Shown in pieces: positions 1 to 64,000 of a stretch of DNA of 64,000 bases (positions are counted from its first letter, which is position 1; each line of letters opens with the position of its first letter). The DNA is from Branchiostoma floridae (Eukaryota; Chordata; Leptocardii; Amphioxiformes; Branchiostomatidae). The stretch is taken from positions 12,270,427 to 12,334,426 of the forward strand of contig NC_049995.1 of assembly GCF_000003815.2 (NCBI RefSeq), written 5' to 3'. A model generated the notes under the pieces. That model was not told the origin of the DNA, made no database searches, and saw only the letters and a program-made list of their open reading frames with translations. The position numbers and the translations under genes were made by a program.

Positions 1-591
1 ATGTCCTGGGCCGCGATGATGTTTAATACGGGTGTTCCAGACCGGATAATTTTCCGTATAATAATAACAGATGTCAAGAAATTTGATATATATGTGGCTT
101 CATTCTAGGTCTTTTTTTTAAAGAAGTGATTACGTTTTGATGATTGAAGGACTTTTTTGGTTATAATTTTTGACCTCAGTAAAATTTACAGCGAATATGA
201 ATTTTTGAAACAAACCGCTAGATGCCGCTCTATTGTGGATAATCCATTTTCCGAACGGGGGATACGAGAATTTTAAGTTTTAACTTATTTTCCGCAGAAA
301 AAGATGTAACGTTATAGCTGACCAAGGCTCAATCATACATTCTATAAAATAAAATAAAATGAACATAACAAATAACATTTTCTATCTATATTGTTCGAAA
401 ATGACACGATATATGAATGGAAAAAAATCTAGACTTCCCCTATTTAAAGTGGTATCACCCAACAATTTGTGTAACCTTCCTTTTCGTAACTCGTGTTGTG
501 TAAGAAGTGACTTTGTGAGGACAGTGGGCGATATAAGAGGAAGATATAACACACAAGAGTAGGAAAAGGCAGCCCATACCGGTATCTGACG
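1..591. other. 5' flank of UQCC1, no gene seen
   Basis: AT-rich sequence with no open frame or splice pattern I can support. The last ~40 bases before the ATG at 592 would be 5' UTR of the UQCC1 gene. No TATA box is obvious. Confidence 0.4.
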
Positions 592-3500
592 ATGTCTTGC
601 CTCAGACCGATGCTGAACACCGCTATCCGCTGTCATTGTCGGGCCTTGCAGCGGGCCGCAGTACAGGTATGTGCCCCCCTCCCCCTTTCCAAAATTATGT
701 CGGGGAAAATGATATCTGATGGTTTATCAAACTTTGGTAGCTGTAGCTGTGTTAAGTAGTTAACCACTTTCTATGAATATTCGTGAAACTGAGAACGTAC
801 TTGACATCTGATTGTACGCCACTGCAATACTAGTACGCATTTATTTTCTTTATTGAATTATTCTGAAGTTTGTTACTAGTACCCGATAATTTGTATCATG
901 CACTAAAGATTTCTGAAAATGATGATTAGCAATTTGCAAATCATGCCCCAAAGTTGCTTGGAACCTACCATACCCAAAGTCAGAGGTCTTGCATTTTTTT
1001 CAAGGGAAGTTGTAGGTACGGTTTCTAATTTGTTTATCTTTTGGAAATGTTTAGAGGGATGAACCTAATTTTTCTTAGAAATTAAAATACATGCCGTTAC
1101 GGTCATTGGACAGAAGAGGTTTATGATACAATTAATTTATTTCTTAATTTTTTATTTCCAACCCAGAGTTGCGCACTAGGAAGTACCTGTTCCACCACTA
1201 CTGCCATCCAGATGGTCAACTTACAACAGACGTGTGACCAGTACAGACCTGTACACATGTACACCAGACATTTCTCTTCTCTATCTTCTGTACAGGTAAA
1301 GGTAGACACAATTCACAATTGCTTATAAGATTTTCTGGCAGTTTTCTTTGAGATGTTTACAAATAAATGTGTGTTTCTGGCATGTAGAGAAAGATGGTTG
1401 ACCTCAAAATGTATAAATGTTTTCATCAATAAAGCAAGTTTCAGTTCAGTTCATCCTCTGTAGAGAGGTGACAACAGGATTTCCACACAGGCTTTTAGCC
1501 AGGCATGCGTCAACGCGTCATCTGGACGCCCTTTTCTTAGAATAACAAGAAATTTGATGCCCCTGGATGCCCTATTCTGGGGAGAAAATCCTCTGACAAG
1601 CATGAAATTCTGATTGGCCAGGGATGCAACCAGGTCATCTGTGGTCACAGTCTTCTACTGTGATATCTGTAACAGTACATTGTGTATTTTTGCCTCTTGG
1701 GATACCTTAGAATGCACTTTTTAAACTTAAAATCATCAAAAACTCTGCACCATGGAAGGTCAATGCCCCCAGACCCCTCCTACAATAGTCACTTACCGCG
1801 ACTCACCAGTAAGTTTGGACTCCCTATTATAAAATCCTAGCTAAAAGCCTGTTTCCACAATATCCTGTCCAGCATGACAGAGCAACGCTTGTGCCCCCGA
1901 AGTCCTACATCTCCTCTATGAGTAACTTGGTGACCACACCTGCGAGGGTTGTCAGCTCCTAGTACAATGCTGCTTTGTTACACTTACAGCTTACATTTTC
2001 AGCCAGGAATTTACTGCTTGCCCTGATGTTAATTATTACATGTATTGCAAAAACAATGTACCCATTTCTAGCAAGTTTTCTACTGCATGTCTTCAGTACC
2101 AGAGTGAAGGAAGCACCACTCCTTACTACGCACCTGCAGCTGAGGAGAAGCCAGGTCTGGGGAGGAGGATTCTCAAGAAACTGGGCTTCACTGGGAAACT
2201 ACGTGTCAACAAATATGTAAGACATCATGTATTCTATCAGACCATATTAGAGGTTTGTGCCAAAACAAATTTCAGGTACAGGTACAGCAAGGAGGTTATT
2301 TGATATAACCTCCTTGGGTACAGGTACGTGGGTTTAGGTATATGTCCATACCTTTGCAAGAAATTGGGCTTTACTAGGAAACTTTGTGTCAACAGATATG
2401 TAAGACTTTTTATTGTATAGATCATGGGTCTGTTAATTGGCCTTTTGCCCCTCTTTACTTGCACAAGATCGAGAGGCCCATACTATGGACACTAGATGTC
2501 TGGAATTGCACCCTCTGCTACCATTTGTTAATTGGCCTTTTGCCCCTCTTTTCTTGCAGAATGATTCACACGCAAACACGCGTATACAAAACAACTTGTA
2601 ATGTTGTATTCAAATTGAGTTTCTATGTCCAGAGTATGTTCTACTGCACATATGCATACTAAACAGTGGAAAATCTGTACTACTCTAACAATGTCATAAT
2701 AATTTTTTTGCTTCTATGCAAGGAGCTTTTAAGCTCCTTGTTCTATGTAATGGAAGCTTAAACTTCCTCTAATTCTTCCCACAGAGGTTGCGGAATTCTG
2801 GACTGCACATGTACGCATGTTGCACCGATGGAATCGACTTCAGCGACTTTTTTGAAGGTAAGGGCAAACCACCTACCATGCCAGGTGGACTAGTCCCCTG
2901 CTGTAGATATTACACAACTGTGTGGCTCTAGGGCTATAGAAGATGGGCACTGCCCTATGCACCATAAAATGTAGAAATGTGTTTTTAAGGCAAACCATTG
3001 AAACCTTTTTCACTGAAACCTTTTTACCAAATGATTAATTGCCTATTTCAAACCATAAACCGTTTAAAAATGCATTTCTTAGTACACTTTCAGTGATTGA
3101 ATTTCCCTTTGTTAGGATCTACAATTTTGGATGATAATGATGTAAAAGTTTAATTTCCATCTATTTCAGCCTGTGGTCTGCCTGACACCCTGAATTCCTG
3201 GTTCCTTATCATGGAACTACACGTATGGTGAGCTTACTTATTTATTTATATGAGGTAATATCTATTGAGATTTACCACATTTTTAGAAGGATAACATAAC
3301 AGGTGACTATCACATTTTCAAGACTCATAGTCTGTAATACTGATGGGACTTACACAACGTTACATCACAGAGCACAGAACATATATTGGACTCAACATGC
3401 TACACTCAAAGCCATATGTGGAAGTCTTCCACAGCTATCTCAGAAACTGACCCACTGAAGGGTAAAATTTGCGGGACACTGTTGCCGAGCAAAACAGGAA

Positions 3501-5499
3501 TTAGTGTCTTCTGTTCTTCTATGGAAACCAAGTGGCCGGGTACATTTATTTGCAGAAGTTTGACTTTTAGGCCACTTGAACTAGAGACTCTGGTATTGAT
3601 TTTGAGAACCTAGAGCAAGCTATGTCGGATAGGGCCCTATGGGGTGAAATGTGTAATCGGTAGCCTGGCCTGATGTATATATGTGTGTAATACTGATAGT
3701 GCCATGTGTTTCAGGATGTGTCTAGTGAGAATGAAACAGGAAGGAGAAGAAGGAAAGATTGTGTGCCGGTGGCTGGTGGGACTTGAACCCTGGACTCCTA
3801 GTCCTAGTCTGTATTACTGACATTATTGTATGTTTCAGGATGTGTCTAGTGAGAATGAAACAGGAAGGAGAAGAAGGAAAGATTGTTTGCCGGTGGCTGG
3901 TCTACACTATGTGGGAAGACATCAGGACAAGAGGCAAGGCTATGGGGGTACGGAAGACTTCGTGATATATTTAGTATATGGAGAGTAATTCTGTTCAAAC
4001 GTATTTCTGATTTCTAACACATAACCTAAGTGGGGCTTACCAAAATTTTGACTGTACGGCAGGCTTTTAGCCAGGCAGGCGTACAGGCGTACACTGTACA
4101 GCCTGTTAAAAAAATAACTGAAATTGTACGCCCTTACACTGGGGAGCACATCCTCTGACAAGCATGAAATTCTGACCAGGGGTGCTACAGGTCACATGTG
4201 GCCTGTGACGTGTCTGACAGTAAATTTGCTTCATTCCCCCAAATTTGCCAATATTTGTCAAGAAATGAGCCATCCACTGCTTCTGTCACGCCACATCGTG
4301 GAGATAGAACATGTTACTTGATGAGTATGGATCATAAGTTGCAGGAAGTTTCTGTCTCTGTTGATGGATATTGTCCATCTGGATCTACTTAAACTCTCTG
4401 CAACTTCTACTGTTCACCAAACGGGCTCGAAATACTTTTTTTTGCATAGCTGCACTGGTGCAGGTATCATTGAAAATTACCTGCACCAGACAAATTTACC
4501 TGCACCACTCTGAATTTATGAACTATGGATCATATTAAAACNNNNNNNNNNNNNNNNNNNNNNNNNNNNNNNNNNNNNNNNNNNNNNNNNNNNNNNNNNN
4601 NNNNNNNNNNNNNNNNNNNNNNNNNNNNNNNNNNNNNNNNNGTAGCTTTTGATTTAAGGAGAGTTAGTGTAGCTTTTGGCCCTTTGCAGCTTGTTTTGGA
4701 ACTGTTGTGTGCTGTGTCCTTCGCAGATATCGTCCTCCCAAATGACTGAAAGCCTGAACGTGTGGACGGAGCAGTTTTACGCCATGATATTCTCGTATGA
4801 TGAGGGGATCATCTGTGATGACAGGACGCTCGCTGGCGCCGTCTGGAGAACTGTCTTTAACAAGAGCTGTGACGATCCTGAGAAGATAGAACGACTCGTC
4901 GCATACATTAGACATCAGGTAAAGAAATAAAAGTGTAAAGGTAAAGCTACATAAAACAATTGTAGAAGTATTTAAATACATTTTGATAACACACTAGGTG
5001 CTTATTCAAGCTTTTGCGTATATTATTGGCAAATGTTCAAATAGAAATACTGTTGATGTTGAAATTTTTGCGGTTTTGCAATGTTTTTGTTTTATTCTGA
5101 TTAAGCCTTTACTATGAAATTGCTTGTTCTTTTGCCTGCCTAACCCTTCATTTCAGCAGAAAAATATGAATTGTCGCAAAACACTCCATTTTCTCACCAC
5201 CTTGAAACTAAATCCTTGCAACCTTGAAGGCCTTTACAGTAGTTTCTAAATCAAGTGAGGCTATCGGGAGCAAACAGAGCTTGAATAAGATTATGAGAGG
5301 ACATGCAAAATGAAACAGTGTCACTTTCTATTAGCTTGTCATTATGTTAAGACTACAATGTATGTTGAAATGCAGAAGTTTTTAAAAGCCTTTTTTCAAA
5401 TTTCAGATGCAGCACGTTGATGCCCTTGACACTGAACAGCTGCTGAAGTACGGCAAGGTCCCCTGGCTGCCCTTTGACCCTAAAATGCCATTGGAATAG
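592..5499 (+). CDS. UQCC1: UQCC1-like ubiquinol-cytochrome c reductase complex assembly factor, eight exons
   Basis: CDS exons: 592-666, 1167-1295, 2097-2216, 2785-2857, 3170-3227, 3839-3947, 4727-4918, 5407-5499. All introns are GT-AG, phases agree throughout, and the product is 282 aa (human UQCC1 is about 300). The protein is the Cbp3-type chaperone for cytochrome b synthesis in mitochondrial complex III assembly. Family signatures are LKKLGFTGKL (exon 3), DTLNSWFLIMELHVWMCLVR across exons 5/6, MKQEG followed by YTMWEDIRTRGKAMG (exon 6), and FYAMIFSYDEGI with AVWRTVFNKSCDDP (exon 7). The first ~70 residues are Arg/Ser/Cys-rich and fit a mitochondrial presequence. A 100-N gap (4542-4641) lies in intron 6 and costs no coding sequence. 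Fragments of exons 3 and 6 are duplicated in the neighbouring introns. The stop codon is directly followed by gtaaaa, so a 3' UTR intron is possible. Confidence 0.95.
1487..1650 (+). repeat. Dispersed intronic repeat, copy 1
   Basis: Shares GGCTTTTAGCCAGGCA, the CTGGGGAG block and ATCCTCTGACAAGCATGAAA with the segment at 4058-4203, in the same orientation and order. Both copies lie in UQCC1 introns (2 and 6). No coding potential or terminal repeats were seen. The class is unknown. Confidence 0.7.
2288..2316. repeat. Hairpin of CAAGGAGGTT type, 12-bp arms
   Basis: CAAGGAGGTTAT and its exact reverse complement are separated by 5 bases. Similar hairpins occur at 2719-2740 and 44298-44319. It lies in UQCC1 intron 3. 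Confidence 0.7.
2353..2399 (+). pseudogene. Duplicated 3' fragment of UQCC1 exon 3 with donor
   Basis: Encodes KKLGFTRKLCVNRY against KKLGFTGKLRVNKY in the real exon 3, and like it is followed by GTAAGAC. It lies 184 nt downstream of the parental exon end, in intron 3. No good in-phase acceptor precedes it, so I read it as a decayed exon copy. Use as a cassette exon cannot be excluded. Confidence 0.8.
2431..2558 (+). repeat. Direct repeat pair of about 33 bp in UQCC1 intron 3
   Basis: TGTTAATTGGCCTTTTGCCC followed by CTCTTTACTTGCA at 2431-2463 recurs at 2526-2558 with one mismatch, 95 bp apart. It follows the exon 3 fragment copy. Confidence 0.75.
2719..2740. repeat. Hairpin CAAGGAGCTT/AAGCTCCTTG
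   Basis: 10-bp perfect arms with a 2-base loop, just upstream of the exon 4 acceptor of UQCC1. Same general design as 2288-2316 and 44298-44319. Confidence 0.75.
3715..3777 (+). pseudogene. Duplicated 5' fragment of UQCC1 exon 6 with acceptor
   Basis: Near-identical (one mismatch in about 62 nt) to the first part of exon 6 at 3839, offset 124 bp. It carries its own TGTTTCAG acceptor. Reading through in frame gives a stop before the true exon, so splicing to this site would truncate the protein unless the weak GTGGGA donor at its end is used. The ~28 bases upstream of the two acceptors are also related but more diverged. Confidence 0.9.
4058..4203 (+). repeat. Dispersed intronic repeat, copy 2
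   Basis: Second copy of the element at 1487-1650, sharing the GGCTTTTAGCCAGGCA and TCCTCTGACAAGCATGAAAT blocks. It lies in UQCC1 intron 6. Confidence 0.7.
4542..4641. other. Assembly gap, 100 N
   Basis: Exactly 100 N, the usual convention for a gap of unknown size. It lies in UQCC1 intron 6. Confidence 0.98.
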
Positions 5500-5650
5500 G
5501 TAAAAAAACAAATTTCCCCCAAACAGAAAACTATATGTAAGATTTGTTTGAGTCAAAATAACTGTATGAAATGATGACTGTCTTTTGCACAGTAAGTTGG
5601 TATGTACAAATGCTATAAAAGAAGTTGTTTTACCCGGTATTTGATTATAC

Positions 5651-5817
5651 TGCTGCTGGGGTCCCTGACACAGAGGTGGACAGCAGTCGGATAGTCTTCA
5701 CACTGCACTTCCAAGCCGCTGGTTTACACTGGCAAGACCACAAAGTTTAACATTGATGTCCTTTTTAAGACACTTCTACCAACATTTCCTTGGTCTCCCA
5801 CGACCTCTGTTGCCTGG
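5651..5817 (-). mobile_element. Non-LTR retrotransposon ORF2 C-terminal relic
   Basis: On the minus strand one frame reads GNRGRGRPRKCW, stop, KCLKKDIN, then LASVNQRL and ending CCPPLCQG, with two internal stops. The GRGRPRKRW plus short helix pattern is typical of the C-terminal tail after the reverse transcriptase in many animal non-LTR elements. It is a decayed fragment of under 170 bp in the 3' flank of UQCC1. The family cannot be resolved. Confidence 0.6.
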
Positions 5818-7621
5818 TAACTGCCATTTAAAGATGGCTCGTTCAAACCATTAATACCAATGGAGTGAAAGTTGAAAATTTTTAGAATTTCCCTGAAAGA
5901 TTGAATTATAACAATTAAGATATCTTTGAGGGGATTACAAGCTGTGAAGTCAATGAAGTCATTTAACTACCTCGAGAGAAGAAACTAACTAGGAATGTGT
6001 TGTTGGGTATTGAATCTAAAGTTTAATTAGGACAAACTTTATTTTGAAAAGGCATGAAGACTGGTACCAAGGGTTAGACGTATATATGTGTCTTTGTCTT
6101 GTTGGAATTGAATTAAAAATCTGAAGAAGTTGGTTGACATTTCTTAGCCAAGACTGTATAGTACCGTCTCATAATTATAAAATGTTGATAAACTAGTTTG
6201 TTTTCCTTTGATTTTTTGTGTAGTGTTTGAAGGTTAAGTTTTTTTCAACTTCACATGCAGAAGAAATACTAGTAGTCACTTTCTTATGTTTTGTCTTTCA
6301 AAGTCTTAAAAAAGATGCCTAAGATGACCCATTGATTTCTAAGAGTCCAACTGAAGAGGCTTTTTTACTTCTCCCCAAGCGAATGAAGTATTGCCGTTGG
6401 CCTGTCTGTCTATCTGTCTGTGTGTTGTCGACAATTCCGAATATCCACAATACAGCAAGTGTTGCTCTACATATGCAGTGCTGGAATTTTTGTCTGTTTG
6501 ACTTGAATGGTCATGAAGCCTTATGGGTAAAGGGGTGAAGTCTGCCATCTCTGATTACTTTGCTTAAGCCTTAAGGTAATACGTGGTTGAAGATTAGGCA
6601 TCCAGGTACTGGTAATAAGATACACCTAATTACAATTACGCAAGCAACTGGATATGATTTTGATTACCTTGCGTAAGCCTTAAGATATTTTGCATACATT
6701 TTACCTGATTTACTAAAATGGCCACACTTAAATTCATTGTCATGACAAACAATGTATCCATTTTAATCACAACTTTATTATACCACAACACATCACAACA
6801 CTTCATGGTACTATGCCAAAAACATAGTTTTCTCTCTTGGTTTATTCACCACACTATATACCCTTACACGTCTCATATTCTACGTTTCATTGATTTAAGT
6901 TACATTTATTCACTGATGAAAGAATAAATGAATGAATAAATGAATGCCACCATATACAAGATACTAAATAAAGATGCAGAACTCTTTGAAGAGCTTTATC
7001 CACTCTCAATCTCATAATTCCTCAGGGCACACATAGATTTGAGACTCACACATTAAGAAAACCTTGTCATCGAGGCCTTCTCAGGAATGTGTTGAACACC
7101 TGGATATGTGAAGTGTGCATATCTTAGAGATTGCTGATGCTGCATTGGCAGATATTTTTAAAGTAACGTTTTTAAAATGTGGCAGTCCTTGGAAACATGG
7201 TAGAATTATGACATTAATTCTGCCATGGTCATAATTTTCTCATCTTTGCTCATCTACATAATCTTACAAAGTCTACATTGTACTTCATTCTTCTTTTTGA
7301 TACAACGAACATCATAAGATTTTACAATATGATGAGCTTAATATAATGATGAAGAATAAAGACGTGTAACTTTCTTCAAATCAACAGGCTCTCATCTATT
7401 TCGATAACAAGCGAGTAATTGCACGATATTTCACTCCATCCTTAACCACAATCTTACACTAAACCATCTGCTACATGGAAATACAACCAGATAGAGGTGA
7501 AATAGTTATGTTTTTTAATAACGTAAAATAAGCGCTACTTTAGCAGGTCGTTTTGTAATATACATGTCTGTTCTATTGTTTTATAATTATCATCATATAA
7601 GATTTAGAAGTGATAATGGTT
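5818..7621. other. Intergenic stretch between UQCC1 and the LRR gene
   Basis: AT-rich with no supportable exon. It contains a (TGAA/TAAA)n-like simple repeat near 6925-6952 with AATAAA motifs that could serve UQCC1 polyadenylation. A CAAGCAACTGGATATGATTT fragment near 6637 is shared with the element at 41432. The 7085-7140 segment (ACACCTGGATATGTGAAGTG) resembles 43810-43850. Confidence 0.5.
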
Positions 7622-8857
7622 TCAGCGCTGCCTGTTTCTTACGTGTAAAAAATGTATCTTAAAACAACTGAAGACAATGCCCACAATTGCCGTCGATATA
7701 ATCATAACCAAGCCGTGTATCTCTACTTGGAGCATATCATTTTTCCAATAAGCTATATTGTTTCCATTCAAATATATAACGTTACTTACATTGTACAGCC
7801 TCGTAAAAGAAACAGTAGAAATAGATGTATTAGAAAAGTTCTTTTTCGTCGGGATGACTTCGCGAGTTTTCGTTGGGTCTTCGGACGGCGTCGGGATAAC
7901 GTCGTGAGTTGTCGGCGCCTCTTCGGATGGCGTCGGGCGATCGTCGTGGGGAAAGATCACCTTTCGTAGAATGTTCGGGTATGTTGGATGAATATATTGT
8001 CTGTTGTTTGAACAGCTGATTTCCACCACATTTACATACTGAACTAAAGTCATTTCAGGGCAGCAAGATAAAAATGCTTCGCCGCTTGTCTGTTTCTCAA
8101 GCGATGGTTCGCAATTTGGAATTTTTGTACTGTCCAATTGCAAGCGGATGTCATTTTCTGGATTAACCGTAGAATTGCCCATACAAGTCTTGTGTAATGG
8201 ATTGCCAAACACATTGATGTAAACAGGTGGCGCAAAAGTTTTAATTTTTTCTTGAAAACCTGCGCTCAAGATTTGATTAAACTCGATAACGAACGCAACT
8301 GCCCTACGCATAGTACTGGTGTATTTGATGTAATGATTTCGCAGCAGAGAATGCCACGGAACAAAAATAAGACGGTTACCAGAAAAGTCGACTTTGGAAA
8401 GCGCTTTGCAGCCTTCAAAAGCCTCTCGCTCCACGCACTCGATCACGTTTCGTGACAAGTTCACCGACTTCAAATCCTCAAGCCCCGAAAAATAATGCTT
8501 AAACACTCGTTTTAACAGATTTCTCGAAAGGTCCACTGTCATAAGTCGAACACAGGTGGTGATCGTACCTTCAAAAATTGTGGATATTTTGTTGTTCGTC
8601 AGATACAACCCCCTCAGCTTGGTTAAATCGAGGAAAGAAGTTTTCTTTAGCTCGGTGATTTGCCCGTCCTCTACGATCAACGTACCGACTGTACGGGGAA
8701 TGTTGGCGGGGATATCGTCGAGGCGGCCCGACGAGCAAATGACGGAACGTCCGTTGGAGGTACACAGGCAGCGGGAGTCGAAAACGCACTCCTGAAAACC
8801 GTCCGTCAGAAATACACACGCCGACAATACCATCAATGCTTTCGCTAGTTTCCTCAT
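7622..8857 (-). CDS. LRR type I membrane protein, single coding exon
   Basis: 411 aa from the ATG at 8857. I prefer this start because a strong acceptor (CTCATTTCCAG) lies 4 bases upstream and a signal peptide (KLAKALMVLSACVFL) follows at once; the frame stays open to an ATG at 8914. Domains in order: signal peptide; Cys-rich LRRNT-like cap (ECVFDSRCLCTSNG); about five LRRs (LRGLYLTNNKIS, LMTVDLSRNLL, LKSVNLSRNVI, LSKVDFSGNRL); a Cys-containing region without a standard LRRCT; a Pro/Thr stalk with repeated VIPT and TPSE; one TM helix (about residues 380-400) and a short basic tail. Presumed cell-surface recognition or adhesion; the ligand is unknown. It lies head to head with the LRR-Ig gene at 13862. 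A large 5' gap begins about 90 bp upstream. Confidence 0.85.
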   Translation of the reverse strand: MRKLAKALMVLSACVFLTDGFQECVFDSRCLCTSNGRSVICSSGRLDDIPANIPRTVGTLIVEDGQITELKKTSFLDLTKLRGLYLTNNKISTIFEGTITTCVRLMTVDLSRNLLKRVFKHYFSGLEDLKSVNLSRNVIECVEREAFEGCKALSKVDFSGNRLIFVPWHSLLRNHYIKYTSTMRRAVAFVIEFNQILSAGFQEKIKTFAPPVYINVFGNPLHKTCMGNSTVNPENDIRLQLDSTKIPNCEPSLEKQTSGEAFLSCCPEMTLVQYVNVVEISCSNNRQYIHPTYPNILRKVIFPHDDRPTPSEEAPTTHDVIPTPSEDPTKTREVIPTKKNFSNTSISTVSFTRLYNVSNVIYLNGNNIAYWKNDMLQVEIHGLVMIISTAIVGIVFSCFKIHFLHVRNRQR

Positions 8858-8950
8858 CGTTCTGGAAATGAGTCGCCGGGTTCTGTCTCTTATTAGTGCG
8901 TTAGGCCACATCAAGTGAATTCTATGGAGAGTGCGTGATTTCGCCAGATG

Positions 8951-9627
8951 NNNNNNNNNNNNNNNNNNNNNNNNNNNNNNNNNNNNNNNNNNNNNNNNNN
9001 NNNNNNNNNNNNNNNNNNNNNNNNNNNNNNNNNNNNNNNNNNNNNNNNNNNNNNNNNNNNNNNNNNNNNNNNNNNNNNNNNNNNNNNNNNNNNNNNNNNN
9101 NNNNNNNNNNNNNNNNNNNNNNNNNNNNNNNNNNNNNNNNNNNNNNNNNNNNNNNNNNNNNNNNNNNNNNNNNNNNNNNNNNNNNNNNNNNNNNNNNNNN
9201 NNNNNNNNNNNNNNNNNNNNNNNNNNNNNNNNNNNNNNNNNNNNNNNNNNNNNNNNNNNNNNNNNNNNNNNNNNNNNNNNNNNNNNNNNNNNNNNNNNNN
9301 NNNNNNNNNNNNNNNNNNNNNNNNNNNNNNNNNNNNNNNNNNNNNNNNNNNNNNNNNNNNNNNNNNNNNNNNNNNNNNNNNNNNNNNNNNNNNNNNNNNN
9401 NNNNNNNNNNNNNNNNNNNNNNNNNNNNNNNNNNNNNNNNNNNNNNNNNNNNNNNNNNNNNNNNNNNNNNNNNNNNNNNNNNNNNNNNNNNNNNNNNNNN
9501 NNNNNNNNNNNNNNNNNNNNNNNNNNNNNNNNNNNNNNNNNNNNNNNNNNNNNNNNNNNNNNNNNNNNNNNNNNNNNNNNNNNNNNNNNNNNNNNNNNNN
9601 NNNNNNNNNNNNNNNNNNNNNNNNNNN
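8951..9627. other. Assembly gap, 677 N
   Basis: Sized gap that removes the upstream region of the minus-strand LRR gene and probably part of the repeat that starts at 9628. Confidence 0.98.
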
Positions 9628-10480
9628 ACTTTGGCTCCCGAACACTAGCCGACTCTTAGCCGACCCAAGTCGGCAGTAGTTCGGGAGTAGTCTGACCAGT
9701 TTAGGCCACGCCTATTTTTTTAGCGCCGAACATGTCCCGAACACCTCCCGACCAGTAAATGACTTACTCCCGACTGTGTCCCAAATGCTAACTAACCTAT
9801 CACCAACCATCCCGACCTCTAGCCGCAGACTGCCGAATCACTCCTGACTGATCCCCAACCGATTGCCGACCCTTTTTCGACTTGAAATAGACATAATCAG
9901 CGATTTTCAAAAGAGTGCTCATTTTCGTTTTTAATCAAGAATGTCCTTTGTTCTATTTGTAAACATCACCAAGAGATCAAATTTCGATCACATATAGCTC
10001 CAGCGCGGTATTTATGGGTCTTTTTGTTTTGGGCTGGATGTCGGTCGTGTGAAGTTCGGGAGTGATTCGTCTAAGTTCTGGCAATAGTCTTTTTGCATGC
10101 TTGGGAATGAGTTAGCAGAGATTTGTCTAAGGTCTTGGGGTGAATCATTGGTAAGTTGGAAACAAGCTGGGAGTAAATCAGCAATGTTTATGGCGTGGTT
10201 AAGAATTAATTTGACTGCTGATTTACTCCCGAACACCAACCGAACACTAGCCGACCGTGCCGAACACCAGCCGACCACCAACCGACCCATTCCAGAGTTG
10301 CCGTTCAGAGCCGAATGTTTTGAACATTTCAAAACATTCGGATGGAGCAGCCGAACACCAGCCGACTCAGCCGAACGCCAGCCGAACGCCAGCCGACTCA
10401 GCCGAACGCCAGCCGACTACAGCCGACTAGCTCCCGAATCACTCCTAAACCATAGTCGGGAGAGAGTCGGGAGCCAAATT
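9628..10480. mobile_element. CCGA/TCGG-rich element with terminal inverted repeats
   Basis: The left edge reads TTTGGCTCCCGAACA (from 9630) and the right edge is its near reverse complement (GTCGGGAGCCAAA, about 10466-10478). The interior is built from short motifs such as CCGAACACCAGCCGAC and CCGAATCACTCC in direct (left and right parts) and inverted (10010-10110) orientation. No transposase frame is visible, so it is a non-autonomous foldback or MITE-like element. The left end may extend into the gap, so I cannot verify a target-site duplication. Confidence 0.6.
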
Positions 10481-11065
10481 CGGCTATGTGTAACCTAGGC
10501 ATTAGGAGTGACACTCGTGAGTTTGCCATGTGTTTATGTTTTTTTTTAAATTCTAACTTTGATTAATATTCTTGTTACAACATTTAAGGTTCCTATTATT
10601 TTAAAACTCTGTATCAATTTTTTTCTTACCATCATAATTTTGATTTTTTTTTCATTGAGCTTTTATCAGAATTTTTTTGCTGAAAGCTCCTTGTTTTTTT
10701 GCCACGCTTATTATGCTTTAGACTTCGAGTCTGTAATGGATGTGAATGAACGAACTATGAACCCTGAGCTTTTACTCTACTTTATGTTTGTATACTATGT
10801 ATATGTAATGATACATTATGATAGATTTATTATATTAGGACTCGATTTAATCTGTATCTCTGTTACATTTTATCTGACCCTTACCTCCCTTATGGCGTTA
10901 CTGAAAAGTGGCCTGCAGGCCGATTTGAGCTTCTCATGAATATATAACTGCTAAACCAACAAAAATGTCATCCATGAGTTTTACTTACTGCGGCCTTAAA
11001 TGAAAAGTAATATCCTGGTGGCATGTCTGTGCATGTGATGCTTACGTGAGCAGAGACACGACGGT
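10481..11065. other. AT-rich intergenic stretch
   Basis: Long T-rich tract with a spuriously open frame of Phe/Leu/Ile-rich composition. No splice context, domain or start context supports coding. Confidence 0.5.
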
Positions 11066-11074
11066 CACGATTCC

Positions 11075-11270
11075 TAGTCTCCGTTGCAGTCTTCGTACGG
11101 GGCTCTTTTTATTTGGAGTGGGGCGTTGGTTTGCGATTTTCAATGTTGGCTAGGTTCCCTTGTGTCGAAGAAACGGGGCGAAACTCAAGTTAAGTTCCCG
11201 GCACAACAGAACCTAGCCAACCTTGGAAATCTCGAACCAACGCCCCGCTCGAAGACTGCAACGGAGGCTA
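11075..11270. mobile_element. MITE with ~60-bp TIRs and 9-bp target duplication
   Basis: The left arm (TAGTCTCCGTTGCAGTCTTC...) and right arm (ending GACTGCAACGGAGGCTA) are inverted copies over ~60 bp; the left arm carries an extra ~20 bp (CTCTTTTTATTTGGAGTGGG). Flanks are CACGATTCC (11066-11074) and CACGTTTCC (11271-11279), a 9-bp duplication with one mismatch. The 9-bp size and TAGCCT-like termini suggest a Mutator-like MITE, as in the family at 24005. Confidence 0.8.
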
Positions 11271-11471
11271 CACGTTTCCTAACATTGGGTCTTCACGTGG
11301 CCAAACAGGTGAACAACAATATATGTATGAGGACATATGAAGGACATCCTTCGATTATAAAATAGAAACAGTTGCTAGCAACAGACAGTGCAATTTTGCG
11401 ACAAGTATCTTATAATTTAAAAAAAAAACTTATTATGGAATCGACGCAAGATCGTGTTCTTCATGTACATA

Positions 11472-12174
11472 NNNNNNNNNNNNNNNNNNNNNNNNNNNNN
11501 NNNNNNNNNNNNNNNNNNNNNNNNNNNNNNNNNNNNNNNNNNNNNNNNNNNNNNNNNNNNNNNNNNNNNNNNNNNNNNNNNNNNNNNNNNNNNNNNNNNN
11601 NNNNNNNNNNNNNNNNNNNNNNNNNNNNNNNNNNNNNNNNNNNNNNNNNNNNNNNNNNNNNNNNNNNNNNNNNNNNNNNNNNNNNNNNNNNNNNNNNNNN
11701 NNNNNNNNNNNNNNNNNNNNNNNNNNNNNNNNNNNNNNNNNNNNNNNNNNNNNNNNNNNNNNNNNNNNNNNNNNNNNNNNNNNNNNNNNNNNNNNNNNNN
11801 NNNNNNNNNNNNNNNNNNNNNNNNNNNNNNNNNNNNNNNNNNNNNNNNNNNNNNNNNNNNNNNNNNNNNNNNNNNNNNNNNNNNNNNNNNNNNNNNNNNN
11901 NNNNNNNNNNNNNNNNNNNNNNNNNNNNNNNNNNNNNNNNNNNNNNNNNNNNNNNNNNNNNNNNNNNNNNNNNNNNNNNNNNNNNNNNNNNNNNNNNNNN
12001 NNNNNNNNNNNNNNNNNNNNNNNNNNNNNNNNNNNNNNNNNNNNNNNNNNNNNNNNNNNNNNNNNNNNNNNNNNNNNNNNNNNNNNNNNNNNNNNNNNNN
12101 NNNNNNNNNNNNNNNNNNNNNNNNNNNNNNNNNNNNNNNNNNNNNNNNNNNNNNNNNNNNNNNNNNNNNNNNNN
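11472..12174. other. Assembly gap, 703 N
   Basis: Sized gap in the interval between the two LRR genes. Any frame crossing it is artefactual. Confidence 0.98.
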
Positions 12175-13844
12175 GCCGCGAACGGTTGAGCTTCTTGAAA
12201 TGCCTACTAAAAAGTTCAAAGACCCCATACCTTCGCCAAGCAATATCATTTTAATTGTAGAGACATACTTGCCGTTTATAATTTAGTGTTAACTCTTCTG
12301 TAAATATTCATCTTGTTCATATGACTTGAAGTAAAGTATTTTAATTTGGCCTATAAAAGGCCAATTATCAGCACTGTCGGTACAAACATGCAGTTCCTTT
12401 GAGCTTTACCAGAGGGCGTATCGTAGAATAGAAATATGGAACGTGCCCTCTGTTCTCGTTCGCGACGTGCCGCTATGCGCTACAGACTCATTACCGGCCG
12501 AAAAACATGAAAAAGGCTGTGTTTTTTTTGTAGTCCCTACCAGACTGACTAGCTGGCTGTTATAAGGAGAAAGAATTGTCAGGGGAGTTTTGCTACCAGA
12601 GGAGTTGGCCGGCAGGAGGGGAACATTAGCGTGGACTGACTCCCCTGGCCAATTTCCCGATTTTTTTTGCCGAATTCTATGATTCATTCACCCCCGTAGG
12701 AAGGCCTGGTAGTGGCTAGCTTTTTTTGTCAGCTTCTGTCAATCAAAGCAGGAAGGAAACGTGACTGTGCGTTATGTAATTCGTCCCTTACCTAACGTTA
12801 GTGTGTAAGACAGACAGTGAAAGTTGAACGGTCTCTTTTCGACCATCTTTCGACCAAGTTCTTCGATATCATTCCGACCAACCGATCCTTTTTACTTAGA
12901 CACGTTTACCGTGCCGAAAGTTTTTGCATAGTTATTTACAAAGCCCACGACTTCTATGACAACACCTGCCTGTATTTTATAAGGGACCGCCAGAATACCT
13001 TCGGTTGTATATGTTGAAGGCCGCGGGATTTCAACATGTCCAGAGAATTGAAGCGTATTTTTCACATGAAGATCTAGTCTGTAACATTTAACGTGCCAAG
13101 AGAAAATCGTTCAATCCTCAAAAAGTGGAGCAGTGTCCGAGGGAGCAACGGTCGTATTGCTGGCAGTGTCGTGCGTACGGTGAGCTACTTTCCTGTTGTA
13201 TGATACCGGTTCAAATCACTGTTGCCGTGGAACCCTTTTTGTTGAAAAATATTAGGGACGTTTTTGCATTGCCTTTCTTTAAATCGGACTTGAGTGACTA
13301 CAAGTGCCTGTATTAGAAGAGTGAACGGGGATACGATGTGAGGTCAACAGAGACATTGCCGTTTGGAAATCCTGTCCGCGTCGGTGTAACGGGGTATGGC
13401 GAGGTTAGGTTCGTCTCAGGACGTTTGGCTGTTTTGATGCAATTTTAAAAGCAGGCTGTGATAGAAAGAACTGCTGACAAGGATCCACGACAGTTTTTTT
13501 TTTCTAACAAGACATCCGACAGGCTTGTACGAATCGTGCACGACTGTATATACCAAGAATGCCTGCAGTTTGCGATCGCACTTCTTATGTGGCTGGGCTC
13601 TTACGTGTGAGTTTTTAAAATTTCCCAGTGTTAAGGTGATATTCTTTCAATCTTTCTCCGAATTGCAGGTTAGGGAAATAGCATTTTTTTTCAAATAAAT
13701 CTCCGTAAATTGTAGAGAGAATTCATTATTATGCAAACTAGCATAAACTCTTTTAATTTCGATATGTAAAACTCTTAATCTGATATAGAAAATTTACAAA
13801 TATTTTATCATAATTATTGGATGATATTCAATGTTTTGGCTCAG
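12175..13844 (+). other. Upstream region of the LRR-Ig gene
   Basis: No supportable coding exon. It holds the palindrome TTGGCC-TATAAAA-GGCCAA near 12346-12363, which also looks like a TATA box. The acceptor at 13843-13844 (TTTTGGCTCAG) implies at least one untranslated upstream exon somewhere in this region or in the gap. Confidence 0.4.
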
Positions 13845-13861
13845 TTGAAAGAAACACTAAG

Positions 13862-15490
13862 ATGAATTACGCAACATTATTATTAGTGTTAAGCTGCTTT
13901 GTATATCATGGTACAAGCCGTTGTTTAAACTTAGATTATTGTACCTGTCAAACTAAAGTAAGATGTGAAAGTACAGTCAACCATACTTATCATTCTATTC
14001 CACATGCTTTGCCACAAGACACAAAAGATCTGGAAATATTGTCACAAAATATTGAGAAAATTGCACCAAGCGATTTTTCTTACTTGCCAATCTTAACAAG
14101 ATTGATAATACGACAAAGCGGGCTGAGAAAACTGCTCCCAAAATGCTTCGAAAACCTGCCGAATGTCTACGACATTGACCTTTCAGAAAATGACATTAGC
14201 ATGGTCGTAAATGACACCTTTATTGGATTGGCAAAACTTCGTACCCTACGTTTAACAGATAACAAAATTAACTATGTTGCTGATCGTGCATTTTTTGGGC
14301 TTATTCATTTGACACATCTCTATCTCAACAACAACGACCTAAAACGTATTCCTTCTGCCATTGCGTCTCTTTCTGCCTTAAATTTTCTCATACTAGAGAG
14401 AAACCAAATAGAACTATTTCCCGAAGATCTAGAATTCATAAAACACGTTCGAATGTTGAACCTGATGTATAACCCTGTCAAATGCAACTGTAACCTTCGC
14501 CCGTTTCAACAGTATTTTTTGTTACAAAAGTTGGTCGGAATCTATAAGCGTTGGGGAATATTCTGTGAGAACGACAGAGGAAAAACAGTCACCATAGAAG
14601 TAGCACGTTTGAAAACCCTCCCATGCAATGCATACACCGTCCAAGTGTTTCCGAAGAACATTTCTGTAAGCGTAGGAAGTAACGCGTCTTTGTCGTGTAA
14701 GATTGTTAAGTGTAAGGAATTCGAGGATCTTCGCTTTACGTGGTTCCAACCAAACGGAAACGTCATCAAAGAAGATCATTCCTACGACTTGGTGGGAATT
14801 CAGGACAATGTTACTGATGGACAAAATTCATCCATGTTGATGACAACCCGTGGTGAAACATGTGCCTCTGTGCTATATCTCAAGCGAGTGTCGCTCAACG
14901 AGACAGGCACGTACACGTGTGCCGTCAGCGCTCCAAAAATCCACACGGTAAAGGCCAGTGCCCTATTAACTGTCTGGGCGCCAAAAGGCAATGCGACTAC
15001 CAATACTACCCTGGAAAATCTGCACGTAAACAATACGGCTACACCGGATACATTGTCAAACCGTAGCCGAACTGTTGTTTTGCAACAAAACTCTACACAA
15101 ACCAACGTGAATGTTCAAACAACACCTAAAGGGGTGAAAGACGACGGCAACCTAACTTTTATACTGCTGCCGGTGAAAGCGAATGAACAATTTGCTGACT
15201 ATATCCGCTTTGTAATGATTGTGGTTGCTATTTCTGTATCTGTGTCTTTATTAGTAGCTGGGTTTGCAACTCTCTTTAGCGGTCAATGGTCACGTAGAAG
15301 TCTTGAAGAAAATTTGAGGATGGCTAAGGTTGAAGGAGTCGTACTACAGATAGGAATACGTTTCTCGAGTGTCCTTGTGTTGAGTTCGATGTGCCACGGA
15401 CCAGCACACCACTACGAGAATGATGACCAGGAATCACTGGCACATAATGGCGGTGCCGACCACATCTACGAAAATGCTCATGAGATGTAG
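13862..15490 (+). CDS. LRR-Ig (LRRIG) type I receptor with two YEN motifs, single coding exon
   Basis: 542 aa from the ATG at 13862. I chose it because an acceptor ends at 13844 and a clean signal peptide follows (NYATLLLVLSCFVYHGTS); an in-frame ATG exists at 13817 upstream of that acceptor. Order: LRRNT cap (CLNLDYCTCQTKVRC); about six LRRs (LRTLRLTDNKINYV, LTHLYLNNNDLKRI); LRRCT (NPVKCNCNLRPFQQYF to LKTLPC); one C2-type Ig domain (SLSCKIV to GTYTCAVSAP); a Thr/Asn-rich glycosylatable stalk; TM (FVMIVVAISVSVSLLVAGF); and a ~65-residue tail with HHYEND and HIYENA. Y-x-N is a Grb2-type SH2 ligand when phosphorylated. The architecture matches the LRRIG family that is expanded in lancelets. Ligand unknown. 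AATAAA polyadenylation signals lie near 16206 and 16267. Confidence 0.92.
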   Translation: MNYATLLLVLSCFVYHGTSRCLNLDYCTCQTKVRCESTVNHTYHSIPHALPQDTKDLEILSQNIEKIAPSDFSYLPILTRLIIRQSGLRKLLPKCFENLPNVYDIDLSENDISMVVNDTFIGLAKLRTLRLTDNKINYVADRAFFGLIHLTHLYLNNNDLKRIPSAIASLSALNFLILERNQIELFPEDLEFIKHVRMLNLMYNPVKCNCNLRPFQQYFLLQKLVGIYKRWGIFCENDRGKTVTIEVARLKTLPCNAYTVQVFPKNISVSVGSNASLSCKIVKCKEFEDLRFTWFQPNGNVIKEDHSYDLVGIQDNVTDGQNSSMLMTTRGETCASVLYLKRVSLNETGTYTCAVSAPKIHTVKASALLTVWAPKGNATTNTTLENLHVNNTATPDTLSNRSRTVVLQQNSTQTNVNVQTTPKGVKDDGNLTFILLPVKANEQFADYIRFVMIVVAISVSVSLLVAGFATLFSGQWSRRSLEENLRMAKVEGVVLQIGIRFSSVLVLSSMCHGPAHHYENDDQESLAHNGGADHIYENAHEM

Positions 15491-15660
15491 AACTATACAT
15501 CAGTGCTCAAGGAAAGAAAAGGCGTACAGACAAAAGAAAATTAAAAGGGGGGATATTCGCATTGCGAAACAGCTAAGCAAAGCGTGTACTCCAAACAGCA
15601 GTTACTCAACCCACTGAATATGATTTTGGAAAAGCATGTACACAAAAAAGCAATATTATG

Positions 15661-15735
15661 ACAAGCAACTGGACATGATTTTGGAAACGGTCAGACGTTT
15701 CAGATAGCATCCACTACCTTTCGACAGTGACACTG
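15661..15735 (+). repeat. CAAGCAACTGG-family MITE fragment
   Basis: Matches the left part of the element at 41432 (CAAGCAACTGGACATGATTT, GGAAACGGTCAGACGTTTC, GACAGTGACACTG). A shorter copy starts at 15599. It lies in the probable 3' UTR of the LRR-Ig gene. Confidence 0.75.
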
Positions 15736-16397
15736 CATGTATTTCTTCAGGCAGCATACTCTTTTCAAAGTAACTGCTGTAAGTAAAGTAATATCAATAC
15801 TTAATCAAACCTAGAAAATGATATTATACACCGATCTAAACTTGTAATGTTAGACATTTATATTTATGATAATTCTAACTTTTACCAAATATTTAGTAGA
15901 TGAATATTACCAACGAGACAAAAATGTATGTTTAGGTGGATATACAATGCTTGCCAAATTTGCTGTAGACTGAAGCATTCTGACAATTATAGCATATATC
16001 AGAGTCTGTACAGTAACCGGTAGCACGTAGCTTTAAATTTGGTAGACACATTAGATGTTCAGGACGAGTTACTCGTCCATATTCATGTAGTATGTAACGT
16101 GTTCGCAGACATGTGATGATACAACACGTTGTTTCCTGTACTGTGCTCGTGGGTTTTCAGACATTGTTTCTTACGTTGTTCTTGCAGAAAATATCTATTC
16201 TAAGAAATAAAAGAGATTGGACTGAGAAAAGCATTCAGAATATATTGTGCTTGTGTGAGATTAATGAAATAAAATAGATGGAAATAGTTTGTTTTTGTTG
16301 TAGAAGTTGCGCACTTTCTTTTACATAATAATGATCGTAATGTGTTTTCATCACACGTACAGAACAGATATGACGTCATTGCAGATGTAGTTATCGC

Positions 16398-16470
16398 ATA
16401 TTAATTATTCCCAATCAATCAAGCAAGCAAGCAATTAATCGAGCAAGCAAGCAAGCAATCAATTAATCAA
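16398..16470. repeat. CAAT/CAAG-type simple repeat
   Basis: Runs of AATCAATCAAGCAAGCAAGC and related tetranucleotides. Confidence 0.85.
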
Positions 16471-16628
16471 ACCATAGTTACATAAAATGAGTGCAAATGT
16501 TATATTTGTTGTCTTTATTTGAACGCACACAACAAAAGCTCTTAGATAACGCTGATGTAACATATAACATATTATCTACTAGTATACAGAGACACAAAGT
16601 ACTGGTGCAAAGACATGTATACACCATT

Positions 16629-16732
16629 TGGCCTGAGTACCATCAGAATTTATTTTACCGGGGCTCCCAGCATTAATGAAGATGGAGTACGGAATGGAAG
16701 CCCCAGTAAACTATTGGATGATACTCTGGTTA
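16629..16732. mobile_element. Mutator-like MITE, diverged copy
   Basis: The ends (TGGCCTGAGTACCATC and, reversed, TAACCAGAGTATCATCC) and the inner TACCGGGGCTCC match the family at 24005-24120. Flanking TACACCATT/TACACCAAT is a 9-bp duplication with one mismatch. Confidence 0.8.
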
Positions 16733-17423
16733 TACACCAATGACTTGTTTTTCCACAAATGCTATTCACATCGTACATAAAAAATACAAAAATACACATG
16801 ATATGTTCATGACCTAAACGCAATACCATATACACATGTATTTCCACTATGAATTCGCTGTGTTTTTTATGCTATTTATGGAGTTTGCTACATCTAATAC
16901 AATTGTATGAACACCCTGTATTGCCATAGGCAATGTAGTGGTTTCTTACAATGTATACTTTTGTCAGTACACTAGTTGTATCTACGCTCAGTGTCACCAG
17001 AGGGCGTGCTTCCACTGCATACATACCAGCTCAGTCATGCTAGGTATAGCTTTAGGATGGCTTCTTTCCAAGGGTACAAACTTTCACCGTATCATATCAA
17101 AAATGATATATTTACTTTGCTTCTTACAACTGCGCACAATAAAAAAAGAATGAAATGATTCTTAGTTCCAGTCGGTTAACGAAAATAGGGTAAACTATAG
17201 TTGAGATATCTAGACTGTAACTGTCATGGTCCTTGTTTTTGTGAAGTCGTAATTGTATTCCGTGGTGACAAAATTATAATCATCGCTAGACAGGGAGGGA
17301 CGGGGGGCGACATATTCTTCCTGGTACGTTGACCAATCGCTGGAGTCTGTCTTTCTTTCTTGTCGTTTAAAACAGCCCACCTATATACAACATGTACATA
17401 ACTATGTACATATATAGAGAGTA
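16733..17423. other. Intergenic region with 3' UTR of the CARD-DD gene
   Basis: No coding exon recognised. The right-hand part should be the 3' UTR of the minus-strand gene ending at 17424. Confidence 0.4.
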
Positions 17424-20400
17424 TTAGTTCGCTTCCACTGACATAGCCACGCCTGAATCCGGCGTCTGAACTTGTCGCTTCTCAAAACCTTTCCTAAAAC
17501 CCGAGGCTCCTCCTTTTACGGGATGCAGCGTTCGGGACCGAGTGGGCCCGAAGTATCCCCCGGTTTGTGCCGACGCCGACCGACTGGACCCGACGTGGAC
17601 TCCGGTGTCTGCCGAAGCTGTTCGGCTCTGCCCCGAACTGTTTTCGCTTCTCACAACGCTTCTTCTCCCGTTGGATCGGCCGTCTACGAGCTCACTCTTG
17701 TCCAAACTGACGTCTTCTTCTACAAGGTATACGGAAAAAAGTCACCACGTAAATGATAACAAATTAAATAACTGATAATCTGCAATTTTATTAACTCCAT
17801 GTCTTTAAAGAAAATGGTAAAAGTAGTAGCACAAAATGTATGGCGCGGGAGTTGTGTAAAGAGAACTACAGGGTTTATTTAGAAAACGTACACATTTTGA
17901 CAGATCTAGAATTAGATATGAAACAAAAACATGGCCGTCGTAGCGCCAAGCATATTGCAGATGAACAGATAACAGTGTAATATCTGTCATTATTGAAAAT
18001 CAATGATTGTTTAACATGGTCTTTAGTAATAGTAGTGATCAATCAAAGATATTAGATCAGATTAGACCGGTCTAAGATATTTCAAATATTAGCTACGCAT
18101 GCGCGTTGACAATTCCGTCAATTTTGTGCGCCATTTTGGAAAGCAATCAAACGCCTTGTTGTTACGCTTTTATTTAACCTTGACGTTTGTTTTGACCTTG
18201 ACCTCGCTCTTACCTGTCATGACGCTGTCTGCGACCTCTGACCCGGGCACCTTGGTGTGGACGGTGGTCTTGACCACGGGGATGTCCGCGGCGGTCAGCT
18301 CGGAGGTCTCACTCTCGCCCTCCTGTGGCATGGTCACTCTCAGCGCTTCCACACCAGCTATGTGGGGATAAGAGCACGTTAAAGGAAAGCTGCACTATAA
18401 ATGGAAATATACCCCAACGTAAAGTTCTCCCCTATTTTACATAAGTCTGTCATAGTTTAGAGCTGTCTCACTGTTTGAAACTTGCGTCATGTTGACGGCT
18501 ACTCATGATCACCTTACGATTGAATTTCGTGACGTCAGTGATCTAAATTTCTTATGCAGTATGACTAGTGCTTCTTAATCTGGCTTTGTTGTGGATGGAT
18601 TTTAATGAACATTCCGATGAATTCGAGGGAATTGACAAATTATCGGCATTTTTTAGATTTGTTTTTGTGCAGCTGTCATTTAAAGAACCCGCCACACATA
18701 TTGACTAGAGTAACGTTAGGTGTCCTTCCCGGTGTGAGTGATTCAAAACCTGCTGTCCTATTGACACAACTGGGGCAATTACTGTCATATTGAGGTCACC
18801 TGAGTTAGCGCCAAATGGCAGCCGCTCCATAACCTTGCCATTTAGCCCCGGCTATTGTAAGCTCCTCCAGATACCCTTGAACCACCTCTACTGTTCTCCC
18901 TTTTAAATTAACCAATCAATATGGCGGATGCTACTAGTACTAGTATATTACGTTTAAGCACTTGACTGCAAACACGCACTAGTACTTGACTTACTTGCGA
19001 CGTATCCGAGGTTGAGTCTGTAGAGCGAGTTGACCAGCTCGTCCAGGAGTCTCTCGGCGTCCGTGCGACAGTCCATCCAGCGGATCAGGCAGTGCACCAG
19101 GCGGTGGGACCCCAGTCTATTGAGGGGACAGACCATTAGTTTTCATAAGGGACAGTCTAAGGAAGGGACCGTTAGTTTGTATGTGGGATAGTTGGATCAG
19201 GAAGTGCACCAGGCGGTGGGACCCCAGTCTGGAAAAGGCCGAAATGACAGACCATTAGGCCATATTCTTTTTTTTCATTACAAAGAGCGTAAGGAGCCCC
19301 TGTAGAAAGCGGATGGTACCCAGGCTAGACGCACTGAAGCTCTATATATTCACATCTACCCTACTCGTTTGTCTGCAGCTGCATACACAGGGGATGTAGC
19401 TCAGATGGTAGAGCGCTCGCTTAGCATGCGAGAGGTACGGGGATCGATACCCTGCATCTCCAACTTTCTTTTACTAAAACATTTTTGCTCTGGAGAAGCA
19501 CCTTATTTTTTCATCATCGACCATAAAAATCAATCGTAGTGTCCAACAAAGGAAAATAAGATAAAATTTGAACCTATAAGCTGGTTTACGGATTAAACTT
19601 CGCATGTGCGGCGAGATGCGTTATAGGTATTATGTCAAAGGTAACGTCCTCTTATTACTTGTTTATACTATCCCACTATAATACTAATAATACATATTCC
19701 GACATGTTTTTCTTCATATTCCTTTCTTCTAATCTTTTTACACCTAACTCACTGCATCCAGCCCCAATGGGAAATGAAAGTGCAATAAACTTCATTGTCA
19801 TTCTTATTTTCACATGGGCCCTCACCTTTGACATATTACCCAAAATATACAGCTTATTGCGCTTTCAGTTACTTATCAACTCCAATGACTGACTGTCAGG
19901 TACGTCGATGAAGTTAAGACATCCATGTTTTATGAGATGAAATACGACAAATAGCAAAGACTCAAGCAACTGGAAATGATTTTGATTGACAGGTACTGAC
20001 CTGTTCTCCCGTTTACACGACTCGATCACTCTCACAGGTACGCCCAAGTCTCGCGGCAGCGCGGCCCAACCGAGAGGTCTCGCGAGAGCCACGTGATAAG
20101 ACACGATCTTGAAGATGTCTATGAGATCTGTAGTTCAGGAGAGTTTAAAAAAGGTGATATTTGATTAAACGATTCAAGTTTATGCATACTCTTACTGGAA
20201 TTGTTTTAGCTATTATCAATATCATAAATATCAAAATGGGAGTAATACAATAAAATGTCATTTTGTACAATTACGCCAAGCTATTGACACATCTTCATCA
20301 AACTAATATTACAATGTGAATTTGCGTGCATATTCAAGGAATTCGACATTCGAAACGTCTTAAGCTTTCAAAAGCAGCTCCTTTCAAAGCAATGAGAAAC

Positions 20401-23356
20401 AATACTGTTTTACTTGTGAATTTGCGTGCATCTCCGAGGAATTCAACATTCAAATCGTCTTTAGCAGATCTTAAGACAACTGTTAGCTTCTTCTGAATCA
20501 TTGAGAAACAACGTTGTTTTACCTGACATATTTTCCCCTATCGTGCCCTCCAGTAGTTCAGCCAGGTACCCCTGGTGAGCCCCACACCGCGATCTCAGTC
20601 CGTCACAGAACGCCTTGAAGGCGCGGTCTCCTTTCAGTTTCAGTATGTGGAGAAAAGCTGCGTTCACTGCAAACTCGGAACTCTGAAAAACATATGCATT
20701 TGTTGAAATAAGGCTAACTTGTTTATGAGCTATGCCGTATCAATATGGATGATTGGATTAAGGCCTTTATTGTACATTTTTGGGCTAAGTACATTGGCAT
20801 AATAACACAGAGTCATACACATTTTTGTACATATCTAAACGTCCAATCTACTCTAGTAAAGTGCACATTCGACTTCCTCTCGCTTCTTGGTATTGTCATG
20901 CAAAACGGAAGACTTTATTTGACCGTCTATAGCATGCTACAAATAATACTTAATATTACATTATATCAGTATGACAATTCTTATACCTTACATTTTGAAA
21001 CACATTACATTAAATATTTGTATCCAATATCATTAGTTGCGATGATTGCAAGGGTACTATGTATTTGGCAACATGTGTACAAAGGTAAATAAATAAAGCG
21101 TTGCCCCTTTCATTGATACCACCGGAGAGTTTATTTGTTGACATAACCAACCCTTGGCACACGAATATAAACAAAACAAAATCCCTTTTCTCTATCTCAC
21201 GACCTACCCTCAACCCCTGCCAAGCCATCTTTTATGTAGCCGGTAAGAACGATACAATATCAATAAATCGCTACACAATTGACGAGTCAACAAAAACTAT
21301 AGGGGTTAACTACCTGCTACGCTCAGTGAAATATACAATACAAACTATCTTCAGCTTGACTTTGTCTTACAATGCTTCCTATTGGACATCTAAAATTGTC
21401 TTAATTCATAATTAGGGCATAAAAGACCAGTTTCTTCCAGATCATTTCAGTGTCACTGACGAAAGATAGTGGATACTATCTGAAATGTCTGATCGTTTCC
21501 AAAATCATATCCAGTTGCTTGAGTAACTGCTTTTTTGTCATACAATTATCTTTACACGTAGTGACCGACGAAAACCGAAATTTTCACAGATTTTATTTGG
21601 AAATAAGCTAGTTGTATTTACTGTAAATATTTGTATCTTTGTTGCTATGTTGTCAAGAGGAATTGTGATTCAACATTTGAAACCGAACAAGCGATAGATG
21701 CGTTCAAAAATAGACCACGGACGGTGTGTATCTAATACGAGTTATCTGACGTTAACTAGATTTATTGGCTGTAAATATTTGTATGTTTGTTGTTGTGTTG
21801 TCAAGAGGAATTGTGACCCAAAATTTGAAACCGAACAAGCGATGGATGCGTTCAAAAATAGACCACGGTGTGTATCCAATACGGGTTATCTGATGTTAGC
21901 TCAATGGTCTCTTTCAACAGCTTGTTTATAGTTAAGGGCCAAAGTGGGACAGTCCAGATTTTAGATCAGATATGCTTTTGTTGGAAAAAGCTGAAGCTAC
22001 CCCTTGACAAAAGATTTACTAATTTAGCGTTGTAAGTGATATGGCTCAGATCTTCAGATTGACACATTGACTAATTCTAGTATTTTTCTTCGCAACCGAA
22101 GAAGATACAAATGTACCAGTAGCAGTATATGTGACTAACTCGTGTTAGTAGCACATTTGCCACACGAATGTAGCGATTTCTTTTTGCATGGTTTGATTAA
22201 TTTATTTTTGAGATAAAAAAAAAGGATATCTGTGTTCTAAATTTGGATATCTGTGTCCTAGATAGAATGAGGGTACACAAACACACTTGTCTGAAAGATA
22301 CATTGACTTATGAAACGCCCTCCCCTAAGGTAGTATCAGTTCGTAGTGTATTTTTCTAAGGTATTCTTTACGTCGTTCCGCTCCAAAGCTAATGGCTTAA
22401 GGGATTTACTTTCTGTGTGATTTGGCTTATAGATCAAACAAGCCGTTCAAATATTGAATGTATCAGGTAATGTAGAGTGATACGCACTACTTAGTGAGTA
22501 GGCAGCGAGGTAATACAGTAGGAAGTTGTAGGAAAATGGGCGCTTTGTGTATCAATACGCCTCCTGTCATCGATAGAGACTAAGCGACGACGGAAGGGAT
22601 TATTAAGTGACTGTATATCATCCCTGTGAGGTTATCGTGTTTAAGTGTAGTGGTACATAGCTGGAAAATTGTGCTGTTTTTTGGCGACGCCACGGGGACG
22701 GAGCCTGTAGGGTGGTATCGTTTTGAAGGCACTAAATTCGGCACACTGCATATACCGTGATGTGTTTTAATAACGTCTGAAATGATCTTGATATGCATAG
22801 GAACATCCTAATGTCTGCCCTGAGCGATTTTGTGTACATGTTCGCCTATTGTCAAGTAAAATAAATAAATTATTCTTTCACCCCACTAGCAGAAATGTGA
22901 CTGAAGCATAACTTTTACAATTCAGATTTCCAACTCACCTTTCTATGTAGTGTCTAGTGTGGCTTCTAGTCTTAACATATGAGATGAGAACTATCTCCTT
23001 GCTAAGGATTTTTATGTCATAGATATCTATGTAACCTTTCTATGTAGTATGACTGCTTCGTCCTGGAAGTTGAGAACCGTTCCTCCCGATTTTTATAATG
23101 CAGATATTAACGTAACCCGTCTATGCAGTATGACTGCTTCGTCTTGAAAGTTGAAAACTTTCCTAGCTCCCAAAAAGGCTTTTTACAACGCAGATATTCA
23201 ACAAACCTTTCTATGTAGTATGACTGCTTCGTCTTGGAAGTTGAGAACTTTCCTCCCGATAAGAAAGCTGAAGAGTCTAGAAGGCTTGAGCGTGTTGAGT
23301 TCCCTCACCAGGGTACTGTGATGGCGGAGTAAGATGGCCTGGTGCTCGACACTCAT
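17424..23356 (-). CDS. CARD plus death-domain adaptor (RAIDD/CRADD-like), six coding exons
   Basis: Exons in transcript order: 23356-23207, 20682-20523, 20127-20001, 19116-18995, 18357-18214, 17719-17424. All are GT-AG with consistent phases; the product is 332 aa. Residues 1 to ~100 form a CARD (LVRELNTLKPSRLFSFLIG, VNAAFLHILKLKGDRAFKAF). Residues ~105-186 form a death domain (ALARPLGWAALPRDLGVPVR, VIESCKREN, LVHCLIRWMDC, LLDELVNSLYRLNLGYV). CARD followed by DD is the layout of RAIDD/CRADD, the adaptor that recruits caspase-2 to the PIDDosome. Unlike CRADD (~200 aa) it has a ~145-residue C-terminal tail rich in Ser, Thr, Arg and Gly, with no recognised domain. The starting ATG lies 5 bases inside its exon, and the frame is open upstream to the acceptor, so an N-terminal extension (see 29215) is possible. 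Exon-end duplications surround three splice sites. Confidence 0.88.
19194..19228 (-). pseudogene. Duplicated 5' fragment of the death-domain exon with acceptor
   Basis: 35 nt of the exon that begins at 19116, with one mismatch, preceded (minus strand) by CGGCCTTTTCCAG, which looks a better acceptor than that of the real exon. Using it runs in frame to a stop at the real acceptor, so it would truncate the death domain. The shared GACAGACCATTAG flank shows the duplication included intron sequence. Confidence 0.85.
19283..19327. mobile_element. Half copy of the Mutator-like MITE
   Basis: AGCGTAAGGAGCCCCTGTAG to GGTACCCAGGCTA matches the right arm of the family at 24005. The left arm is not recognisable. 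It lies just upstream of the tRNA gene. Confidence 0.7.
19390..19462 (+). tRNA. tRNA-Ala (AGC)
   Basis: 73 nt, folds as a full cloverleaf: acceptor GGGGATG/CATCTCC, D arm GCTCAGATGGTAGAGC, anticodon stem CTCGC/GCGAG around loop TTAGCAT (anticodon AGC), T arm with the GATCGATAC loop usual for eukaryotic tRNA-Ala, discriminator A. A and B boxes are intact and a T-rich terminator (TTTCTTTT) follows. One wobble pair sits in the T stem. It has no intron. It lies antisense within an intron of the CARD-DD gene. Confidence 0.95.
20311..20522 (-). repeat. Tandem duplication (~106 bp) abutting a CARD exon donor
   Basis: GTGAATTTGCGTGCAT...GAGAAACAATACTGTTTTAC at 20311-20416 is repeated at 20417-20522, ending exactly at the donor of the exon 20682-20523. 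Confidence 0.75.
21421..21533 (-). repeat. CAAGCAACTGG-family MITE fragment, inverted
   Basis: Reverse complement matches 41446-41550: AAAAGACCAGTTTCTTCCAG, CAGTGTCACTGACGAAAG, GTCTGATCGTTTCCAAAATC, CCAGTTGCTTGAGTAACT. Confidence 0.8.
21610..21905. repeat. Two ~148-bp tandem units
   Basis: Both units contain CTGTAAATATTTGTAT, GTTGTCAAGAGGAATTGTGA and GAAACCGAACAAGCGAT, starting at about 21621 and 21769. Intronic, no coding signal. Confidence 0.85.
22939..23165 (-). repeat. Three extra copies of the CARD exon 3' end with donors
   Basis: The end of the exon 23361-23207 (GCAGTCATACTACATAGAAAG before the donor) recurs at 23165-23117, 23090-23036 and, shorter, 22955-22939. Each is followed on the minus strand by GT. 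The farthest copy has the best donor (GAAAG followed by GTGAGT), while the full exon has GTTTGT. Unit spacing is ~80-100 bp. Confidence 0.85.
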
Positions 23357-23361
23357 GGGGT

Positions 23362-23600
23362 CTGAAACATAAAGGAAAACAGTACTTAGTTCATAACATT
23401 CATGATATAGATTTTAGAATACATTGTTGTAATGGACTGATGGTGTCGAGTACTTTCTTTGCATCTTAGATTCGTGGGGTCTGAAATAAAATAGGAAACA
23501 GTAGTGTTCATAACATTGGTATGTTTAGAAGACATTGTTGCAATGGACTGATGGCGTTGAGTGCTTTCTTTGCATCTTAGAGGTCTCGGGTTCAAATCCT
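23362..23600 (-). repeat. Tandem pair (~119 bp) copying the CARD exon acceptor, with tRNA-like end
   Basis: The acceptor and first bases of the CARD exon (CAG then ACCCCATGAG at 23361) are repeated at 23480 as CAG then ACCCCACGAA, where ATG has become ACG. The units share ACATTGTTGTAATGGACTGA and CTTTCTTTGCATCTTAGA. The outer unit ends in GGGTTCAAATCC, a tRNA B-box. Confidence 0.75.
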
Positions 23601-24004
23601 GGACGGGTGAAAGACTTCAAGACTGACTCTCTCTTCATAGTACTGAACACTCGCGAGCAATAGCGCTAGCGTAGTTATGAGAAAGAGTTTTTGTGTTTGA
23701 CATGCACCACCACAAGTTGACTAGCTCTCTGCTGTAATGCTTTCATGGCTATGTGGAACAAGGGCTACAGATATGATAGGCACCATCCTATACACCGCAA
23801 CGTTTGGCAATAATGATAACTATTTCTAAAACTTGGAACACTCGTCACTTGTCACAGTGAATGCGATAATTCCACAAAAAGTTGTCAATATCCATAAAAT
23901 TTGAATAAAACTGACAAAAACTCCTTTAAAGGTATGAATGTGTGATGAAACACATTAAAAAAGTCACAGATTTTGAAAAATTCTACCGTCCATTCGAAGC
24001 ACCA

Positions 24005-24120
24005 TAGCCTGGGTACCATCCTATTTCTACCGGGGCTCCTTACACTCACTTCCCTACAAAAAAATTTTAGGGGTAGCGAGTGTAAGGAGCCCCGGTAGAA
24101 TACGGATGGTACCCAGGCTA
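24005..24120. mobile_element. Mutator-like MITE with perfect 9-bp target duplication
   Basis: Near-perfect 116-bp palindrome starting TAGCCTGGGTACCATCCTAT and containing CTACCGGGGCTCCTTACACT. Flanked by GAAGCACCA at 23996-24004 and again at 24121-24129. The 9-bp duplication and long TIRs point to a Mutator-type transposase acting in trans. Confidence 0.92.
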
Positions 24121-24447
24121 GAAGCACCAGACTTACCGTCCATCGCTACGGCACTTCACACACACAGATAGACCCTAACGGATGAACGCTTACCAGGTAC
24201 ATTTATACCCCATTTTCTGCCACACTGCACTTGTATCCAAAACATCTTACCCGTGTCTTATACCTCACTCCTTATGACACCTACCTAGCATCTCTTAAAG
24301 GAGTTCAATGAGCATCAAAGGTTTGGCACTGTTTGTTTTTCCCAGATACACACTCCTTAACCCGACCCCCAGCTAAGAAAATGGCGCGGATCACAATTCT
24401 TGAAGAATCCGAAATTTCGAATAAGTCGTTTACGTGTATCATGTGGC

Positions 24448-24640
24448 AAAGTGGTTAGTACGGTTGGCCTGGCATCTTAAAGTTCTGGGTTAGAATTAGC
24501 CTGTGTACCATCCGATTTCTACCGGGGCTCCTTACACTCACATGTAATAGAAATGTTTTTAGGGTAGCGAGTGTAAGGTACCCCGTTAGAAATCGGATGG
24601 AACTCAGGCTAGTTTAGAATCCCTATAAGTTGCACGTTAC
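24448..24640 (+). mobile_element. tRNA-like SINE fragment interrupted by a MITE (24497-24611)
   Basis: TGGCAAAGTGGTTAGTACGG resembles a tRNA A box and GGGTT(T)AGAATCC a B box. The B box is split by a MITE copy (TAGCCTGTGTACCATCCGAT ... CTCAGGCTA, 24497-24611) with duplicated flank GGTTAGAAT/GTTTAGAAT. The empty site would restore TCTGGGTTTAGAATCCC. Confidence 0.75.
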
Positions 24641-27600
24641 AGAGCTATTTGCTCGCTCAATTAAGGAGAAAATGACATAGCTTGTCTCTGTTTGGGATGT
24701 CTTTGAGTTGGAGCGCAATACTGAAGGTCCCGTGTTTGAGAAGAGCCAAATTAAACCTTCTGATACGTTAAAAAACACTTATGGAAAAGAGTAGGAGCCC
24801 TTCCCAGTGGGGTGGATCAAACCTTACCGTCCGGTCTTCCGGTCTTACGTTAATGTACAAAACTGGTGTGTGGTTAGCTAGTTTTGCGAACAAACATTTG
24901 GGAGCTCGGTACTTGCTTGTCTAGTTGTTCGTTACATAAACCAATCAGGAGGTATATCCACAGTTATAGCTTTGATTCTAATAGATCAATGTCGAAATGT
25001 GTTGAGTGATTCACAAGGAAAATAACCTTGACATTTCTGGCTAGCAACGTCGACTTGTTTGTTTTTCTAACAGAACGTTCCCCATGCTAGGGAATGTTCA
25101 CTGTAATAGTGATACTTACTAGTTGACATTGAAGATGTACATGTGTGTCAAAAGTTAAGTTTGCAATGCTAGAAAACGACCTAGGAAGTGTAAAACAGGC
25201 AAAAACAATAAGTGCTGATTATTTTTGTACCTTACAGTAATAATGACTCAGTAACATGGGTACATTATGAGGGTTTGACCGGGGTTGACACAGAAATTCT
25301 GTCTTTAGATCAACACTATCAATTGTTTTGGTTTTGAACTCAACCCACCCGAAACAGGTCCTTTGTTTCGAGAACATAAAAGAGGCGGCATAGAAAGGTT
25401 TACTTCTTATGTTCGCGGCAGTTCAGCAGAGTTTACATCACTTACAAAGGTCCGTAACCTCTATTGATATCAAACGTTTACTTTCACAACATCGCGAGTG
25501 GAAAAGAAAATATGCTTTAGGATTAGTATATGTCCCATTGTTGTGAGGGCACATAACAGCTGAAAGGAAGGTTATACACTAGGACTGTGTAAGTGTAGAA
25601 GAACGTGTATGTGTAGAATAATTAAGGTACAGGTCCGTGTACCTACAAGCGTACCTGTGCCTACAATATTATTCAGGTTAAGGTCCGGACATGGACGTAG
25701 GGTGTATCTGTCCTTAAATAAGCTAAAGAACTAGTGGGTACCATCTTTAGATTATAGCTGTTAATAAGATGACTGTCCTAACAATTTAAAACCTGTAAAA
25801 CGGGATGACATTTTGATTTTTGATATTCTTGTTTTTAACTTGCAAACATGTAAGTTGCTACATTTGTAACTTGTCCAAACTTCTTAATTTCAGGTACCTC
25901 CAACGCCGCGCTTGTACTTGTAACTGTTCCTATTTTTGTGCACAACCGTAGCCAAGGCCACCAAAACAAGTAATCATCAACCAACTAATTAAAGTGGCCT
26001 TCTACAATTTAGCCCCCCTTTCCACAACTAAACCGTTTTCTCTCACATTCTACACAATACGGTAAAACAACTACGTCGTACAGGTCTTAGCGCCCTTTTC
26101 AACTCGTTACAAACACATCAAAGCGCGATTGTATTTTCCAACTGGGCCGCGAAACAGGGCAAGTATTTGGTGGCAATTAATGGGTTCTTATCCTTGTTAT
26201 CGGCGGTTAATGACTTACTAATAGCTTTTGTCACATAAAGCTGTTTGTTCACATGTTGACAGTTGAAGAAAAACTTTCAAGGCCACTTGAAGTAGACACA
26301 GTTACCAGTTCCCTCTAGCTGTCTGTGGATTTTTAAAAGGTCACAGGTTTTGGGTACTTTGGGCTAACTTAGCTGGGTTATGCCCCTTCTAGTGACTTTG
26401 ACTGCCGAAATTTGGGCTAACTTAGCTGTCTTAGCTGGGTTATGCCCCTTTGGTTACTCTCTTTGACTGCCAAAAGTATTTTAAACGAATTTCATTGACA
26501 AAGAAGTCTACCTGTTAAGATTCATTTCTAAAATCGTGTACTCGTCTACTTACTAATAGGTACTTATCGACGATTAATTATGTTTTAACCTGCTTCGTCT
26601 TTAGCAAAACCGTATGACGTCCTAAGACGTGTGCCCACGCCGTAAGAGTGCCGGCGGTATGTACCTACCCATTATACCGTGAAGGGTATACATTTGTACA
26701 TGCCGTCATTCGACATGATCCAGAACGTGCTTCCGGAGTTTGCAAAAGGAGAGAGACAATATTTGAGCACTCGAGAAGAGCTACAAACTGCAGTGCTCAA
26801 CAACAAAACTCTAATGTAAGTGTCTCGAAGGTCAAGTATGGAAGTATTCTGACAATACAGACACTACTTATAGCGAACAGAGGTACATGTCCCTTACTGT
26901 TTTAAGGTACACAGACCTAGTATAGACTATAACATGTCTTACTTATATATGTACAAAAAAATACCGTCGTTCCTCAACTCCTCCTTGCCCCCACTAGCCC
27001 CTTTTCCTTCATACCCCATACAACACTGTAAAAAACAAAACACGTAGCTCCAAATCGCAGTGCCCCTTTACTAATCGTAACAAATACACCGAGATGCGAT
27101 TGTATTTTTCAACTAGGCCGCGAAACAGGGCAAGTATTTGGTGACAATTAGTGGGACCTTATCCTTGTTATCGGCTTTTAATGGCTAACCAATATTCAGT
27201 GGATGATAAAACTGTTTACATACTTTGACGTCTAAAACAAAAACTCCGAAGGCCACTTCAAGTAGACACAGTGACTAATTTCCTCTACGTAGATGTACAA
27301 ACGACGCCTTGGGTTTTCGTATCTTTTTCTATCCTACCTTAAAGTTTAATAAATAGGATTTAGAAATACTGAATACTTAAAATCCTGCTCTAGACAATAT
27401 AATGCAACATTTTATTCGTATATGTCCGTATATGAAATATCAGCAAGCGAACTGATTTCTTTAGTGCAGATACGTATGATTTGGTTAAAGTACGGCAGCC
27501 CCTGGGATGGTAGTTTTGTACCTTGAACCTTATTGAGAGAAGTAATTCTACCGCAAACTAAAAATAGAGAGTCGCTTAGAGGCTTCAAACAATGTCGGCT

Positions 27601-28690
27601 ACTGTACTACACAGTAAGCGATACGTTAAATGGGTATATATCATTGATAACATCGTCCAGGTGGGAACGACTGACGGACACTATTGAAGTATACAACGTC
27701 AAAAGCTCATTAAAAGTCATGACGCTGGAGATACGAAGTTGTTTTGAACATAAACATTATTCATAAAGCGAAAAGCTAGCCAGACTTACAACTGAAGAAA
27801 GTTTGATTGCTTGATTAGTTTATTAGTTAGTTATTTGATTTGTTGATCATTTGGTTGATAAAATGTATAGGGACGGTACTACAGCAAAAATATGTGAGTC
27901 ACTTTAGATAATATCACAATTTGGGGTAAGATGATAGGACTCAGTTGTACGCTGCACGGTTCCATATCTTCATTTTACATATACATTAAAGACGTATTCT
28001 TGTGAATTCATAACACAGATGGCATTCCCACCTAAAATTGTTCTTGTATAGCAATTGCTTGCAGGGTATAATTTTATGTAGCACTTATAGTCCCCTTGAA
28101 TATTGGGTCAATTAAGTATTCCAATTTTTTTTATTGATTTTGTGATTGGTTGGTTGCGACGGAAGAGACTTGAGACTCATTTGGTTGGTTGGTGGATGGA
28201 TGGTGGTTACGTGTGAAGGAATTTTACATATTCAGGGTCCTGTCATATTCGTCGAATAGTCGCGGTACTTTGATGGAGGTTATGACAGTAAACTGAAGGC
28301 ATTCTTAGGATAACTGTTCATAAGTCGACTCGTATATAAGATTTTCAGCTATCTTTTTACTGAAAGTGATGTTTTAGATCTTTGTCAGTAGTTGCCATTT
28401 TTGCCATATCCTGCATGAACCTTCTACATCAGAATTCTACGACGACTTATAACGAATGTGACCTGTAAGAGTGCCGGGAATACATGTACGTCCTTTGATA
28501 GTTAACTGTACCGTTAGAGAACATGTCATCATCATACGTACGTGATCCGAAACATGTTTCCAGAATTTCCGATGAGAGTTCTAGAAGGCCAACATCTGAG
28601 CACTTTACGGAAATCACAGACTCCCAAGCTTATCAGCAAAACTCTCATACAGGAAATACAGGTGTATCAATAGTGGAGTGTATAACAATT
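24641..28690. other. Long non-coding stretch between the CARD exon and the 29.2 kb exon
   Basis: Apart from the duplications noted I see no exon with paired splice sites. A short tandem (GGGCTAACTTAGCTGGGTTA) lies at 26360-26445. Confidence 0.5.
26020..27295. repeat. Segmental duplication pair ~970 bp apart
   Basis: About 270 bp at 26020-26320 and 27010-27295 share GCGATTGTATTTT, GGCCGCGAAACAGGGCAAGT, CTTATCCTTGTTATCGGC and GGCCACTT(C/G)AAGTAGACACAGT. A weaker copy of the intervening 26640-26830 segment is seen near 28465-28670. Non-coding. Confidence 0.75.
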
Positions 28691-28699
28691 TGATGACTT

Positions 28700-29200
28700 T
28701 TAACGAATGGAGTACCAAAAGCGTGGCACACCGCACATGCATGTTATACACAACGACAAGAATCTAGCGTATGTTTGTCAAGCAACGGGCCACTGAGGGT
28801 GTTTAAAAACAAATGGAAACTCCAAAGCTTATCATCAAAACCTCATATAAGTGTATCAATGGTGGGGTATAGAAGTATCATAACAATGAAATGGAATACA
28901 AACGGCGTGGTACACCACACATGCGTGTTATAGACAACGAAAACGAACCTAGACCACTGAGAGTACGTAAAAATTAAGGGAATCTTTATTGTAAAGATAT
29001 ACTCACGATGTACGACCCATTCTATGAATTGCAGGTGTAGAGGTGTCGTAACAGTTAAATGACCAGTTTTATCAAATAGAATACCAACAGCGTGGCACAC
29101 CGCACATGCATATTATTATAGACAACGACAAAGCGTTAGAGCGTGCTTGCCAATCAACAGATCACTGAAAGTGCGTAAAAATTAGGGGAATCTGTCTTGT
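28700..29200 (-). repeat. ~185-bp tandem units, including a copied exon end at 29007-29028
   Basis: GTGGCACACCGCACATGC or a close variant starts at 28723, 28907 and 29092. The minus-strand sequence at 29028-29007 copies the end and GTGAGT donor of the exon ending at 29215 (ATAGAATGGGTCGTACATC). Confidence 0.8.
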
Positions 29201-29214
29201 AAAGGTATACTCAC

Positions 29215-29400
29215 GATGTACGACCCATTCTATGAAGGGCAGGTGTTCGAAGTCGTGCTGGTGAAGATCGTCCATCTTCGTGGAGTACATTAGGTAGCGA
29301 AGTCTGTCCTGCGCACGGACGTACGTCCGACGATTCCCTGGCGACACGCCTAAGTGCAACATCGTCGCTCTCCGTGGGTCTTCGGGGATGGAATCTTTGT
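29215..29400 (-). CDS. Candidate exon, possibly a 5' exon of the CARD-DD gene
   Basis: The minus-strand frame reads DPRRATMLHLGVSPGNRR, TYVRAQDRLRYLMYSTKMDD, HDFEHLPFIEWVVH and ends at a good donor (CATC then GTGAGT, exon end 29215, phase 1). The CARD exon acceptor at 23361 accepts phase 1 in the CARD frame (H-P-M-S-V-E-H), so this could add ~50 residues N-terminal to the CARD. The 5' boundary is unclear (about 29344 if it starts at the internal ATG). No domain recognised. Alternatives are a separate gene or a chance frame. Confidence 0.4.
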
Positions 29401-31398
29401 CTTCGGGTGGCGGAAATAGACAGGTATTTGGCTAGATCTGACAGGTCCTGAGGAGTTTCAGACCTGCTCTGTGGGGCTTATTTACATAAACACGCCGCCT
29501 TAGAAACCAGCGGTGAAGGGTGAAAAGGGCTACTTGTCTTGTAAGGACTCTACCACTGTTGTCCCCTTAAGGGATTTACCTTAACTACACCTTAAATAAT
29601 CTCCTTTAAGATTAACGTTCACAATTCAATTCACGATACATATTATTATTTTAATGTATCTTTACACATGGTCGTAACATAGAAAGTAAATGGATGCTTT
29701 TTGATATGAAATATTTTGATGTCGTACCTGTAAGGCCCCTTTTAAGAGAGTGGACTCTCCCCTGTACGAGGGGTAGGGGGTATTTGACACCGAGCGACCC
29801 TAGTCATTTCAAGGAGAACAATACAAACAATGTAACACCGGGCCGTACAAAGGTAGCGATGCGGGGTTTTACGTTACCTGCTTACATGGTTTTGTGTTCG
29901 GGCGACGCTAGATGCCTTCGTTGCTTCGATACACATCTGGTCAGTAGGGGGTGGGGTAGCTGGAGAAAACGCAGCAGAAAATTTGTTAAACCTAGATTCC
30001 AGGTATAACGAGACGTGTTCTGAATGGTTTAACGAATGGCGGGATAATCTTACACCCCCTCGGCTCTCTCTGTGGTAATTTCACGGCCGTTGAGCATGAA
30101 GGGATATAATTGAAGCCTGTGATGACATTTAATATCGGCAGCTTTTGTGGAAGAAAAACAAGACGACTTCTAGTGGTATACACGGAACTAAAGTAATTGG
30201 GGATAGACTTAAGCGGTCTGGAAGAACAGACATTGCTGTACATCGTCAAAACGCAGATCATTGAGATACAGCTTTACTTGATTAACCAGCGAAAGTACCA
30301 AATATTTTCAAATGTAGCTTATTCTCTACTGATTATATGTTTCACTTTCTGCTTAATAACATATGCGTCTCGGGCAAACAGCGACTGGGGCTTCTGTGAA
30401 TCTTCTGTGGTAGGTTATTACAAGATCTTGTTGAAATTAAACAAATAAATATTGCCTCGCTCAAATACTTCAAGAGGCCTTTTTAGACCGAGCTAGTCAG
30501 GGAAACTAAGAAAAACAGGAGTAAGAGTACCCCTTTAAAACTTTAATATCAGAAGTTTCTTATCCAGCAAACAGGCTAGTCAGGAAACCACACCATTACA
30601 ATGACCCTTCACGCCCCCTGGTTTTGATTGGAATAAGCCGAACATGATCCGCTTCATCCCATTGGCTTAACAGATCTGCGCCAATGACCCGGATGTCAAC
30701 AAAATGGCGTCACATTTCTAATGTGATTTTGCAGGAGACATTGATACGCCTGTCGCTTGTTCGGTGGGTACAATGATAAGTCTGGCTTCATTGAAACTTG
30801 CAGCAGTTCGGTGAAATCACGCGTGTCCGTTTATTCTGTGGTTCAATGGTGTTTAAGCCATAAATAGACCGCGGGAGACCGATATTTTAAGCCTTACGAT
30901 CACATGACACTCGATCTAAAGTTTCAAAGGCATCAGAATTAAACATTTCTACGCACAAGGGATCTGTTAACTAAGAAATCACGCAAAACGACACTATTAA
31001 AGAAATTAAGAAAGTCAGCGCTTCAGCCACTCAGAGACTTGTCTCGCTTTATTTTCAATCTCCTTGATTTTGTCGTAAGGAGACAAAATCACCAATTATG
31101 TCAATCATAAAAAAATTGTACAACTTCATTTTTTTTTAAATTGTATAACTTCATTTTCATTTTCATTTCACTGATGAATGTGGACTCCTTTCGAAACGTC
31201 TATCAAAATTTTTAAAGTATCCAGAAGTAAAGAGTGAATCTTCCTCAATTTTGATGTTTCCTGGATGAGTAACCTTCACAAACATATGTCAATCATAGTT
31301 TGCGCCGAATTCAGATTACCTAATAAACAGACCGATACATTTCATACATTGCTGTCATGCCCTACCAGCATTTCAAAAACTCCCTTTGCCATCTTAAG
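29401..31398. other. Intergenic stretch
   Basis: No exon I can support. Open frames at 29694-30008 and 29992-30448 lack splice or domain evidence. A diverged relative of the CAAGCAACTGG element lies near 31160-31210 (CACTGATGAATGTGGACTCC). Confidence 0.45.
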
Positions 31399-31404
31399 TT
31401 TATT
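31399..31404 (-). terminator. Polyadenylation signal of the B4GALNT1-like gene
   Basis: AATAAA on the minus strand about 87 nt downstream of the stop codon at 31491-31493. Confidence 0.6.
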
Positions 31405-31490
31405 GGGACTGCTATATGCTATACGCTTTGCAATTGAATAGAGTTCTGCCATTTTGTAATGGGTTGGTACAAACCATTGGTAGTTGAGGG

Positions 31491-34400
31491 TTAATTTGCA
31501 GTTGAACTATTCCCTCCTCGAAAGGACAAATAAAAGCCACCATCAACTGGGTTACACTTATAGTAGTTGTTAATATTTGAACATTCCTCAGTAAACCACA
31601 AGTGGCATTTTATGTTGAACCTGAAGTACTCGTATTTCCATTGCGTTCTTTGGTAATCCAGTCCCTGATAACGGAATGCGTTATACTCCATCGTTTGCGT
31701 TCGCCTGTGACCGATCGTGACGTCATCACATGCTGCAATTTTCAGTTTCCCCATTGCAGCCATGAAGAACTCTGAAAACAGAAAAAAAAACGCGCATCTT
31801 AACCAAAGCTTGAATATGTCACTTCTCCTCTACTCTATAAAATTGTTTTGATACTCCACAGTGGTAGAGGCATTTTATCCTCTTTTCAATTCATCACATT
31901 AGACTCTTTTTTAATTCAGAACATAATTTAGATACCCATCCGAAGTGGGAGGTACTGAATTAATTATGTTTGGTCAGCAGGTTTCCTTTTCTCTGTATCA
32001 GAACATCTTCGATGAGGCAAGAACAGTCTTACATGACGAAATTTGATTAAAAAAATCGATATAAGAGCACGTTGGGCAAAAAAACTTTCCCTGGCGTTTG
32101 AATGACGTCTGAACAGACTGCAATACTCCTTGATGACGTAAGATGGCGCTTGAGTATTGTGTTAATGACCTATTCCACTTTTCATGCGGCAATTGATGAC
32201 CACGGCCATATAGCTTACGTGTGTGTCCATGCCTCGAGTACTTGGGGTCGAACCCGACGGCACGAACGCTGTCCGTCCTCGCCATGAAGAAGTTGGTTAC
32301 TCTGGTGGAGAAATGGCAGCGAGGAAACCCGGGGACTGGTCCCCAGTGGTGATGGTCGTGGATAAGCAGACAGTCGCCATCTTTGTCACCTGGGACGAGC
32401 GTCATTTTCGTGTGCGCCACTTTTTTGAAACCTACCCTGCCAGAAACCTACACAAAATTACAAATCATGGAATATCTCAGAGAGAGTGCTAATCATTATT
32501 GTAATGTTTACGACGTGATGTGTTTTTAAGGTCACTTAAGTTTTATTTCTTTTATACATGTAAGAAACAAATAGACAAACAAACGATGTATAAGAAGAAC
32601 TTCCATTGCAAAGTGAACTCATGAAGAGTATGAAGAATAAAAATTGTCATGAATGGTCAGTAAACTGTCACAATGAACGTCTATAGAAGAATTTTTGTTT
32701 GACTTCCACATAAGGTCATAAATGTACTTATATTTCGGGAAATTTTAACATGGAATCCGCTTAGAATGGTATATGAGTAGGGTCTCACCGACAATCGTTG
32801 ACGTTGTACGGATTTTAATGACATTTTCTTGTTCGATTTAAATTTCCTTGAAGATATGAAAGTCAATGCCAATGGCCAAGACAGAAATGCATTAAGATAC
32901 ATATGCCGCAGACATGTACTTACCAAGTCCAAGTCTGTGTTATCCAGAACATTGACGAATCTTTCCAACTTTGTCCTATTTCCGAAAGCGAAGTCGTCAT
33001 CCACCCAAAGTAGGTAGGGCGTGTTCACCTGGGAAACGGCCAGGTTTCTTCCCGCGAACCAGCCCTGCAGGGGAGAATACGTCATCGCAAAGTTTCAGTG
33101 CTGCAGGGGATTTTGGGTAAGGTCAGAGATTAAGGTCCCTTAGAGATAAACTCAAATCGAATGTGGAACTCCGGAAACGTTGCAAAAAGAGTCTAGGCAA
33201 AGCATTGTTTACAAGTGAGAGACAATAGAAATCACTTTACACTTTGACCACAGACCATAATGCATCCTGATTGCACACGGTACTTGTAACAATAAGATGG
33301 GTCGTGGCATATCATATAGAAGATAAAAAAAGTAAAAAGTTTGGAATTTTAAAAACGTGCCAAGTATATTACCATAATTGTTATTGTTATTACTGTTGTA
33401 GAAATGATCATCATACTATCATTACAATCATTATCATTACTAAATTAATATTCTTGAGTTTGACTTAAGCAAAGTGTATGCAGAATACAAAATGCTTTCA
33501 ATTTGCTTTTATTGGCATTTCCCTTACGAAATGTAAACCAAAAACACCCATATCACAGTTTAATATTATTTTTGTACTTAGAAGAACAAACTACGATATA
33601 CCAGTTGAATATAACAATATGATATCTATGGTGTTTCACAAGAAAATGCCACCTACTATAGCATACGGCATAACAAAATGGTCGACATGCTCCGCCTGGA
33701 GGTTTTCTATTGGACGACTGTCGTCTGCGACGATGACCCGGATGTTGGGATAGAATGCCCGGATGGTGGCCAGCAGGGTTCGTATGGACGCATACCGGAG
33801 AAATGTTTTGGTGATAACGGTCACTTTGGATGCGATGTCTTCATCTGTTTCAGAGGGCAAAAAGTACATTTTCTTTAATGTTATGATACGTTTTTTGAAT
33901 AGTAATATCGTATAGGATACAAAATAAATTCGACAAACTTCGGAAATTCAAAACTAGAAATGTCTTGCACATGGGTCGATGGAAAGTCTGTTATATTATA
34001 TTGTGCACTCTTGTCAACGGTAAGTATTGTTATTCCTACAAATATCATCTATAAAAGTTCAACATAATTGCAAACCCTAGCCAAGCATTTTCAGGGTCAT
34101 TCCTACAAATATTTTTTACAAAAGTACATACATAATTACAAACGATCAATAACCACAGCAATACATGTGCAGCAGCATCATTCAGGTAACAAACTTGTCA
34201 GTGATTAATTTATTAGCCTAATGAATGATTCAACTAATGACGTTAAACGAACCTGGTCCGGGATCATACAGGAGTGAAACTCTAGAAGGTTGGATGCGAA
34301 CGGGAATGCTTGCTTCGTAGTTCAGGTACCTAAATTTAACTATCGATAGAAAGCGGTTACAGTAGACCAATAGCCGATCTAGCGGAAGTTTTCGATTCCT

Positions 34401-36622
34401 GTAATTATTCTGTCGTGCATATTTGCTGATTTAACATATTAAACAACAAATGTCATTATAAATGTTATTAATGTCTCATTGCACTAAAAAGCTTAAATGT
34501 CATACTGAGACTTTTTTTATTTTTCCATAGATTCTTTCTTCACTTATGATATTTTTACTGAAATACTCACTGATTTCTGTTGCTCCTACGCCATACACTG
34601 TGTTGGAATACACGATATACTGGAGCTGGTGGTTGATGTTCGGCAAACTTCGGCTACGAATAGTGAACGACTTTTCTCCGAGTCCTTCCAAATGTACGTC
34701 GGAAACTTCGGCTGTGACATCAAGTGTGCCGTATTTAGATGCCTCGAGTTGTATCTGACAAACAATAGAAAAGAAACTGACAAAGAAAAGACTAACACAA
34801 AGACCTGTCCCATGTCTTGTCCTGTTTATCTGTTTTATATGTTCATATTATTACTATCAACATGTATCAATTTAACCCGACAAAAAAACGACTTGCTATA
34901 GTAATTGATAGTTTTATTCCATTTTTTTCTAGGCAAGTAGAATTCCATTACCCACTTACTTCCCCGTGTGTCATTGCTTTATAAAACGTTTAAGTCAACC
35001 TACCTTATATACTTGTCTTCTGATTGCATCTAACACTTCAAGACCTGAAAAGGTAAAAACGTATCGAAATAGAACATTTTTGTCTGTCCCTGTTGAAATA
35101 ATACATTTTTCTCCCCAATTAAGATCTAAGATGAATAGTGTTACATATTTGTTTGAGTCCTTAATTGAATAAATATGATTTCTTTTTATTCTCAAAACAA
35201 CAAAGGTATAAGAACCATCCATCAAATACAAAAAATACAAGTATAAATCAATAGAAACGTATGGAATATTCATTGAATGTGATTTTTTTTCACCGAAACG
35301 TTTCTTAAAATCAACAAAGTTTCTCATTCCACGTTTTCATACCTGGAAGTACGATGGTTCCTTCTGGGGCGACCGTAAGTCCCCTGACCGGGTAACTAAG
35401 TGGAACCGACCCCTTCACTATGTACAGTCTCTCTTGCGACAACTCTAGCCTGGGTCACAAGAAAATTGCCAGATTTGGTACATTTTATTATGGGTACATA
35501 ATTAGCGGAATGGCGGACGTATATACACATTAACCCCTAACAACTATCTGTATCTACATGCAAAACCAGTTTAACCACCCTTCGGGGTAACACGCTAGCC
35601 TCAATAAGTATCTATGCTCGTTGAAACAACGAGGGCCTAGGGGAAGGCCGATTATGTAATCTCCAAACAGATGCAACGGTACCATTAGTGTTCATGATTA
35701 TCTGAATTACAGATACGGCTTTTGGATAAAAAAATTAATGGAATAATATTGGGCCCTCTACCAGCTTTTTTCAGGGTGGCAGGGATTTTTCTTGTTTGTA
35801 CCTTTTGTTGTATTTTTGGACTTCCTTTACTCGTCGTTGGTTGAACGCTTCCCTCTCTTCCTCGTCTACCGTTGTGTACATGTTGGACACGGCTTGGGAA
35901 CAGTCACATGTCTGCTTCGCATGAAGACGGCTGACAAAATGAGCGGATTATATATTTACGTCTTTTATTTCTGATATAGACATGATGGAAGATATTTGAG
36001 AGTTTTGTTGCCGCATAGTTTAGTCTCTACAACAAGGAGAGAAAACGCATTTTCACAATATGTCCAAGCAAGATAAGTTAGCGTAGGCAGAAATATATAT
36101 TTCAATTCATTTAGACGACTTCTTCAGCAATGCTTTAGGTTTCCACATTTTTTATTTGTTTTAAGAGGCCTAACCTGTTGCGTATAATAAGAATTATGAA
36201 ATTTCATAACTTAATTTTTTTCATGCTGTGACTATAACTACAAATAATACGCCTTGGATAGATATCTTAGATATGCCATACCTACGACTTACGTACCTTA
36301 GCGTCTTGTTTCTCCATGTGACTGTGACTTTCCTTTCCCAGCTTCCCAAATTGACATCTGATGTCCTCGATTGACTGACTGACTTCCTTTCTATACCTTT
36401 ATTTACGTCTCTGTTCCCCAATATTCTTTGTACGTCCGACTTTGCAATTGTTTTCCTGGTTAAGTTTATATCTCTTGTATGGATGACGTGATGACATTGA
36501 TAGAAGAGCAGCAGCGTCCCAAAACAAACCACCACGATGAGCGAGCTCATTATGCCTCTCTTTTGCGATAATCTGTGGCAAGTCCTGCCGGATATTTCTC
36601 GAATCGTTGTGTTGGTGACCAT
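31491..36622 (-). CDS. B4GALNT1: Beta-1,4-N-acetylgalactosaminyltransferase (GM2/GD2 synthase family, GT12), nine exons
   Basis: Exons in transcript order: 36622-36297, 35449-35343, 35044-35004, 34754-34571, 34339-34253, 33844-33657, 33064-32924, 32447-32219, 31771-31491. All are GT-AG with consistent phases; 527 aa (human B4GALNT1 is ~533). Type II Golgi enzyme: TM at residues ~24-41 ([16 protein letters not shown]), then a luminal stem. Catalytic signatures: [39 protein letters not shown] (DxD metal/UDP-GalNAc site, residues ~331-336), [19 protein letters not shown]. It transfers GalNAc beta-1,4 to acceptors such as gangliosides (B4GALNT1) or terminal sialyl-LacNAc (B4GALNT2); the in-vivo acceptor cannot be told. 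An acceptor at 36650-36651 puts the ATG in an exon with a short 5' UTR segment. For exon 5 the acceptor at 34340-34341 keeps the frame; a nearer AG would not. Confidence 0.95.
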
Positions 36623-36648
36623 GTTGTCGATTACATGTACATAACTTG

Positions 36649-36823
36649 GCTGGAAAAGTAGTGAAAGAAAGTTATCCACGACTAAGAAATCATGAAAATT
36701 CAACAACACATCATATATATATTGTTAATCGTGTACACTGATAAACATATTGATAAGCCCTGTGAGTATCAGTCATACGTACCCTATCTTAAATGTTTAT
36801 CATATAAACAATACGAGTTTTGC
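36649..36823 (-). other. Upstream flank/intron of the B4GALNT1-like gene
   Basis: The acceptor TACTTTTCCAG at 36650-36660 implies an untranslated first exon further right, which I could not place. Confidence 0.4.
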
Positions 36824-36998
36824 TTAGCATTGGTACCATCCAGATAGTAGTTCGCTCCGTGTACGACGTTTATTATACACAATATACAGTCACTTCTCGC
36901 TCCGACTTGTGACACTATATACAGTCGCTTCTCTGCTGTTCCGTCTAGCAGAAGCGAACACAAAGGAGCTAACTACTACCCGGATGGTACCAAGGATA
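36824..36998. mobile_element. Mutator-like MITE, second subfamily
   Basis: Ends TAGCATTGGTACCATCC and, reversed, TATCCTTGGTACCATCC, then GTAGTT(C/A)GCTCC on both arms. It shares the GGTACCATCC core with the family at 24005 but has a different interior. The flanking duplication is degenerate (AGTTTTGC/GGTTCTGC). Confidence 0.75.
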
Positions 36999-37392
36999 GG
37001 TTCTGCTGCCACGAACGTGTACTAAACAGACTTTTGACCTGGTAAGGTGAGAGTTTATTGAAAGCGGCTTGCTTACAGAACCGGTTTATCTACTAGTACT
37101 ACCTCATAGTGAAAGCACCGCGCGTGTAACAATGTCACAAATCCGACCTTTAACTCGGTGATCTAGCTCACATTACCTTCATGTTACATAATACATTGAA
37201 ACATTTACAATCTTTGAGATGTTCTGATTTTAAAAGCATTTCCGACGTTATGATCTGTATGTAGGAAATGCGTCTGACACACTACATGGTCTCTGATATT
37301 TAAATCTCTTGTTTATACCGATTATGCGGGTAAATCGCCTCTAGGCGTAACACACCACTTGTGCACAGTAAATGCAAGCTTCATAAAACACG
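36999..37392. other. Spacer left of the CACTA-like element
   Basis: No gene or repeat recognised. Confidence 0.5.
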
Positions 37393-38465
37393 CACTGTGC
37401 GAAAGGGTGTGATTTCCGGACGTTTCTATGTTTGTATACATCTGGATGGGGAACAATTCCGGATATATCCAGACAATATCCGGACAAAATCTAATATGAC
37501 TCCCCCACGTTTTCGGATAATTTCAGGAGTCCGGAACGGGACCATTTAAATCTTGTCTCATATCCGGATTTCCAGTAATGGAACGTTTTCGGACTCTTTG
37601 GAGGCAATACACGTTCCGAGTATTTCGTATATATCCGGATAATTTCAGGAGTCCGGAACGGGACCAAATAATTACGTCGCATATCCGGATTCCAAGTAAT
37701 GGAACGTTCTCGGACTCTTCGGAGACAAAACACATTCCTAATATTTCATGTTTTCTGATCGCGTCCGGAACTATTACATCCCAGAAAGATCGCATATGCT
37801 GAGCATTTCCGGAGTCCAGAATGGGACCATATTATCATGTCTCATATCCGGATTCCAAATTATGGAACGTTCTCGGACTCTTTGGAGACAAAGCACGTTC
37901 CGAATATTTGATATTTTCTGAGCGCGTTCGGGGCTATTACGCCCCGGAAAGGTTGCATATACTTAAGATGTACTGAAACATCATAGGAACCATACTGCAC
38001 CTTATTTCAGAATATCCAGTAACTTTACGATGCTAAATACCTAATATTTAACGTTTCCTGTCCGTTTTCACCCCGAAAATGCTAACTCGGTAAGGCTACA
38101 TTTTGTGAAAGCTTTTCAAAGACTTTCCTGGATAAATTAGATGACACAAGTATCACAACAAAAACATTATTTGGAGGAACAGATCATGTTAAAGTCAAGG
38201 GGCAAATCAATATGCATTTGTCTCTTAGTCTTACCAAGGAAGTTACAGGTCACTACAACCTCATTGGTCTTCACAAAAAGTGAAGCTCGAACGAAGCCAA
38301 AGTTAAACAGTTCACTATCAGATCCAGTAATATCAAGCCCAAGTTAATCACATTATAACAAAATAGATCCGATTAAATGCACAATATGCAATGTACAGTA
38401 TCCGAAACAAGTCTAACGTTATATACCATACAATCAATATTCGTAGGATAAAAATGTCATTGAAA

Positions 38466-38779
38466 TCAGTACGACAGTCCATTTTCAAGTCTTCTATAAG
38501 TCCGTATCGTGTTGACTGTGGAATCGTCGTCCGGGGCGCCCTTTTCTGCGTCTTTGTGGCAGTGGACGATCATTGGCGACGGAAGATGCTCTGATGGGAC
38601 CCCACAATATCGACGGCACGTCTCGAGGACCCAGGGGCTGTCCGTCTTCAGAGTAGAAACGGTTCTGGCAGGATACGACGGCACCGGGCACAGACTGTCG
38701 TAAGTGTTTAACCAGGAGGCAGGCCTCGGTCGTCGGTAGGACAGGCGATTGAGAAACAGACGCTCAACGGCTGGAATGG
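38466..38779 (-). CDS. Terminal exon-like block inside the transposon, product unrecognised
   Basis: On the minus strand an acceptor (TTTTTTTTCCATTCCAG) is followed by an open frame to a stop at 38466: VERLFLNRLSYRRPRPASWL, LCPVPSYPARTVSTLK, TDSPWVLETCRRYCGV, MIVHCHKDAEK. It has five Cys and four Trp/His-rich patches and no domain I recognise. It needs a phase-1 donor upstream; the block at 39615-39681 supplies one. Either a captured fragment of a host gene or an element-encoded protein. Confidence 0.45.
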
Positions 38780-39614
38780 AAAAAAAACGGCTAGTAACTG
38801 CCCCGAACCCAAGAACGGTACATGTAAAAGTATTCAAACAACACGGCCATAACAGTCACAGCAGGACAAGACGGGGACAAAGGCAGGAATCTGGAGTCGG
38901 CTATCATCAAAGGGCGCGGGCCACACAGATGGCACAGATAAGGACCCCCAAACAACGAATGGAATTTGAATATGCACACAATCACATTGGTCCTAGCAAG
39001 GACGTTCTATCTGGCTCCTTGGTTCTATCAAAGATTTAGCCAGCCAAAACAACAGGACAGGAAAGTTTAGAAGCAACCGTTACGGCACTTACAGCACAAA
39101 ATAATATGAGAATTTAACTAACTATGGAACGGGCAATTTGTAAACAAGCCGGGGATGGCACGCGGGGGTTCCAGCTGAAAGAGAAGTGATCTATCATACA
39201 ACAATCTTTACAAAGAGATCACACTACTAATTATCAAATACACAAAACACTAGTAAGGGATAACAGACATTGCTGACAGACATATACGGAACTAAGAACG
39301 GTGACTGCTATGTGTATACAATCTATGTACTAGAGAGCTACACTACTCACTTTTGGGTCCGGCAGCGGCTAGCGACGAACGGCAACTAACTTACTGAGGT
39401 TCAAATCTAGTTTCAAACCCAACTGCTGTCACCAGCTGGTCTACTATTGGTCTAGTCAAGTCATGTGACTTCCTAATATAGTCTTGTTACCTAAGGACTC
39501 CTCCAGATGGTTCCAAGCAAGTTAGTGTCATCCATCATGCCTGTTTCACAGAAACACATGGCATTGTGCAGTATTTTTGTGAATGAATGAATGAATGCAT
39601 CATGTACTTACCTG

Positions 39615-39681
39615 TTTCAAAGTTGTACACAGCAGCAAACGCTGTGGCGCGGTGTAGGCTGTTATCTGCAGCGAAGTGCTA
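39615..39681 (-). CDS. Internal exon-like block inside the transposon
   Basis: Minus-strand acceptor GTGTGTTTGTAG, then HFAADNSLHRATAFAAVYNF ending ACAG before GTAAGTAC (phase 1). It splices in frame to the block at 38779 (joining T-A-V-E-R). An in-frame stop lies immediately upstream of the acceptor, so it is not part of a longer frame. Confidence 0.45.
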
Positions 39682-39800
39682 CAAACACACACGGCACGGT
39701 CCTGCTGCCCCAGTAGGCGCACCGTTGACATGCCAACGTACTGGTCTGCTCGGCACTTTGCACAGCTTGCATAACCGTTTTACGAGTGAAGTTGCATCAT

Positions 39801-40248
39801 GATATTGTCCGGATATGGACCATTCCCACACAGTAATGCTGGTATTCAATATCATGAGTGACTTTTTGTCATGATATTGTCCGGATATGGACCTATCCCA
39901 AACTGCACCGCTGGTGTGGAGTGTTTTGACTGAATTTTGTTCAAGATATTGTCCGGATATGGACCTATCCCAAACTGCACCGCTGGTGTGGAGTGTTTTG
40001 ACTGAACTTGTTCAGGATATTGTCCGGATATGGACCTATCCCAAACTGCACCGCTGGTGTGGAGTGTTTTGACTGAACTTTGTTCAAGATATTGTCCGGA
40101 TATGGACCTATCCCAAACTGCACCGCTGGTGTGGAGTGTTTTGACTGAACTTTGTTCAGGATATTGTCCGGATATGGACCTATCCCAAATTGCACCGCTG
40201 GTGTGGAGTGTTTTGAGTGAATTTTGTTCAAGATATTGTCCGGATATG
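39801..40248. repeat. 72-bp minisatellite, about six units
   Basis: GATATTGTCCGGATATGGAC starts at 39801 (degenerate unit), 39873, 39945, 40016, 40088, 40160 and 40232. Period is 72 bp with one 71-bp unit that breaks the otherwise open 24-residue minus-strand repeat frame. Each unit carries one TCCGGA. It lies inside the CACTA-like element. Confidence 0.95.
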
Positions 40249-41431
40249 CAAAGAAACAATAATACTTGACTCATAATTGTTACCATCGCAAAGATTGTTT
40301 TCTGTGTCATTTGATTGTGAATGACGGTGTCAGTATATTTACCCATGTATATGGAAGCTTGAGCTTCAATTACCAGAAAATTAAAGAGTAAACATACATT
40401 GACATCGGGCATACTCTTTGTACAATAAACACACACAAACAGAAGCAAAAACGTTAATGACGTGTATTTGACAAGACAGGAAACCTTTTTTATGATACCC
40501 AAGTCAACAAAACAATCTCAGATTCATGTATGACAAGAAAAGTAATTTGTTAACCATTAAGTTGTCCGAAAACTGATCTCTGGAATGTTTCTGTTTTGGA
40601 TATGTGTCGTAAATGGAACGGAATATGAATTCGGAAGGAGCGAAAATTTCGGCAAAAAATTGCAGTCTTATTTGTTCAAATACGCAATAAAACAATCACC
40701 GATTCACAATTCAATATAGAATACCTTTATCGGAAACGGTCAGAATATGTTAACTCCGAGTCTGTCCTAAAACTAATCCATGGAATATCTGTTGCGGATA
40801 TGTCTCGTAAATGGACAGCTAGAAAAGAAAATAGTATGAATTCAAAAGTCCCTGACACGTATTCAGAAGAACGGGAAATTCTATACGTCCTGGCATGTGC
40901 CGAATTTCCTGACTCATGATATTCTGAGGCATAATGAATATTATGCATAGAAATTATGCACATCATGCTTCGTGCAAACTCCGAATTTGTCCGGGTATTC
41001 CTTATCGAAATATATGGACCTTGGATATGTAAAGAATGTAAAACATATCACGTATTCGGAGGCAAGAAACGTCAATGACGCGTGTCTTGAAAATCAGGAA
41101 AGTCTTATTTGTCCGGATACACAACAAGACAATTCCTGACTCATGATATTTCCAGATATGGGAAATATTGAACATCGTGTCCGGACACAGTCCGAATATT
41201 CAGCATGTCCAAAAATATGTCAACCCCGACTTTGTCCGGAAATCACACCCTTTCGCACAGTGACGATTGTAAGGTTTAAACTGCTGGGCCCTACACTTTT
41301 TAACATCAGTATAATCCTAGAACACGAAGTTAAACGTTACTTTGGAATAAATCTGTTGAATGATTACCTATTTCAGAAATGGTAAAGATATCGGATGAAA
41401 CGTCAACAACACATATATACTACTCACCTCT

Positions 41432-41768
41432 GTACGCCAAAAATAGTTACTCAAGCAACTGGATATGGTTTTGAAACGGTCAGACGTTTCGGAAAGAATC
41501 CACTTTCCTTCGTCAGTGACACTGAAGTGACCTGCAAGAAACAGGTCTTTTATACTCTAACTATGAATGAAGACAATTTGAGATGTCTAATAGGAAAGGT
41601 TGTAAGACAATTCAGACTGAAGACAANNNNNNNNNNNNNNNNNNNNNNNNNNNNNNNNNNNNNNNNNNNNNNNNNNNNNNNNNNNNNNNNNNNNNNNNNN
41701 NNNNNNNNNNNNNNNNNNNNNNNNNNATTCAAACATATCCAGTTGCTTGAGTAACTATCTTTGGCGTA
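41432..41768. mobile_element. Complete CAAGCAACTGG-family MITE, interrupted by a gap
   Basis: Inverted termini TACGCCAAAAATAGTTACTC and, reversed from the right, TACGCCAAAGATAGTTACTC, followed by AAGCAACTGGATATG on both arms. The interior contains GGTCAGACGTTTCGGAAAG and CTTCGTCAGTGACACTG, seen in fragments at 15661 and 21421. A 100-N gap (41627-41726) hides the middle. Confidence 0.85.
41627..41726. other. Assembly gap, 100 N
   Basis: Gap of unknown size within the MITE at 41432-41768. Confidence 0.98.
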
Positions 41769-41808
41769 TCTTATTACCTGGATGTCTAACCTACATCGAC
41801 GTACTCAC

Positions 41809-41886
41809 CTCTGTGACTGTAGAGTTCAATGGTGGAACAACACCACTATGAAGGTATGCTTCACGGTGACAATCATTTCTGTTCCG
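41809..41886 (-). CDS. Possible small exon, product unrecognised
   Basis: Minus strand: CATCTAG acceptor, 26 codons reading RNRNDCHREAYLHSGVVPPL then NSTVTE, and a GTGAGT donor (phase 0 on both sides). The pyrimidine tract is weak. The donor context ACAGAG plus GTGAGTA recurs at 41421-41432 on the other side of the MITE. Chance is a real alternative. Confidence 0.25.
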
Positions 41887-41941
41887 CTAGATGGCGTATG
41901 TTACATAATGCCAGGCACACACAGTCCCTGTTCCCTACTCT

Positions 41942-42080
41942 CCAAGCAGAGGTTGGTGGGACAATCGCGACCTTTCCTTATTTGCCGTCATTTTCTGATA
42001 GAAAAAGGTCACAATTTCCCTCACCATATCAGGAAAAGGTCACGATTTTCCCCACCAACCTCTGCTTGGAGAGTTTTTAC
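41942..42080. mobile_element. Foldback element with ~38-bp arms
   Basis: CTCCAAGCAGAGGTTGGTGG on the left is inverted at the right end (CCACCAACCTCTGCTTGGAG). Inner GGTCACGATTTTC also pairs. No coding content. Confidence 0.8.
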
Positions 42081-42490
42081 TACTCCCTACGTTTTCTTTG
42101 ATATCATAGAAAACAGTGACATCTCAGGTACACGTGGCATGCGTGCCTGGGTTAACGAGGTTTACATCTCATACAGCAGATAGTTTGTATAACTACTATT
42201 AATTACGATATTTACGGGATTACGTAACTATGAGCGCTACGATTTTCGGAAAGTATTCGTAATGATATGCTATATGAGGTCTATAGATATATTTGTGATA
42301 CAGCATATCTAGACTTTACTTACATCCCGTTTTTTCTTTCCAGTCTCCTTTTTCCTCCATTAATCTTAAGGCGGAATGGTACTAGAAGTATGTGTTCATG
42401 GATGACATCCATGTAATCATTCGCAAGCTCGCATCAGTGTTTAGATTTCCAGAGGATGTTATCCATATAATCAAATCAACATGGCCTTAC

Positions 42491-42671
42491 AGGTGGTCTG
42501 CAGCTGGCTGTCAGAGAGCAGGTCAGTAGCAGGTGTCCGGGAAGGAAAAATCTTCTTTCCGGCCTGATTCCACAGGTCATTATCTAACCCTTCACGTAAC
42601 ACATTCCTCCAGCCGTAATCTCGACAACAGGACACCTCTGGTGGTCTTTTCTCCACCGGAAACTCCCAATT
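42491..42671 (-). CDS. Possible exon, product unrecognised
   Basis: The minus-strand frame reads WEFPVEKRPPEVSCCRDYGW, RNVLREGLDNDLWNQAGKKI, FPSRTPATDLLSDSQLQTT and ends at GTAAGG (phase 1). The composition looks coding. The acceptor is uncertain, and the phase does not match the small exon at 41886. It may belong with the blocks inside the transposon or to a lost gene. Confidence 0.35.
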
Positions 42672-42819
42672 AGCAACAGTTTACAAACCATCGATCGTCT
42701 ACTGAGTAATGCCCACTTGGGCAGGTGCGTAAATGGACAACAAAACACTTGGATACGTCCTTTTGTTGATAAGCCGTGTACTTGAGGAACTTCAAGCGTG
42801 TGAACGGGGGAAAATATTA

Positions 42820-43700
42820 GATAAATGCGTCAATGTGTCATGGGGACCGAGTAAAGTTTGGGTTGAGATAGCTAGAGTGGCAGCTCAGAAAATGAGAGAG
42901 ACGACCACTTGGGAAAGGGGGAGGAGGGGAGGAGGGGGGGGGGGCACGTGTGTGAAAGCAACACCCTTAAACTGTAAACTGTAGAGTGGTCAGTGAACAC
43001 ACGAGAGAGAAAACGTGCAATGGGAAGTTTGTTTGTGACGGTGTTGTCATGAATTGGTACACTGATAAATGCGTCAATGTGTCATGGGGACCGGGTAAAG
43101 TTTGGGTTGAGAGTGGCAGCTCAGAAAATAAGGGAGGCGATCTCATGGGTGGAATGCAACAGTCTTTGTAAACTGTAGAGTGGTCAGTGAACACATGAGA
43201 GAGAAAACGTGCAATGGAGAGTTTGTTTGTGACGTTGTTGTCCTAAAAATTGGTACACGCAAAATATGAGATAAATGCGTCAATGTGTCATGGGTACCGA
43301 GTAAAGTTTGGGTTGAGAGTGGCAGATCAGAAAATAAGAGGGGCGATCTCATGGGTGGAATACAACACCCATGTAAACTGTAGAGCGGTCATTGGACACA
43401 AGAGAGAGAGAGAAAGTGCAACGGGAAGTTTGTTTGTGACTTTGTTGTCATTAGAAATGGGTACAAACAAAATATTTGATAAATTTATGCGTTAACGTGG
43501 TATGGGGACCAGTAAAGTTTGGGCTGTGACCTAGAGTGGCAACTCCGAAAAATGAAACTGAGGCGACCATGGCCACTTGGAGAGAGTGGGAGCTGAATGA
43601 CCCTTGTAATTTGTGGAGTGGTCAGTACTTTTGCTGGACATGGGAGAGAGAACTTGCAATGGATAGATTGTTTGTGACGTTGTTGTCATGACGAATTAGC
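42820..43700. repeat. ~200-bp tandem repeat, about four units
   Basis: GTAAACTGTAGAGTGGTCAG or a variant at 42974, 43168, 43373 and 43606. Units also share AAATGCGTCAATGTGTCATG and GTAAAGTTTGGGTTGAGA. A G-rich tract (GGGGGAGGAGGGGAGGAGGG, about 42916-42943) lies in the first unit. Confidence 0.9.
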
Positions 43701-45100
43701 AGAAAGAAATACTTCGAAGGTCTTGTAATAGGATACCCGGCAGAAATTTATGAGTTTTAGATTTGGAGACACGTTAAAAAGAGAGGGGTGAGGTATAGAG
43801 TCTTTCTCTTCTCTCGCTTCAAACACCTGGATATTTGAAGTGTTTATACCTCAGGAATTACTGATGTTGTATTATAACATTAGTAAAACTATCTTAATTC
43901 ATGATTTCTCTTTGCATGTGATTTGATAGTAACTGTCATACATTGTTCCATGGACGATGGTCGAGCAATAAAGTTCATTCATTCATGAATGAATTGTGGT
44001 CGGAATTTCTTCGATACATTCCCTTTGTTTCTTTGTTTGAAGATCGTTTATTTGCAAAGGTATTTCAAACATTCCAAGCATGCACGTCCCGTCGACTTCC
44101 CCAGAGTCGCAGTTCTGTTACGTAACCAATACCTCTTCTGGCGACACCGGGCGGCCTTGGGGTCAAAGGGTCAACTGTGGAATGACGCAGACATGTACCC
44201 AATTATCCATCACTTGTCGCCGTTTCCGGACCACCTTGTAGGGGAAGATTCGTTTGGTAGGAAGCTAATTAGCTGTACTATCGAGTATTGGTTGGAACAA
44301 GGAGGTTTTAACCTCTTTGGTTGAAAGAAATTTCATTTTCGTTAAATGCCAATATACCACAATTATTACCGTTATCATGGATTAGCACTGCAAATGATTT
44401 AAGCGCTTAAAACATGTTACAAGGAAGTAATTAGGAAAATAGAGTCATAGCTTTTTTGTGAAGGAAGTGGGTCTTGTATAGGCTGAATGTCAACCTAGTT
44501 ATAGTTTACTGGTGTCCCCATACTCTCTTCTCTCTAACAGGTTGGTGATAGGAGAATATGGCAGCTCTATGGCACGAAGACATTTATCACACAAGCTTTC
44601 TTTACTTCGCCACCTCACAATTTGTGGTCACATCTTGCTTGGAGTTTGAAGTGTTCGCTTGTCTGCACCTTATTGCATTAGATAGTTGAATTGTTACTCC
44701 GAGTTATCTAATAGATGCATTTGGTTATCATTCTCATCATTTCTTCAGAATTTGGAAAAGAAATTCACAATGCTTGTCTTTAGCAGCCCACTAAACTGCA
44801 ATACGCCTACTATAAAATATTACTCTTATCTGTAATCACTGTGAAATGCTTAGAGACGAAAGCCTGTCCTGGTTCACCTTTGGATTTGTATCAAATGGCC
44901 AGGAGAATGTATTTTGAGCATTTTATGTTTCAGGCCACTGTATTATCGATATTAATATTTCTTGTCCGGAAGGGGGAGGGGGTGTCAAAACATGACGTGT
45001 GTACTGTGTACCTCACAGGCAATGGTCCCAAGGTACCATGTAGGGTTCAATTCGAAGTTGAACTGCAATGAATAAATTTAGAGGACACGATCTTTGAAGA
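43701..45100. other. Intergenic stretch
   Basis: An open frame at 43989-44324 lacks domain, start context and splice support. A hairpin CAAGGAGGTT/AACCTCTTTG sits at 44298-44319. A related repeat to 7085 is seen near 43810. I see no gene. Confidence 0.5.
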
Positions 45101-45102
45101 AA

Positions 45103-45270
45103 ACTAGCCAAAGGGAGATACAGTGACGTTACTTTTACGTAGAGTCAGGAACGGCAAATTTGAATCTATCTCTGATGAAAATTAGCCAAAGGGGGGGGGG
45201 GGGGGGTTACAGCGATGTTATACTTTTACGTAGAGTCATGAATGGCAAATCTAAAGCCTCAGTGATGATG
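45103..45270. repeat. Tandem pair with a 16-G run in one unit
   Basis: AGCCAAAGGGAGATACAGTG and CTTTTACGTAGAGTCA(G/T)GAA recur ~75 bp later. In the second unit GGGAGA has become a run of 16 G (45191-45206). Confidence 0.75.
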
Positions 45271-45304
45271 GGGAAGGGGGCATAATAATTGTCTTAGGCA
45301 CGAT

Positions 45305-45499
45305 TTTTTCCAATGTCGTGACCTTGAACGAAACAAGATGGCGGCGGATCAATGGATTTTTATAGATATCTATCTTTGTTTAAATATTGATATTTTCAGT
45401 ATTCTCTGGTACAACGATTTTGTAGCACCCGGTAACATTGTGATTTTTCCAATGTCGTGACCTTGAACGAAACAAGATGGCGGCGGATCAATGGATTTG
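45305..45499. repeat. 55-bp direct repeats bracketing an 86-bp segment copied from ~47.0 kb
   Basis: CCAATGTCGTGACCTTGAAC to GGCGGCGGATCAATGGATTT occurs at 45305-45359 and 45446-45499. The bracketed sequence (TATAGATATCTATCTTTG to ACCCGGTAACATTGTGATTT) matches 46956-47041 in the same orientation. Confidence 0.85.
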
Positions 45500-45904
45500 G
45501 TGAGTCAGAAGGGGGAGGGGCAAAGCGCCGGGACGTTAATTGGAATCAGAATCAGAGAGTTTAGTCACGGCCTGAAGTTTAACTTGAAAGGTTGGGAGTG
45601 TGGCACCACAGTGGTGCAAAGCTTTGTACTGGCCCTAAGATAGAGGGAGTGGGTGTTGGTGGGTGGTTTTTGACGGACGCCAAAGTTAAGGAAAAATAGT
45701 CTAAGAGAGAATAAAAACTCAACAAGGATTTAGGCCCGAAAGTATAGGATTAACTTTATAATTAGCAGGTGGAATTGGGGATACTCCCACGTTTATTTAT
45801 GGTATTGAAATTATCCAAACTATGATTTTAGCAATAAGTCGTGCCATAAAACGTGGCCTTTAAGTTAATGCAAGAAATTTGTGTTCTAGCCATGATCATA
45901 TCTT

Positions 45905-46410
45905 CATGTCGAAGATGGGTTTTAGCCATCTTAATTCATCATGTGTTAAAGCCATCTTGTTCCATAATGTGTTCAAGCCATCTTGTTCCATAATGTGTTC
46001 TAGCTATCTTGTTTCATCATGTGTTCTAGCCATCTTGCTTCATCATGTGTTCTAGCTTTCCTATTTTATCATGTGTTCTACCTATCTTATTTCATTATGT
46101 GTTCTAGCTATTTTGTTTTATCATGTGTTCTAGCTATTTTGTTTCATCATGTGTTCTAGCTATCTTGTTTCATCATGTGTTCTAGCTATCTTGTTTCATC
46201 ATGTGTTCTAGATTTCTTGTTTCATCATGTGTTCTAGCTATCTTATTCCATCATGTGTTCTAGCTATCTTGTTTCATCATGTGTTCTACCTATCTTATTC
46301 CATCATGTGTTCTAGCTATCTTATTTCATCATGTGTTCTAGCTATCTTGTTTCATTATGTGTTCTAGCTATCTTATTTCATCATGTGTTCTAGCTATCTT
46401 ATTCCATCTA
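45905..46410. repeat. 26-bp minisatellite, about 19 units
   Basis: The unit contains CATCATGTGTTCTAGCTATC plus TTGTTT and is strictly contiguous, with no spacers. It lies just downstream of the cytokine gene's polyadenylation region. Confidence 0.95.
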
Positions 46411-46647
46411 CTATACCTTCGTGTCATCAACTGTTTTCTTTTGTGGAAAATCGATAAATCTTGTTTTTTAATAAAAAGAAGATAAAATGTGAATCTCTCT
46501 TCGTTCATTAGTAGCAACCTGGACTTTCAAATATGTCTTTTCACGAGGGGCATATTTAAGAGATATATTCGTGATATTTATGAACATCTATTCTGATAGT
46601 TGTTTATGAAAAGACGAGGAAATGTCTTGTTCCTTGTAAAAAAACTC

Positions 46648-46653
46648 TTTATT
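46648..46653 (-). terminator. Polyadenylation signal for the cytokine-like gene
   Basis: AATAAA on the minus strand, about 925 nt 3' of the stop at 47578. This would give a long 3' UTR that includes the AU-rich nonamers at 46856-46886. Confidence 0.5.
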
Positions 46654-46855
46654 CATTCAACTCTCTGTAGAATTACACACATTTTAACAATACGTTGGTT
46701 TTGAAATTCTTTGGTATAAATAATTAAAGGCAAATCTTATAAATTACTGTAATAAATAGCATTAAAACAAAATCAAAGGTGCGATAACGCCACATGATAA
46801 ATTAAATATCTGAAGTATAACTGAATGAACTGTAGGGGTATAAACCTTATTGATA

Positions 46856-46886
46856 AATAAATAATAAGAAAACACACAATAAATAA
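46856..46886 (-). promoter_or_regulatory. Two UUAUUUAUU AU-rich nonamers in the 3' UTR
   Basis: TTATTTATT on the minus strand at 46864-46856 and 46886-46878. This nonamer is the core of AU-rich elements that destabilise many cytokine mRNAs. The region is AT-rich overall, so function is inference. Confidence 0.45.
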
Positions 46887-47577
46887 GCTTAACCATAAAC
46901 CTACCACAAAGTTTCTATCTTATGTACAATTCAACTAGTGTTGTGACGCAGTCTTATAGATATCTATCTTTGCTTAAATATTGATATTTTCAGTATTCTC
47001 TGGCACAATAGTTTTTGTAGCACCCGGTAACATTGTGATTTCCATATAAGATTTTTGTTTGCTATAGCTAAATGTGTTTTATGATACACAATAAATACTA
47101 TGTCATGCTGACATACATATTGCACACGCACACATCATGTCCTAACTAGCAGCATTTATACCAGCGTGTGTCGGGGTCACTATGCAACAAACTTCGCACG
47201 ATTCATGAGAAGTATAAAAAATATACAAAATTCCGTATTAAACCCTTAATAGTATCAAAATAGTGTACACTAAGGTTGACTTTGGAAACAGGGAATAGAT
47301 ACTCTTAGAAGGAATGGTTGCCCGGCAACCAGGGTTCAGAGTTCAAACACAATGTCGCGTGAGGCGGCCACTTGGGATTACGTCACAGCTGATGCGGCAT
47401 GGAACGGATTAAAAGTTACCTGCGAATGAAATTTCTGCATATGCTACCCGCATGAAAAAATATTCTACAGTTGTTGTTTTTTTTGCTCCACGTTGGCACG
47501 GAATTTTTTAACTGCTTCTCCTTGGCAAGTTTATGACGTCATCAGATACGCGAAGATGCGCTCACGAGTCGATGACG

Positions 47578-50500
47578 TCACGACCGTCTCCCGGTGTGGG
47601 TGGGACTCCGTGTCGTTCTGCGGCAGCCATTGTTGTAGCGAAGTTTCATGAAGTCTCGTTGGACTCTCCTGAGAAAGTCCACGAAGTCTCGTATAATAAT
47701 GTGGTCTCGGAGACTGCGGTCGTACTCGGAAGGCGTTTCGGAGAGATGCACGGGCGCTGGTGTTGCGTTGTCGGTCTCGTCATTCTCAATGTTCATCAAG
47801 TGCATCTGTGGAAACATAACAACGAAGAACAGATAAGTATACGTGTAATTACACATCTTGTCATTAAAACTGAAGCAAAAAACTCAACACCCTTGCACTT
47901 TTCTTCTCACAAAATTGATACTAACTCTCTCGTAGTTAGTTTTGAAACTACTGCGCTTTCCTTTTTTCAGTGTCTCATGCTTAGCACCTTAAGTCCTTCA
48001 GAGCCTGTCAGACTTTTTAGTATTTTACCACACCTTTCCCACTTCCCACACCTTACATTGGAAGATATTATACAACAGTAGAGCCCGAGTCCACACCAAA
48101 GCAGGCCACAATATTACTGTTGTCCATACCTTTGTTTCTGTTTCTGTTTCATTATTGCATAACAACAGGCATGTGACATAGGACCATGTTGTATTCTGTG
48201 GATGTATATATGTACAAACTAAATTATATTGAAAGCTACTATTTCTAACAAAAACATTACTTCAATTAAATGAAAAATGTTTGGTTTCTATGTTATTTAT
48301 CTGATTAAATTTTACCAATTTTGCGTCCTCATCATAGGCGGCCATTTATTCGAAGAGTACTAGTTCAAACTTATTCTAGTTCCATTACTGAACTATACAT
48401 TACTTACCTACTTTAGATTGCATCCGATTAGATTTTATTCTATTATCTTGATATCATAGACGTTTCTGCCTTTTCAATTATATACTTTTTTCAGAATTAC
48501 ATTTTACTATTTCAGTTCTTTGTGATACAGTAAAGTTTCTTTTCTTTACCGGCTTGTTGAAAAAAAAAGTCTCACATCTAACTGGAGACCCAAAAATAAT
48601 CACTCATTAATAGAAGAAATGATCACTAATTATTAAGACAAATAAACATTGATTAGCAAGTTCCTTACCGTAGTACTAATGGCGCGCATGAGGCTTCTCG
48701 TGTGCGACAAGACGTTCTGTAGTTGCCTGGACAACTTCTCCTCCAGCCTCCCGGCTTCTCTCACCACAGCCTCGCCCTCGTCTACTTCCAGCACGTCTAA
48801 GAAAGGGTAGAGTAGGTGGAGGTTGTGGCGCATGGTGGTCAGACGTACATCACTCTGTAGAACAACGGGAGAAGAACACAAACATCATAAGTTATCTGTT
48901 CTTTAACTGTTATTGATGAAGAATTTATGAGTGCCATTTTGATGTGGACTCTCGCGAGATCACAGCTCGGCGAGAATTCTTGAGAGCTGGGAAAGTCAGT
49001 TTCCACACTTCAAGGACAAGGACACAACATTGGTGGACAAATATGCAGATCAACTTATTTCTGAATACACAGTCTTATTTGAAATCGCTCTCCTTTATTC
49101 TATCTCTTACCCATTTAATCTACAATATGTTTATTCCTGTTTTACGTTTATTTCTGTCATAAGATTGTTAGTCCTAACTGTGATGCTTTTAAATAGCTGA
49201 GATTTAAACGTCTTTCCGAAGATAGAGCGACCAGTGCTTTCTTTGGTATTGGTATCATTTAGCTAAGTACAGGTCGCGATTACCCTACGACCTTTTGCCC
49301 CTTTGTAAGACACCAGGAAACCGCTAGAGGGCATATTTTATAACAATATAATGATACAATGACAGACTTGCCAAGATTAACCATATTTGGTAAGATAATT
49401 CTAATTCCTACAACATCACCAAATTTGGGGATCTTTATAACTCATTGTCATCACTGGCGACTTGACCATATTTGGGATGCATGCTGATAGCATAATGACG
49501 TGACGTCAGAGAAGCATTATCTCAGGAGAGGATTGACTTTGTCGTGACGTCATGACACGCAGGGGGTAATCCAGCGGCCATTGTGATTGTGAGGAAAGTT
49601 GTCTGACATGCGTAATTATAATGACTGAGAATGCGATAATTACAAAAGTAAGTTTGTCTTTCTGCGTTATTTGTTTGCAAACAAGCTTAACAACATAATG
49701 CGACAATTTGAAACGCTTTTAGTTACATATGCATGGCTTAGGCGTGCCAGCGGCTTGGTCTGACACAACTGGCCTTCGCAAAACTGGTGTTTTACGCCCT
49801 AAAGACGGTAACCTGGTCCCCGGTCCTTCCCAGGGATTCGGGCTGGGATTCCTCGACAATCTAAGCTTTTCTTCCCGCCTGGCTATCTTATAATTAGCTC
49901 ACCCGGCTAATTTTTCCTGCATTTGTTCTATTGTTGCTGAAGTGACTTCTAGGGGGGCTGGGGCAAAGTTTCCTCGGGGGCATGTTGCGCCTGGTGCCGA
50001 ATGACTAGCGTATGCAGGCCCTGACAAGGGTCTGGATCCCAAGTTATCCCAAAATGCAGTCGTGCCAGTTGGCCAACAGATATAGATAGAAGTCGTAAAA
50101 ACTGTGACAAAAATAAAATGTTTTATTGGGGAGGGGGGCAAACTTTCAAGTCAAGATTTTCGGAATGACACGATATGACCATTAGGGTCGAACAAATAAT
50201 GCAAACTATGTGTCTAGACTAACATTTAGACAAGTATGATTCAACATACATAAGGGGGTGTGGCGCTAGAACAGAGAGGTAGAGCTAGAACAAAAGACAC
50301 ATGCCACTTTTATGACCTTAAGGTCAATTCTGCAATGCAGAGAATTGAAAGTATGCATTGAGAATAAGATATTTATAATCTTGAAAAAACATTGACGAAT
50401 TGCGATGAATGTTGGATGACATCTTACTGTCACCTTAAGAGAGATGTCAAGTCAATAAATAGGACCTAGTGGAAGTAATTACGAAGGTGTGGTCACATTG

Positions 50501-53500
50501 TCGGCGATCCAGAAATAAGCCCAGGGATTCCCCCCTCCCCAAGCCTGTAATTTTCCAAGCCATTACTAGTACTATAATATCTCTGTGTACGTACAAATTA
50601 CAACAAACCGCACCTACAACTCGTGACCATGACAAGTCTTAGTCTCCAAGCAGACGTGTCAGCTGGATGACAAAAGAGAAGAATTTGGCCAAATAGGGAC
50701 AAATAAGCTACTATAGGTTTTTAGGCAGTCTTTTGCAGTCTATCCAGCTATGTACCGGACGGTCAGTTCACTCATAGGCCAATTAAGTCCTACTAGACCA
50801 TATTCTCCTACTACTGTTCGACCTAAAAAGTTGGCCATATTCCCCTATCACTGTTCGACCAGGCCGGAGTATGGTAGAGACTAGACAAGTGTAGCTAATC
50901 TTTTTGCGAACACAAATGCCACAAATTTCAGCAAAACCCCTAGCTCTTAAACTGTCTATTATTAAGATAACGCTAGCTTTCTTTCTATTTTTTTTCTATA
51001 TTGGCCCAAAAATATTTTGACCTCATTGTTTGGCCTAACGTCTTAGCAGGTATGTTGCAATGTTACACGCAATTTTTAAGCATCAAGGCTTCACGGGATA
51101 TTATAATCAGGTAAGAAATGGCAGATATGACAAGAATGCAGGTGAAACATTTTCGGTATGTCAAAAGACAGGTGCGATCAGGCGACTTCCTGTACGTTTC
51201 CTTATATCTCAGCAAAGGTGTCGTCCTCGCCTTCGGGCACACCTGTGCTAAACCTTTTGACCGTCTTGGAATGTTGGATATGGGCCAAGGAAACTACCTG
51301 TAGCCATATACGCCGGAAGGACGACACAATGACATTTCCTTCAATAAGAACAATGCCCGTCACGTATATTATACAGCACAGTCGCACATCCTGACATCGC
51401 CGTGCGATATTGTTTACAGATCAACATAGCATGTACAAGCAGACATGTGCCGGCATAGTTTAACTCTCGTCTGTGTATTTACAGAAAACAAAAGCGGAGT
51501 TTACAAAAACAGGGACTGACATTGTTGTGACGCAAACCAGAGCCAGAAAACACTTCCCTTGTTTACAAGCTTTTATAACAGTTCACCTGACCGCAAAATA
51601 TAGACAAAACGATATGGTCTGCATACAAACACAACAACCATATCCCGTCTGCCCAGAAACTGACCATGGAATAACAAATATTCTTATGATACTAATATTC
51701 CAAGCAGCACAAAGAGCAACATAGTCCTGACTTGTGTAAATACATATTTTCTAAACACAACATTGTACCGTAAGCTTTAAGATTTGGATCAGTGGTAAAC
51801 AACAACACATGGGAATTCGGAAGTGTGTTCTCTGACATTTTGAAGGTTGGATGCACTTCATGACTATGTCTTATGATTTCTAAGTCGTCCTCCGTCCTTC
51901 CAAGACACGTACGATGACTCTTCCTCGACAAAAACATTTCTTACGGACATACGCAGGATCTGGATTAGGATCTCTGGCACTGTGGGTGTATACATGGTGA
52001 TAACACGCGTGCCATGTTTTTGTTTTGAACGGAAGAGAGAAACACCCCGGTATGACTCAAGTAGCCAAAACACGACCCCGAATATATGCTGGATGAAACG
52101 CCATGACCTGCGGTTTGACAGGGCAAGTCTGGATTTTTTAACGTACGGTAGTAAAAAAAATAGTAATGCTGGGAGGGGGGTACACACATTATTAAAGTCT
52201 TTGAAGCCAGCGAAGAGTGTAAATTTCAAAATTCGATTAACGAAATGATTGTTAAGAATGTTTCCCCACCCTTATGTTGGTTATATAAGGTCATACGTGA
52301 ACGTTTAGTACCTCACGGGGACTTTGAACTCTACAGTCAAATTTAACTGAACACTTCATCAAAGAACATCCTCAAACCCATCATCCGATATCATTATACA
52401 CGGCGTGGCAACACTTAACTGTGTCTCCGAAGTCCTCCTAGAATGAAATTATACCTTACGTAAGATGTAATAACAGCATTGCGTAACGTAGCCCCAATTT
52501 CATATGTATTGTCTGAAGGATGCCAACAATAACAATCTGAAGGCACACAGACAAATACTGGCGCATGCACACGTTTGTTTGAATGAACACACACACCATG
52601 AATGAGCTTCATTAATCTCAGGATATTTTCCTAGTTACAAACAAACACATCGCCAAGACTTCCTGAAGAAGTGAACACTAATAAAATAGGGCACAAAGTA
52701 ACTTTTTCTACATAAAAAGGCCTACCAGGTGTGAATAAAATGAAGACTGGTGCTTAAGTCGTTTTCTAAGGTCGCAGGTGCACAATCCTTTCAACTTTAA
52801 GTCTTTAGCTAGCCTTCTCTCCGACGTGAAATCCTATTTATAAAGTGCGTACAGGAAACGTTTAAATATAGGCCCCGTGGCTGATCCGTTCTAACGGTTC
52901 TTCTCGTGTTAGTACAGTGTAACGAAACTCCAGGTCGGTGACGTAGAGGGGGGATTTAGATAGCGGAGAGGATTACAAATTCTAGCCTGTCCGGAGTCAA
53001 ACACACCGACACAAACTTCGCGAAATTCCTCGGTAATTAACCTCTAAGACCACTACCTCCCACTCTAAAGCTAAAGCTAACTTCCAGGAGGAATAATCTA
53101 CAAACACCGGTGGACACACATCAAATAGATTGTTGGTTTTTGTCGGGCGGAAAGACGACCTGAGTGCCGGCGGTATAGAACAACCATTCACGGGCAAGGC
53201 GAGACCACGGCCGGAGGTGTAATAGTCTCCAAGCAGACATGTCAGCTGGATGACAACAGAGAAGAATTTGGCCAAACAGGATAAAAATACGTTGCCATGG
53301 GGTTTCAGTCAGGGTGTTTTTTGCAGTCTAGTTTCCAAGCAGACGTGTCAGCTGGATGACCAAAGAGAAGAACTTGGCCAAATAGGGAAAAAAATAAGTT
53401 GCCATGGGATCTCAGTCAGACTTTTACAGTCTATCCAGCTATCTCATCCGGCTAGACAATTCACTCCTAGGCCAACTAACTTCTACTACAAGGCTTTTTA

Positions 53501-56500
53501 TTTCTAACTTGGCCAAAGTCATCTATTACTACTCAGCCAGGCAGGAGTCTGGAAGAGACTAGGAGGTTGTGAAGTCTCACAATCGGCGAGACCAACCTGG
53601 GTGGCGGTCGGGCTAGCCCCTCTTGCACCCGCTACCGACCGGGCATTCCTTAGATCATTAGTTCCCGACAGTCGGAACCGGAACGTAACGTTAGATCCCT
53701 GCCCAAACCTCAGCTCTAGTGGCGGGGCATCACTCTCTAGACGCTGACATTTGTTCTCACCGGGCGGCTAAACGATTAACACGCAAACGGGGACATTGCG
53801 TACATGTGGGGCCGGACCGCGGATGTCGTCTTTGTGGGCGAGTCTTGGCATCCAGCCTACCGCTTCAATACAACTTTAGATTTACTAGTGGGAAATGCAC
53901 ACACAAATTAAAGTACCGATTGAGGCTTTTATATTCTATTGCAAAGATTTGTGTTGTTGAAAGCCTGATGATAATCGGAAGCAAACTATCCCCATCAGTA
54001 AATGTAAACAAATATTTCTGGAGGCGTTTTTTTTTTCAGTGACTGTCAGTTACTTTCGTCGTCTATTCCAGACACCAAATGTCCCTGCTTCTGTATTATA
54101 TAGTAAGAAAGACCCTTGTTTTCACGTGTAAATTTTTAACCATGACTCTATCAGATAACATGCTTGTTGGCCTTGACCGTGCCTTTTTTCTAAAGTAACC
54201 TGCTGACTAGGCCAGACTACGTCTAGACATGGAAACGACGTGAAAAAAAATATTTCAAAAACTCTCAGCAGACGAACCTTCTGTAAAAAATTAACTTCTC
54301 TTTTATGCTTATGTACAGCATTAGGAGGTAAGAATCAGCACTGCAATTTAGAATTTTGATTCATTAGAGTACTTTATTGCGAATATCTCTACATGTATCA
54401 TTGCTGTGCAACGCTCTGATTGACTTGTACTTAGCCTCCAAGTCAGACCTTTGGCTGGGTGACTGTTAGAAAATCGGGCCCAATAAAAATTGATACAGAA
54501 GCAGAAAACAGTACATGGTTAACCAATAAAGCATGCCCAAGAAGTCTGCTTGTTGTGCTCTGTTTGTTACGGCATAAATATACAATAAAGGTCTTTATCT
54601 GTCCAATACAATGAACAAGTGGCCAGGTGTGTTGTATGATTGTTTCACAAACGCTTTGATCTCTGACAGAGATAATTTTGCGGTAATTTTTTCAGGAAGC
54701 AATTTTGGTAATTTTGTTGACCATCAGATTTTGAAGATGCTGGTCTCTGTGCTGGTTATTTTAACCGTCTAGACTCTTCAATAACCACCTTTGGGACGTG
54801 TGGTAAGAAAGAGGCTTGTTGTTGGCGCGGATGTCTTGACTTAGGGCCTGTGTATTGGCAGGAAATGGCCAAATGATCGATTGTGACCATTCATTCTCAG
54901 TCCGGAAGGGGTCTTGAATTGGCCTTATCTACAATAGGAGGTGTATGTTGTACATAAAGCTGCCAGTGTGTACAAGTCAAGCTGCTAAGCGCTAAATCAG
55001 CTTCAATTGTGACATTGTCACTTCGCCAACCACTTGAATCGACTTCTGATGTTTTGCCGCGTGTTATCTAACAAGATTCTTACATCAAATCAATTACATG
55101 ACATACATAATTAAAGGTTTCGGTTACGCTTCAAACGCGGGAGCGGATTTGTTGTATTTTCGAAGCGTTAACGTGATTTGGGTTCGTCATAGAGGGCCTT
55201 TTGAGTCCACAGCTTGACAAGGGCACACCCGGCTTATGTGGTTCCCCTGTTGAACAAACAGTAGCTTGTGTATCCAGGGTTATACGAGATGACTCTAGCT
55301 CGCGGCCTTTTCTCGCTCTAGTAGAGTCCGCGCGTGTACGAGCGGTATTCACTCCGTTCGCCCTCAAGCCACGATTGTTCGCACACCATACATGACAAGG
55401 CTGGGACTTGTTGGAGTGCTACTAGCCACAATGATGTATAAACCCTACACACAAAACTAGAGATCATTCATGGTCACGACGGACAACTTACACGCTGCGC
55501 TCGCTCGTTGCTCTTTTCTGGAAGTCAGGCAAGCAGACTATCAAGGCTTTAGGTTATACCGTTAAGTAGATAGCGCTATACTAACCACAGGGGAACTTGC
55601 GTTTTTGTGTTATTAAGAAACCTGCGTACGTGTTAAAATATCACAATGCAACAGTTGCCTATCTCGCTATCTTATCTCATCTTCCTCGTTATCTTATTTT
55701 CTTCCTTTTGATTAGGCACGCGCTATGGATATGTCTTTTTTATCTTCCGACTTGTCTGTAGTCCGCCCCAGGTGCGTAAGTGTGGACAATAGATACACTG
55801 TGTACAATGAAGAGACGACATGCTAACCAGAAAAACGTGCCCTTTTCCTCGTCATGAGGAACTATAATTGGAACAGACGTACAAACCAAGAAGCTTGACT
55901 AGTTTCAAACAAAAGAGATATCCCGGGTCAGAAAACAATTATAGGTCAGTTACTACGTCATAGGATCCCCTTAAAAAAAGCAGAATAGCCTATTTATAGA
56001 CCTATTTATACCGATCTAGGATGCACGTCAAAAATGTACTCTTTTAAAGGACTGCTACGTAAAGTAGAAGTTGACACGAATACAAGTGGCGAACATGTTT
56101 GTAAACTGTCACATGCCTATCTGTATAATAGATATTACGTTGACGATGTAAACGCGTAATGTTTGTAATCTTATACTGTTGAAAACACTGTGATTATGAT
56201 GGACAGATGGCAGCATTTATATCAGGTGTTAAGTAACAACATAAAGGCCGCATATACACATGTACGTACGGTCAGAGAGTTGATTGATCTACTGCTTCAG
56301 TGACTATAGCCTGTAAATTCATACTTCCCAACTGTCCTACAAAGATCTAGACACGACTGCTAAGTACAGTTGACACTTTGATCCGAAAACGTCAAACAAC
56401 GATCTTGTCTTTCCTAACGACGGAGACAAACTTTCCCCAAGAATTTCCCGGTTTGAGTTTATTTTGTACATAGCCTCTTTCCTGACCGGGGCATAGCTTA

Positions 56501-59500
56501 CATACCTAGATTCCTTCCCTGCTATTTTTACTTCAGGTGAGACTTTAATCCCTTCAATTAAGAAGATTTGGAAATATTTCCTCCGATAGGTTACTATTTC
56601 TATATAACCCCCCGATTAAAATTCCGACAGAGAAAGGGCCGAGGTCGGAAGTAAATATAAACATCCTAATTACACAAACTCTTAATCATCTCTTAAGTCA
56701 GCACACCAGCGATAGATATGTTTATCTTCTAGAGAGAACACTTACCATGCTGTTAAGGGTGTAATGGATATGATTATAGTTACTGGGTGGTACGTAGAGA
56801 GTAGCCTCTAGCTCCACCAGGCCTTCCTACGGGGATCGTAGAATTCGGCAAAAAATCGGTCCACGCTTAGGTTTATGTTTCCCCTCCGGCCGACCAACTC
56901 CTCTGGTAGCAAAACTGCCCTGGTTACCTGGTAAATTACTCTCCCTATAATAGCTAGCGTAGCCAGTCTGATAGAGGCTAGAGAGAGCGTTAACGTTACT
57001 TACCGTTAAACTTTCCCAGTCGGTGTAAGACGTGCTAAGTTCAGGAAGCCCTCTGAGAGTCAGGTCACGGTTGGAATACTCCGGGTTGCCGAACCTTAGC
57101 TCATTCTGCAAAGAAAACAAAATTAAAGATATTATCATATTAATAAGCAACAAAAGAGCCTGTGTTTCAAATCTCTCACTGTCAGTAACTGATTGGGACT
57201 CTTCTTGTTGTGGCATAGCAAGTGGAAGGCTGAAAAAATGTTTTATTTACGCCAAACAACTTCGCATTTATTTGAGTCTAAAATCATACATCTACCTGTC
57301 CTACACTATATATATAGTAATAGTCTTGTACTATCTCAATATAAGTGTATGCCACTATGTAAAGGATGGGATATTTCCACAAGAGGTGGTTGGGGGTTAT
57401 TGGTATTTCCATTGTACACCCTTAGCTACAAGGAAACAGTAATAGCTAACGTATAAGAAGCTACGCATCTTACGATTAATTTCTTAGATTCACGTTTACA
57501 TTTCTACTTCCTTTCTTTCTTCAATCTTTGTGTACACTTTGATTTACAAATGAAATGTTTCAAAAGAGAGAATCCTAGACTAATATTTCCGATATGCAAA
57601 TCAGAAAACATTTTCATATTTCCGTTGTCTTCTCGCCAGTCTATACTCCTTGCCTTATATGGTCATACGACAAAATCAATACACGATCAATATTCAGATC
57701 TCGTAGGACGAGACCACTTTTAAGGGAGGGACCCCGGATACATGTTGTCAATTTCAAGGCGTGCTTTGGATCTTTAATCTAGCATATCCTTCTATTTTTG
57801 CGTATTTTGGTGCGGCAAAAAATGTAACATTGGTGGGTTGGGTACAGTAGCTTAATGAGGGATGACGAAATAAAAGAATGGAATAGCGTGTGACCTCCAT
57901 ATTCAAAGTAGACCCTCCCTGTCTCGCGTTTACTCTATGACCCCGCGCGTTGGGCCAGACGTAAAGTGGGCTGAGATTAAATTTTTTGAGCCTCCGCAGA
58001 TTTTCAGTTGGCGGGAAAAACATGAATAATTCACGCACCCCGTAACCCCCCGCGACGCCCTCAACGAAATTTGTCTGGCCGGCGGTGTAGCAGGGGTGGG
58101 AAAAAGCTACATACCAGAATGTGGGCGTCTTTTTGAAGGACTTTCTCTGGACTTTACGTGCCCGCGAGACTCCAGGTACTTGTATGAGGATTCGTGTTCC
58201 AACACGGGATAAGCCTTTACTAATTGAAAGCTCTTAGGCAATTTGAGAGCACCAGCTCAGCTTGGCGACTGTACTCCTTTTGAACTTACCGACATGATTA
58301 CTCAAACGTATGGGTGTATATGTAATAATATTGACAGAAAGATACGACACATTTGGTATCATATTTCCTTTTCTATAGATATGGTGGTATTTTGCTGCAC
58401 TTGTACAATGAGTAGATTCTGAAATTACAAGTGATTTGGAATTTGACATTTTCTTGCGTCACATTTGACATCTATTAAACTTGTGCAAATTGCTGATTGA
58501 CGTGACAGTGTTTAACAAATAGAGCAGACAACAGGAGTTCAGATAATTCACTGTTTACGTAGGATTTGACCCTTTAAACACGACAGTTCATGAAAACTAT
58601 ATCAGTGATTGCACTAAATGTTTGTGTATCGATTTGCTTTGGTAGATTATCAAATCAGGGCGTGAATTTCGGTTCCTATATTTGTGATCACCGTATCACA
58701 GATATGGTGGTAGGAATTTGAGCAGATAGAACCCAGAGCTACAAGGCAAACCACAAGTAGGAATGGCCTGGTGGTCTTTTCGTGGAATTGGTACCACGCC
58801 GGTACCGAATTTAGCTCCACAGATGGCTAGGGCTTGTCATTGCTTGTTAAAACAACGCCGCTAGATGCAAAACAGGGCACACAAGCACGCAATGGTTGGG
58901 ACCCCGTCACACACACACACAAAACAGCTCCATGAAAATACCCCATTATTCTAAACTGTCACAAGCTCTTACCGCATGGCAAGCGGCGGCGGAAGTGATT
59001 AGCTTAACACCTTAAAACGTTTGACATCTCGTCCGAAAAGTTTGAAAGCGAGCCAGGAGCCGGCTTTGTGTTGCGAGAACGGTTCGCGGGTTTCGTTTGG
59101 GAAATTTCTGTTTACCTATGGGGTCATGACTGAGGGGAATTCTAGCTCTCTCGCCCGACGACGTCAAACAAAATAACAAGGGCGGGTCAACAAGCCGGCG
59201 AGGTCAACAGACTACAAGTCCAACAGCTCGAAGAGCATAGCTACAACCACGTCAAACAGTAGCGTAGTTATGTAGTTAAACACAGGCTACATGTGCACAC
59301 ATGTTACTGTCGTTAGCCCACCCATACACAGTACCAACACGTGCGAGCGGTAAGAAAGGAAATTTAAGACAGAACTTGCATTCCATTCCTTCTACCACAA
59401 GTCTAAAGCACCCGATAATAGCCCCAACTGAACAGGAAATACCGAATAAAAATTTTCTGGAAATAGAAATCTGTTTGTACTTACGAAGTGTTTAAAGAAT

Positions 59501-60612
59501 TTTTCTGTGGTGAGAAAAAGTCTGTGGACGATGCGGACGTTCTCGTCTAGTTGCTCGCAGGCCGTTCTTCTTTCTGTTGTCGCTGATCTTGTAGTTGTGG
59601 GAGGGATTGGGCTGGAGTCTCCTACCGCGGCCATGGTTAGCAGTAGCAGCAAGCAGAACGCGACGAGCTCCGAGGTGTCCTCTTGACAATCTAAAGTGGT
59701 GAAACAGAGCGGTACGTTTAGTGGGAGGTTGTCGGAGCAGTGCGCGCTGCGGCAAGGGCGATCTGCTCCAGTAATTATATCTCTCCCCTCGCTCTCTACG
59801 GGTAGGCTATTTTAAGGGCTGTTTCCAAGCGCATTTATGCATGCCTCGGCGCAGCGCCTGGCTACGATAAGCGACTCCGCTGGGACGGGTAGCTAGTCAA
59901 ACAACTCTGTCAGTCCGGCCGGCTCGTTCGTCAAGTGGAGGCATGCGGGGCATGACTGAATGACCCCGGGGACTGCACGCCTGCTCGGCCGCGTGGCGCG
60001 TAACATGCCGCCGAACAGGTTTCTGTACAACACGTGCATCCCCTTACTCTACCCGCCTGCCAAAAATCACAACATTTCCTGCGATGTTTTACACAAACAA
60101 TGCGCCAAAAAAGCGATATTTTACACAAACGTTGCGCTAAAAGGTGACAATTCTACCATAGGGAGCGACTACGGCCGCCTAGCCGACCGAGAGGCGGAGG
60201 TAAAGGCGTTCGGCTCGCCTCGACAATGTTCGGGAAATGTTCGTAATAAAATGGGCACGTTGCAACATGTTGTGTGTTCTGGTAGAAATGATCACTACAA
60301 CGCTAACTGTACTAAAACATCATTATAAACAAGATCACAGAATAGTTTTAACCTCAGAAATGTCTAAATCATTGTAGATATATAAAATCTCTATCGGATA
60401 CGAGTAAAATCACGAGTAAGCCAAAATACATGAAAATCGTAAAAATCATCTTAAATCGTAAAAATCAGCAAGGACATGAAAAATTCTCATCCTAAAGATA
60501 CAAATAAATCTTATTAGAGCAGTTAAGAAAGTAGAGAAAGATTAAGAAAAATCGCGTAACGTTAACATGTGGAAAAGAGCATGTAGTACTTACGGAATGT
60601 ACACTTGGCCAT
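47578..60612 (-). CDS. Long-chain class I helical cytokine, IL-6/CNTF/CLCF1-like, five exons
   Basis: Exons in transcript order: 60612-60594, 59690-59485, 57105-57004, 48854-48669, 47805-47578. All are GT-AG, intron phases 1,0,0,0; 246 aa. Exon 1 gives only MAKCTF plus one base. Exon 2 gives a hydrophobic signal core (LVAFCLLLLLTMAAVG, residues 15-30), a Pro/Thr linker and helix A (CEQLDENVRIVHRLFLTTEK). Exon 3 is the AB loop, ending WESLT; exon 4 starts SDVRL and gives helices B and C; exon 5 has a CD loop with sequon N184-A-T and helix D (IIRDFVDFLRRVQRDFMKLR). The junction W-x-x-L-T-x-x-x-R-L matches the CNTF helix-B start, and helix D resembles the CLCF1/CNTF tail. Five exons with phases 1-0-0-0 are typical of IL-6, G-CSF, GH and EPO genes. 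Probable secreted ligand for a gp130-type receptor and JAK/STAT signalling. Family placement is from motifs and gene structure, not a database search. Confidence 0.75.
48882..56700 (-). other. Large intron of the cytokine-like gene
   Basis: 8 kb without a supportable canonical exon. Repeats related to TCCAAGCAGACGTGTCAGCT and GAGAAGAATTTGGCCAAATA occur at 50643-50800, 53228-53300 and 53333-53470. Confidence 0.5.
50643..53580 (+). repeat. Three-copy dispersed repeat
   Basis: TCCAAGCAGACGTGTCAGCT, AGAGAAGAATTTGGCCAAAT and CAGTCTATCCAGCTAT recur in order at 50643-50800, 53228-53325 and 53333-53470. All are plus-oriented; the last two are in tandem. No coding content recognised. Confidence 0.8.
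56746..56826 (-). CDS. Candidate 81-nt cassette exon of the cytokine-like gene
   Basis: Minus strand: acceptor after GATTTTTTGCCGAATTCTAC-GATCCCCGTAG, 27 codons (EGLVELEATLYVPPSNYNHI then HYTLNSM) and donor GTAAGT, phase 0 at both ends. It would insert in frame between exons 3 and 4. Insertion would separate the WESLT and SDVRL halves of the helix-B motif, so I leave it out of the main model. It may be an alternative exon or a chance pair of sites. Confidence 0.4.
57106..59484 (-). other. Intron of the cytokine-like gene
   Basis: No further exon recognised. A long minus-strand frame at 57754-58038 has no splice context. Confidence 0.5.
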
Positions 60613-60723
60613 AGTTGCATAAAAGTTGGATCGAGGTAGTAGTAAAAAACGTTGATCCCTACACTGGAGGTGTTTCCTCGACTGCTCCTACACTCATTCA
60701 TGGCGAGAAACGAACGTGGGCAA

Positions 60724-60787
60724 CTTTTATACCCCCAAGAATCGGAAAATCTAGTCATTTCTTTGTGATGACATCATCCTGACATCA
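60724..60787 (-). promoter_or_regulatory. Promoter of the cytokine-like gene: TATA box and two CRE-like sites
   Basis: On the minus strand GGGGG is followed by TATAAAAG (60731-60724), about 110 bp upstream of the ATG, which predicts a start site near 60700. Two TGATGTCA motifs (60776-60769 and 60787-60780) lie 38-56 bp upstream of the TATA box and resemble ATF/CREB half-palindromes. An ATG at 60701 in another frame sits at or just upstream of the predicted start site. Confidence 0.6.
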
Positions 60788-61650
60788 CTTTCGCACGTCG
60801 TTTTGACATGCAGATTGGCGGCACGCGCGAAAAAAAAATGGACCCAAATTATGTCTGCCCCGGAAGACCGGAGGATTTCCGATCTTTGCCGAACAGCCGA
60901 AACGACCAGTTCCGGTGAGACCCGAACAACGGGGCTCCCGATCGATGAGTAACGTACAGACGTGATCAAAACAAATCGAAGACGCCTAATGGCTTTTCAC
61001 GCTTAATTTCGATATATATTCAAACGTCTTTTAGCGGCTTCCGCCGGAAAATGGCTCTTTGTATTTTACACCCAGGAGTATTGTACAGTAAGAGGTCATC
61101 GACTCGAGGCGTCAGTCATACCCTGCGCTTCGAGAGGAGACCGTTTCTCCGAAATCCTTCCAGCGCTCTCTTATTCTCTTTTTGACGGCCATCAATTTTT
61201 AAAGGGGAAAGCCCCGGAAAGGTATCTGAGAAGCCAAATCTCACGGGAGAGGGTTAGAGCACTCGTATTTTTTTCTCTCTCTGTTTCTCCGGAAGTGCCC
61301 TATCTTTTGAGGCGAATCTGTGCTAGGAGAGTGCGTTTATATCTAGATAACACAGAAGAAATAGACATTAGGATATTTATCCTGTGACAACAGGTCATTA
61401 ATCACTTAGAGTAATTATTGTTAATTTATCGCCTGTGAGCTTGCCACCCCCCTCCCCACTGTAGTAGCAACACAGGCCTTGTTGCCTCCGGTGTGTTGTG
61501 ACGTAGCACATCCATATGAAATTTCTCCGAGCGGGAACATGAATAGGAACGACCGCTTCAGACCATTAAGAATCCAGTAGTAACAGCACTTCCGTTCACG
61601 TTTCTACAACAAATGAGCGCGCGGCTGAGATTTCACAGGCCAGTTCTCAC
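60788..61650. other. Region between the cytokine promoter and the next exon
   Basis: No exon I can support. GC-richer near 60800-60950. Confidence 0.4.
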
Positions 61651-63793
61651 CTTTGTTGCACGGAGTTCCCCACAGACCAGACGATGTGGTTTTCGGTCAC
61701 CGTCCGACTTCCTGAGTTTGAAGAGGCGGACAGGCGGGAAACAAAGACACGTCGCTAGTTTACAAACCCGAGAAGCTGCTACATTCTAACCTCACAATAT
61801 ACAATACATGTCACGAAGTTTGGGTACCCCCTTACACCAAGAAGATGTTTTCAAATTATCATAAAAAGTAGTCGAATTTGAATGCCCAACACTTGGCTCT
61901 TTAAAATATCCTGTTTTGATTAAAAGGGATTTGAAGGTATTTTATTATCCTGGTCAGCTCAAGATATCAGACGACAATTTTCCCTGGCCTAGTAGCCTAC
62001 AATCAGGCTTCTCGGCTAGGCTTTTTAGCTTACTATATCCTGCTTCTCATGATTATAAACCAGTTCTAACTGTACTCGTCTCAGAGGAGGTGACTGCCAG
62101 AACCGGGTACAATCAAAACTGACACAAAACAACAACAAAAAACGACACATAGTAAAAAAAAAACCTTGTCAAGAAGCCTACTCTATAGACTATCCAACAG
62201 GTGCTTTCTTGATGGCGAACGATTTCTACTTAACTAGTTTTCAGCGATGAAATAACAGTTTGGTGAACGGACAGATCACAAAGCTCTGGTTCCTACTTTC
62301 CTCCCGACGCTACCTAAGACTCAGAATCTGAATGAAGATATGTCTGACAATCCATATCATCTGTTTTTATGCCCCAAGAAAGAGCAAAACACATTCTTCC
62401 CACGCACACACACGTGTGGTATGGAAGATATGAATTGGTAGGAAGGTACACAGACAATTCAGTCTGGAACAAGTTGTTGTCTCTCTCTGTCAAACGTTTT
62501 TAATCTAACACGTTGGCGGTGGGGGAGCCAGGGTTTACATCAGACGATATTTCTTCTTCTCTTCAGTTTCCTGGTGGTTTTGTTTTACCTAATGGCGTAG
62601 GATGAGAGAGGGGGTGGGGGATGGAGTCACATGGCCATACAGCTTTATTGCAAACGGTGAAGAAAAGAAAGAGGAGCATCTTAAGATGCCTCAGTCTTCA
62701 AGACACTCTTATAAGTAGTTTAAGACTTCTTATAAGTAGGCCATTACAGGGAAATGTCATAGAAGTAATATAACCTACGACTCCCACCCCATCCCATTTA
62801 GTCATTGGCTACAGTGAATCAGAAAAAGCCTAAGTTCTTTCACAGAAAGGTGAACGCAGTAATTTCAGTATGGGAGGGGGACATGTTTGAGTGGATGGGA
62901 TTTTTGGTCTTAGATACGCCAAAACTCCACAATCCTAGAGTATCGTTTTATTCAACAATAGCACTAAGAAACCTTTATATGTAAAACTATATCTCAAACT
63001 ATGAAACTATAGCTAGAAAGTCTTTGGCCCTTTTTGAGGAGGGCTTATACTGAAATTTCAGCCTTATAATCTTAAAAAAAACTGCTCACGGAAGGTACAG
63101 TATAGCTACCACAACCCACACACCCCAACACACACTTTTTCTGCTATAGTATAACGGTTGTCCCCCAATGTTAGCTGAAAGCCAACAGTTGTGGTTCATG
63201 GTTCGACATTGATTTACCTTTCCGTGTGTTAACACCGTTCAAGCCGGGATACGTTCCGTGACGATCTTTATCTTTCTGTAATTGAGCAACACAAAAACCT
63301 GCAAACCGCCCCTCAATAAGCTTTCTGTACTCCTTTAGCCAACATGTACACGATCAGTCTTCTAATACATCTATACTAGCTGTCAGTACTACACGTGCTA
63401 CCGTTCTGTACCTTAATCGTGTCTTTATCAAAAGTCTATTAGGTAAAAACTACAACGTTCTAACAAGTGTTAGATGGAGTAGTCACTCTTAACAATCAAA
63501 CAAAAGACCACTGTGTTCTAAAAAGAGCTACTCTAAGCGCAGGGCAATCTATTTTACTAATTATGAAGTCGGGTCGGGGTCGGCCCTCTAATTGACTCAA
63601 ATTAATTTGAAGGGTGGTAGCTCAAGCCCTTGGCTTATCGTGGTAAAAAAGGGCGCCATTGTTAGGAAAGGGGTGCACCTGTCATCCCCGGAACTATATA
63701 AACACTCACGTCTTTCAAATCCTGACGAGATTGCGTTTCTGTGACAATGGAGTTGACTGGTGAGGGTGGCGAGAAGAGGGCTTGAGATGGTAT
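61651..63793 (-). CDS. Three exons of an unrecognised minus-strand gene, partial at the right edge
   Basis: Exons 63793-63710 (84 nt, phase 0), 63275-63218 (58 nt, 0 to 1) and 61711-61651 (61 nt, 1 to 2). Each has a pyrimidine-rich acceptor and a good donor (GTGAGT, GTAAAT, GTGAGA), and the frame is open across all three: IPSQALFSPPSPVNSIVTET, QSRQDLKD, KDKDRHGTYPGLNGVNTRK, then SRTVTENHIVWSVGNSVQQ. No domain recognised. The 5' part lies beyond the window and I could not place the terminal exon to the left. A fragment of the first exon is duplicated at 63957-63988. Confidence 0.5.
61712..63217. other. Intron of the right-edge gene
   Basis: No exon or recognised repeat between the two splice sites. 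Contains simple CACA runs near 62400. Confidence 0.4.
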
Positions 63794-63956
63794 CTGGGGG
63801 CATGTTGTGAGGAAACATATAAACAGTGGCAACGCTGTCTTCTGTGAGGGAATTGTTGGTATGATTGACGGGTCGATCAGACGACAGTGATGTGTCGGTG
63901 CGATGAGTACCTGTTGTCGTTGAAAAGACAGTTAACAGTATGGTAATATTTAGGGC

Positions 63957-63988
63957 AAGGGTGGCGAGAAGAGGGTTTGAGATAGTAT
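63957..63988 (-). pseudogene. Duplicated 5' fragment of the right-edge exon with acceptor
   Basis: ATACTATCTCAAACCCTCTT then CTCGCCACCC copies the start of the exon at 63793 (ATACCATCTCAAGCCCTCTT), offset 195 bp, with its own CACCCAG acceptor. It meets a stop soon after, so inclusion would truncate. Confidence 0.75.
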
Positions 63989-64000
63989 CTGGGTGTATGT

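Follow-up and report, generated by a model that had tools for sequence, protein, structure and literature searches.

A candidate family of long-chain class I helical cytokines in the amphioxus Branchiostoma floridae, with sequence likeness to CLCF1 and CNTF

Structure of the gene and its predicted product

The window, a stretch of 64,000 nucleotides of the Branchiostoma floridae genome, carries a gene of five minus-strand exons that spans 47578-60612 and encodes a product of 246 aa, as established by direct reading and assembly of the exons. A preliminary description of this DNA had given five exons, intron phases 1-0-0-0 and a first coding exon of 19 nt, all of which proved exact, and each of the four introns begins with GT and ends with AG. 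The features, with the helices as proposed in that description, are as follows.

60724..60731, minus strand: putative TATA box TATAAAAG, 119 nt upstream of the ATG, from a pattern scan
60594..60612, minus strand: coding exon 1, 19 nt, ending in phase 1 and encoding MAKCTF-
59485..59690, minus strand: exon 2, 206 nt, with a putative signal peptide, an N-terminal SSPIPP segment and helix A (residues 51-76)
57004..57105, minus strand: exon 3, 102 nt, with the AB loop containing RFGNPEYS and DWESLT
48669..48854, minus strand: exon 4, 186 nt, with helices B (108-131) and C (137-170)
47578..47805, minus strand: exon 5, 228 nt including the stop, with the CD loop, helix D (198-226, EYDRSLRDHIIIRDFVDFLRRVQRDFMKL) and a basic C-terminal tail

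This arrangement fits the long-chain cytokine plan, in which five exons with phases 1-0-0-0 place helix A, the AB loop, helices B and C, and helix D on exons 2 to 5, respectively. The plan is common to the IL-6, G-CSF, GH and EPO genes, and the human GH gene has the same exon phases as the window gene; the CNTF and CLCF1 genes, unlike the window gene, have fewer than five coding exons.

The part of the leader encoded by exon 2 contains a hydrophobic run, VAFCLLLLLTMAAVG, that is signal-like as judged by eye. Behind it lies a core at residues ~50-227, as fits a secreted protein with a core of ~160-200 aa. The four helices of the preliminary description were compared with 5000 shuffles in a simple hydrophobic-moment test, and they fared unequally. 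Amphipathicity is clear for helices A and C (the observed moment is reached by 27/5000 and 1/5000 shuffles, respectively) and weak for helix D (485/5000), but it is not seen for helix B in this test, as 2860/5000 shuffles reach the observed moment.

Two short motifs connect the product to known cytokines. The likeness to the W-x-x-L-T-x-x-x-R-L motif of CNTF, which had been proposed at the outset, is real when checked against the CNTF letters of a PDB entry, and the motif lies at the border of the AB loop and helix B. At the place in the AB loop where the window gene has RFGNPEYS, CLCF1 has PFNEPDFN, giving the common pattern F-x-x-P-[DE]-[YF]; the corresponding segments of the amphioxus paralogues described below are RFGDPDYS (on contig C15) and HFGDPHYD (on contig C12). 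A third motif, FXXK at the start of helix D, binds LIFR in the LIFR-using subgroup (CNTF, LIF, CLCF1, OSM). It is absent here, its place being taken by YDRS in the window gene and by YARS, FARS and YLRH in paralogues B, C and D.

The basic C-terminal extension is found in the window gene and in none of the other six aligned family genes. Together with the missing K at the FXXK place, this could indicate that the protein is secreted but acts as a receptor antagonist or decoy ligand of its family rather than as an agonist. However, the segments of helices A, C and D are all kept and nothing specific suggests that one receptor site has been lost, and we consider such a role very improbable.

A lancelet gene family that very probably includes GHl

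Seven other genes modelled in the same genome (513 Mb), on contigs C4, C9, C12 and C15, have the same build; further traces of the family are an incomplete second copy on C15 and a set of matches on C18. We refer to the eight modelled genes as A to H, where A is the window gene. The plan of exons 2-5 is common to all seven other genes, while the short exon 1 was identified in B, C and F and thus, with the window gene, in 4/8 modelled genes; F has one extra small exon. Genes B, C and E form a closer group (59-63% alike), in which dN/dS values of 0.18, 0.24 and 0.41, read against dS values of 0.78-1.64 that are partly saturated, point to purifying selection.

These observations bear on the notion that the open frames of the window gene line up by accident, or that it is a pseudogene. 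A pattern scan finds neither AATAAA nor ATTAAA in the 577 nt downstream of the stop, as might be expected of such a sequence. However, the window gene has a GC content of 0.64 at third codon positions against 0.41 for the window as a whole, and selection appears to have acted on three of its relatives. Because the plan of exons 2-5 recurs in seven other genes, the gene model is more than chance, and an accidental or decayed origin is scarcely credible.

Paralogue E, on C4, is very probably the published amphioxus "growth hormone-like" hormone GHl. The GHl primers P19 and P20 match exons 4 and 5 of E in frame, and the product of E has 209 aa against 208 published. GHl would therefore belong to the same family as the window gene, but E is 25% identical to it and lies within the closer B/C/E group. 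GHl is reported as expressed in Hatschek's pit, as interacting with GHR and GHRl, and as having GH-like action in fish (PMC9010856, PMC9049855), and GHRl as a soluble class I receptor that GHl binds (PMC9010856). The same 2022 review mentions "several genes related to type-I helical cytokines" in the amphioxus genome (PMC9010856). Amphioxus helical cytokines are thus already in print, and the window gene adds a further member. The suggestion that a CNTF/IL-6-type ligand outside vertebrates would be new is accordingly weakened, both by the very probable identity of E with GHl and by the statement in PMC9010856. No amphioxus IL-6/CNTF-type ligand is named in the titles and abstract starts among the matches listed from the open-licence literature, and the available parts of PMC7717901, PMC12409108, PMC7308720 and PMC5787515 mention no such ligands in amphioxus.

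Relatives among the vertebrate cytokines

The best Pfam family of the window gene is IL11 (PF07400; E 2.7e-4), matched nearly over its full length (residues 47-226, model 4-166 of 170), yet the score of 21.0 bits is under the curated cut-off of 25.8. Paralogue G also matches IL11 (E 0.041), behind two bacterial families, and B and C match the Pfam family PRF (E 0.053 and 0.011; 13.4 and 15.7 bits against a cut-off of 22), as do hand-entered CLCF1 and CTF2 sequences. PRF is the family that includes CLCF1/CTF as well. Across the seven genes scanned (all but H), D, E and F have no Pfam cytokine match, and none reaches the curated cut-offs of the IL6, IL11, LIF_OSM, CNTF and PRF models; NCBIfam gives no match for any of four family genes. 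In phmmer searches of PDB, the window gene finds CLCF1 at E 0.34 over residues 78-227, with three non-cytokine chains ranking higher, and B finds no cytokine. By this measure the window gene is distant from CLCF1, CTF2 and CNTF.

A profile search, as the preliminary description had proposed, was run against 177,635 PDB sequences with profiles A1 (genes A, B, C and D) and A2 (seven genes). A1 returns CLCF1 first (E 3.6e-4), followed by CNTF (0.084, 0.12); growth hormone, at 0.57-1.2, is not significant. A2 returns CLCF1 at 4.3e-4 and GH at 0.32-1.8, while CNTF is no longer in the list. The reversed A1 profile, a negative control, reaches a best E of 1.3 and no cytokine; a profile of B, C and E alone finds nothing. 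The IL-6 superfamily member CLCF1 is thus the nearest solved relative by either profile.

A panel of 15 vertebrate cytokines with hand-entered sequences was scored together with decoys. The eight-gene profile detects mouse CTF2 (4e-13), CLCF1 (1.7e-3) and CNTF (0.028), with the best decoy at 3.3 bits; human IL11 scores 0.5 bits with the four-gene profile, below the best decoy at 7.1 bits. Matches to CLCF1 and CTF2 (the latter hand-entered) run through helix D, and the CLCF1 alignment extends from the AB loop to the end of this helix. Taken together, the sequence comparisons support the cytokine reading of the window gene and CLCF1, CNTF and IL-11 as its nearest known relatives.

The published view of GHl would instead make the family the growth hormone/prolactin counterpart in amphioxus, with the likeness to CLCF1/CNTF a shared ancient feature. 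Besides the reported biology of GHl, human GH aligns weakly with the family over helix A to C (E 0.3-1.8), and the best match of the receptor described below is PRLR. However, the GH match ends before helix D, and by E-value CLCF1 outranks GH roughly 700- to 1600-fold in the profiles. On the side of this reading, a maximum-likelihood tree of the eight amphioxus genes and 15 vertebrate rows with hand-entered sequences has a best topology that joins all eight genes with GH/PRL, weakly (74/87). This tree resolves little (3/20 inner branches are starred) and does not fix the placement of the family. In clade tests chosen after the tree had been viewed, a B, C, E clade held with GH and PRL is marginally rejected (p 0.045), and E alone with GH and PRL is rejected (p 2e-4), mostly owing to the closeness of E to B and C. 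On balance we regard a growth hormone/prolactin identity as improbable.

A further alternative is that the family stems from a common long-chain cytokine ancestor that preceded the GH/IL-6 split, with genes multiplied in lancelets, so that neither label fits. The same tests reject neither the amphioxus genes as a single clade (p 0.42) nor their union with the CNTF group (p 0.29), and this latitude, the GH/PRL side taken on the best tree and the generality of the 1-0-0-0 exon plan all count for such an origin. Against it stands the specificity of the CLCF1/CNTF signal, joined by the hand-entered CTF2: LIF, OSM, EPO, TPO, CSF3, LEP and IL12A remain at decoy level with the eight-gene profile. We hold an origin before the split to be unlikely, though well ahead of a growth hormone identity.

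Receptor, proposed mechanism and implications

At C15:19.04-19.05 Mb, the same genome contains exons of a class I receptor that carry WSEFS; transmembrane, Box-1-like and tyrosine-rich exons lie downstream of them on the same strand. No other class I receptor was found in the genome, and this one is very probably the published GHRl; its top match is PRLR (5.8e-22, against 3.2e-13 for gp130). A hand-entered gp130 fragment used as query gives 46 matches, most of which are probably ordinary fibronectin domains. Of two weaker matches, that at C15:19043743 leads to the receptor locus and the other is at C9:9045024. No receptor-like WSXWS is present at the eight loci cut out (L056-L063), a pattern that would miss forms like WSEFS; L063 has one chance match to it on the other strand. 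Pfam IL6Ra-bind (PF09240) has no match in this genome nor in 14 control genomes and is hence uninformative. Receptors of the gp130/Domeless type are old, a gp130-like one being described in the sea squirt (PMC1963337).

Based on these data, we propose, with a probability of about 0.8, that the product of the window gene is a secreted long-chain class I cytokine with four helices. The gene is one member of an amphioxus family in which at least eight genes were modelled, and its product most likely has CLCF1/CTF2/CNTF- and GH-like action. Once the signal peptide has been removed, the bundle of helices would engage one or more class I receptors through their paired fibronectin-like cytokine-receptor domains and bring two receptor chains together, and JAKs held at the Box 1 motif would be activated, and then STATs. 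The bundle fold, the use of a receptor by this protein and the JAK/STAT output are what we infer. Of the initial idea of a CNTF/IL-6-type cytokine, the class I assignment stands, through the profiles and the Pfam IL11 match. Orthology to IL-6/CNTF is likely but unproven, because the tree leaves the placement loose, FXXK is missing, and the receptor is nearer to PRLR than to gp130. The same three points keep the initial proposal of a gp130-class ligand tentative. We would place the descent of the family on the IL-6/CNTF side and not on that of GH. The more specific proposal, that the family is the surviving pre-vertebrate form of the CNTF/CLCF1/CTF (IL-6) ligand branch, that it grew to at least nine genes spread over six contigs and that GHl is a member rather than a true GH, is tentative, and we give it somewhat less than an even chance.

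The interest of the lancelet family lies in the origin of class I cytokines. A 2026 BLAST survey (cut-offs E 1e-5, 30% identity) places IL6 in vertebrates only (PMC13203501). A lancelet ligand family that can be linked to CLCF1/CNTF by sequence suggests that relatives are overlooked at such cut-offs, and it makes the ligand side testable in an invertebrate chordate. It also calls into question whether GHl deserves its GH label, which underlies claims on how the GH axis originated. If the family does represent a pre-vertebrate IL-6 branch, this would contradict the view of IL-6-family ligands as vertebrate-only, and a Box-1 receptor that binds the ligand would complete an IL-6-type ligand-receptor system outside vertebrates.

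Exon structure of the window gene and its neighbours

Five exons of the window gene (gene A) were read directly on the minus strand, and their positions and phases (1-0-0-0) are exactly those of the preliminary description; all four introns are GT-AG. The joined exons hold a 246-amino acid reading frame that starts with a hydrophobic leader. Third-position GC is 0.64 in this gene versus 0.41 across the window, and a TATAAAAG box lies 119 nt upstream of the ATG. A short way downstream of the gene is a 26-bp minisatellite of 19 copies (45915-46408). Minus-strand frames near the glycosyltransferase exon at 32681-33094 look like more exons of the same glycosyltransferase gene.

Features of the window
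7622-9655, minus: intron-poor leucine-rich-repeat gene (Pfam LRR_8), masked stretch within the frame
13814-15490, plus: intron-poor leucine-rich-repeat gene with Ig domain (Pfam LRR_8, I-set)
32681-33094, minus: family-2 glycosyltransferase exon (Pfam Glycos_transf_2)
39797-40248: 72-bp tandem array, 6.3 copies, 91% match, open on the minus strand as a repeating SVKTLHTSGAVWDRSISGQY peptide
60612-60594, 59690-59485, 57105-57004, 48854-48669, 47805-47578, minus: exons of the window gene

A gene family in the lancelet genome

A tblastn search of the window-gene product against the 513-Mb assembly (431 contigs), in which the window is C17:12270427-12334426, recovered four of its own exons and three weak loci (E = 0.024, 0.31 and 2.6), all of which carry a helix-D-like end, E(Y/F)xRxIRDxxVLR(D/E)F, close to a stop. 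Extending these matches outwards gave paralogues B, C and D, and using D, C, G and F as new queries brought in E, F, G, H and matches on C18.

Family members elsewhere in the assembly
C4:33.80 Mb, minus: B
C4:30.97 Mb, plus: C
C15:10.35 Mb, minus: D and partial tandem copy D2
C4:33.81 Mb (L023 3852-6457): E
C4:30.99 Mb: F
C9:7.95 Mb: G
C12:10.07 Mb: H
C18:12307257-12309076: three ordered tblastn matches to F, 47-49% identity

Judged by these matches, the C18 locus is a further family member. Exons 2-5 are joined in phase 0 in all eight modelled genes (A-H), and the phase-1 exon 1 was found in half of them (A, B, C and F). The E, G and H models begin at an ATG in exon 2, their phase data covering exons 2-5 only, and exon 2 of D opens in phase 1. 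Paralogue F has one extra 63-nt exon. In H, exon 2 (L055 5812-6498, C12) contains long degenerate Ala/Pro-rich repeats of the AAAPVARLQDP type before the helix-A segment, which is unusual for a cytokine. The tandem copies D and D2 (L010, C15:10349000-10358000) are nearly identical in exons 4 and 5; within this stretch, exon 2 of D2 was not found and of exon 3 only its end. E adjoins B head-to-head and is 61% identical to it, and pairwise dN/dS among B, C and E is 0.18, 0.24 and 0.41 (dS 0.78-1.64). In comparisons with the window gene, synonymous sites are at or close to saturation; the window gene shares 20-25% identity with the other six genes in the alignment.

Likeness to vertebrate cytokines

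Taken alone, the window protein best matched Pfam IL11 (E = 2.7e-4, residues 47-226), scoring 21.0 bits, below the cut-off of 25.8. In a phmmer search against PDB, CLCF1 ranked fourth (E = 0.34, residues 78-227); the three chains above it were one V-ATPase subunit and symerythrin, entered twice. In a Pfam scan of seven genes (A-G), PRF was matched by B (E = 0.053) and C (E = 0.011), IL11 by G (E = 0.041, after two bacterial families), and no cytokine family by D, E or F.

Profiles were searched against 177,635 distinct PDB sequences, with matches taken up to E = 10. The A,B,C,D profile had eight matches, CLCF1 first (3.6e-4), then CNTF (0.084 and 0.12), with RIG-I (0.51), GH (0.57, 0.60 and 1.2) and a nudix protein (0.63) making up the rest. 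CLCF1 (4.3e-4) also led the seven matches of a seven-gene profile, the others being TTC5 (0.23 and 1.2), GH (0.32, 0.50 and 1.8) and a designed coiled coil (2.2); CNTF was absent from these. The B,C,E profile had zero matches, and the reversed A,B,C,D profile, a control, only two (FACT subunit, E = 1.3). The eight-gene profile was also run on provisional sequences of 15 class I cytokines from vertebrates and on decoys made by reversal and shuffling; mouse CTF2 scored 52.7 bits, CLCF1 21.3, CNTF 17.2, CTF1 10.2, GH1 9.8, IL11 8.8, PRL 8.6 and IL6 6.7, with other members at or below 3.4 and the best decoy at 3.3. The CTF2 likeness, resting on a provisional sequence, may serve as a lead only. Both the CLCF1 and CTF2 alignments run from the AB loop through the end of helix D.

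A maximum-likelihood tree of the eight genes and this provisional panel does not place the amphioxus family among these vertebrate cytokines. The best tree joins amphioxus genes with GH/PRL (support 74/87); tree tests gave p = 0.42 for the amphioxus genes as one clade and p = 0.29 for grouping with the CNTF group. When B, C and E were held together as a clade with GH/PRL, p was 0.045; for E alone with GH/PRL it was 2e-4, the latter mostly because E is close to B and C.

There is a strong case that the window gene encodes a helical class I cytokine, as originally claimed. The more specific IL-6/CNTF assignment fits the sequence better than any other single label, but membership is not proven, because Pfam cut-offs were missed, the FXXK motif was not matched in genes A-D and the tree lacks a placement.

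Published GHl and a candidate receptor

The suggestion that this was the first such ligand outside vertebrates is weakened by a 2022 review (PMC9010856), which describes the growth hormone-like GHl, cloned from amphioxus, as a 208-amino acid "type-I helical cytokine" with binding partner GHRl, and mentions several further type-I helical cytokine-related genes in the amphioxus genome. GHl is reported in Hatschek's pit and to be increased by salinity (PMC9049855), and its qPCR primers P19/P20 are printed in PMC5376476. Among seven loci tried, E fits these primers best, with both sites in the reading frame and correctly ordered: P19 in exon 4 (LFLDEVLL; 6/25 mismatches) and P20 in exon 5 (PTDVT; 5/23), versus 8-10 and 6-10 mismatches in the other six. 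Because the best sites on both strands of the window, a control, have 8 and 6, the argument rests on where the sites lie and on their frame rather than on mismatch counts alone. E is 209 amino acids from its first in-frame exon-2 ATG. Given this length and the primer fit, E is very probably the B. floridae orthologue of GHl, which we take to have been cloned from B. japonicum, the source of the other genes in PMC5376476.

A weak match to a gp130 fragment identified a receptor locus (C15:19.040-19.052 Mb, minus strand).

Receptor exons
C15:19039000-19048900 (L064) and C15:19048801-19053800 (L066), minus

These encode a cytokine-receptor module with WSEFS. Among the best 60 of 121 matches, the joined module (158 amino acids) matched prolactin receptor (5.8e-22), CRLF1 (3.4e-16), leptin receptor (8.8e-16), gp130 (3.2e-13) and GHR (1.6e-6), with some receptor phosphatase fibronectin domains matching more weakly, from 4.1e-7. 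Pfam fn3 and CRLF2-like_D2 are both above cut-offs. The published primer P16 for the GH/PRL-like binding protein fits the module's D2 exon with 2/24 mismatches, the next best sites having at least 10 in the two receptor loci and 9 in the window; a P15 site was not found in the receptor stretches examined. The WSEFS module is very probably the published GHRl. On the same strand, 3' of it and past a masked stretch, lies a second fibronectin pair, which contains YWGEYGS, together with a transmembrane segment, AHLWPKIPGPENFL and a tail in which (N/D)Y(V/T)Q(V/S) is repeated four times. AHLWPKIPGPENFL looks like Box 1 of gp130, HIWPNVPDP. The two sets of exons may be one gene or two tandem receptors, and the 3' exons are perhaps the missing signalling part of GHRl. 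Whether a full-length GHRl exists is asked in the 2022 review (PMC9010856).

Judged by the papers listed in the literature searches, the CLCF1/CNTF likeness, the family size, the common exon plan and GHl as a member seem to be new. The ligand gene, its family and receptor exons are present in the lancelet genome, and published work describes GHRl as the binding partner of its paralogue GHl (PMC9010856). We infer the fold, receptor binding and signalling of the window protein, and propose that it is a secreted helical ligand that would be bound by class I receptor modules, the ligand-bound receptor acting through JAKs at Box 1 and then STATs.
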